This document shows positions 1 through 35,964 of a stretch of DNA of 35,964 nucleotides, piece by piece. A model generated the notes under the pieces. That model was given only the letters and a program-made list of their open reading frames with translations. It was not told where the DNA came from and made no database searches. The number at the start of each line of letters is the position of its first letter. The first letter of the stretch is position 1. This DNA comes from Verrucomicrobiota bacterium (GTDB lineage Bacteria > Verrucomicrobiota > Verrucomicrobiia > Limisphaerales > UBA9464). The DNA is taken from the NCBI GenBank assembly GCA_017309115.1, contig JAFLEF010000064.1, forward strand, positions 1 to 35,964, read 5' to 3'. A program made the translations under genes and the position numbers.

Positions 1-327
1 TTCGCTTCCGGCTGCTCTCCACCCCGCCTTGCGGCGACGCAGTTGCCTTCAGCTACACGACGCCCTGTCGACGTCGTACTCAGTCTTTCACTGGTTAGTC
101 TCATCAGTTTCACAAACGCACGTAGGGACGGGCCGCTGGGCTGTCCCCGGTTGGCCGGCGGAGCCAGGCCGAGCGGCGTTTGCAGGTCAGGGCATGAAGG
201 TCGCGAGGTGGCTCCGGCTCGGTGGAACCTCGCCCTACCATTTCGCCCTCCGCGTCCTTCGCGGGAGTCCCTCCGATTCCTCCGGCTTGGAACTACGAAT
301 GAAACCAAGTCGCCGCACCTCGTTCTT
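1..327. other. Left-edge intergenic sequence, no credible gene
   Basis: No reading frame here has a recognisable product. The two short open frames on the plus strand are Arg/Ser/Pro-rich, as expected from chance GC-rich sequence, and they run into the antisense of the next gene. The stretch holds one copy of the dispersed GC-rich repeat (216-239). It may also carry the 3' flank of a gene lying to the left of the window. Confidence 0.5.
216..239 (-). repeat. Dispersed GC-rich intergenic repeat, copy 1
   Basis: Read on the minus strand this gives GGTAGGGCGAGG followed by TTCCACCGAGCC. It matches the consensus GGTRGGGCGASGCTC...CGAGCC seen at six other intergenic places in the window. It has no coding potential and lies downstream of the TraB-family gene. 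Confidence 0.6.
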
Positions 328-347
328 GGGCCGACCAGGGTCGGCCC
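328..347 (-). terminator. Hairpin downstream of the TraB-family gene
   Basis: A perfect 9-bp inverted repeat, GGGCCGACC / GGTCGGCCC, with a 2-nt centre begins 12 nt past the stop codon of the minus-strand TraB-family gene. No T-run follows on the minus strand. It may be a transcript-end stabiliser or a factor-dependent terminator rather than a classical intrinsic one. Confidence 0.45.
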
Positions 348-359
348 AGCGGTCCATCT

Positions 360-1271
360 TCACCGCTTGCCGCTGACCGCCTCCGGCAACTGGACGGTCG
401 AATAGCCACGCGAGGAGAGCAGCTGAACCAGGCCATTGGTGCCGACCAAATGTCCGGCGCCGACAATCACCAGCGTGCGGTTGGTCTCGTTCAACCAGCT
501 CTCCAGTTGCGGGATCCAAGCGCGATTTCGATCCACCAGCAGGCGTCGATAGGAGACGGGTTGGCTCCGGGCATCCTCCTGATTTAGCCGTTCCATCCCC
601 AGGGCGTCCCCTTCAGACCAACACCGCACCAGTTCGCGCGCGGACGCTTCACCGTCCTTCAGATCCTGGCTGATGGACTCAATGGCTTCACGTTCGGGTA
701 TCTGGGCGATTAGGGCCAGCTGCTGTTGCCCAGTTTCTAGGAACAATAGGCCCTTTCGCTCCCGGCGTGCTCGGTCGAAGAAGTAGCGGTCGATGCCGTG
801 GGTTTCGTCGTAGCCGAGTTCGGTGAGCATCAAGGAGCCGACCGAACTCGCCACGTACCAGGGGCGGTAGCGGTCGAAGGTGTCCGAGGGAAGATCACTG
901 CGTTTGGCCAGTTGCTGCAACTGACGCACGACCGTCGCCTCGAGTTTGGAGGACAGGGCCTGGCCCGGCGGCAGCAAGGCCAGCTTCTCGATTTCCTGAC
1001 GGAATGCGGGTTGATCGAACTCCGAGATATCGGCTTCGAAGACCAGTCGGTCGGCCTGTGCGTAGGCGTAATACAGAGACTGCGAGGGGCGGTCGCCGGC
1101 ACGCAACTCGTGGAGCGAGCCCGCCAGATAAAGCGTTCCGGACCGACCTTGAATCCGCCAAACGAAGTCCCGAGGGAAGGAATCGTCACTGTGCCCTGGC
1201 AAGCACAGCAAGCATCCCAAGACTCCGATCCAGCCCCGCCGGAGAACCGATCTGAGAAGTTCCTTGGCCAT
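360..1271 (-). CDS. TraB/GumN family protein, exported
   Basis: This 303-residue protein resembles the TraB/GumN family, whose members are thought to be metal-dependent peptidase-like (Tiki-type) proteins. The family signatures are visible at both ends: GTLYLAGSLHELRAG at residues 45-59, where a Gly-Ser-Leu-His element is typical, and VIVGAGHLVG near the C terminus. Residues 1-30 look like a signal sequence, with basic residues followed by GWIGVLGCLLCLPG, so the protein probably acts outside the cytoplasm. I chose the ATG at 1271. A TTG 39 nt upstream (1310) only adds a Pro-rich leader that intrudes on the divergent CotH-like gene. No Shine-Dalgarno sequence is visible. Substrate is unknown. 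Family assignment is fairly secure. Confidence 0.85.
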   Translation of the reverse strand: MAKELLRSVLRRGWIGVLGCLLCLPGHSDDSFPRDFVWRIQGRSGTLYLAGSLHELRAGDRPSQSLYYAYAQADRLVFEADISEFDQPAFRQEIEKLALLPPGQALSSKLEATVVRQLQQLAKRSDLPSDTFDRYRPWYVASSVGSLMLTELGYDETHGIDRYFFDRARRERKGLLFLETGQQQLALIAQIPEREAIESISQDLKDGEASARELVRCWSEGDALGMERLNQEDARSQPVSYRRLLVDRNRAWIPQLESWLNETNRTLVIVGAGHLVGTNGLVQLLSSRGYSTVQLPEAVSGKR

Positions 1272-1401
1272 TGTGTCGTGAAGAGTGGGAGGTCCCGGCG
1301 GCAGGGGCAACCTCGAACCGAAGCGGGAGTCGAATCGTGTTCGGTTGGATCGACTGAGCCCTAATCTTGCCGCTGGGTGCGGTACAAGCTACGACTGCCC
1401 G

Positions 1402-3006
1402 GTGCCCTTTCCTCGTCCGCGATTGCCCGCCTCTGGCTGGAAGCGATGGCTGGTAATCATCGCGCTCAGCATTGGTCTCCCGATCGGTCTGCTCTTCACG
1501 CTGATCTTGGCCGTGGTCCTGGCTCTGCAAGTGCCCGCCGTGCAGCAGTGGGTTTACGAAAAATCCCTGCAATGGGACGCACCCACGGCCGAACAGTTGT
1601 CTCAGGAGAAGGCGCGCGAGCCGAGCTACGTGGGGCCCGTTGGTGATGGAAAGGCGGTTCAATCGGCGGCGGACGTGTACCGCCCGGACCGCTTTTGGAA
1701 TGTGGAACTCGCCTTCACCCGTCCGGAGTGGGACGCCATTCAATTCGATCGCGTGGAACCCGTTCGGAACTGGATGTCGTCACCGCTCGGGGAGGTACAG
1801 TTGCGCAATCCGGCGGCGTCCCGGAATGGCCTTTCCGGTGTGCTGGGGTTCGATCTGCCTTGGTCCACCGGCCGGGTGTCGTTGGGCGGCGTGGTGTTCA
1901 CGAACGTCGGTGTCCGCTTCAAGGGGAACGGGACATTCCTCGAGTCCCTCCGCAACTATCGCAAGCCGTTTAAGGTGCACCTGACGAAGAATCAGAAGGG
2001 AGCGTCCTTTGCCGGCCGTACGCAGTTCAATCTAGCCAACCTCGCGGCCGACTTAACCTGCCTCAGCGACACGTTGGGGTATGAGTTTCACCGAGAGGCT
2101 GGCGTGCCGTCACCGCGCACCGGATTCGCGCGCGTTTTCCTGAGTATCGAAGGCGTGGAGACCAATCGACTCTTGGGTCTGTATCTGATGGTGGAAAATC
2201 CCGACGGCGAATGGGCAAAGGACCAGTTCACCAACGCTCCGGTCGCGCTGTTCAAACCGGTGACCTACGAGCTGTTTTCCGATTTGGGAACCAATTGGGC
2301 CGAGTACGACGGAATCTACGATCCGAAGACCTCGGTCACCGCGGCCGAGAAGGCGCGGGTCATGGAGGTGGCGCACTGGGTGACGCACGCGACCGATGAC
2401 GAGTTTGCCGCCGGGTTGGCGGATCGGTTCGAGGTGCCGGAGATTGCTCGCTTTCTGGCCTGCCAGGTTTTGTTGTCCAACTACGACGGGATTCTGTCGA
2501 ACGGTCAGAACTTTCTCATGTATCTGGATTCCGCGACGCAGCGGTTCGGATTCATTCCTTGGGATCTGGATCACTCGTGGGGCGAGTTCCCGTTCGTGGG
2601 GACTCCCCGTGAGCGCGAACAGGCCAGCATTTGGCAGCCCTGGGTTGGCCGAAACCGGTTGTTGGATCGGATGTTTCGCGTGGAGTCGTTCCGGGCGGAG
2701 TACCGGAAGGAACTGGAGCGATTACTGACGACTCAGTTGGTTCCGGAACGGCTCAATCGCCGGATCGACGAATTGGCAGCTCAATTGCGTCCGGTGGTGT
2801 CGGAATGGTCCACCAACCGGCTGGCCAAATTCGAAATCGCGGTGTCGGATACCTGGGACGAGGAGATTCGGGAAACCGCTCCGACGGACCCCAGCCGGCC
2901 GGTGTGGCAGTTGAAGCGCTTCATCGCCAAGCGAGCGAAGAACGTGCGTCAGCAGCTCGACGGGGAGGTTGAGGGAGTGGTGATTCAGCGTCAGAAGCAC
3001 TTCTGA
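1402..3006 (+). CDS. CotH-like kinase-fold protein, membrane-anchored
   Basis: This 534-residue protein belongs to the CotH family, named for a Bacillus spore-coat protein kinase and also widespread in non-sporulating bacteria. A basic N terminus precedes one membrane helix (about residues 14-36), so the body is probably extracytoplasmic. The core contains GVRFKGNGTF, YRKPFKVHL, LGLYLMVEN and the characteristic FIPWDLDHSWG with W387-D388-L389-D390; its acidic residues are expected to bind metal. The GTG at 1402 is preferred because a start further upstream (1285) would add 39 unlikely residues and overlap the divergent TraB-family gene. No Shine-Dalgarno sequence is visible. In other bacteria CotH-like proteins sit beside polyphosphate polymerases; none is present here. 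Family is well supported; substrate unknown. Confidence 0.85.
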   Translation: MPFPRPRLPASGWKRWLVIIALSIGLPIGLLFTLILAVVLALQVPAVQQWVYEKSLQWDAPTAEQLSQEKAREPSYVGPVGDGKAVQSAADVYRPDRFWNVELAFTRPEWDAIQFDRVEPVRNWMSSPLGEVQLRNPAASRNGLSGVLGFDLPWSTGRVSLGGVVFTNVGVRFKGNGTFLESLRNYRKPFKVHLTKNQKGASFAGRTQFNLANLAADLTCLSDTLGYEFHREAGVPSPRTGFARVFLSIEGVETNRLLGLYLMVENPDGEWAKDQFTNAPVALFKPVTYELFSDLGTNWAEYDGIYDPKTSVTAAEKARVMEVAHWVTHATDDEFAAGLADRFEVPEIARFLACQVLLSNYDGILSNGQNFLMYLDSATQRFGFIPWDLDHSWGEFPFVGTPREREQASIWQPWVGRNRLLDRMFRVESFRAEYRKELERLLTTQLVPERLNRRIDELAAQLRPVVSEWSTNRLAKFEIAVSDTWDEEIRETAPTDPSRPVWQLKRFIAKRAKNVRQQLDGEVEGVVIQRQKHF

Positions 3007-3010
3007 GAGC

Positions 3011-3029
3011 GGTAGGGCGACGCTCAGCC
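3011..3029 (+). repeat. Dispersed GC-rich intergenic repeat, copy 2
   Basis: GGTAGGGCGACGCTCAGCC, starting 4 nt after the CotH-like stop codon. It is shorter at the right arm than the other copies and runs directly into the first 88-bp repeat. Confidence 0.6.
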
Positions 3030-3113
3030 TTTGGAGTGCGGTAGCGAAGCCTGCGTAGCTACCGCTTTTCGTCCCGGCTGCTTAGGCGTCGAGTTACTCC
3101 AACCCCCACCCGC
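3026..3113 (+). repeat. 88-bp direct repeat, copy A
   Basis: Nearly identical to 3220-3307; only a few substitutions are visible by eye. It opens with GCCTTTGGAGTGCGGTAGCG and ends in a C-rich tract. Its centre can fold: GCGGTAGC pairs with GCTACCGC across a 12-nt loop. The hairpin core and the placement between genes suggest a non-coding mobile or structural repeat. Confidence 0.8.
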
Positions 3114-3199
3114 TTCGAACGCGCGCCAAGGGAAGGGAACGAATCTGGAAAACATGAAAACAGGAGAAATACGGAAGAGGGCAGGAGGCGTGAAGCGAG

Positions 3200-3223
3200 G
3201 GTAGGGGGAGGCTCTGCGGAGCC
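3200..3223 (+). repeat. Dispersed GC-rich intergenic repeat, copy 3
   Basis: GGTAGGGGGAGGCTC followed by TGCGGAGCC. It sits in the same position relative to the second 88-bp repeat as copy 2 does to the first, so the two elements appear to travel or duplicate as one unit. Confidence 0.6.
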
Positions 3224-3307
3224 TTTGGAGTGCGGTAGCGAAGCCTGCGTAGCTACCGCTTTTCGTCTCGGCTGCTGAGGCGTCGAGTTACTCTAACCCC
3301 CAACCGC
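3220..3307 (+). repeat. 88-bp direct repeat, copy B
   Basis: Second copy of the 3026-3113 repeat, starting 194 nt downstream of the first. It retains the same hairpin core, GCGGTAGC...GCTACCGC. Differences from copy A fall mainly in the second half (for example TCTCGGCTGCTGAGG against TCCCGGCTGCTTAGG). Confidence 0.8.
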
Positions 3308-3406
3308 AATCACGCGCCCCAAAGCGCCAGAGGGCTAGAGGGCTGGCGCACTCCAAACGCTTCGCGAAGTCCTTACCGGCTTCCCGGTCCCCTTCCTGGT
3401 CTTCCT

Positions 3407-3419
3407 CTCAGCTCTCAGC
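3407..3419 (-). repeat. Stop-codon-spanning 13-mer, copy 1
   Basis: On the minus strand GCTGAGAGCTGAG covers the last three codons (Ala-Glu-Ser) and the TGA of the YhbY-like gene. Closely matching 13-mers in the same frame end the adenylate cyclase (8252-8264) and the M48 protease (35827-35839). Confidence 0.6.
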
Positions 3420-3731
3420 TTCCGCCTCGGGCGCGGCGGGTCGGCGGCGGAAGAGGACGGCCACGTTGCCGACGCGCTGGACCAGTTGCGAACGCGACCG
3501 GGCCACGATCTGCGGCACGAGCTCCTTCTTTTGGTCCTTTAAGTCGTCGAACTTCACTTTGACCAGCTCGTGCAGGGTCAGGGCGTTTTCGAGCGCCGTG
3601 TAAAATCCGTCGCTTAGGCCGGCTTTGCCAATCTTCAGGATCGGATCCAAGCGCTGGGCCCGGGCTTTCAAGTCACGCAATTCCCGGCCGCTCGCCGGGG
3701 TCGGTTCACCCGCAGTGGGGGAGTCACTCAT
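3408..3731 (-). CDS. yhbY: YhbY-family RNA-binding protein (CRM domain)
   Basis: A 107-residue protein with a CRM (YhbY) domain, a small KH-like RNA-binding fold found on pre-50S ribosomal particles in E. coli. Family landmarks are LKARAQRLDPILKIGKAGLS at residues 21-40, with the GxxG-like loop, then LHELVKVKF and QLVQRVGNVAVLFRR. The N terminus is about 18 residues longer than the minimal family and the tail (residues 97-107) is Ala/Glu-rich. Its ATG overlaps the rfaE2 stop codon as ATGA, which suggests translational coupling in a xylA-rfaE2-yhbY transcript. The final codons and stop lie inside the 13-nt stop-codon repeat. Confidence 0.9.
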   Translation of the reverse strand: MSDSPTAGEPTPASGRELRDLKARAQRLDPILKIGKAGLSDGFYTALENALTLHELVKVKFDDLKDQKKELVPQIVARSRSQLVQRVGNVAVLFRRRPAAPEAEAES

Positions 3732-4213
3732 AGCTTTTGAATCTTCGCCACCAGCCCGGTGGTGGACTTGCCCGGCACGAAGGCCAGGAACGCAATGCGC
3801 CCACCGTGACGTTCCACGGCCTGACGCTCGTTCTGATCAATGGTTTCCAACGTGTAGTCGCCGCCCTTCACGTAGATGTCGGGCTGCGCGCGATCGAGGA
3901 AGTGGGTGGCGCGCATCTCGGGAAAGACACACACGCCGTCCACACACCCCAGGGCGGCCATGACGCGGGCTCGGTCATCCTCGGAATTCAGGGGCCGCGA
4001 AGGACCTTTGAGCTGACGCACACTATCATCGCCGTTCAGTCCGATCAGGAGCGCGTCGCCCAGAGCCCGGGCGGACTCCAGATACGATACATGACCGGCG
4101 TGCAACAGGTCGAAGCACCCGTTGGTGACGACCAACCGCTTCCCGTTGGCACGCAGTTGGGCGCGCCAGGCGGGAAGTTTTTCGGCAGTCAGGATCTTGA
4201 CGGCGGAGCTCAT
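3728..4213 (-). CDS. rfaE2: D-glycero-beta-D-manno-heptose 1-phosphate adenylyltransferase
   Basis: A 161-residue stand-alone version of the C-terminal domain of HldE. The enzyme joins heptose 1-phosphate to AMP, giving ADP-heptose for the lipopolysaccharide core. The nucleotidyltransferase signature TNGCFDLLHAGHVSYLESAR spans residues 30-49, with the HxGH motif at 38-41. YVKGGDY (114-120) and FVPGKSTTGLV near the C terminus are typical of RfaE2. The ATG at 4213 gives the normal family length; a longer in-frame extension upstream would overlap xylA. It starts 20 nt after xylA ends and overlaps yhbY by 4 nt. No partner kinase (RfaE1), GmhA or GmhB lies in the window. Its presence implies a Gram-negative envelope. 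Confidence 0.93.
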   Translation of the reverse strand: MSSAVKILTAEKLPAWRAQLRANGKRLVVTNGCFDLLHAGHVSYLESARALGDALLIGLNGDDSVRQLKGPSRPLNSEDDRARVMAALGCVDGVCVFPEMRATHFLDRAQPDIYVKGGDYTLETIDQNERQAVERHGGRIAFLAFVPGKSTTGLVAKIQKL

Positions 4214-4233
4214 GGGGTTCGCGGAGAATCGAA

Positions 4234-5550
4234 TCAGATGAACTCGTTGAACATCGCTTCCAGCAGCTCTTGGCGTCCGGATTCCAGGCCGGTGACGTTG
4301 CCGAGCTTGAGGGCATGTCGTTCGCAATCGGCGAAGGTGGCCTTGCCGGACTCGATCTTCTGACCGATGCCGGAATCCCAGGTGCGGTAGCGGTTCTTGA
4401 CGAAATCGGCGAGGCGGCCGTCGGCGCGGATCTTGGCGGCGATCTTCAACCCGCGGGCGAAGGTGTCCATGCCGGCAATGTGCGCGTAGAACAAATCCTC
4501 CTCGGTGAAGCTTTCGCGGCGAACCTTGGCGTCGAAGTTCACGCCGCCGTACTTGAAGCCACCGTACTTCAGCACGGTGAGCATGGTCTTCGCCGTGAGG
4601 TACAGGTCCGTCGGGAACTGGTCGGTGTCCCAGCCGAGGAAGTAGTCGCCCATGTTGGCGTCAATGGAACCCAGGGCCCCGGCGCAGCCGGCGACTTCGA
4701 GTTCGTGTTCCATCGTTTTGCCAGCGAGCCAGGCGTGGTTGACCTCGATGTTGAGCTGGAAGTGCTCGAGCAGACCGTATTCGCGGAGGAAGTTGAGGCA
4801 CGCGGCAGCATCCGAGTCGTACTGATGCTTGGTGGGTTCCTTCGGTTTGGGTTCGATGAAGAAGGGTCCCTTGAAGCCGATCTTCTTCTTGTAGTCGACC
4901 GCCATGTGGAGGAAGCGGCCGAGGTGATCCATCTCGCGCTTGAGATCGGTGTTGAGCAGGGTGGTGTAGCCTTCCCGGCCGCCCCAGAACACGTAGCCCT
5001 GGCCGCCGAGTTCGTGGGTCCAATCCATGGCGCGCTTCACCTGGGCGGCGGCGAAGCAGAAGACGTCAGCGTTACAGCTGGTGGCTGCGCCGTGCATGTA
5101 GCGCGGGTGAACGAAATTCTGCGCGGTGCCCCAGAGCAGTTGGACGCCGGTATCGGCCTGGATCTTTTTCAGCTCCTTGCCGACCGCGTCGAACTGGGCG
5201 TTGGCGTCCTTCAAATCCTTGCCGTGGGACGCGAGATCGCGGTCGTGCCAGCAGTAGAAGGGGATGCCGAGTTTGGTGACGAATTCGAAGAAGGCCCGGG
5301 CGCGGGTAATGGCGTCCTTGGTGCTGCATTCACCGGTGTTCCACGGGCGGTTCACGGTACCGCTGCCGAACATGTCACCGCCGGCACCGCGCATGGTGTG
5401 CCAGTACACGGCCGCGAAGCGAAGGTGGTCCTTCATGGGCCGGCCTTCGATCAGTTCGTCGGCTTGATAATGTTTGAAGGCCAGCGGATTGGTGGAGCCG
5501 GGTCCTTCAAACGGAATGTTCCCAATCTTGGGGAAGAATTGCTTGGCCAT
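4234..5550 (-). CDS. xylA: Xylose isomerase
   Basis: A 438-residue class II (long-type) xylose isomerase, which interconverts D-xylose and D-xylulose using two divalent metal ions. The catalytic His-Asp pair is in YCWHDRDLA (H102, D105). [31 protein letters not shown] and the metal-binding stretch [19 protein letters not shown] are all present. Length matches the family. The ATG at 5550 follows the usual family N terminus ([12 protein letters not shown] a few residues in); no Shine-Dalgarno sequence is visible. It is the first gene of a probable xylA-rfaE2-yhbY operon and diverges from the cupredoxin-like gene across 151 nt. No xylulokinase, xylose transporter or XylR is present, so its place in xylose use cannot be read from context. 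Confidence 0.97.
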
Positions 5551-5701
5551 AAATGTGCGAAAGGAAGCGGGACGGTATGCCTGCGGGTTTCCGGGGGGAA
5601 GTCGTGATTTTTCTCAAACGGGAAGCCGGCGTTCTCAAGCGTCCGGCCAACCGGTCCAGACCGGGATTGCGTCGGTCCGGCCGACTCGCCACGGTTCCCC
5701 G

Positions 5702-6352
5702 GTGCGCGGATATCTCATCATGGGCCTGGGCGCCGCTGGGCTGATCGGGATGGCTCCGGTCGCCGGTGAGGCCGTGGTGGAAGGGCGAGTAACTCTACCC
5801 AAGTTGGTGGCCAAGCCGGTCACGCCGCCGCGTTACGAGAATGTGCCGCCCGCCGCGATTGGCCGGCCGGAACCTCCGGTCGCGGTGGTGTATCTGGAAG
5901 GGCCAACGAACGTTCCCGTCGTCCGCACCAATGCGGTCCTCACCCAGCAGCGTCTGCAATTCACTCAGGGTCTTCTGCCGATTCAGGTGGGCACGGCGGT
6001 GGAGTTCCCCAATTTGGACAATCAGTACCACAGCGTCTTCTCCTACTCGAAACCCAAGCGCTTTGATCTGGGCCGCTACACCCAGGGCGAAAATCCTCCC
6101 GCCCAGGTCTTCAATCAGCCCGGGGTCGTCCGGCTGAATTGCGATATTCATCAGCACATGCGCGCCACCATTCTGGTGTTGGACACGCCCTACTTCGTCC
6201 GCACCGACACCAATGGGATGTTTCGGCTGAGTGGACTCCCCGCTGGCCAGTACACGCTCAAGGCCTGGGTGGAGGAGAAGGACGTGCGCTCCCAAACGGT
6301 CACCCTCACGGACGGCGGGACGGTGACGGTGAATTTTGGCGCCCAGCGTTGA
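5702..6352 (+). CDS. Exported cupredoxin-like protein with carboxypeptidase-regulatory-like tail
   Basis: About 216 residues. A signal-like N terminus (Arg, then LIMGLGAAGLIG, ending near VAGEA) is followed by a plastocyanin-like domain. The likely type-1 copper ligands are a His in NQYHSVFS and a Cys, two His and a Met in LNCDIHQHM. The C terminus, TNGMFRLSGLPAGQYTLKAW onward, resembles a carboxypeptidase regulatory-like beta-sandwich that usually binds carbohydrate or mediates contacts. The start is uncertain: GTG at 5702 or ATG at 5720 both give a signal peptide, while longer in-frame starts overlap xylA. The gene ends 9 nt before the adenylate cyclase, so they are probably cotranscribed. 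Copper binding is inferred from motifs only. Confidence 0.8.
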   Translation: MRGYLIMGLGAAGLIGMAPVAGEAVVEGRVTLPKLVAKPVTPPRYENVPPAAIGRPEPPVAVVYLEGPTNVPVVRTNAVLTQQRLQFTQGLLPIQVGTAVEFPNLDNQYHSVFSYSKPKRFDLGRYTQGENPPAQVFNQPGVVRLNCDIHQHMRATILVLDTPYFVRTDTNGMFRLSGLPAGQYTLKAWVEEKDVRSQTVTLTDGGTVTVNFGAQR

Positions 6353-6361
6353 GGTTTGCCA

Positions 6362-8263
6362 ATGCGTCTGGGATTTCGACTGAAGCTGGTGCTGGCGATG
6401 ATGTCGGTCGTCGTGCTGGGCACAGGCTCGTCGCTGTTTGTGGCGCAGCAGCGCGTACAGGCGGCGTATCAGCGGCTGTTCGAGGAACAATTTCGCAGCC
6501 AGTTCGAGCGCTTCGCCGAAGCTCAGGACGCCCGGCTTTCCGGGGTAAAGGAGAAGTGCCTCGACGTCGTGACCCATTCGGTCCGATTGCGAGCCGCAGT
6601 GGAGGAGAACGATGGCGAACTGCTCTATTCCGTGGCGACGGATGAATTGCGCGGATTGGAAGGTCAGGGCGCCCGACGCAGCCGTCCGGTTTACTTCGAG
6701 TTTTTTGATTCCCAGGGACAACCGGTGCCCCGACCCGGAATCCAGGCGCCCAAGGTGGTCCGGCGGGAGGCGCAACAGCGTCTGATTCGACAAATGATGG
6801 CCAATGGTTCGTCGCAAGAGCTGGGGGTTGCCCCCTTGTTCGTGCGCGGCGACCGGGAACAACTGTGTGAGTGGATCGCCACACGCATTCCTGGAGTGGA
6901 GGAAACCCAGCCCCAGGGCGCGTTGTTGGTGGCGTTCCCGGCCGTGCTGCCAGGCGGCGCCACCGCTCGAACCTTGGAGCGAAACGGGGAATGGGCCGGG
7001 GAACGCAGCACCAATCGGTTCGCCGGGCGGACGGCGCGATCCACGGAGGGTTCGACCAATCGCTGGCCGGAGAGAATGGGATTTTCGGGGCGGACCGGAC
7101 AGGTCCAAACCAACTCCAATCTCCGCTTCGGGATCTGGTCGGCGGGTCAGTTGTACGTGCGGGAAGAGGTGTTGCCGACCGCCGAGGTGGAGACTGTCCG
7201 CGCCGCCATGGATCAGTTCCTGGCGTCGGCGACAACGAGCTCCGGTGAGTTTCGTATGGTGCTCGGGGATCAACCCCAACGGGTGATCTATCAACCCCTT
7301 GGTCCGGTAGAAAAGGAAACGATCCGGGATGGGCCGTATCAGGTCGGGATCTACAGTCTGGCGGAGTCGGAGCGTCAGCAGCAGGAATTGCGGCAGCGAA
7401 TTTTGCTGCTCGGTGGGGTGGCGTTGCTGGCGGCATTGTTGCTCAGTCTGGTGCTCGCTCATGGGCTGTCCGTGCCGATTCGTGATCTCGTGGGTGCCAC
7501 CACCGAGGTGCGTCAGGGCAACTTTAAGGCCCGGGTCCCGGTGCGGAGTCCGGATGAGCTGGGACAGTTGGCAGGAGCCTTCAACGAGATGACAGAGGGA
7601 CTGGAATTGAAGGAGCGGTATCGGACGGTCCTGAATTCCGTCGCGGATGAACGGGTGGCTCAACAGCTTCTCGAGGGTGGGCTGACGCTCGGGGGCGAGG
7701 AGCGGCGGGTCTCCGTGGTTTTTTGCGACATCCGGGGATTCACGGCGCATACCGAGAACATGGCGGCCCGGGAGATTGTCGACATGCTGAACGAACATAT
7801 GACCGCCCTGACCCGGGTCGTGAAGGTCAACCAGGGCGTGCTCGATAAGTATGTTGGCGACTTGTTGATGGCCGTGTTCGGAGCGCCTTTGAGCAGTCCC
7901 CAGGATGCTCTGGATGCGGCCCGCTGCGCCTTGGGTCTAATCGCGGAACGCGCCCGGCTAAACGAGACGTCCAAGCATCAGCTGGCGGTCGGCGTGGGAT
8001 TGGCGACGGGTCAGGTGGTGGCTGGATGCATGGGTTCGGTGGACCGCTTGGACTACACGGTCATCGGCGAGCGAGTGAATCTGGCGTCGCGACTGTGCAG
8101 TCTGGCCAAGGCGGGTCAGGTGGTCATGGATGGCGCGACCCGGGAATTGCTCGGCGATCGGGCGGTAACACGAACGCTGCCACCGGTGCGGCTCAAGGGA
8201 TTCAGCGAGGAAGTGCAAGCGTTTGAACTGGTGGCGTTGGTGGGGCAGAGAGCAGAGAGCTGA
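6362..8263 (+). CDS. Receptor-type class III adenylate/guanylate cyclase
   Basis: A 633-residue membrane sensor with a signal-anchor helix at 8-28, an extracytoplasmic region at about 30-345, a second helix at 347-367, a HAMP linker at 367-420 and a class III cyclase domain at 446-630. The catalytic set looks intact: metal-binding D456 (VVFCDIRGFT) and D500 (DKYVGDLLMAVFG), substrate residues K496 and D564 (LDYTVIG), and transition-state N573 and R577 (VNLASRL). This pattern favours ATP and cAMP. The sensor region matches no family I recognise and contains a low-complexity Ser/Thr/Arg/Gly/Asn-rich insert (205-255). The ATG at 6362 has a GAGG seven bases upstream, one of the few convincing ribosome sites here. 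Its partner appears to be the secreted cupredoxin-like protein just upstream. Confidence 0.92.
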   Translation: MRLGFRLKLVLAMMSVVVLGTGSSLFVAQQRVQAAYQRLFEEQFRSQFERFAEAQDARLSGVKEKCLDVVTHSVRLRAAVEENDGELLYSVATDELRGLEGQGARRSRPVYFEFFDSQGQPVPRPGIQAPKVVRREAQQRLIRQMMANGSSQELGVAPLFVRGDREQLCEWIATRIPGVEETQPQGALLVAFPAVLPGGATARTLERNGEWAGERSTNRFAGRTARSTEGSTNRWPERMGFSGRTGQVQTNSNLRFGIWSAGQLYVREEVLPTAEVETVRAAMDQFLASATTSSGEFRMVLGDQPQRVIYQPLGPVEKETIRDGPYQVGIYSLAESERQQQELRQRILLLGGVALLAALLLSLVLAHGLSVPIRDLVGATTEVRQGNFKARVPVRSPDELGQLAGAFNEMTEGLELKERYRTVLNSVADERVAQQLLEGGLTLGGEERRVSVVFCDIRGFTAHTENMAAREIVDMLNEHMTALTRVVKVNQGVLDKYVGDLLMAVFGAPLSSPQDALDAARCALGLIAERARLNETSKHQLAVGVGLATGQVVAGCMGSVDRLDYTVIGERVNLASRLCSLAKAGQVVMDGATRELLGDRAVTRTLPPVRLKGFSEEVQAFELVALVGQRAES

Positions 8264-8264
8264 G
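8252..8264 (+). repeat. Stop-codon-spanning 13-mer, copy 2
   Basis: GCAGAGAGCTGAG covers Ala-Glu-Ser-stop of the cyclase gene and continues into GAGTTGAGAGAA. It differs from the copies at 3407-3419 and 35827-35839 at a single base. Confidence 0.6.
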
Positions 8265-8365
8265 AGTTGAGAGAAGCCAAAACCGGTAAACCGGATTCGC
8301 ATTGCGTCCACAAACCCGTCGCCACTCTTAACGTGCTGGATTCCAGGATTTTTCTCTCAACTCTC
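8262..8365. repeat. 14-bp inverted repeat after the cyclase gene
   Basis: GAGAGTTGAGAGAA at 8262-8275 and its exact reverse complement TTCTCTCAACTCTC at 8352-8365 enclose 76 nt. The left arm begins inside the cyclase stop codon. The transcript could form a long-range stem that acts as a terminator or 3' stabiliser. A second pair, CCACAAACC (8308-8316) and GGTTTGTGG (8384-8392), interleaves with it. Confidence 0.65.
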
Positions 8366-8631
8366 AACTTTCAACTCTCAACCGGTTTGTGGGTAGTTGA
8401 GAGGGAAGCGATCGGGCGACGCTCGGCGGAGCCAGGCGCGAGCGGACGGGTGACGCGTGCGTCGCAACGCCCAAGCTGATCTCTCTGTACGCATACGCCT
8501 CAGCCCGAACTGAGCGCACCAGTCCGTCTCCGCCGGTAACTCAATGATTGGAGAGCCGGATGCCCAGCACCACTCCACGGACGAACGGTTCAACCGACAG
8601 GTCGCCCCACCGGACCTGGGGCGGTGGTCGC
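8264..8631. other. Intergenic spacer between cyclase and CstA-like gene
   Basis: A 368-nt spacer between convergent genes. The first 140 nt consist of interleaved inverted repeats and repeated CTCAACT/AGTTGAG units (8359-8400). One GC-rich dispersed repeat follows at 8414-8433. From about 8440 to 8631 I see no gene or clear element; the short plus-strand frame beginning at 8548 runs antisense into the CstA-like gene and has no recognisable content. Confidence 0.6.
8414..8433 (+). repeat. Dispersed GC-rich intergenic repeat, copy 4
   Basis: GGGCGACGCTCGGCGGAGCC. It matches the core of the intergenic consensus, with the CGCTC / GAGC arms able to pair. Confidence 0.55.
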
Positions 8632-10995
8632 TCAACAGCAGCGGTTGATGCCTTCGAAGCGGTGCTGGGCGGCGGCTTGATAGGCTTCGGCGCGACGTTG
8701 GCGGTCTACCTCTTCGCGCACTTCGGGGACATCAATCAACACTCGGGCGCCGCCGCCGATGGGACAGGTCTGCGCCTGTTGCCAGTGCCGGTCGACTGCA
8801 GATTCGCCTGACCATTCGCGGGCCAGGGCGAGGGTAAGGGCGGCAGTGCCTCCCAAGGTGGCGAAGGAGCTTCCTTCCAGAACGGTTCCCTCAGGAAGCC
8901 AGACGGGTTCGGTCTCCTTGAGGTCTGCCGGCCGCGAGCCTTGCAGGAGTCGCAGCCATTCCCGAACCGACAAGCCCACGATCAGCGCGCCCAGAACCAG
9001 GAACACTCCGGTGACGCCCAGATCGAGTTGGTTGTTGAACACCATGCGACGCGCGGTGCGTTCCGCTTTGGCGGCTTGTTCCCGGGCCGCTTCGGTAGGG
9101 GCAGTCGCTTGTTGTTCGACGGCGGCTTGCGCCTTTCTCTGAAAATCTTCGGCGGCCGCCCGAAAGCCAATGCGCGGGGACGGATGAAACATCTTCTGAA
9201 TGCCCGCCGTAAAGGTCACGGTCAGCAGCCAGATCAGGGGAAGCAGAGTGATCAAGGCGAGAGCCGGGGTGCGGCGCTGACGGAGCGCTGATTTCAACAG
9301 AATGGTCGTGCCCAGGCAGAGGGCGATGCCGGCCAGCAGTTGATTGGCGATGCCGAAGAGCGGCCACAGCGAGTTGATGCCGCCGAGCGGATCGCGAACG
9401 CCTTGGATCAGGAACCAGCCCCAGCCCGAGACCACGAGGACGCTGGAAAACGCATTGGCCGGCAGCGATCCGGTGTTACCCAAGTGCGGCGTCACGTGCC
9501 CTAGAAAATCCTGCAGCAGATAGCGGCCGACCCGGGTGCCGGCGTCGAGGGTCGTCAGAATGAACAACGCCTCGAACATAATCGCGAAGTGGTACCACAG
9601 GTCGAGCCAGCGTCCGTGCGTGACCTGACTAAAGATGTTCGCCATGCCGACCGCCAATGTGGCAGCGCCGCCGGTGCGTCCATAGAGCGACGATTCCCCC
9701 ACCGCGGTGGCGAGCCGGTCCATTTCTTCCGAGCTAACGTTGAATCCGGTGGCCTGAACTTTCGCGATGGTATCGGCAGCGATGGCCGCGGCGTCGGGTC
9801 CGGCGCCCTTCACGTTCATGGCTAGATACACCCCGGGATCCAACGTGCAAGCGGCCACCAGAGCCATGATCGCCACCAACGATTCCAGGCACATGGCGCC
9901 GTAGCCGATGGGTCGGGCGTAACCTTCGCGGGTGATGATTTTGGGCGTGATTCCGCTGGAGATCAGCGAGTGAAAGCCGCTGATAGCCCCACAGGCGATA
10001 GTGATGAACGCGAAAGGAAACAGTTTGCCGGCGACGACCAATCCGGAACCGTCCACGAACTTCGTGACTGCGGGCATTTTGAGGTCTGGCAGTACCAGCA
10101 GCACACCCGCAGCGAGGGCGACGATCGTGCCGAGCTTCATGAAGGTGCTGAGATAATCCCGCGGCGCCAGGAGGAGCCAGACCGGCAGCACACTGGCGGC
10201 GATCCCGTAGGCAATGATCAGCCAGGCCAGCGGTTCCGCGCGGAAGGTGAAAGCGGCGGCCCATTCCGGATGGCTGTGAACGTATTGTCCGCCCCAGACC
10301 GCCAGCAACAGCAGGATCACGCCCATGACGGATGCTTCCAGGGTTCTGCCCAAGCGAAGCCAACGCAGGTATCCGCCCATGAGCAGCGCGATGGGAATCG
10401 TGGCGCCGACCGTGAAGACGCCCCAGGGACTTTCCGCGAGCGCCTTCACCACGACCAAGGCCAGGACCGCCAGCAGGATGATCATGATGGCGAGAATGGC
10501 GATGAGCGCGACCAAACCGGTGAAGGGGTTCAGTTCGTCCCGGACCATTTGGCCGAGCGACCGTCCGTTTCGGCGCATGGAGGCGAACAGGATGATGAAG
10601 TCCTGGACGGCCCCGCCCAGCACCACTCCGATCAAAATCCAGAGCGCTCCGGGCAAATAGCCAAATTGGGCGGCGAGCACGGGTCCCACCAGTGGACCGG
10701 GACCGGAGATGGCGGCGAAGTGATGTCCGAAAACAATCCAGCGATTGGTGCGGACGAAGTCTTTGCCGTCCTCGTGCACTTCACAGGGCGTGGCTCGGCG
10801 GTCGTCGAGCATCAGCGCCCGAACGGCCAGCCACTTGGAATAAAATCGGTACCCGATGGCGTAGGTACAGAGGGCGGCGATGACCAGGTACGCCGAATTG
10901 ATCGTGTCCCCGCGATGCAGGGCCAAGGTCGCGTAGGCGAAGGCGCCCAGCAGGCTGACCCCGATCCAGACAAGTGCACGCAACAGGGATTTCAC
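8632..10995 (-). CDS. cstA: CstA-family carbon-starvation transporter
   Basis: A 787-residue polytopic membrane protein of the CstA family, whose characterised E. coli members (CstA, BtsT) take up pyruvate or peptides under nutrient limitation. The diagnostic N-terminal region is clear: YRFYSKWLA, then GHHFAAISGPGPLVGPVLA and LGGAVQDFIILFASMRRNGR. Many hydrophobic helices follow, including SSGITPKIITREG and LFGIANQLLAGIAL. It is longer than E. coli CstA (about 700) because of a charged Ala/Glu-rich segment (GFRAAAEDFQRKAQAAVEQQ) before a last helix and a hydrophilic tail of about 100 residues. The GTG at 10995 matches the family N terminus; upstream in-frame sequence overlaps the DUF2200 gene. 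No Shine-Dalgarno sequence or two-component regulator is nearby. The exact substrate cannot be read from sequence. Confidence 0.93.
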   Translation of the reverse strand: MKSLLRALVWIGVSLLGAFAYATLALHRGDTINSAYLVIAALCTYAIGYRFYSKWLAVRALMLDDRRATPCEVHEDGKDFVRTNRWIVFGHHFAAISGPGPLVGPVLAAQFGYLPGALWILIGVVLGGAVQDFIILFASMRRNGRSLGQMVRDELNPFTGLVALIAILAIMIILLAVLALVVVKALAESPWGVFTVGATIPIALLMGGYLRWLRLGRTLEASVMGVILLLLAVWGGQYVHSHPEWAAAFTFRAEPLAWLIIAYGIAASVLPVWLLLAPRDYLSTFMKLGTIVALAAGVLLVLPDLKMPAVTKFVDGSGLVVAGKLFPFAFITIACGAISGFHSLISSGITPKIITREGYARPIGYGAMCLESLVAIMALVAACTLDPGVYLAMNVKGAGPDAAAIAADTIAKVQATGFNVSSEEMDRLATAVGESSLYGRTGGAATLAVGMANIFSQVTHGRWLDLWYHFAIMFEALFILTTLDAGTRVGRYLLQDFLGHVTPHLGNTGSLPANAFSSVLVVSGWGWFLIQGVRDPLGGINSLWPLFGIANQLLAGIALCLGTTILLKSALRQRRTPALALITLLPLIWLLTVTFTAGIQKMFHPSPRIGFRAAAEDFQRKAQAAVEQQATAPTEAAREQAAKAERTARRMVFNNQLDLGVTGVFLVLGALIVGLSVREWLRLLQGSRPADLKETEPVWLPEGTVLEGSSFATLGGTAALTLALAREWSGESAVDRHWQQAQTCPIGGGARVLIDVPEVREEVDRQRRAEAYQAAAQHRFEGINRCC

Positions 10996-11053
10996 GGGCG
11001 GGCAGCCTAGTCGTGGGCTGCGGGAGATCTCAATCCCCTTCGTAGATGTCAGG

Positions 11054-11410
11054 TCAGGCCGGTTTGCGCAGGATCTTTTCCATCGGCCTGCCCTTGGCCA
11101 GTTCGTCCACCAGCTTATCAAGATAGCGAATTTCCCGCATGATGGGTTCCGCCACCTCTTCCACCCGAACGCCACAGACCACGCCCTTGATGGCAGTTCT
11201 CAGGGGATTGAGTTGGGGCGCTTGGTTGAAGAAGGTTTCGAAGTCGGTCTGCTGCTTCAGTTCCTTTTCCAAGCTGGTTTCCGAGTGGCCCGTCAGCCAA
11301 CGAATTACCTCATCGACCTCGGCCTTGGTCCGGCCCTTGCGTTCCGCCTTGGCGACGTAGAGCGGATATACACTAGCAAAACTCGTTGTATAAATGCGGT
11401 GCTTGGACAC
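11054..11410 (-). CDS. DUF2200 family protein
   Basis: A 118-residue cytosolic protein matching the DUF2200 family over its full length: [20 protein letters not shown] near the N terminus, then [37 protein letters not shown] and [14 protein letters not shown]. The function is not known. It begins with GTG (11410), which lies within a CACGTG palindrome, and has no Shine-Dalgarno sequence. It ends 58 nt before the CstA-like start on the same strand, so cotranscription is possible. Confidence 0.9.
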
Positions 11411-11495
11411 GTGGGGAGGGTAAGAGCGGAGGGGTAAGGGGAAAGGAGGAAGTCAGAGCGGGAAGGTCTCCTGCGGAGGACACGGAGTTGAAGAT

Positions 11496-11520
11496 GGTGG
11501 GGCGAGGCTCCTGTCGAGCC
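11496..11520 (+). repeat. Dispersed GC-rich intergenic repeat, copy 5
   Basis: GGTGGGGCGAGGCTC followed by CTGTCGAGCC, the copy closest to the inferred consensus. The GGCTC and GAGCC arms can form a small hairpin. Confidence 0.6.
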
Positions 11521-11550
11521 ATTCGCCGGTGGACTTCCCTCACCCCGATA

Positions 11551-11570
11551 GGACGAGCCTTCGCCGAGCC
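11551..11570 (-). repeat. Dispersed GC-rich intergenic repeat, copy 6
   Basis: On the minus strand GGCTCGGCGAAGGCTCGTCC, an inverted partner of copy 5 about 30 nt away. It lies 6 nt past the stop codon of the exported hypothetical gene. With copy 5 it forms a larger imperfect inverted repeat. Confidence 0.5.
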
Positions 11571-11576
11571 ATGTCT

Positions 11577-12413
11577 TCAGGGGGCGTAGAGGCCGGAGAG
11601 CGCGGACCAACCGTCTTGGAAGAGGGTATTGAACGCCTTTGATTCACCTGGGATTTGCAGGGCGTCGTGGAACACGCCGGTTCCCTGGGCTCGCCACTTT
11701 CCCTGGGCGGATTGGTGATGGTGACCGAAGTAGGTGAAGACCCAAAAGCTGCCGGCGTGAGCCCCGGCCAAAGGCACCGACATAAAGCCGGGTTCGGCAG
11801 CTTTTCTCCTTCGGCGGATACCGTCTCCATGCACCACGGCCTCGATAGATTCTTGGGGTAGGATGAGGCGAAGGCGCCAGTCGTTGGTCCCGGTTCGGGT
11901 CATGCCGAGATCGACAAATTGGGCCATGGGGTCGGTGGCCAACACGCGTTCGCGCTGGGTAATGTCCTTCGAATACCAACTCGCCAACTGCAGCCATTCG
12001 GTCTTGCCCTGCATCCGCGGATCGCGCGGTCCAGTGGCGCGTGCCCACCAGAAGGCCATGGGCGTGGGATTGGTGGAGTTGAGGCGCACTCCGTCGACGA
12101 CAAAGGAGCCGACAGACATGAAGCAAAGGCTGCCCACGGCGTGCGGTTTATACTGGGGATGGCGCTGCAGCAGTTCAGCGACCGCGGGATCCTCTCGGGA
12201 ATATTCGGCCGCGAGGATGAGACGGTAGCCTTCGGGAAGCTTGGTTCGTACCAAGGACGGGTCGAACAAATGGTCCCGGCAGATCTCGGCGCTCACTTCG
12301 CTAACCACATTGGTGCTGATGGCGCCCGCGGGAAGTGTCCCAAACGAAACCTCGGTGGCACCAGCCACGGTTCCGACGGCGAGGATCAACATCGCGAGTG
12401 CGCGGAGCGGCAT
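11577..12413 (-). CDS. Exported protein of unknown function
   Basis: A 278-residue protein I do not recognise. The N terminus, MPLRALAMLILAVGTVAGA, is a convincing signal peptide with likely cleavage after residue 19 or 20, so the mature protein is periplasmic or secreted. No other membrane segment is visible. The mature part contains two cysteines (in EICRDH and SLCFMS), a central WWARATGPRDP, and a His/Ser-rich C-terminal patch, FGHHHQSAQGKWRAQGTG, which could bind metal. Codon use and length support a real gene. The ATG at 12413 is the natural start given the signal peptide; no Shine-Dalgarno sequence is seen. Neighbours on the same strand (DUF2200 and a membrane EEP-fold protein) give no clear functional clue. 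Confidence 0.75.
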   Translation of the reverse strand: MPLRALAMLILAVGTVAGATEVSFGTLPAGAISTNVVSEVSAEICRDHLFDPSLVRTKLPEGYRLILAAEYSREDPAVAELLQRHPQYKPHAVGSLCFMSVGSFVVDGVRLNSTNPTPMAFWWARATGPRDPRMQGKTEWLQLASWYSKDITQRERVLATDPMAQFVDLGMTRTGTNDWRLRLILPQESIEAVVHGDGIRRRRKAAEPGFMSVPLAGAHAGSFWVFTYFGHHHQSAQGKWRAQGTGVFHDALQIPGESKAFNTLFQDGWSALSGLYAP

Positions 12414-12485
12414 GGCTGAAGAGTTTCGCGAACATTCGAGATTGGCAGGTCAAATCTGAGGCTTAGTAAGGGGCGGTATCCGGAT

Positions 12486-12509
12486 GGTGGGGTGACGCTC
12501 CGCCGAGCC
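12486..12509 (+). repeat. Dispersed GC-rich intergenic repeat, copy 7
   Basis: GGTGGGGTGACGCTC followed by CGCCGAGCC, between the EEP-fold gene and the exported hypothetical. It carries the same conserved arms as the other copies. Confidence 0.55.
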
Positions 12510-12544
12510 GTCTGTATCTCGGCGGATGACGTGTGTGGAATGCC

Positions 12545-13582
12545 CTACCGGGAGTTCACTGAAGTGGCACCGTCGCGAGTCGCCCCGTCAGCCACACTGG
12601 GAATGGCCAGATCGGTCTGCAGCGGGAAATGGTCGCTGCCGATGTCGGGTCCGACCTGACGTGCAAGTACCGCGAGGTCGGGAGAAACCAGGCAGTGGTC
12701 GAGCGGGATGCGCAACAGGACGGTGCCGACACCACCCGCGGGCCAGGTCGGGTTCAATGACCAGGCCGCGGCGCCAAGGCCGACTCGGCTGTAGCGAAGG
12801 AAGTCCTGAAAGAACGGGCTCCACGGGGTGGCATTGAAGTCCCCCACGACCACCAACGGACCTTGTTGAGTCTGCGTCCATTCGGCCACGGCGCGTAGTT
12901 GTCGGTTCCGCGCGTCGGCATACTCCGCATCTCCGGGCGGCAACAAGTGGACTGCGAGCACCCGCAGCGGAGTTCCGGCAACAGTTAGGGAGACCGCCAG
13001 AGCCGGCACTTCGACTCCCGCGAATTCCAAGATCTCCGAGTTCTGGAAGGAATATCGACTCCAGACCGCGAGGCCGAAGTTATCTTCCCGCGGTTGGTCG
13101 AGCCGATGAGGAAACAGCCGTTCCAGCGGGGCGAGTTCGGCCATCCAGCGATCGTCGACTTCCTGGAGTACGAGCAGATCGGGTTCGGAGGTTTCGATGG
13201 CGGTGCGCACCTTCGCGAAATCTTGGTTCGCTGTGTGGACGTTGACAGAGAGCACCCGAAGTCGGGCATCGTGGGGGTTGGGCAAGCGGCCGGTGGGGCG
13301 GGTGGCCCAGAGCACCGGTCCGGCATTGGCCACGAGGCCGACGACACAGAGCGTCAGGGCCAATCTGCGGCGTTGGACCACGAGGTGAAGCAGCAGAAGG
13401 ACGCCAAAGACGACGGTCAGTTGAACTCGGAAGTGACTGGCGAGTTCGCACAGCCAATACCACGAACCGGCCCAGGAGACCGCCGTGGCCAAGCTGGCGA
13501 GGAGGAGGACCGATTCCAGTAGTCCGGCGAAACCAACGCGACGCGTGGAGGCTGGGCTCGGGGTTGGTGGAGCGTCAGTCAT
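12545..13582 (-). CDS. Membrane-anchored endonuclease/exonuclease/phosphatase-fold protein
   Basis: A 345-residue protein with two or three membrane helices in residues 16-95 and an endonuclease/exonuclease/phosphatase (EEP) domain at about 107-325. The active-site residues are all in place: N114 (SVNVHTAN), E141 (LVLQEVDD), H212 (LAVHLLPPG), D248 and N250 (VVGDFNATPW), D295 and H296 (PLDHCLVS), and D317 with H318 (GSDHFPL). The family cleaves phosphodiester or phosphomonoester bonds in nucleic acids, lipids or inositol phosphates. This topology is like E. coli YafD-type proteins, whose substrate is not established. The catalytic domain follows the last helix, and its side of the membrane is uncertain. 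ATG at 13582; no close Shine-Dalgarno sequence. It appears monocistronic. Confidence 0.88.
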   Translation of the reverse strand: MTDAPPTPSPASTRRVGFAGLLESVLLLASLATAVSWAGSWYWLCELASHFRVQLTVVFGVLLLLHLVVQRRRLALTLCVVGLVANAGPVLWATRPTGRLPNPHDARLRVLSVNVHTANQDFAKVRTAIETSEPDLLVLQEVDDRWMAELAPLERLFPHRLDQPREDNFGLAVWSRYSFQNSEILEFAGVEVPALAVSLTVAGTPLRVLAVHLLPPGDAEYADARNRQLRAVAEWTQTQQGPLVVVGDFNATPWSPFFQDFLRYSRVGLGAAAWSLNPTWPAGGVGTVLLRIPLDHCLVSPDLAVLARQVGPDIGSDHFPLQTDLAIPSVADGATRDGATSVNSR

Positions 13583-13797
13583 GCTTCGGATTCAACTCCG
13601 GAAGCGAGTTTCGGTTGTGGGAAAGGTGAGGGGCCTACTGAGATGCCCAGCCCTCTACCTTCGATTCTCCACTGCTCAACCGACACTCCAGGATGGTGGA
13701 GTCCAGGGTCACGACTCCGCACGATCCTGGGAAAACGGGAAAGCGGTGGCATGGCAGGCATGGCAACCGCTATCCATAGAAGGCGGCGGCTTACCGC

Positions 13798-14874
13798 TTA
13801 CGCGCGGACGCCCAGACCGACCGTGTCGCGCAGGTAAGTGAGACTGCGGGCGAGTTCGCCTTCCTGCTGTTCCTTGTTATTACCGTCGAATTGAGTCACA
13901 GCCTTGCCGCGCCTCGCGATCGCTTGGAAGCGGACAAAGTCGGCGGCCGTCTTTTTGGGGAAGGCGTTCCAGAACTCGGCCTCCTGATAGGGTAGCTCCA
14001 CCGCAAATCCGCCGATCGTCTCCACGTTGACCGCTACGCCCGGGCAGAGCGCGGCGAAGCGTTGGAAATAGGTTTTCCAGTCGATGCACTGTCCCTCACC
14101 AAAGGCTGTCCACTGCACCTTGCACCCCTTCTCAGTCTCCCAGACGGCGGAATCGCGCAGACTGGTGGTGAGGGTGTAGGGGCCGAGTTTCTCGAGGGAT
14201 TCCAGGGGATCCTCCAGGGTCCACAGGGCATTGCCGGAATCCAAATTCACGCCGACGAATTCGCGTCCGGCGGCTTCCACGAGCCAGGCGAGTTCGGTGG
14301 CCGTCATGTCGCCAGCGTGGTTTTCCATGGCCACCTTAACGCCCAGATCCAGGGCGAGATTGCGGCGGGCCATTAGCACTTTGACAGTGTCTTCCATCCG
14401 GGCCTCGATGCCGCCGGGCGTGCGGCGATCATCCCGGGAACCCAGCACCACTCGAAAGACCGGGGAGCCAACCGCCTTGGAGAGTTTCAATCCCGTTGCA
14501 AGGTGTTCCTCGGCGGTGCCCCAGTCCTTTTTGAAGGACTTGGACGTCGGGCAAATGCTCCAGGAGCCGAGCAGGATCTGGATGCCCTGGTCGGCGGCAT
14601 ACCTCCGAAGTTCTTCGGCCGCGGAGATCTCGAGCGAGCCGAGCGCGGGAAGATCGGTGATGAACAGCGTGTCGAGCTTGAGCTTGGCGGCGTAGTCCAC
14701 CAGGGCCTTGCCTTTCAGACCCAGGGCGCGGACGGCGAAATTATCCATTCCCAGGCGGATCTTCTGGCCATTGGCATCCAGCAGAGCGGGAGCGGCGGCT
14801 TGGAGCGGGAGAGAGCTGACGGCCAATCCGGCGGTGGCCAGGGCGGTGGACGTGAGGAAGTCGCGGCGGTTCAT
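13798..14874 (-). CDS. Tat-exported sugar phosphate isomerase/epimerase-like TIM barrel
   Basis: A 358-residue protein with a twin-arginine signal peptide at the very start (MNRRDFLTSTALATAGLAV), so it is probably exported folded. The rest resembles xylose-isomerase-like TIM barrels (AP endonuclease 2 superfamily): FITDLPALGSLEISAAEELR, VAMENHAGD with a likely metal-binding Glu, and VGVNLDSGNAL with a likely metal-binding Asp. Such proteins act on sugars or inositols, but family alone does not fix the substrate. The ATG at 14874 places the RR motif correctly; a longer start at 14907 would add 11 residues before it. A perfect palindrome GCGTGCACGC (14880-14889) lies 5 nt upstream of the start. 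No Shine-Dalgarno sequence is visible. Confidence 0.88.
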   Translation of the reverse strand: MNRRDFLTSTALATAGLAVSSLPLQAAAPALLDANGQKIRLGMDNFAVRALGLKGKALVDYAAKLKLDTLFITDLPALGSLEISAAEELRRYAADQGIQILLGSWSICPTSKSFKKDWGTAEEHLATGLKLSKAVGSPVFRVVLGSRDDRRTPGGIEARMEDTVKVLMARRNLALDLGVKVAMENHAGDMTATELAWLVEAAGREFVGVNLDSGNALWTLEDPLESLEKLGPYTLTTSLRDSAVWETEKGCKVQWTAFGEGQCIDWKTYFQRFAALCPGVAVNVETIGGFAVELPYQEAEFWNAFPKKTAADFVRFQAIARRGKAVTQFDGNNKEQQEGELARSLTYLRDTVGLGVRA

Positions 14875-15002
14875 AACGTGCGTGCACGCAAAGCGTCGCA
14901 CTGCCACGCGTGGGGCTCAACGCGGAAAGTGAGCGAAGGAGGGAGCGATTCGGGAGGCGAACCGAGGATTGCCGGGCTCAAACAATCGTTCGGACACCGG
15001 CG

Positions 15003-15290
15003 TTAGTGTCCGGCCCGGAGCACCACTTCGCCTTGGAGAATCTTGTTGCAGCAGGTCAGGCGGAATTTCTCGGGATCCTTGTTCCACTGATCGAGCACAT
15101 CGAGTTCCTCGGGAGTCGGCTCGGTGAGGTTTTCCATGCCGCTGACCACTTCGGCGACGCAGGTGCCGCAGGAGCAGTTGAAACAGCCGGCCTCCATTTC
15201 CACGCCGGCGGCCTCGCCGGCTTCAATGAGGTTTTCGCCGTCGGGGACTTCGGCGGAGACTTGAGCGGGAAGAATCGTGATTTTGGCCAT
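15003..15290 (-). CDS. 2Fe-2S ferredoxin
   Basis: A 95-residue ferredoxin with the plant/adrenodoxin-type fold. It is a one-electron carrier that probably works in the cytoplasm. The cluster ligands are expected at C36, C41 and C44 (GCFNCSCGTC) and C80 (RLTCCNK). Two further cysteines sit next to ligands, C39 and C81, which is unusual. The acidic stretch EPTPEELDVLDQW between the ligand sets resembles the partner-binding region of adrenodoxin-type proteins. ATG at 15290 gives the standard length. It lies 96 nt after the preceding gene on the same strand. No obvious redox partner (reductase or P450) is in the window, so its client is unknown. Confidence 0.92.
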   Translation of the reverse strand: MAKITILPAQVSAEVPDGENLIEAGEAAGVEMEAGCFNCSCGTCVAEVVSGMENLTEPTPEELDVLDQWNKDPEKFRLTCCNKILQGEVVLRAGH

Positions 15291-15386
15291 GGCAAGCTGC
15301 GGAACGCCAGAACGGCGAACGCCGATAGAGTTAGCCCGCCCGCCCGTCCTGTCCACCGGTCGGTTGGTCCGCAGAGCGATTCTGAA

Positions 15387-16034
15387 TTATCGGCTGGCAG
15401 ATGCTGGGGGTTCCGGAGCGGTGACGATCTGGAACTGGCGATCGAACCATTCCCGAGGAAGTTTAGGCTCCTCCGGACCGGGCGCGGGGAACTCGAAGCG
15501 TGGGACGATGGCCGACCGGAGCCATTGATGGCGGGCCAGGGTCTCCAGTTTGCGCCGATCCCGACAAACGCCGAACAGGGGGGGGCGAAGTTCGCCCATG
15601 GCCTTGAGCTCGGTGTCATCCAAGGAAGGAAGTCCCACCAGGGACACCACGGCAATGGCTTGGGGAAACTTGCCGATTTCGCGGGCCAGCTTGCTGGACG
15701 AAAGGCCGGTGCCGGGGCCGTACTTGCCCTTCTTATCGGATTCCAGGGCCACCACCTTACCAATGCGCAGGTGGGGGGACTTGGCCAAGGTCGCGCGGAG
15801 GGCGGCGAGCTGAGTGGCCAGGATGGGCGAGGCGTCGTCGTCGAGGGTCAGCACCAGGATTTCTCCAGGTCGCTGCAGTTCCCGCAGCAGCTCGGTGGCG
15901 AGGACGCTGCCGACGGCTTCATGCAGGGGAACCGGAAAATCCGGAGCCCGGAAGTGGCGCTGCCAAGTGAACCAGACGGAGCCGATCAGGGTCAGTATCG
16001 CGACGAAGGAAATCAGGAACGGATGGCGATTCAT
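15387..16034 (-). CDS. Membrane-anchored protein of unknown function, last gene of the glycan/ABC operon
   Basis: A 215-residue protein with one N-terminal hydrophobic helix (about residues 6-24, ISFVAILTLIGSVWFTW), suggesting a signal anchor with an extracytoplasmic body. I recognise no family. The pattern LVLTLDDDASPILATQLAAL followed by RIGKVVALESDKKGKYGPG and QAIAVVSLVGLPSLDD could form an alternating alpha/beta fold, like a binding protein or a sugar-nucleotide-binding domain, but this is a guess. It starts 9 nt after the prepilin stop, so it probably belongs to the same transcript and may interact with the pilin. No Shine-Dalgarno sequence is visible. The C terminus is Pro/Ala/Ser-rich. 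Confidence 0.75.
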   Translation of the reverse strand: MNRHPFLISFVAILTLIGSVWFTWQRHFRAPDFPVPLHEAVGSVLATELLRELQRPGEILVLTLDDDASPILATQLAALRATLAKSPHLRIGKVVALESDKKGKYGPGTGLSSSKLAREIGKFPQAIAVVSLVGLPSLDDTELKAMGELRPPLFGVCRDRRKLETLARHQWLRSAIVPRFEFPAPGPEEPKLPREWFDRQFQIVTAPEPPASASR

Positions 16035-16043
16035 GGTAGCGGG

Positions 16044-16823
16044 TCAGTAGCGCCACTGGATGGCGGCGGCGTTGGTGGATTCGACGCTGGGAATCTGGAA
16101 GGTCTTGAAGCCGTCGGCGTGTCCGTCGAGGAAGGAGATGTTGGAGCGGCGGTTGCGGTCGTGGCGGGCGTGAATGCGCTCATCCTTGCCATTGTGAATC
16201 CACCAGCCGTCATAGGTGGCCGGCATCGCAGCGGCCGAGGCACTGCGTTCCAATTTGTTGAGCAGCTTGCCACCGTTGTCGCTGGGCAACCGAACGAACG
16301 GCCATTTCTTGGAATCGCCCAATCCGCCGTTCAATCCATAGGAGGTGTGGACGTAATATTTGGCGCCCGTGCTTTCGGACTTCAACGGATACAGCTTCCC
16401 GCCCTCAGGATCATCGCGTGAAACCGGATTGAAGGCGTAAACTTCGGGTCGGGAGTCCGGACATAGGAACACGGAGCGACCACCGGAAAGTTTGCCGGAC
16501 GACTCCGCCCGGGGAGCGCTCAAATATCCGCCATTCACCAGCAAGGTGCCCCAGGATTCTTCGAAGGCGGCGCCGTTGCGGACATTGTATTCGGCCGGCA
16601 CGAGGTAGTCTTGATGATCGGTGGCATACACCTGGATCCCGAGCATCGTTTGCCGCAGATTGCCCAGGCAGGCAAGGGAACGGGCCTTCTCCGAAGCGGA
16701 CGAAAGAGCCGGCAGAAGGAGCGAGGCGAGAATCGAAATGATGGCGAGGACCACCAGCAGTTCGACGAGGGTGAACCCGGAGCCGGAGGTCGTCCGGCGA
16801 ATGCGGGAGGGGGTGAGGTTCAT
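16044..16823 (-). CDS. Type II/IV pilin-like prepilin with H-X9-DG type C terminus
   Basis: A 259-residue prepilin-type protein. The processing site is clear: basic leader MNLTPSRIRRTTSGSG, then FTLVELLVVLAIISILASLL with cleavage after G16, F17 as mature first residue and E21 as Glu+5. The C-terminal body, including RRSNISFLDGHADGFK, is the large globular type common in Planctomycetes and Verrucomicrobia, where many paralogues per genome are usual; their role in secretion or surface display is mostly untested. Its ATG overlaps the upstream kinase-like gene's stop as ATGA, so translation is probably coupled. This ties a surface protein to a glycosyltransferase/exporter operon. A prepilin peptidase is not in the window. 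Confidence 0.92.
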   Translation of the reverse strand: MNLTPSRIRRTTSGSGFTLVELLVVLAIISILASLLLPALSSASEKARSLACLGNLRQTMLGIQVYATDHQDYLVPAEYNVRNGAAFEESWGTLLVNGGYLSAPRAESSGKLSGGRSVFLCPDSRPEVYAFNPVSRDDPEGGKLYPLKSESTGAKYYVHTSYGLNGGLGDSKKWPFVRLPSDNGGKLLNKLERSASAAAMPATYDGWWIHNGKDERIHARHDRNRRSNISFLDGHADGFKTFQIPSVESTNAAAIQWRY

Positions 16824-19201
16824 GGGAGTGAGAGAACGGAACAGGGGATAGAAAGGGTGGCGGTCCGGCGGTGGTGGGGAGTCCGTGAGGTTTCCCGACC
16901 GAGACGCTGTTCGCAGAGTTCCAGCAGGCGGGCGGTGAAGGGACGGCGCGCTTCGAAGCGGGTGCTCAGGCTGATGTGCCGCACCAGTGTCAGGGTGGTG
17001 TAGGCGTCCAGGAGGAATCGGCTCACGGAGGGCGCCAGCTCCTGGTAACGCTGAAGAAAGGCTTCGGCGAGGGACTCGAGGTGGCACCGTTGCGAGGGTT
17101 CGCGCAGGGCCAGTTCCAGCAGGTGCCCGGCAAAGTTTCCAACATCGAGGGCGGGATTCCCGGCGCATAGCAGGTCGAAATCGACGAGCCAGAGGTGCTC
17201 TCCTTCGATCAAAACTTGGTCATGATAAAAATCCCGATGAACGGGAGCTGACGGAGCCGCGGGCAAGCTGGCTACGAGGCGTTGGCATTCGTCCCAGATC
17301 CAGGTCAGACGGGGCCGCCAGTCCGGGCGCTGGTCGGCGACTTCGCGCAGATGGATCTCCAGGATCTCCAGTTCGTCTCTGGAGGTGTGGGTGCGTCGAA
17401 GCGGCAGAGTTTGTCGATGGAGTTTGTGAAGAGCTTCGGCCGTGCGGCGAATCGCGGGATGGGCGAGCGGGGTGTTGAGAACTTCCGAGAGCGCGGTGCC
17501 GGGAACCAACTCCTGAAGCCACAGCCCCAGACGGGGAACGGTTCCCAGAACCGCCGGGATGGAACTGCCGTCGGCACTGTGCCGTTGGAACGCGCCCTGA
17601 CCGAGCCGTTGGAGCAGTTCAAGATTGGAATCATCCAGTCCGCGCCGACGGAGTTTGCCGAGAACCCGGACGACTGGACCGTCCCCGGACCGGTGAGCCA
17701 CGCGCAGGCGGTATTCAATGAGCGCCCGTCGACCGGTCTTGTGTCGCCGCAGAGCGGCCGACTCCAGGAACAGTCCGCCGGTCGCTCCGGGTGCATCGGT
17801 TTGGGCCAGTGCCTCGGTGAGCAGCGGCGCCATCGAAACGCAGCACAAGGCGGTGTCGAGATGCGGCAGGGCCGGGTCGGAAACAGGACACCTCGGTGCG
17901 GTGTTCCAACGCGACGGCGAGGCTAGCGGGCAGCGTGAGCCAAGAATTTCCAGACCCGTGTGCGTGAGTTGAGGCCAGTCCGATTCTCCGCTGCGGAAGA
18001 ACTCAGGCAGGCGATGGAACAAGGCGATGGAGCGGTGAAACTCCACGTCCTGGAGTTTCAGGGCCGGCCGTCGACGAGCATATCCGTGGAGCAATTCGTC
18101 GCGGACTTCCTCCACTCGCCGCGAGGACAGCCGGCCGCGGATGACCTCGAGATCCAAGGCCGCCAGGAAGGAGCCCAGATCTACGGCGGCAGCTCCAAGT
18201 CGGGATTCGTCGAGGTCTAGCAGAGCGACGGTGCCGTGCGGGGAGAGCACTACCTGAGAGGCCGAGAAGTCCCCGTGCAACCGGACCAGCGGGACCGAAC
18301 AATGCGGTGGGGTTCGGCGGAGGACGTCGCACAACTCATGGAGGCGGGATTGTGTCCGAGGCAGGAGGTGCCCGAGGAGTTGGCGGGTGGAGGCGAGGGT
18401 CGACATTGGGTCGGAGGCCGACGGGTCCAGCGGGCCAGCTCCCGTTTGCGCGTGGAACTCCCCCAGGGCCTGACCCACGAGGTCCCAGCAGGTGTCGTTC
18501 GTACGGGTGTTGAGATCGGTGGCCAGCGGGGATCCCTCCTGCCAGTCGGACCAGATCGCCTGGTGGGAGCGGGACAGGAGCGACGGTGCCGCCACCCGGA
18601 GGATCTCTCCCGAACAGGGAGCCGGCAGTTGCGGCTGAGCGGCCGCAAAGGTTTCAGCAGAATGCAGGCGAAGGACGCCCTTTCGGCCGGAGCCCAGATC
18701 CAAGGCGGCGACCCAACGGCGTTCCGGTTTGTAGGCCAGCGTTCGCCACGAAGCTGATTCGGGAACGCTCCAGTCAGGCCGCTTGCGCGAAAGGAATCCC
18801 GTGCGCCAGGCGGAGTCGGTCCACTGAGTCAGGGAGGGCAGCTTGTTATCCTGGGGAAACAGACAGAATTCCATCTGAGCCTGGGGCAACAGCAGCCGAC
18901 CTGGGCCGAGCGGACTGCTTCCTACCGATCGCTGCGCGGACTTGGTGAGCTTGCCGGGGGCGTCGGCGGCGTGGGCTTTGGCGTACATCGGCCAATCCCG
19001 ACCGGCGACCGTCAGGGTGTAGGCGGCCAGGCAGTTTCGGCCGGGCTTGTAACGCAGATATCGAAGCTGACACGCCTGCAGTCGAGCCGAGCCGGACAGT
19101 GTTCGGAGCGCGGCAAGCAGGGCGGGCGAATCGAACAGAAGTCCCAGGCCGGGGAGTCCGGCATCGCGGCGCACCAAGTCGAGTTCAGCGGGCGAACGCA
19201 T
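16820..19201 (-). CDS. Tandem two-module aminoglycoside phosphotransferase-like protein
   Basis: A 793-residue protein containing two kinase-fold (APH/choline-kinase-like) modules. The first has its catalytic loop at H309-G-D311-F-S-A-S-Q316 and a metal-binding LLDLDE (D329, D331). The second has H655-R-D657-F-Y-H-D-Q662 and LVDFDLL (D674, D676), followed by NPALDVGNFAGHL. In both loops a Gln takes the place of the Asn usual in HxDxxxxN, a variant also found in other APH-like proteins. The upstream half of each module lacks an obvious canonical nucleotide-binding lysine that I can place with confidence. Its start overlaps the ABC exporter gene by 17 nt and its stop overlaps the prepilin start. 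Context suggests phosphorylation of a glycan or lipid intermediate, not antibiotic resistance. Confidence 0.85.
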   Translation of the reverse strand: MRSPAELDLVRRDAGLPGLGLLFDSPALLAALRTLSGSARLQACQLRYLRYKPGRNCLAAYTLTVAGRDWPMYAKAHAADAPGKLTKSAQRSVGSSPLGPGRLLLPQAQMEFCLFPQDNKLPSLTQWTDSAWRTGFLSRKRPDWSVPESASWRTLAYKPERRWVAALDLGSGRKGVLRLHSAETFAAAQPQLPAPCSGEILRVAAPSLLSRSHQAIWSDWQEGSPLATDLNTRTNDTCWDLVGQALGEFHAQTGAGPLDPSASDPMSTLASTRQLLGHLLPRTQSRLHELCDVLRRTPPHCSVPLVRLHGDFSASQVVLSPHGTVALLDLDESRLGAAAVDLGSFLAALDLEVIRGRLSSRRVEEVRDELLHGYARRRPALKLQDVEFHRSIALFHRLPEFFRSGESDWPQLTHTGLEILGSRCPLASPSRWNTAPRCPVSDPALPHLDTALCCVSMAPLLTEALAQTDAPGATGGLFLESAALRRHKTGRRALIEYRLRVAHRSGDGPVVRVLGKLRRRGLDDSNLELLQRLGQGAFQRHSADGSSIPAVLGTVPRLGLWLQELVPGTALSEVLNTPLAHPAIRRTAEALHKLHRQTLPLRRTHTSRDELEILEIHLREVADQRPDWRPRLTWIWDECQRLVASLPAAPSAPVHRDFYHDQVLIEGEHLWLVDFDLLCAGNPALDVGNFAGHLLELALREPSQRCHLESLAEAFLQRYQELAPSVSRFLLDAYTTLTLVRHISLSTRFEARRPFTARLLELCEQRLGRETSRTPHHRRTATLSIPCSVLSLP

Positions 19202-21002
19202 GGGCCTCCTCGTTCGCGGGGTTGGAGAGTTCGGTGTTCTCCGAATTGGCGGCGACCAGATCCGGTTTCGGCACGGCGATCAGCCGACCGTGATGCAGGG
19301 TGAACACAAAATCGGCGAGTACCGCGTGCCGGGGATTGTGGGTGACCCAGAGCGTAGTGCGGCCGCGCGCCAGATTGCGGAGGGCGTCTACCACCGCCTG
19401 CTCGTTGGCGGGGTCCAGTCCGGTGGTGGGTTCGTCGAAGAGCAGCAGCCGCGTATTGCGAAGCGCGGCACGGGCGATGGCGATGCGTTGGCGCTGACCT
19501 TGGGACAGTGTGGCGCCGCGTTCGCCCACGGGTGTGTCGTAGCCTTCGGGAAAGGCCTGGATGAAGTCGTCGGCCTGGGCGAGTCGGGCGGCGGCCTCCA
19601 CCTCGGAGCGGGTCGCGTCTGGTCGGCCCAGCGCGATGTTGTCGTGGAGAGTGCCGGTGAAGAGCACGTTCTCCTGAAGGACCAGACCGCACTGACGGCG
19701 CAGCGACTCCACGGAGTAATCGCGCAAATCGTGACCGGCGAAGACGATGCGCCCGGCGGTGGGTTCATGCAGCCGCAGCAGCAGACTCAGCAGCGTGGAT
19801 TTGCCGCTGCCGGAGGGGCCCAGCAGAGCGGCGGTGTGGCCCGCGGGAATAACGAAGGAGACATCCTGCAACACCGGTTGTCCCGGCACATGGCTGAACT
19901 GAACCCCTTCGCCGCGCAGTTCGCTGGCGACGTCGGGCAGAGGCCGGGCGTTGGGCTGATCGGCGATGGCCGGGGGCAATTCCAGCAATTCGAGAACCCG
20001 GGCGCCAGCGGCTCCAGCCTTGCTCAACCGCGAGGTGAACTTCGCGAAATCCTGGATGGGGCGGAACGCCGCCTTGAGGTACGCGATGAAGACCAGCAGT
20101 TCGCCCGGGCTGAGTTCGCCCCGCAGCACCAGGCGTGCGCCCTGCCACAAGACCAGCGCGGTGGAGGCGGCGATCAGCACGTCAACGGAACGTTCGAGTC
20201 GGGCAGCAAGACGTTTGCCCTTCACGTCCTGATGCAACGTCCGGTCGTTCTCCTGATGGAAGGAACCAAAGAACGCTTCACTCACAGAGAGCGCCTGGAT
20301 GACCTTCATCCCGGTGAAAGATTCGGCGGCGGTGGCGGCCATGGCGCCTTCGCGGCGTCGTTGCTGACGGGCCACGGTTTGCAGTTCGCGACCCAGGGTA
20401 ACGGTGCGAAGCCAGAACAGCGGGAGCAGCGCGAGGGCCAGCGCGGCAAGTTGCCACTGCATCCAGAACATGACGCTGATCATGCCGACCAGAATCAGGG
20501 CGCGGGCGATCAGCGGGAGCAGCGCGGTGACGAGGACGTCCTGCAGCAGTCCGACGTCGCCCATCACCCGGACCACGAGATCGCCGCTGCGGGCACGGGT
20601 GTGAAAGGACAGGGGGAGCCGGTGAAGATGTCGGAAGAGTCGGCCCCGAACGCCGGAAAGAACGCGGCTGCCGGCCACGGCGAAGGCGATGGTGCTGGCG
20701 TAGGCCGCGAGGGACCGCAGGCCGGTGACGGCCACCAGCGCGAGGGCCGCCAGGGCGAGGAGGGTCAGCGGCGGGACGTCCGTCCAGCGGGACGGGGCCG
20801 ACACCCCGCCGGATCGGACGGTAAGGACATGATCGAACACCCATTGGATCGGCCAGGGTTCGAGCAATCGAAGTCCGACTTCGGCGAACAACGCGGCCAG
20901 GCCCAAACCCAGGCGGCCGCGCTGGGTGCGCAGTTCCGGCCGGAACTCCCGGAGCAGATTGCGGAGACCAACGGAACGTTCGGCGGTTTTGGAGGACTTC
21001 AT
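19185..21002 (-). CDS. ABC exporter, fused membrane and ATPase domains (MsbA-like)
   Basis: A 605-residue half-transporter of the type I exporter class, expected to work as a homodimer in the inner membrane. Six hydrophobic segments lie in residues 30-315, and the ATPase domain occupies about 360-585. Walker A is GPSGSGKS at 395-402, the Q-loop is LVLQENVLF, the signature is LSQGQ at 499-503, Walker B is LLLFDEP at 519-525 and the switch His is H555. MsbA-like exporters flip lipids, lipid-linked sugars or peptides. Its ATG lies one nucleotide after the stop of the GT4 gene upstream and its 3' end overlaps the kinase-like gene. The setting between glycosyltransferases and a phosphotransferase favours a glycolipid or glycan substrate. 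Confidence 0.93.
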   Translation of the reverse strand: MKSSKTAERSVGLRNLLREFRPELRTQRGRLGLGLAALFAEVGLRLLEPWPIQWVFDHVLTVRSGGVSAPSRWTDVPPLTLLALAALALVAVTGLRSLAAYASTIAFAVAGSRVLSGVRGRLFRHLHRLPLSFHTRARSGDLVVRVMGDVGLLQDVLVTALLPLIARALILVGMISVMFWMQWQLAALALALLPLFWLRTVTLGRELQTVARQQRRREGAMAATAAESFTGMKVIQALSVSEAFFGSFHQENDRTLHQDVKGKRLAARLERSVDVLIAASTALVLWQGARLVLRGELSPGELLVFIAYLKAAFRPIQDFAKFTSRLSKAGAAGARVLELLELPPAIADQPNARPLPDVASELRGEGVQFSHVPGQPVLQDVSFVIPAGHTAALLGPSGSGKSTLLSLLLRLHEPTAGRIVFAGHDLRDYSVESLRRQCGLVLQENVLFTGTLHDNIALGRPDATRSEVEAAARLAQADDFIQAFPEGYDTPVGERGATLSQGQRQRIAIARAALRNTRLLLFDEPTTGLDPANEQAVVDALRNLARGRTTLWVTHNPRHAVLADFVFTLHHGRLIAVPKPDLVAANSENTELSNPANEEAHAFAR

Positions 21003-21003
21003 G

Positions 21004-22173
21004 TCAGGCGAGGACCGCGGTGGATTGGGCGAGGTGGAGAATTCGGCGGGCCACCTGATCCCAGGTGTGGGAACGTTGGATGGTGGCGCGACCGGCGGTG
21101 CCCAGGCGGTGGCGGAGGTCGGGATCGCGCTGCAGTCGGATCAGTTGATGAGCGAGATCAGCGGGGTCCCCGGGTTCGCAGAGTAGTCCGTTCTCATCGT
21201 GCTGGATGAGTTTTGCGATCTGACCCAGGCGGCTGGCCACGGTGGGTTTTCCGGCGGCCATGTACTCGTACACCTTGAGCGGTGAAAAATAGAACTGCGC
21301 GCGCGGCGGATACGGAGCGACGGCGACATCCATCGACTCCAGCAGCCCAGGAATTTCTTCGGGCGGCACCGCGCCAGTGAATCGGGTAGCCGGGCCGAGG
21401 CTGTGATGGGCGAGTTGAGCTTCCAGCGCGGCACGTTCGGGACCATCTCCGACGATCAGCAGACGGACCTGGGGCGTGCGGGAATGAATTCGGGCGAACG
21501 CTTCCACCAGTACGGGAAGTCCGTGCCAGGGCTTGAGCGTGCCGATGAAGCCAATGGTGAATGGTTCACCGGAAGGGCGAGTTCGCAGGGAAACGGCAAA
21601 GCGCTCCGGATTGACGCCGTTCTCGATGACTTCGATGGCGGTGCCGGGTTGGGTGTTTTCGCGCAGCCAGCTTCCAATCTCGGCCGAGACCGGCAGGAGA
21701 ACCGAGGCGGCATGGAAGACGGTTTGCGCGCAGTCTTCGGCGGCCGCCCGATCGAGCAATCCGCGGTGGGCGGCCTGTTCTTCCACCAGCGGGGCGTTGA
21801 CCTCCAGCAATCCAGGGATCTCCCGGGCGCGGGCAAACTGCTGAGCCGCGACGCTCCACAGGGAGTACCGCTCGTAGATGGCGTCAAAGGTTCCCGCCCC
21901 GGCCAGACTGGACCACAAGGCGGCGTTGGCTTCCCGGGCGGCCCGTTCGCGTTGGGCCAGATCGGATTCGCGCGGACAGGGTAGGGGCCGGACTGGCAGA
22001 TCCTGCAGATCCGCCGGCGGCGTACCGTCGGTTCGGGCGGCGAACAAGGTGACGTGCGTTCCCCGACGGCGCAGGGCGCGAATCACTTCCTGAACGTGGA
22101 TTGAACAACCCTTGCGGCCGAAGACCGGGACTCCGGGGTCGGCGCAGACGTAGGCGAGGCGCAGGGGTTTCAT
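21004..22173 (-). CDS. GT4-family glycosyltransferase (second of two)
   Basis: A 389-residue retaining GT-B glycosyltransferase. The N-terminal domain opens with LRLAYVCADPGVPVFGRKGC, the acceptor-side Rossmann fold. The C-terminal donor domain shows IGFIGTLKPWHGLPVLVEAF, LLIVGDGPERAALE and YFSPLKVYEYMAAGKPTVAS, in which the Glu of KVYEYMAAGKP is the conserved donor-binding residue. No signal peptide or membrane helix is visible, so it is cytoplasmic. The ATG at 22173 overlaps the preceding stop codon by one base (TGATG). Sugar donor and acceptor are unknown. It precedes the ABC exporter gene. Confidence 0.92.
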   Translation of the reverse strand: MKPLRLAYVCADPGVPVFGRKGCSIHVQEVIRALRRRGTHVTLFAARTDGTPPADLQDLPVRPLPCPRESDLAQRERAAREANAALWSSLAGAGTFDAIYERYSLWSVAAQQFARAREIPGLLEVNAPLVEEQAAHRGLLDRAAAEDCAQTVFHAASVLLPVSAEIGSWLRENTQPGTAIEVIENGVNPERFAVSLRTRPSGEPFTIGFIGTLKPWHGLPVLVEAFARIHSRTPQVRLLIVGDGPERAALEAQLAHHSLGPATRFTGAVPPEEIPGLLESMDVAVAPYPPRAQFYFSPLKVYEYMAAGKPTVASRLGQIAKLIQHDENGLLCEPGDPADLAHQLIRLQRDPDLRHRLGTAGRATIQRSHTWDQVARRILHLAQSTAVLA

Positions 22174-23435
22174 CAGGCGAGAACGGGTTCGAGTTGGGGT
22201 TGAAGGAGGGACTCCACCGCACCGGCGTCGGCGTGGTGATGGGCCTGTGCGAACCAGCGCCACTGCTGCTCGGTGTTCTGGTCCGCGTCGAACTCGTGTT
22301 CGATCAAGTCCCGCGCCTGACGTGACAACTCCACGCGGAGATCCGCGTCGTCGAGGAGTCTGGCTAGGGCGGAAGCTAGTTCTTCAGAGTCATGCTGGGG
22401 AACTTGGAGGCCGGTACGTTCGTGCCGGACGATCTCCGGGATTCCCGTGACGTCGGTGGCGACACAGGGAGTGCCCAGGGCCATAGCTTCGAGCAGGACG
22501 GTGGGCAGACCGTCGGCATTGCCGTCGGCGCCGACCACGCAGGGCGCGGCGAAGACTGCAGCGGAACGGACCCGCTCGATCACCTCCGACTGGGGGAGCG
22601 GACCGGTGAGGCGAACCTGGTGGTTCAAGCCCAATTCGCGAATCTGGCGTTGGAGTGCGGACTCCAGTTCACCGCCGCCAATGAGTTCGCAGGTGAAGGG
22701 AACGCGTTGCTGAGCCAATCGGGCACAGGCCTCCAGGAGAATGCCAAAGCCCTTCTTCTCGATCAGTCGACCCACGGCCACGATGTGTCGCGAACGCTCA
22801 CGAGGAGAGGTGTAGTTGAAGCGCGACAGATCCAGGCCGTTGTAGAGTCGGCGAACTTGGCTGGCGGCCGGTCCGAACTTGTCGCGCAGGAAGCGGACAT
22901 TGAAGTCGCTGACGGTGATGACCCGCGCCGCGCCGGCCAGTTTACGCTCGAGATCCGCGTCGCTGGCAGACTCGTGAAAGATGTCCTTGGCGTGGGCGGT
23001 AAAGGTGTAGGGGATTTGCGCAAATCGGGCAGCGGCGTGGGCGACCGAAGTCGCGGTGGTGGCGAAGTGGGCGTGCAGAAGGTGAATTCCCCGTTCCCGG
23101 ACCAAGCGCGCGAGCCGGGCGGCCTGGAACACTTCCCGGGCTTCCGTTCCCCGGAGCGTGGCCAGGGTTCGCCAGAAGTCGGGAAGCACCGTGGCGGTTC
23201 GCAGCAGTTCCGACCACAGGTCCGGTGCGCGCAATCCGTCGGCCGTCAGGTATGTGACCGGGGCGCGGACGCGGGACAGCGTGCTTTGGAAATGCGTGTC
23301 GTTGGGCGGATAGAGGGAGAAGATTTCCACGGATCGACCCGCGGCTTCGTGCGCGAGGATTTCGTTCACGATGAAGGTTTCGGAGAAGCGGGGATAACGC
23401 TTCACGACGTAGGCGATGTGCAGCGGAGTAGTCAT
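22173..23435 (-). CDS. GT4-family glycosyltransferase (first of two)
   Basis: A 420-residue GT-B glycosyltransferase of the GT4 family. MTTPLHIAYVVKRYPRFSET and FIVNEILAHE are typical of exopolysaccharide and colanic-acid-type transferases (WcaL/AmsK-like). The donor domain has IVAVGRLIEKKGFGILLEA, GGELESALQRQIRELGL and ADGLPTVLLEAMALGTP, which carries the conserved Glu, followed by TGIPEIV. The protein is cytoplasmic. Its ATG overlaps the stop of the MurG-like gene as ATGA. The open frame extends about 760 nt upstream but that extension is Arg/Pro-rich antisense-like sequence across the neighbouring gene, so the internal ATG at 23435 is the real start. Donor and acceptor are unknown. Confidence 0.92.
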   Translation of the reverse strand: MTTPLHIAYVVKRYPRFSETFIVNEILAHEAAGRSVEIFSLYPPNDTHFQSTLSRVRAPVTYLTADGLRAPDLWSELLRTATVLPDFWRTLATLRGTEAREVFQAARLARLVRERGIHLLHAHFATTATSVAHAAARFAQIPYTFTAHAKDIFHESASDADLERKLAGAARVITVSDFNVRFLRDKFGPAASQVRRLYNGLDLSRFNYTSPRERSRHIVAVGRLIEKKGFGILLEACARLAQQRVPFTCELIGGGELESALQRQIRELGLNHQVRLTGPLPQSEVIERVRSAAVFAAPCVVGADGNADGLPTVLLEAMALGTPCVATDVTGIPEIVRHERTGLQVPQHDSEELASALARLLDDADLRVELSRQARDLIEHEFDADQNTEQQWRWFAQAHHHADAGAVESLLQPQLEPVLA

Positions 23436-24631
23436 GGGACGGTTTGGAAAAGCGGGGTCACGGGGCGGGAACGCGGGGCGTCCGCGAGGTCCATCAGATG
23501 ACGGGCCGCCGTAGCCGCGCCGGTGAAGTCCGCCTGGGCGCGAATGCGGCTTCGGAGGGCGGATCGGGAGGACGCCAGGGTCTGGCGAATCTCCTCGTTC
23601 AATCTCGCCGGCGTCAGCTGCTCCGGCGGGAGGACCCGCAGCAGGCCGCGTTGAGCCAGGGATTCGGCGCGGACCCATTGCTCCCGGCGCGGATGCGTGC
23701 GGGGCACGCAAATCACGCGGGCACCCGCGGCGAGGCACTGGGCAATGGTGTTGTAACCGCCCATGCAAACCACGACATCGGCGGTGGCGAACCACTTCTG
23801 CAGACCCGGAATGAACGTGTGCAGTTCGATGCCGTGGAGGTCCGCCAGATCTTTGAGCCGCCGGGATTCCTTCGCCGAGACCAGCGGTCCGGTGACGGCG
23901 ACGCGTTCCCAGGGTTCGTTGACGGATCGCGTGAGGAACGCCTCCAGCAATTCGGCGCCGTCTTCGCCTCCGCCAACCGTAGCGAGGACCAGGGGTTTTC
24001 CGGAAGGGCGGGTGGCTGCGGGCCGGGGCGACTGGCGGGACGGGGCATCGACCACGTAACCGCAGTAGTGCGTTCGTTCCAGGAGTGAGGCGGGGAAGCC
24101 ATATTCCGAAGCGGTGTCGAACAGCGACTGATGACCGTAAACGAGAACCGCGTCGTAGTGTTCCGGAATGGCGTGCGGCAGATCGTGGGGTTCCCATTCC
24201 TGCCGCACCGTCGCGGGATCATCGAGAATGTCGCGCAAGCCCAACACCGCCCGATGTCCCAGGGCGCGCAGCGATCCCAGTGCGGGACGCAGTTCGCCGC
24301 CGGCTCCGAAGGGATGTTTGTCCACCAGCAGGACATCCGGTTGGAACGATTCCACCGTACTTTGCAGCAGTCGGGAGCGCAGCTGGCGAACGGTGTCGGA
24401 GGAAACACCGAGGTAGCGGGAACCGTAGGATTCGTTGGCCAGTTTGCGCAGACCGGGAAGTTTCAGAATCTCCACCCGGTCGGGAACTCCCAGTCGCGTC
24501 ACGTCGTCGGAACCGCTGGCGACGAGGACGGAGGCTTGGGGAGCGAGTTGGGTGAGAGCGCGGGCAATCGCGAGGTTGCGGCAGGTGTGGCCCAGGCCGA
24601 AACCGTCGTGGGAGTAAAACAGGAAGCGCAT
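23432..24631 (-). CDS. MurG/GT28-like glycosyltransferase
   Basis: A 399-residue GT-B protein, the first gene of the coupled operon. The N terminus MRFLFYSHDGFGLGHTCRN has the glycine-rich GLGHT loop seen in MurG-like and 'predicted glycosyltransferase' (COG4671-type) proteins. The C-terminal donor site includes LATVGGGEDGAELLEAF, CMGGYNTIAQCLAAGARVI and VPRTHPRREQWVRAESL, equivalent to the UDP-sugar-binding region of GT28 enzymes. The ATG at 24631 fits the family N terminus. No Shine-Dalgarno sequence is visible. Function in glycan assembly follows from context; the sugar is unknown. Confidence 0.88.
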   Translation of the reverse strand: MRFLFYSHDGFGLGHTCRNLAIARALTQLAPQASVLVASGSDDVTRLGVPDRVEILKLPGLRKLANESYGSRYLGVSSDTVRQLRSRLLQSTVESFQPDVLLVDKHPFGAGGELRPALGSLRALGHRAVLGLRDILDDPATVRQEWEPHDLPHAIPEHYDAVLVYGHQSLFDTASEYGFPASLLERTHYCGYVVDAPSRQSPRPAATRPSGKPLVLATVGGGEDGAELLEAFLTRSVNEPWERVAVTGPLVSAKESRRLKDLADLHGIELHTFIPGLQKWFATADVVVCMGGYNTIAQCLAAGARVICVPRTHPRREQWVRAESLAQRGLLRVLPPEQLTPARLNEEIRQTLASSRSALRSRIRAQADFTGAATAARHLMDLADAPRSRPVTPLFQTVP

Positions 24632-24939
24632 GGGGGAACTCGCAGGGGATGCGAACCTCCGCTTCAGCTCTGGGGTGATCCGGGGGCCGGATCTTTTGTC
24701 AGCGGAGAGGATCGTCACTCCTCACCGTTTGGCAGCCGACATGCCAGACTCCAAAAAGTTCCGAAAGTGTGACTTGGAAGGACAATTTAGCGCGTTCCCG
24801 TCGATGAACTGGTCCGGTCACGCGGCGCACTGGTCCGCTAATGAATTAGAACCGAGGGACACTGGTCCGCGAACTCACCAAAGGCACATCGCGGCCGGAC
24901 TGTTGCGGCGTTAGGCTGGGGAAATATCCCCAGGGGTAC
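24632..24939. other. Upstream region of the glycan/ABC operon
   Basis: A 308-nt spacer between DUF1501 and the first glycosyltransferase gene, both on the minus strand. It probably holds the operon promoter, but I cannot pick out a convincing -35/-10 pair. The only clear structure is three copies of ACTGGTCCG between 24808 and 24869. No gene is supported here. Confidence 0.55.
24808..24869. promoter_or_regulatory. Three direct repeats of ACTGGTCCG
   Basis: Exact 9-mers start at 24808, 24829 and 24861, that is 21 and 32 nt apart (about two and three helical turns). They lie 177-238 nt upstream of the MurG-like gene. Phased identical repeats of this kind are typical of an activator or repressor array. 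No regulator gene is adjacent. Confidence 0.45.
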
Positions 24940-26301
24940 TCAGCCGACCAGTTCCTTCATCGGCTGCACGCCGGCATCCACGAGGAACTGCGGACGTCCG
25001 GTCAGATCGGTAACGGTGACCTTGTTCACGTCCAAACCCAACGCGTGATAGAGCGTGGCGTGGACTTCGCCGAAAGACACGGGACGTTCGCTGGCTTCGC
25101 CGCCGAGTCGGTCGGTGGCGCCGATCACCTGACCGTGCTTCATTCCGCCGCCCGCGAGCAGGGCGCAGCTGACTCGTGGCCAATGGTCTCTCCCGCCATC
25201 CTTGTTGATCGTAGGCGTCCGTCCGAATTCGCCCCAAACGACCACGCTGACATCCTTGTCGAGTCCCCGCTGATGCAAGTCCTGAATCAACGCGCTCAAT
25301 CCCTGGTCCAACAGTGGCAGATCCTGTCGGAGCGCGCCGAAATTATCGCCGTGATGATCCCAGCGGCTGAACGCGAGAGTGACACAACGGGCGCCGGCTT
25401 CGACCAATCGCCGGGCGACCAGGAAGTGTTCCATCAACTTGGGTCCACCATCGTCGCGATTTCGCGGGTCACCCTTGCCGTAGGCTTCAATGATCTTGGG
25501 ATCCTCCCGCTTGAAATCGAGGGCCTCGACCATCTTGCTCGACGTGAGAATTCCGAAGGCCTGCTGATTGTAGGCGTCGAGTCCTTCCATGTTCCGGCTG
25601 CCATCCACTTCGCGGCGGAACTGGTCCAGACTGGTCAGGAGAGAACGGCGATCCGCCAGACGGTCCAGCGTGATGCCATTGAGGATCATGTCGTCTTTGC
25701 CACCGCCCTTGTTGATCTCGAAGGGCGCGCAGGCCGCTCCGAGAAATCCCGCGACCCCGTTGTCGGACCAAGGAACGTGACCCATCTTGGGCGCTAGTCC
25801 GACAAAGGCTGGAATGGACGGATCGCCAGCGCCCTGAGTCTTGCTCAGGAACGAGCCCATTGAGGGCCAGCCTCCGGGTGGCTGATTGCGATTGAGGCGG
25901 CCGGTGTAGCATTGGAACGCCTCGTGCCGATCCTCCATGCCACTCATGGAGCGAATGATCGTGTACTTGTCGGCGAGGGCAGCCAGACGAGGAAGGTGCT
26001 CGCAAATCTGGATTCCCGGAACATTGGTCGCGATCGGACGGAATTCTCCCCGCACTTCGGCGGGGGCGTCCTGCTTCAGGTCAAACATGTCCTGATGCGA
26101 GGGCCCCCCGGGCAGGAAGATCATGATGACGGCCTTGTGCTGGGTTCCGGCGCTGCGAATTCCGGCGGCGGCTTCGGCGCGGAGCACGTCGGGTAGAGCC
26201 AATCCGCCGAGGCCAAGCGCCCCAATTCGCAGGAAATTGCGCCGGGAAACACCGTCGCAGAATCCCGAGCGATTGGAGCGGGGTCCAAGGAGAGTCAGCA
26301 T
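24940..26301 (-). CDS. DUF1501 family protein, Tat-exported
   Basis: A 453-residue DUF1501 protein, a sulfatase/alkaline-phosphatase-like family abundant in Planctomycetes and Verrucomicrobia. The twin-arginine signal is SRRNFLRIGALGLGGLALP at residues 19-37. Family motifs include IMIFLPGGPSHQDMFDLK, SMSGMEDRHEAFQCYTGRL and VVVWGEFGRTPTINKDGGRD. Most DUF1501 genes sit beside a DUF1549/DUF1553 (cytochrome-containing) gene; here the upstream neighbour is DUF429 and the downstream one a glycosyltransferase, so it stands alone. ATG at 26301 follows from the signal peptide; a longer in-frame start exists 171 nt upstream but lacks meaning. A GCACGTGC palindrome (26303-26310) abuts the start. Catalytic activity is not established for the family. 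Confidence 0.92.
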   Translation of the reverse strand: MLTLLGPRSNRSGFCDGVSRRNFLRIGALGLGGLALPDVLRAEAAAGIRSAGTQHKAVIMIFLPGGPSHQDMFDLKQDAPAEVRGEFRPIATNVPGIQICEHLPRLAALADKYTIIRSMSGMEDRHEAFQCYTGRLNRNQPPGGWPSMGSFLSKTQGAGDPSIPAFVGLAPKMGHVPWSDNGVAGFLGAACAPFEINKGGGKDDMILNGITLDRLADRRSLLTSLDQFRREVDGSRNMEGLDAYNQQAFGILTSSKMVEALDFKREDPKIIEAYGKGDPRNRDDGGPKLMEHFLVARRLVEAGARCVTLAFSRWDHHGDNFGALRQDLPLLDQGLSALIQDLHQRGLDKDVSVVVWGEFGRTPTINKDGGRDHWPRVSCALLAGGGMKHGQVIGATDRLGGEASERPVSFGEVHATLYHALGLDVNKVTVTDLTGRPQFLVDAGVQPMKELVG

Positions 26302-26476
26302 GGCACGTGCAAAGGGCGGATTCCGGGTAGCTTGTACCGAAGGTTGTCCGGCAAAAGCGACCGCAAGGCAAGCCGCAGGATTCGAGAAAATGGGGGAGAG
26401 TGGGGGAGAGCGAGCGGGAAACGAGGGAGGGATAGAGGTGGCGCCAGTGGAGTCGCGAAGCGTCATCCCCACCGGT

Positions 26477-27184
26477 TTAGCGCGGGACGAGAAGAAATCC
26501 GGTCTCGCGGTCGCCGAGGACTTGAGTTTGCTGACCGAGATGACGGACGTGATGCAGCCCGATCAAGGCGCAGAAGAAGGCATCAAGACGATCTTCCGCT
26601 GCCTTTGTGCGCGGGGCCTTCAATAACGTCAGAAGCAGTGAATCGAGGATGACCTCGGGGAAGCGTCGGGCAAGACAGGAGGTGATTAGGGATTGCAGGC
26701 GACGGAATTCACGGCGCTGAGCCGGCGCCGGACCTCGTTTGTACTTCACAATCTGGTTCAGTTCGAAAAATCGGATCATGGCCGGATGCGGATAAACCTC
26801 GGCCAGAAGTCGGGTCGCTTCGGTGAGGTCCCATCCCAGCTGGAACCCATGCCGGGAAATCAGGGTCTGAGCCAGGCGACTGGGGCGCGAACAACGCTCC
26901 TGATTCGACGGGTGGCAGCCCGCGTGATAGCGCCCGAAGTGACGGTGCGTTTCGCGGTCTACCGGTCGGGCTCCGGTACGGTTGGGACACACAATAGGGC
27001 CGTCCGCGAGGATCAGGGCCGGTTCCCCGGGCGGGGCAGCCTGGTGAATCCACTCCAGCAGAGCCTCGTCCCCACGCACGACGCGGGAGTCCTCCAGGCA
27101 AGCCGAGCCGCCGGATAGCCGCAGCAAAGCCACGCCGTCGGGATTTCGTTCGCCCCAGGCCAGGTCCAATCCGATCAACCGCAT
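26477..27184 (-). CDS. DUF429 family protein (predicted RNase H-like fold)
   Basis: A 235-residue protein matching DUF429, predicted to have an RNase H-like fold with no firm biochemical role. Its N terminus MRLIGLDLAWGERNPDG carries the first acidic residue (D7). LILADGPIVCPNRTGARP and EVYPHPAM are typical central blocks, and AAEDRLDAFFCALIGLHH near the C terminus carries the late acidic residues. The ATG at 27184 fits the family. A TTG at 27217, 11 codons upstream, has a GGGAGG just before it and is a real alternative. The gene is 96 nt downstream of trpB and 175 nt upstream of DUF1501 on the same strand. Confidence 0.85.
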   Translation of the reverse strand: MRLIGLDLAWGERNPDGVALLRLSGGSACLEDSRVVRGDEALLEWIHQAAPPGEPALILADGPIVCPNRTGARPVDRETHRHFGRYHAGCHPSNQERCSRPSRLAQTLISRHGFQLGWDLTEATRLLAEVYPHPAMIRFFELNQIVKYKRGPAPAQRREFRRLQSLITSCLARRFPEVILDSLLLTLLKAPRTKAAEDRLDAFFCALIGLHHVRHLGQQTQVLGDRETGFLLVPR

Positions 27185-27254
27185 GCTGTACCGTCCGCCG
27201 GTTGGATCGTTCTTCAAGGAGCCTCCCGTGATGTCTCCACAGGAGTCACGCCCA

Positions 27255-27271
27255 GTTCCGCTGGCCGGAAC
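27255..27271 (-). terminator. Short hairpin downstream of trpB
   Basis: GTTCCG and CGGAAC flank a 5-nt loop, 9 nt past the trpB stop on the minus strand. There is no T-run, so it is only a weak terminator candidate. Confidence 0.3.
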
Positions 27272-27280
27272 ATCGTGCGC

Positions 27281-28522
27281 TCAAGTCGGCATTTTCAGAC
27301 CCACTTTGGGCGCGACCTGAGCGACGTCTTTGTCCCCGCGTCCGGAGAGATTCACGATGATCAGACTCTCCGGCGACATCTTGGGCGCCCGTTGGAGGCA
27401 TTCAGCCACCGCGTGAGCGGATTCCAGAGCAGGAATGATTCCTTCCCAGCGGGCCAGCTTCATGAAGGCGTCGAGTGCGGCGTCGTCGGTGGCGTAGCTG
27501 TACTCCACCCGGCCTTCATCGTGCAGCCAGGCGTGTTCCGGTCCGACGGCCGCGTAGTCGAGTCCGGCGCTAACGCTGTGGGTGCTCTGGATTTGTCCAA
27601 AGGGATCTTGGAGGATGTAGCTTCGAGTGCCTTGCAAGACGCCGAGAGATCCCCCGTGGAAGCGGGCGGCATGCTGTTCGGGCAAAATGCCGAGACCGCC
27701 GGCTTCGACTCCGCACATCTTGACCGACAGGTCGTTGAGGAAGGGATAAAACAAGCCAATCGCATTCGAACCGCCGCCGACACAAGCGAGCAGCAGGTCA
27801 GGGAGGCGCCCTTCTTTCTCGAGAATCTGCCGGCGCGCCTCGTCGCCGATGACCCGGTGAAAGTTGCGCACCATGAGCGGGTAGGGATGCGCTCCGTAGG
27901 CCGTACCGAGAATGTAATGGGTCGAACGAACGTTGGTGACCCAGTCCCGCATGGCTTCATTGACGGCCTCTTTGAGCGTCTTTTGGCCGGCGTGAACAGG
28001 CACGACGTCGGCACCAAGCATTTTCATCCGATACACGTTCAGCGCCTGGCGCTCGCAGTCCACGGCGCCCATGTAGATGACGCATTGGAGGCCGAACATC
28101 GCGGCGACAGTCGCGGTTGCGACGCCGTGCTGTCCGGCGCCGGTTTCGGCGATGACCCGGGTTTTGCCCATGCGCTTGGCGATAAGGGCCTGGCCCAGGG
28201 CGTTGTTGATCTTGTGCGCGCCCGTGTGGAGCAGGTCTTCCCTTTTGAGATAGATCTTGGCCCCGCCAAGTTCCCGCGTGAGGCGTTCCGCGAAGTACAG
28301 CGGGGTGGGACGACCGACAAATTCGCGCAGGTAGTAGCTTAGTTCGTCCTGGAACTTCGGGTCATGCTGCGCCCGGAAGTACTCCTCTTCGAGCTGTTGC
28401 AGCGGAAACCAAAGGGTCTCCGGGACGTAGCGACCGCCAAACGGACCGAATCGTCCATGGGCGTCGGGCATCTCAGGCGAAGCAAACTGTTCTCGGGCCG
28501 CGGGCGCGGCGGTAGCCGTCAT
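27281..28522 (-). CDS. trpB: Tryptophan synthase beta chain
   Basis: A 413-residue TrpB1-type beta subunit, which condenses indole with L-serine to make tryptophan using pyridoxal phosphate. The PLP lysine is K104 in [15 protein letters not shown], the catalytic Glu is E126 in AETGAGQHG, and the phosphate loop GGGSNA is at 249-254. [15 protein letters not shown] begins the conserved body at residue 23. The first 20 residues are a short extension. ATG at 28522; no Shine-Dalgarno sequence is visible. No trpA, trpF, trpC or other trp gene is adjacent, so the alpha subunit must be encoded elsewhere or the gene functions apart from the classical operon. Confidence 0.97.
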
Positions 28523-28619
28523 GCCGCGAGTCTACTGCGAAAAGGTCCCCGGCGGAAATGGGGAATCTGATGACGCTGATTCGACCCAAGCCTCTCGGGC
28601 GTGCGATCGCTCCCTAGCC

Positions 28620-29453
28620 TTACCAGTTTCCGTCCTGCTCGTAACCAAGCTGGATCAGGAGGTCGCCGTAGAGTTCCTTGAAGCGGGTTTTGACGGCCGG
28701 AGTGAAGGCGTTCTGCCAGTCGCCAGCGACGCCTTTGCGGAAGTGAGACTTGGTGTCCTCCTTGCCTTGTTCGCGTCCGCCGGCCAGACGCTTGAAGTTG
28801 AAGGCGTGCACAATCCCTAACAGTCGTTCCGCGGGCATCGATTCCATGTGGATCAAGCCTCGTTTGCCCTGATGTCCTACCGGCCGACCAGGCTTGTTCA
28901 ACAGGGTTTTGAAGGTGAAGGCCAACCGGCCCGTGGTGGCGACGGTCTCGTCTCCGACCAGGCCCAGAAACTGAAACGCGTCGAGAGCGGTTTGGTACGG
29001 TCGGGAAATGAGATCCTCCATCCGCAGTTCCTTGACCAGTGGATTGGCGTAATTCCAGGAACCAATCTGCCCGAAGATCGGCTTCAGGTAATCGAGTTCC
29101 CAGAGTAACGCCTCCTCGAAGGACATGTTCTTGAGCTTCTCCCGCATATCCTTGAGATCGGCCCACATCTCGGTCGGATGACTGGATCGATGGGAGTGGA
29201 CGGCCGAGACGGCGATATCACGCAGATCGCGGATCATGTGGAATCCGCGGTAAGGTCGGTCGGGGGGGAGGTGATTGGTCCCGGCATTGCGGAACATCAG
29301 GAAGTCCGCCTGGGCTTTGGTGGACTTGAAGTCGAAGTCGGCCGGAGAATCGGAGCTCTCCCAGGAGAGGCCCATGTCTTGGCAGACGGCGGGGATGACC
29401 GAAGCGAACCAGGTGGTAGCACACTTGTGGTGCCCGAAATAGCAGAAGGTCAT
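28620..29453 (-). CDS. PAPS-dependent sulfotransferase-like protein
   Basis: A 277-residue protein of the sulfotransferase family, which transfers sulfate from PAPS to carbohydrates, lipids or small molecules. The phosphosulfate-binding loop appears as FGHHKCATTWFASV (residues 7-20) in place of the usual PKSGTTW. The 3'-phosphate site is MIRDLRDIAVSAVHSHR, with R75 and S83, and the C-terminal FRKGVAGDWQNAF carries the RKGxxGDW signature at 239-246. It is soluble, with no signal peptide. ATG at 29453; a TTG 84 nt upstream is possible but adds unconserved residues. It lies 136 nt downstream of the ABC permease gene. The acceptor is unknown; a cell-surface glycan is plausible given nearby glycosyltransferases but unproven. 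Confidence 0.87.
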   Translation of the reverse strand: MTFCYFGHHKCATTWFASVIPAVCQDMGLSWESSDSPADFDFKSTKAQADFLMFRNAGTNHLPPDRPYRGFHMIRDLRDIAVSAVHSHRSSHPTEMWADLKDMREKLKNMSFEEALLWELDYLKPIFGQIGSWNYANPLVKELRMEDLISRPYQTALDAFQFLGLVGDETVATTGRLAFTFKTLLNKPGRPVGHQGKRGLIHMESMPAERLLGIVHAFNFKRLAGGREQGKEDTKSHFRKGVAGDWQNAFTPAVKTRFKELYGDLLIQLGYEQDGNW

Positions 29454-29463
29454 GGCGGTTTGG

Positions 29464-29475
29464 GCGCACGTGCGC
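29464..29475. promoter_or_regulatory. 12-bp perfect palindrome upstream of the sulfotransferase
   Basis: GCGCACGTGCGC, 10 nt upstream of the likely sulfotransferase start. It could be a dimeric repressor site or an RNA hairpin near the start. Related CG-rich palindromes sit just before two other starts (14880-14889 and 26303-26310). Confidence 0.35.
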
Positions 29476-29589
29476 TTCAACGGGGGAACCTTGCAGCTAG
29501 GCGTGTTGGCCAGACAACGCAAAAGACGGGAGGTCAACGACTCCGTCGGCTGTCAGTTGACGTGCCAAAACGGCCGGGTAGACCGGGAA

Positions 29590-30951
29590 CTACTCGTAGC
29601 GGAGGGCTTCGATCGGGCTAAAGCTGGCCGCTTTGATCGCTGGGAGAATCCCGGCGAGGACCCCTACCGCCACACTGAAGGCGACGGCGACGAGTTCGGC
29701 ATTCCGAGTGATGACAGGGGAGTTGGCCGACGGGGTCAGTGCCCCCAGCAAATCCACAAATAACTCGGACACGACCAAGCCCATCAGGCCGCCAATCAAC
29801 GCGATGACGGCGCTCTCAATGAGAATCTGGATGAAAATGTTGGCACTGGTGGCTCCCACCGCCTTGCAGATGCCGATCTCGCGGACGCGTTCGTTGATGC
29901 TCGCGAGCATGATGTTCATGATGCCGATCCCGCCCACCAGCAGGCTGATGCCGGCGATGATGCCACCGCTGAGCCGCGCGTTTTTGATCTGCTTGTTGAT
30001 GTTCTCGATTTGGTTCTCCTGGGTCTCGAAGCTGAAGTCCTCGATGCCCTGGTGAGTCAACAGCAAAACATTCCGGGCCTGCTGCAGCGCTTCCTCCAGA
30101 CGGCTGAAGTCAGCTACCTTGATGTCCATGTCGGTCAGCCGGGGATCCGGGATGCCGCTGCCCGCAGTTCCCCCGGAGCGGAAGCGAACCCAAGCCGTGT
30201 TGAGCGGGATGTAGACCGTCATGTTCTTTCGCCAGAAGGCCCAGCCTCCGCGGCGTCCCCATCCGCGTGAGCGTTTCGGTCCGGCTTGTTCCTGTTTGTC
30301 GCGAAGTTCCTTTTGGCGGATCCGCTCCTTGGCTTCCTGTTCGCCCATGTATTCCTGGAACATGCCGACGATCACGAACGGTTGATTCTCGATCATGATC
30401 GTTTCGCCGAGGGGAATGATCTCCTTGCCGATTTCGTCGGGTCGGCCGAACAGCTCATCGCGGATGCCGGTGCCAATCACGCAGACCGGTCGCGCCTCGG
30501 CCTCGTCGATTTCGTTGAAGAACCTGCCGTGAGCCAGAGTGTGCAGGTTCATCTCCAGAACGGCGGGCCAGGCGCCGACGCATTCGCTGGGCTCGGTCCG
30601 CTTCTCGCCCCGACTGATCATGACGTCATCGAGCGCCATTTCCGGAGAAACGAGTCGGATCAATGGGGCGCTGTTCTGAAGCGCCATGACATCGGTCAGA
30701 GTGCGCCCTGGGGCCGAATCGGCGAGATGGTCCTGCCAGGCTGGGACGGGTTGGGTTCGAACCAGAACCTTGTCCACGCCACCCATCGCAATCATGGCCT
30801 CCTTCATGCCGTTCTCCATGCCTTTGATGATCGCAGACATGCCTACCAGGCTGGTAACGCCCAGAATGATCCCCAACATGGTGAGGAAAGACCGGGACTT
30901 GTGCGCCCAGATTTCCTTGAGACCGACGACGATGGAATTGACGAAGATCAT
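29590..30951 (-). CDS. MacB-like ABC transporter permease, paralogue 2
   Basis: A 453-residue permease of the MacB/FtsX type VII ABC class. One helix near the N terminus (about 20-42) is followed by a large periplasmic domain and three C-terminal helices, starting with GGIIAGISLLVGGIGIMNIM. The helix-to-ATPase coupling segment is INERVREIGICKAVGAT. Its start overlaps the stop of paralogue 1 by one base (TGATG). It differs from paralogue 1 in the periplasmic part and carries a short basic/aromatic insert (KRSRGWGRRGGWAFWRKN). It is the last gene of the adaptor-ATPase-permease-permease operon. Probably it pairs with paralogue 1 as a heterodimer; homodimers are possible. Confidence 0.9.
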   Translation of the reverse strand: MIFVNSIVVGLKEIWAHKSRSFLTMLGIILGVTSLVGMSAIIKGMENGMKEAMIAMGGVDKVLVRTQPVPAWQDHLADSAPGRTLTDVMALQNSAPLIRLVSPEMALDDVMISRGEKRTEPSECVGAWPAVLEMNLHTLAHGRFFNEIDEAEARPVCVIGTGIRDELFGRPDEIGKEIIPLGETIMIENQPFVIVGMFQEYMGEQEAKERIRQKELRDKQEQAGPKRSRGWGRRGGWAFWRKNMTVYIPLNTAWVRFRSGGTAGSGIPDPRLTDMDIKVADFSRLEEALQQARNVLLLTHQGIEDFSFETQENQIENINKQIKNARLSGGIIAGISLLVGGIGIMNIMLASINERVREIGICKAVGATSANIFIQILIESAVIALIGGLMGLVVSELFVDLLGALTPSANSPVITRNAELVAVAFSVAVGVLAGILPAIKAASFSPIEALRYE

Positions 30952-32348
30952 CAGTCGTAACGAAGGGCTTGAATGACGTTCATCCGGGCGGCCCGGAACG
31001 CGGGAATCAGACCCGCAAACACACCAATGGTCACACTGGCGCCGAACGCCATGGCCATGGATCCGAAGGTTACCACGGGCGCATTGTCCGTCGGTGTAAC
31101 GCTGGCGATCAGTTGAATCAGGCCAAAGCTGGTGGCGAGTCCGACCGCTCCGCCGATGATGGCAATGACGGTGCTTTCGATGATGATCTGGATGAACACT
31201 TCGACATCCCCGGCGCCGACGGCCTTGCGAATGCCGATTTCGCGGATGCGTTCGCTGATGCTCGCGAGCATGATGTTCATGATGCCAATGCCGCCGACCA
31301 AGAGGCTGATGCCGGCGATGAGTCCTCCGCTGGTGCGCGCGCTGCTGATGAACGTGTTGATTTGATCGGCCCAATCTTCCTGGGTCCGAAAGCTGAAGTC
31401 CTCGATTCCCCGATGGGTGACCATGAGGACATTGCGAACCTGGGTAAGCGCCTCGCCAATTCGGTTTGGATCGGCCACTCGGATTTCAATACTGCTCAGC
31501 GTTGGGACGGCGGGAGCGTTGCTCTGTCCCGACTTCATCTTCATCCACATCGTATTGAGCGGCATGTAGACGGTATTGTTTTTGATCCAGAAGGCAAAGT
31601 TGCCTCCGCGCCGTCCGCCGCTGCCACCCCAACCGCGGCTACGTTGCGGTCCGGTGGCCTGGTTGGTGGTCCCGGCGGCCAGTTGGGCAGCCTTTTCCTT
31701 TTCCCGTAGTTCCCGCGTCTTGCGTTCCTGTTCGCTTTCGTAGTGCTCGAACATCCCGATAATTGTGAAGGGATAGCCATTGATCGTCAGCGTTTCGCCG
31801 ACCGGGATCACGGGTTCGCCCGTTTCCTCGGGCTTGCCGAACAATTCGTCCCGAATGCCGGTTCCGATCACCACCACATTGCGCGCCATCTCGTCGTCCA
31901 TTTGGGTGAACATGCGGCCATGGGCGATCTTGTGCTCCATCATGTCCAACTGCACCGGCCAAACGCCGGCAGTCATCCAGGTGCGATAGGTTTTGCCCTT
32001 CGCAGACAGGGTGGGATTGAAGCCATCCAACCGCATTTCCGGTGAGATCAGGGTGGCTTCCGGGGCCGAGTGCTGGAGCGCGTAGACATCGTTCATCGTC
32101 ACGCCCACGGCCAAGTCTCGCATGTGCCGTTGCTCAACGGGAACGGGCTGCGCCTCGACGCGGACTTTGGAAAGTCCACCCACGGCCACCAGTGATTCCC
32201 GGGCTCCGTTCTCCATGCCCTGGACCAAGGCGTTCATGGCAACCAACGAGGAAACGCCCAGAATGATGCCCAGCATGGTCAACATGCTGCGGAACTTGTG
32301 CGCCCAAATCTCCTTCAGGCCGACCACGATGGCGTTCCAGAGGGACAT
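30951..32348 (-). CDS. MacB-like ABC transporter permease, paralogue 1
   Basis: A 465-residue permease with the same four-helix plan as paralogue 2: FRSMLTMLGIILGVSSLVAM at the N terminus, then a long periplasmic domain, then GGLIAGISLLVGGIGIMNIM and two more helices. The two share long stretches including NAIVVGLKEIWAHK-like starts and the ERIREIGIRKAVGA coupling helix, so they arose by tandem duplication. A Gly/Arg-rich insert (GPQRSRGWGGSGGRRGGNF) lies in the periplasmic domain, as in paralogue 2. ATG at 32348, 6 nt after the ATPase stop. The closely spaced order adaptor, ATPase, permease, permease indicates one transcript. Substrate unknown; MacAB-type pumps expel peptides, lipids or antibiotics. 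Confidence 0.92.
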   Translation of the reverse strand: MSLWNAIVVGLKEIWAHKFRSMLTMLGIILGVSSLVAMNALVQGMENGARESLVAVGGLSKVRVEAQPVPVEQRHMRDLAVGVTMNDVYALQHSAPEATLISPEMRLDGFNPTLSAKGKTYRTWMTAGVWPVQLDMMEHKIAHGRMFTQMDDEMARNVVVIGTGIRDELFGKPEETGEPVIPVGETLTINGYPFTIIGMFEHYESEQERKTRELREKEKAAQLAAGTTNQATGPQRSRGWGGSGGRRGGNFAFWIKNNTVYMPLNTMWMKMKSGQSNAPAVPTLSSIEIRVADPNRIGEALTQVRNVLMVTHRGIEDFSFRTQEDWADQINTFISSARTSGGLIAGISLLVGGIGIMNIMLASISERIREIGIRKAVGAGDVEVFIQIIIESTVIAIIGGAVGLATSFGLIQLIASVTPTDNAPVVTFGSMAMAFGASVTIGVFAGLIPAFRAARMNVIQALRYD

Positions 32349-32354
32349 GGGGCG

Positions 32355-33092
32355 TCAAGCGGCAGGGGCGAGGGAACCGGCCTTGGCGGCGAGCCGATCC
32401 AAGCCGGCCAGGCGTTCGTCCACTTTCTCGGCAATCTTGCCGTTCCGAATCTCGATGCGGCGGGGAGTTACGGCGGCGATTTCCGGATTGTGAGTCACGA
32501 TGATGATCGTTCGACCTTCCTGGCTGAGCTTTCGGAACAAGGCGAGGATGATTTCGCCGGTGTGAGTGTCGAGGTTGCCGGTGGGTTCGTCGGCAAAGAC
32601 TATTTTGGGATCATTGACCAGTGCCCGGGCGATGGCGACACGTTGCTGTTGACCGCCGGAGAGTTGGGACGGTCGGTTCTTGAGCCGATGGCTCATTTCC
32701 ACAAGTTCCAAGGCGTGCTCGGCCCGTTTGCGCCGTTCCCGTCCGCTGACGCCTGCGTAGATCATGGGCAATTCCACATTTTGCACCACGTTGAGTTTCG
32801 GCAGCAGATTGAAGAACTGAAATACGAAACCGATTTTGCGGTTCCGCATGTGGGCCAACTCCCGGGGAGTCGCCCGCTGAACCTCGGTACCGTCCAGCGT
32901 GACGGTGCCGTGGGAGGGGGTGTCCAGGCATCCCAAGATGTGCATCAGGGTCGATTTGCCGCTGCCCGATGGACCGATGATGGAAACAAACTCGCCGCCG
33001 CCGATGTCGAGGGATACGCCGTCCAGAGCGCGAATTTCCTCCCCGCCCAGGTGGTAGATCTTGCTGACGTTGCGCAGTTCGAGAAGTGCCAC
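32355..33092 (-). CDS. ABC transporter ATPase, MacB/LolD type
   Basis: A 245-residue ATPase of the LolD/MacB class that powers the two permeases. Walker A is GPSGSGKST (40-48), the Q-loop Gln is Q92 (GFVFQFFNLL), the signature is LSGGQ (144-148), Walker B is IVFADEP (164-170) and the switch His is H201. The family-specific start, LLELRNVSKIYHLG, fixes the GTG at 33092. An open frame extending 201 nt upstream is Pro/Arg-rich and overlaps the adaptor gene, so I rejected it. It lies 43 nt after the adaptor gene and 6 nt before the first permease. Confidence 0.95.
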   Translation of the reverse strand: MALLELRNVSKIYHLGGEEIRALDGVSLDIGGGEFVSIIGPSGSGKSTLMHILGCLDTPSHGTVTLDGTEVQRATPRELAHMRNRKIGFVFQFFNLLPKLNVVQNVELPMIYAGVSGRERRKRAEHALELVEMSHRLKNRPSQLSGGQQQRVAIARALVNDPKIVFADEPTGNLDTHTGEIILALFRKLSQEGRTIIIVTHNPEIAAVTPRRIEIRNGKIAEKVDERLAGLDRLAAKAGSLAPAA

Positions 33093-33135
33093 GGAAATTT
33101 GGGGAGTAGAGCAGTAGGGACGTGGAGGGGAAATA

Positions 33136-34347
33136 TCAGCGCGTGGTCGGCGACGAGGCTCGGGCGGTGACCGTGCTGCTGCGTGCTCCATTGGCGGTCG
33201 AACTGCCGGCGGGCCGACCGGTGGTTGCCGGGGTGGCTTCCTTCGATTTGGCCCCTGCTTCCTTGGTTCGGTCTTCAAGGGAAACGATTTCACCCGCTTG
33301 CAGCCCGGAGGTCACCTCGGCGTAGAAGTAATCACTGACCCCGATGTGGATCGGACGACGAGTCCATTGGTCGCCTTCCTTCACCCAGGCGAATCGCTCG
33401 ACTTGGCGGGTTTCCTGGTTGAATTCGGTGAACACGGCGGACAGCGGAGCGGCGACGACCTCATCGGCGCTGGCGACCGGGATGGAAATGTTGGCGGTCA
33501 TGCCGGGCTTGACCCGTTTATCGACGTCCTTGAGCAGGATTCGCGCAGGAAAGCCCTTGATATTGTTCTTAATCACAGCTTGGGGGGCGATGCGCTCGAC
33601 TTTTCCGACCACTTTCAGACCGGGAACCGCCTCCACGGTCACTTCGACTTCCTGTCCGACCTTGAGTCGACCTACATCGGCTTGGTTGATGTGGGCGTTG
33701 ATGATCAAGTCGCTGAGATTAGCGATGGTGAGAACCTCGGTGCCGGAGTTGAAGCCTCCAGAACCACTGACCGCCTGACCGACGGACACGGGTCGGGTGA
33801 GCACTGTGCAGTCAAAGGGGGCGGTTACTCGGGTTCTCCGCAGCTTGTCGTTGGTCAGATCCAACTCCTTTTGCCCCTGCTCGATGCTGTTTTTGGCGAG
33901 TTCGTAGGTGGTGCGGGCGGTCTCGAACTCCTGTTCGGCCAGAAGGTTTTCCTTGCGGAGTTGTTGCGCCCGTTCGAAGTCGCGGCGGGATTGTTCCAGG
34001 TTCAACCGGGAGCGGGCGATGGACGTTTCGCGTTGTTCCTTCTCAATCTGCAGGTCCCGGTCGTCCAATTGGAACAGCAGGGAGTCCTTTTTGACCTCAT
34101 CCCCCAGGTCCACGGCGAGGACGAGAATCTTGCCATTCACCTCGGGCCGGACACTGACCTGTTCGGAGGGCGTGATCTCTCCCGCGGCGCTGACCGCAAA
34201 GCGAATGTCGCGTTTCTCCAAGGTGGCGGTGCTGGGACGGGCATTGGCCGCGGCGGCCGCGGCTGCGGCAGCCTGCTTCTGTTTCCAGGTATACCAGCCC
34301 CCACCCGCCAGAGCGGCCACGACCAGAAGGAGAATCAGGGATTTCAT
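33136..34347 (-). CDS. MacA-like periplasmic adaptor (membrane fusion protein)
   Basis: A 403-residue adaptor of the HlyD/RND family, which links the inner-membrane transporter to an outer-membrane channel. A signal anchor (LILLLVVAALAGGGW, residues 4-18) is followed by a nine-alanine run (about 26-34) that may act as a helical linker. The lipoyl half-motif is SVRPEVNGKILVLAVDLGD, then a coiled-coil hairpin (about 90-165) rich in Glu, Arg and Leu, then RVTAPFDCTVLTRPVSVGQA and the beta-barrel region. The C terminus is Ser/Thr/Ala-rich. ATG at 34347; no Shine-Dalgarno sequence. First gene of the operon; no TolC-type outer-membrane gene is nearby. Confidence 0.92.
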   Translation of the reverse strand: MKSLILLLVVAALAGGGWYTWKQKQAAAAAAAAANARPSTATLEKRDIRFAVSAAGEITPSEQVSVRPEVNGKILVLAVDLGDEVKKDSLLFQLDDRDLQIEKEQRETSIARSRLNLEQSRRDFERAQQLRKENLLAEQEFETARTTYELAKNSIEQGQKELDLTNDKLRRTRVTAPFDCTVLTRPVSVGQAVSGSGGFNSGTEVLTIANLSDLIINAHINQADVGRLKVGQEVEVTVEAVPGLKVVGKVERIAPQAVIKNNIKGFPARILLKDVDKRVKPGMTANISIPVASADEVVAAPLSAVFTEFNQETRQVERFAWVKEGDQWTRRPIHIGVSDYFYAEVTSGLQAGEIVSLEDRTKEAGAKSKEATPATTGRPAGSSTANGARSSTVTARASSPTTR

Positions 34348-34387
34348 GTGTTGTACCGCGGCAGACTATCGTTAATACGCATACGTG

Positions 34388-34411
34388 CAATTTGGCATTT
34401 TGCCGAAATTG
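34388..34411. promoter_or_regulatory. Imperfect palindrome between divergent adaptor and protease genes
   Basis: CAATTTGGCA and TGCCGAAATTG form an inverted repeat with one unpaired C and a TTT centre. It lies about 40 nt upstream of the adaptor start and 155 nt upstream of the protease start, in the most AT-rich part of this divergent spacer (34348-34566). It could be an operator or a 5' leader hairpin. No promoter boxes are clear. Confidence 0.4.
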
Positions 34412-34566
34412 GGGGACTAGGTGTCTCTTGGATTGGAATGGTCGCTGGTTGCTCCGACTTGCGGCGGGGGCGGAGGCAGACGAGCGCGAACTGGCCGAAT
34501 CGCCGGTCCACCTTGGACTTCGCCAGTTGACCTCAAGCCAAACCCTTGCCTTTGTTGCCGACGTCC

Positions 34567-35838
34567 ATGGCGTTGGTTGAATTCATTCCCTTTTTGGCGG
34601 CCGGTCTCATTGTCGCCCGGTTGGCGGCCGATGCGGTCCTAGCGTGGCTTAACCGCCGGTCGGTTCGGGCCCATGCCCGGGAGATTCCCGAGGCCTTTCG
34701 GCACCTCATGGATCCGCCGACCTACGCCCAATCGGTCCAGTACACTCTGGCCAAGTCGAAGCTCGGGCAGATGGGAGATGTCTGGGAGACGGCGGTACTG
34801 CTGGTCGTCCTGTTTTCGGGTGTCTTGCCGCTAAGTTGGGGCGTTTTTCGGTCCGCTTTCGGTGATACCGCGTGGGTTGATGCCGCCTGGATGTTCTCCG
34901 TTGGGGTCGGGTTATCTCTTCCATCCCTGCCGCTGGATTGGTGGTCGCAATTCCGGCTCGAAGAGCGGTTCGGGTTCAATACCACCACTCTGGGGGTTTG
35001 GTTGGGCGACCGGATCAAGGGGCTAATCCTGGCGGCGGTGCTGGGACTTCCCTTGCTGGTCTTGATTCTGAAGTTGGTCGGTTGGATGGGGCCGCGCTGG
35101 TGGCTGTGGGCCTGGGCGGTGTTCATGGGCTTTCAGTTGCTGATGCTGGTGCTCGCTCCCGTGGTCATCCTGCCACTGTTCAACAAGCTGACCCCGCTGC
35201 CGGAGGGAAGTCTGCGCCAGCGGTTGCTGGCCCTCGCGGAACGGACAGGATTTTCCGCACGAACCCTCCTGGTCATGGATGGCAGCAAACGGTCCCGCCA
35301 TTCCAATGCGTTTTTCACGGGGTTTGGTCGGTTCCGAAAGATCGTGCTTTTCGATACATTGATCTCCCAGTTGCAGGAGGCGGAGTTGGAAGCCGTGTTG
35401 GCGCATGAGGTGGGGCACTACAAGCGCGGCCACATTCCCCAGCGGTTGGCGTGGTCGGCAGTGACCACCCTGGCTGGGTTCTGGGTGATTGCCTGGTTGG
35501 CGAAGCAACCCTGGTTTGCCGGAGCGTTTGGCTTTCCAGAAGGTTCGGGTCTGGCGCCGGCCCTGCTGTTGTTTGGATTGCTGAGCGGGGCAGTGTCCTT
35601 TTGGATGTCACCAGTGTCGAATTGGTGGTCCCGGGTTCACGAGTTTGAAGCCGATGCTTTCGCCGCCCACACGATGGCGAGTGCCGAACCATTGGTGGGG
35701 GCTTTGCGCAAACTCAGTGAGAAGAACTTGTCCAACCTGACGCCGCATCCCTGGTACAGCGCCTGGCACTATTCGCATCCGACCCTTACGGAACGGGAAG
35801 CGGCGCTGGGTCGGCTGGTGATAAAGGCTGAGAGCTGA
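34567..35838 (+). CDS. M48 family (Ste24/CAAX-protease-like) metallopeptidase
   Basis: A 423-residue membrane zinc protease of the Ste24/HtpX group. The zinc site is H280-E-V-G-H284 in VLAHEVGHYKRGH, and the third ligand is in HEFEADAFA, where E359 and D363 form the usual ExxxD motif. Several hydrophobic helices span the N-terminal half and frame the active site, and RFGFNTTTLGVWLGDRIKG is a typical Ste24 block. Bacterial Ste24-like proteins probably take part in membrane-protein quality control, since CAAX prenylation is absent in most bacteria. ATG at 34567 is favoured over a TTG 21 nt upstream. No Shine-Dalgarno sequence. Its last codons and stop fall in the 13-nt stop-codon repeat. Confidence 0.93.
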   Translation: MALVEFIPFLAAGLIVARLAADAVLAWLNRRSVRAHAREIPEAFRHLMDPPTYAQSVQYTLAKSKLGQMGDVWETAVLLVVLFSGVLPLSWGVFRSAFGDTAWVDAAWMFSVGVGLSLPSLPLDWWSQFRLEERFGFNTTTLGVWLGDRIKGLILAAVLGLPLLVLILKLVGWMGPRWWLWAWAVFMGFQLLMLVLAPVVILPLFNKLTPLPEGSLRQRLLALAERTGFSARTLLVMDGSKRSRHSNAFFTGFGRFRKIVLFDTLISQLQEAELEAVLAHEVGHYKRGHIPQRLAWSAVTTLAGFWVIAWLAKQPWFAGAFGFPEGSGLAPALLLFGLLSGAVSFWMSPVSNWWSRVHEFEADAFAAHTMASAEPLVGALRKLSEKNLSNLTPHPWYSAWHYSHPTLTEREAALGRLVIKAES

Positions 35839-35839
35839 G
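35827..35839 (+). repeat. Stop-codon-spanning 13-mer, copy 3
   Basis: GCTGAGAGCTGAG, identical to copy 1 and in the same frame: Ala-Glu-Ser then TGA, ending the M48 protease gene. Confidence 0.6.
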
Positions 35840-35916
35840 CCGTAACCATGCAGTTGGAAGTGGGTTTTTGAATGGTTTTTGCCTCACTTTTGGTCACGGG
35901 AGAGCAGGTCGATTTT

Positions 35917-35933
35917 CAACTGCATTGCAGTTG
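35917..35933. terminator. Hairpin downstream of the M48 protease
   Basis: CAACTGCA and TGCAGTTG with a single central T; pairing can extend outward with two G-U and two A-U pairs. It sits 78 nt past the protease stop. A partial direct copy of the right arm, TGCAGTTGG, lies upstream at 35849-35857. There is no long T-run, so termination is only possible. Confidence 0.35.
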
Positions 35934-35940
35934 GGAAATG

Positions 35941-35958
35941 GGGTCAATAATTTGTCCC
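35941..35958. repeat. REP-like imperfect palindrome at the right edge
   Basis: GGGTCAATAATTTGTCCC. The GGG-CAA and TTG-CCC ends pair imperfectly. This wording resembles repeats that flank REP-associated tyrosine transposase genes (IS200-like Y1 family) in many bacteria. The window ends before any transposase could be seen. Confidence 0.35.
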
Positions 35959-35964
35959 AGAGTT

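Follow-up and report, generated by a model that had tools for sequence, protein, structure and literature searches.

A seven-gene locus occupies positions 15387..24631 on the minus strand of the window, by which we mean the whole 35,964-nt stretch (positions 1 to 35,964 of contig JAFLEF010000064.1, GCA_017309115.1). Gene 1 (23432..24631) encodes a MurG-like glycosyltransferase (GT) of 399 aa with a GT28 C-terminal domain, and is followed, over an ATGA overlap, by the gene for the 420-aa glycosyltransferase GT4a (22173..23435) and, over a TGATG junction, by that for the glycosyltransferase GT4b (389 aa; 21004..22173). Downstream lie the genes for a fused, MsbA-related ABC exporter of 605 aa (19185..21002) and a tandem APH-fold kinase of 793 aa (16820..19201), the ABC stop and the kinase start sharing a 17-nt overlap at 19185..19201. 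The operon ends in a 259-aa prepilin with a class III signal (GFTLVE; 16044..16823) and its partner, which we call LAST (215 aa; 15387..16034), composed of an N-terminal transmembrane (TM) helix and an alpha/beta (Rossmann-like) domain. The first-pass annotation had described seven closely packed genes on a single strand, and this description proved accurate: all seven ORFs lie on the minus strand and the junctions are, in order, -4 (ATGA), -1 (TGATG), +1, -17, -4 (ATGA) and +9 nt. The gene identities it had assigned were likewise borne out by Pfam, which returned GT28 C-terminal, GT4 twice, ABC_membrane with ABC_tran, APH in two stretches, and N_methyl; LAST was without a Pfam match. A search for sigma-70-type promoters in 14850-25000 gave 0 matches against a shuffle mean of 0.9, for a consensus that tells little in this phylum.

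The presence of a prepilin in such a coupled chain had been called unusual. Taken alone it is not rare, since the window genome contains 111 prepilin N-terminal motifs at E<=0.01; by a rough estimate prepilins make up ~1-2% of genes, so that about 1 in 10 seven-gene operons would include one. The association is meaningful through conservation only, and it was conservation in relatives that ruled out the chance neighbourhood which the 111 motifs had led us to consider. A total of 321 genomes of the order Limisphaerales were searched, those with a high-scoring LAST relative being termed carriers. There were 19 carriers, spread over 11 families. A prepilin of the same subfamily adjoins LAST in all 19, and a glycan-core gene is found on the LAST contig in 15, the other four contigs stopping on the upstream side. 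The genes thus belong together, as had been supposed, and the neighbourhood comparison gave no indication that the prepilin is an independent insertion. A further gene, c5, is found at the locus in 15 of the 19 carriers, and in two others it lies on a separate contig; it is a usual eighth member of the system, and encodes a secreted protein, probably a beta-solenoid.

All seven genes, their order and their coupling are kept in two relatives, G134 and G404, and the loci of G259 and G325 agree in order and coupling to the extent of their contigs. In two loci (L057 and L059) the prepilin, LAST and c5 genes lie on the strand opposite to the core, yet still beside it, and in G358 and G360 the kinase gene is followed neither by c5 nor by the pair, both of which are found on other contigs. 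Genes in these loci were called with a home-made codon-usage caller; hence some start sites are uncertain. The MurG-like gene was found in six of seven carriers tested versus none of nine system-less genomes, all nine of them from genera that include carriers. Compared between the same genomes for both proteins, the prepilin is better conserved than the kinase (67 and 56% versus 45 and 34%). Across 14 genomes, prepilin distances correlate with those of the ABC exporter (r 0.77) and of LAST (r 0.89), with 0 of 1000 permutations as high, these being taken from the best BLAST segment per gene, for which the two GT4 hits of type B genomes may not be orthologs. Correlated distances among these three proteins could arise from shared ancestry alone.

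Searches with the kinase returned its own genome only among 39 genomes; two strong matches in a class sample of 286, where besides the own genome six others matched part of the query only, at E 1e-6 to 1e-4; and, with a maximum of two candidates scored per genome, its own genome only in a phylum sample of 387. The system is therefore patchy and, as far as searched, restricted to this order. Three genomes with a weak kinase-profile match and an ABC protein at 38-39% (G319, G321 and G370), the first two also with a MurG-like gene at ~33%, were rejected as members, having no system prepilin or LAST; they represent distant relatives of the core.

The orthologs of the front genes in G134 and G404 showed identities of 63-65% for the MurG-like enzyme, 68-71% for GT4a, 56-60% for GT4b and 63-64% for the ABC exporter. 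The latter is a single chain in which PF00664 (residues 47-314) precedes PF00005 (378-527). Assignment as an equivalog of MsbA (TIGR02203; 336.7 bits, cut-off 602) or of PglK (NF050066; 116.6 bits, cut-off 1000) was rejected. The APH fold has the catalytic pattern HxDxxxxN/Q plus DxD. The kinase matched the APH family PF01636 at 85.9 bits (cut-off 23.2) in two stretches, and both catalytic loops, HGDFSASQ and HRDFYHDQ, are intact, with Q in the last position and a DLD or DFD motif after each, confirming the earlier view of a double kinase. The residues near 46-61 may form a further, N-lobe-like stretch. Kinase motifs are kept from Verrucomicrobiota to Escherichia coli (8 proteins compared), and the 17-nt overlap with the ABC gene is identical in three further loci (L011, L033 and L012) and in Paracoccus (L064) and Pseudorhodobacter (L066); in E. 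coli (L062) it measures 11 nt. With at most three candidates scored per genome, the kinase profile matched in 13 of the 19 carriers and in none of the other six, and in three of these six (G363, G364 and G215) a kinase between the ABC and c5 genes is absent at the locus itself. The kinase was consequently rejected as the defining member of the system, of which it is a variable part, the prepilin and LAST being more constant members, and the system can do without phosphorylation. In the operon we found no gene for a polymerase, a ligase or an outer-membrane exporter; three proteins of the alginate export family are encoded elsewhere in the window genome, unlinked to it.

The class III signal of the prepilin was recognized by PF07963 (E 1.6e-06) and by TIGR02532 (29.2 bits, cut-off 16.3). 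Its predicted structure has an N-terminal helix at residues 19-69, partly of low confidence, and is poor beyond it (mean pLDDT 38.9, the C-terminal domain mostly below 50). The C-terminal half is conserved and bears an H-X11-DG motif. The protein was rejected as an H-X9-DG type (TIGR04294; no match at E<=0.1) and as DUF1559 (PF07596; 18.9 bits, under the 23.3 cut-off). LAST was modeled with confidence (mean pLDDT 85.5) as a TM helix and an alpha/beta fold. Five of 15 members of its family matched Peripla_BP_4 (PF13407) weakly at E<=1 (best 0.00046), the window member showing no match, and the best hit of LAST among PDB profiles was likewise a periplasmic binding protein, a weak likeness at E 0.044. 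The closest tie of the prepilin is LAST. Among 56 hits to LAST paralogs in 55 loci, 44 had a same-strand prepilin motif just upstream, as judged with a home-made motif from -150 to +400 nt, nine did not and three were at contig edges; these 44 of 53 evaluable cases come from a non-random sample, in which loci were hand-picked from the matches listed, across genomes and leaning to higher scores, and at least one contig-edge hit was skipped. Two of the nine (L112 and L128) have a divergent prepilin ~210-220 nt off. The prepilin-LAST pair therefore looks like a reusable module, and such pairs occur in many unrelated gene contexts. A crude rule based on hydropathy scored 11 of the 20 neighbours on the strand of the pair as seemingly secreted, versus 51 of 170 other genes. 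One gene was counted twice and some neighbours were themselves prepilins, and the idea that neighbours represent secreted cargo was set aside as too weak.

Outside the phylum, too, the five front genes occur with this order and the 17-base overlap preserved, on one plasmid each of Paracoccus and Pseudorhodobacter. Plasmid p296221 of Paracoccus aestuarii carries them at identities of 35, 52, 45, 51 and 30% to the window, with the double kinase fused as in the window. In E. coli plasmid p1RM9088 (NZ_CP042296.1) the order GT28-GT4-GT4-ABC-APH-APH is again that of the window (31, 45, 42, 43 and 27+32% identity); here, unlike in the window, the kinase is split into two genes, after which come genes for an alginate export family protein and a nucleotide sugar dehydrogenase. 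The prepilin, LAST and c5 had no match in the E. coli and Paracoccus stretches around the core, and the Pseudorhodobacter core likewise has no pilin or LAST close by. A Ruegeria plasmid stretch with MurG-like and GT4 genes was rejected as a core, since no such kinase or ABC gene adjoins them, as was a Manganitrophus stretch of different and larger arrangement. The occurrence of the front genes in Pseudomonadota with neither pilin nor LAST nearby indicates, from gene content, that the prepilin-LAST pair and a widespread cassette for building and exporting a glycan were brought together.

The five front genes are best explained by a glycan that would be made inside, phosphorylated and exported, as the first-pass annotation had suggested, and the neighbours on the E. 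coli plasmid agree with it. For the operon as a whole we propose, at about even odds (roughly 0.5), a glycan synthesis-and-export unit with a built-in surface-delivery pair, the prepilin and LAST. Judging from their families, the MurG-like GT and the two GT4 enzymes would act in the cytoplasm, building a short carrier-bound sugar chain; the tandem kinase, where present, would phosphorylate sugar residues of the chain, which, the kinase being a variable member, would often, rather than always, be phosphorylated; and the ABC exporter would flip the product over the inner membrane. The prepilin may be matured and assembled into a pseudopilus by T2SS/T4P-type machinery of the host, whose genome has 11 matches to the T2SSE-family ATPase (PF00437), five near full length. 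LAST would provide an inner-membrane anchor with an outer alpha/beta domain resembling one lobe of a periplasmic binding protein, and together the two may carry the glycan product, or c5 bearing the glycan, to the outside. A broader and more tentative extension, with odds well short of even, is that prepilin plus LAST could be a general surface-delivery module of Limisphaerales-type Verrucomicrobiota, in which LAST, as a membrane-anchored half periplasmic binding protein, would pick a periplasmic cargo and pass it to its own pseudopilin, one cargo per prepilin. The window operon would then be the case in which the module serves a phospho-glycan flipped by the ABC exporter, along with a surface protein of beta-solenoid type, making up an undescribed pseudopilus-dependent glycan/glycoprotein export system.

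The frequency of c5 at the locus could suit a different account, unlikely in our estimate, in which c5 is both the protein that the operon glycosylates and the cargo that the prepilin-LAST pair secretes, the glycan then modifying a protein rather than forming a free polymer or glycolipid. The repeats of c5 are of a T5SS/PEP-CTERM-associated type (all five members match TIGR04393 at E<=1, two above the cut-off), and six system-less genomes gave only partial and weaker c5 matches, both of which favour this account. However, c5 is often on the opposite strand, which places it outside the operon transcript, and no ortholog was found in the window genome, where it is apparently missing despite an otherwise full operon. 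A prepilin that is itself the acceptor of the (phospho)glycan, so that pilin and decoration would both come from the one operon, had been raised by the first-pass annotation and seems unlikely as well. Such a role would fit the location of the prepilin, which lies next to glycan genes in all 15 carriers that could be evaluated, and its conservation in excess of the kinase, but the scan of 27 window ORFs found no oligosaccharyltransferase (PglL/PilO type) or Wzy_C-type domain, the core in Pseudomonadota has no pilin nearby, and elsewhere the usual partner of this prepilin class is LAST and not GTs. The proposal thus gained no specific support.

It is very improbable that the pair is simply one of ~100 generic prepilins that, together with its LAST, came to lie in a glycan operon and stayed there solely because it is transcribed with the other genes. 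The abundance of prepilin motifs and the many unrelated contexts of such pairs speak for this possibility; against it, the pair was retained in 11 families through changes of order and strand, and the nine system-less congeners are without the MurG-like gene. The five-gene glycan cassette is common to the window operon and plasmids of E. coli and Rhodobacterales; our literature searches found no published description of it and nothing relevant on the full gene set.

Like the MsbA- and PglK-type flippases, the exporter here is a fused TMD-NBD protein adjoining GTs; it differs in that no PglL/PglB-like transferase was found in the operon and in equivalog scores far under the cut-offs. We know of no accepted explanation for the dozens to >100 pilin-like or DUF1559 genes per genome in Verrucomicrobiota and Planctomycetes. 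Verruconatronum alginivorum has 67 homologs of one pseudopilin, and over-expresses a pseudopilin gene on alginate (PMC13274419), and Planctopirus has 68 DUF1559 paralogs (PMC10632474). The 111 motifs of the window genome resemble these PulG-like and DUF1559 sets in number; in the accessible parts of both accounts no partner protein is named, whereas here LAST emerges as a frequent partner, and one subtype belongs with a defined glycan-export operon. With this partner gene and this operon-linked subtype, pilin abundance becomes concretely testable. A close parallel for polysaccharide and pilin genes in one cluster is the hps cluster of filamentous cyanobacteria, which, in the accessible part of its description, holds polysaccharide and minor pilin genes together; in Nostoc punctiforme no polysaccharide is produced once pilB or pilQ is mutated (PMC12288463). 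The export route of hps is also unsettled. A scan of 27 window ORFs turned up neither a Wzx flippase nor a Wzy polymerase domain, and the operon is not hps-like in membership. The hps cluster is of Wzx/Wzy type with minor pilins (as described in that part of PMC12288463), whereas the operon described here combines a fused ABC exporter, an APH kinase, one prepilin and LAST; if our reading is true, pilus-type machines would be linked to ABC-dependent glycan export outside cyanobacteria.

The seven ORFs of the operon lie on the minus strand of the window, from 24631 to 15387, and the junctions between them measured, in order, -4, -1, +1, -17, -4 and +9 nt, the same values that the first-pass annotation had reported for a coupled glycan/export/pilin operon. 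Pfam searches assigned a GT28 C-terminal domain to the MurG-like product, GT4 to both GT4a and GT4b, ABC_membrane and ABC_tran to the exporter, APH in two stretches to the kinase and N_methyl to the prepilin; no family was assigned to the last product (LAST; 215 aa, membrane-anchored). The double kinase fold claimed earlier was evident from the two APH stretches and from two intact catalytic loops (HGDFSASQ; HRDFYHDQ) with a DLD/DFD motif after each. By our own reading of the sequence, RYLRYKPGRNC, located before both loops, may be a third N-lobe-like stretch. The flanks look unrelated to the operon genes: a DUF1501 protein lies upstream, and the downstream neighbors are a TIM-barrel protein, an endonuclease/phosphatase-family protein, an ORF with no Pfam match and CstA. 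Elsewhere in the window, a separate run of genes resembling a tripartite efflux system (29590-34347) comprises two MacB/FtsX-type permeases, an ABC ATPase and an HlyD-type protein. Near the window start, on the strand opposite to the operon, lie a CotH-kinase protein (1423-3006, +) and a protein with HAMP and adenylate/guanylate cyclase domains (6362-8263, +).

The window genome (all contigs, 7.5 Mb) contains 111 prepilin N-terminal motifs at E<=0.01, roughly 1-2% of all its genes. A single prepilin in a single operon is therefore no proof of a connection, and the whole gene set was sought in other genomes. The kinase alone as a query gave no match among the relatives searched (38 genomes besides its own) and two full-length homologs (45% and 34% identity) in a class sample of 286; with a kinase profile, matches came from 16 of the order's 321 genomes and, in a phylum sample of 387, solely from the window genome. 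All seven genes recurred in the same order in the genomes G134 (43-71% identity) and G404, as did five of them in G259 before the contig ended; the proposed coupling holds, and set and order are found again in relatives. The LAST profile matched 115 of the 321 genomes at E<=1e-8, and the 19 that scored >150 bits, spread over 11 families, were defined as carriers. A prepilin of the window's subfamily adjoins LAST in 19 of 19 carriers, and a glycan-core gene is present on the contig of LAST in 15. In G360, G361 and G475 the contig stops on the upstream side within c5, the usual eighth protein of the system in relatives, and the genes past LAST are unrelated; in G375 the contig is just 3.4 kb and starts within the prepilin. 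A MurG-like gene was located elsewhere in the assembly in three of these four, and none was found in G361 (assembly 78% complete). The kinase of G358 and G360 is on a separate contig, followed by neither c5 nor the prepilin-LAST pair. A pattern scan with the C-terminal half of the prepilin across 84,980 named genomes returned 14 loci, all within the same 19 carriers (twelve titled as Verrucomicrobiota members, two only as 'bacterium'). The system is real and conserved. Locus L051 (CAMCWI010000004.1) carries it under the title Akkermansia muciniphila; it appears to be G366, placed in the window's order, and the title looks wrong.

Distance correlations were calculated for 14 carriers with 1000 permutations. 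Prepilin distances followed those of the ABC protein (r 0.77) and LAST (r 0.89), as did LAST those of the ABC protein (r 0.84), with no permutation as high; for MurG and GT4b (12 genomes) the correlation was weak (r 0.25, reached in 55 of 1000). These correlations could be explained by shared ancestry alone. More telling about inheritance as a unit is the carrier-only occurrence of the MurG-like gene, which was present in six of seven carriers tested and in none of nine system-free genomes tested, all of them congeners of carriers (G001-G004 of the window genome, G369 of G134, G529 of G528, G390 of G391, and G326 and G327 of G259).

The gene order MurG-GT4a-GT4b-ABC-double kinase-prepilin-LAST (type A) is shared by the window, G134, G404, G325 and, as far as its contig reaches, G259; c5 lies upstream in G404 and after MurG in G325, whose contigs split in the kinase. 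In type B (G366, G368, G391, G528) the order is MurG-ABC-GT4-GT4/kinase, fused or split, then c5 reversed, prepilin and LAST; G464 and G380 (type B') have an extra APH gene and a GT4, with a methyltransferase once. Type C (G363, G215 and G364, whose contig ends in GT4a) reads MurG-GT4a-GT4b-ABC-GT4 with no kinase, c5 and prepilin-LAST being alongside; in G363 and G364 the prepilin-LAST-c5 block and the core are on opposite strands. In G358, MurG and then GT4a directly follow prepilin-LAST. In loci reaching far enough, the MurG-like GT, GT4, ABC, prepilin and LAST are constant; the kinase is the variable member, since its profile matches just 13 of 19 carriers.

The c5 protein, about 500-690 aa long, contains glycine-rich repeats and is read here as a secreted beta-solenoid. 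Five of five members matched TIGR04393 (T5SS/PEP-CTERM-associated repeat) at E<=1, with a best value of 4.9e-05 and two scoring above the cut-off, and six members gave no Pfam family at E<=0.01. Of the 19 carriers, 15 have c5 within the locus and two, G134 and G259, have it on a separate contig, with G375 uncounted. The window genome appears to have no c5, because the search gave only short C-terminal or N-terminal matches; in six system-free genomes (G369, G326, G529, G390, G001, G004) matches were partial only (best 2.6e-26, G390). The C-terminal ~75 aa of c5 (profile positions about 478-552) are found again, many times in each genome, on other ORFs across the order; they may represent a domain for surface sorting.

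Of the new findings, the pairing of prepilin and LAST is the most valuable. A model of LAST based on 15 sequences (mean pLDDT 85.5) displayed one TM-like N-terminal helix and an alpha/beta domain of alternating strands and helices. Peripla_BP_4 matched weakly in five of the 15 members (best 0.00046), the window member not among them, and the top match to PDB profiles was a periplasmic binding protein (E 0.044). With moderate confidence, LAST is taken to be a single lobe of a periplasmic binding protein, tethered to the inner membrane. From LAST profile matches outside the glycan system, 56 contexts were picked by hand, three at contig edges; in 44 of the 53 evaluable cases a same-strand prepilin lies just upstream. 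The window genome itself has a second pair (L110, G000:C74:18000-33806; LAST paralog 7316-8047, prepilin 8013-8801), part of an array resembling an operon that also includes a CotH-kinase protein and NAGPA phosphodiester glycosidases. Because of this frequent pairing and the second pair in another context, prepilin-LAST looks like a general module, of which the glycan operon is one use. Locus L117 has a gene set similar to L110 (pair, CotH-kinase protein, NAGPA), and the LAST paralogs of L107 (G324) and L115 (G323) adjoin a 295-aa protein instead of a prepilin.

The five front genes also occur on plasmids. Among 72,556 plasmid records the kinase gave 17 matches (10 Escherichia, 4 Candidatus Manganitrophus, 2 Paracoccus, 1 Pseudorhodobacter), 11 of them covering >=80% of its length, and ten Escherichia records matched the MurG-like gene. 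Five stretches were examined. Paracoccus aestuarii p296221 and Pseudorhodobacter turbinis match the window in the order of the front genes and in the 17-nt overlap between ABC and kinase, the kinase being fused; in E. coli p1RM9088 (NZ_CP042296.1; L062, 3623-13801) the kinase of the same core is split into two genes, whereas the Manganitrophus and Ruegeria stretches hold only parts of the core, arranged differently. Prepilin, LAST and c5 had no match at E<=1e-3 in the five stretches. In p1RM9088 an alginate export family protein and a nucleotide sugar dehydrogenase come after the core. The plasmid loci support a function of the core in glycan synthesis and export, and they point to prepilin and LAST as having been added in the Verrucomicrobiota line. 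The glycan-export reading of the first-pass annotation stands.

We infer that a sugar chain would be built by the three GTs, phosphorylated by the tandem kinase and flipped by the ABC protein, and that the chain or c5 may be handled at the surface by the prepilin-LAST pair with the T2SS/T4P-type machinery of the host (PF00437 matched 11 times, in five cases over nearly the full length). Glycosylation of the pilin as the role of the operon is one rival among others to this proposed surface handling.

A search of open-licence literature returned nothing relevant on the operon's gene set, and no published description of the E. coli plasmid GT28-GT4-GT4-ABC-kinase core was found. Large families of such genes have precedents: 67 homologs of one pseudopilin in a Verrucomicrobiota genome (PMC13274419) and 68 DUF1559 paralogs in a Planctomycetes genome (PMC10632474), the available portions of both reports naming no partner protein. 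The cyanobacterial hps cluster, the export route of which is likewise unsettled (PMC12288463), is the nearest precedent for pilins inside a polysaccharide cluster.
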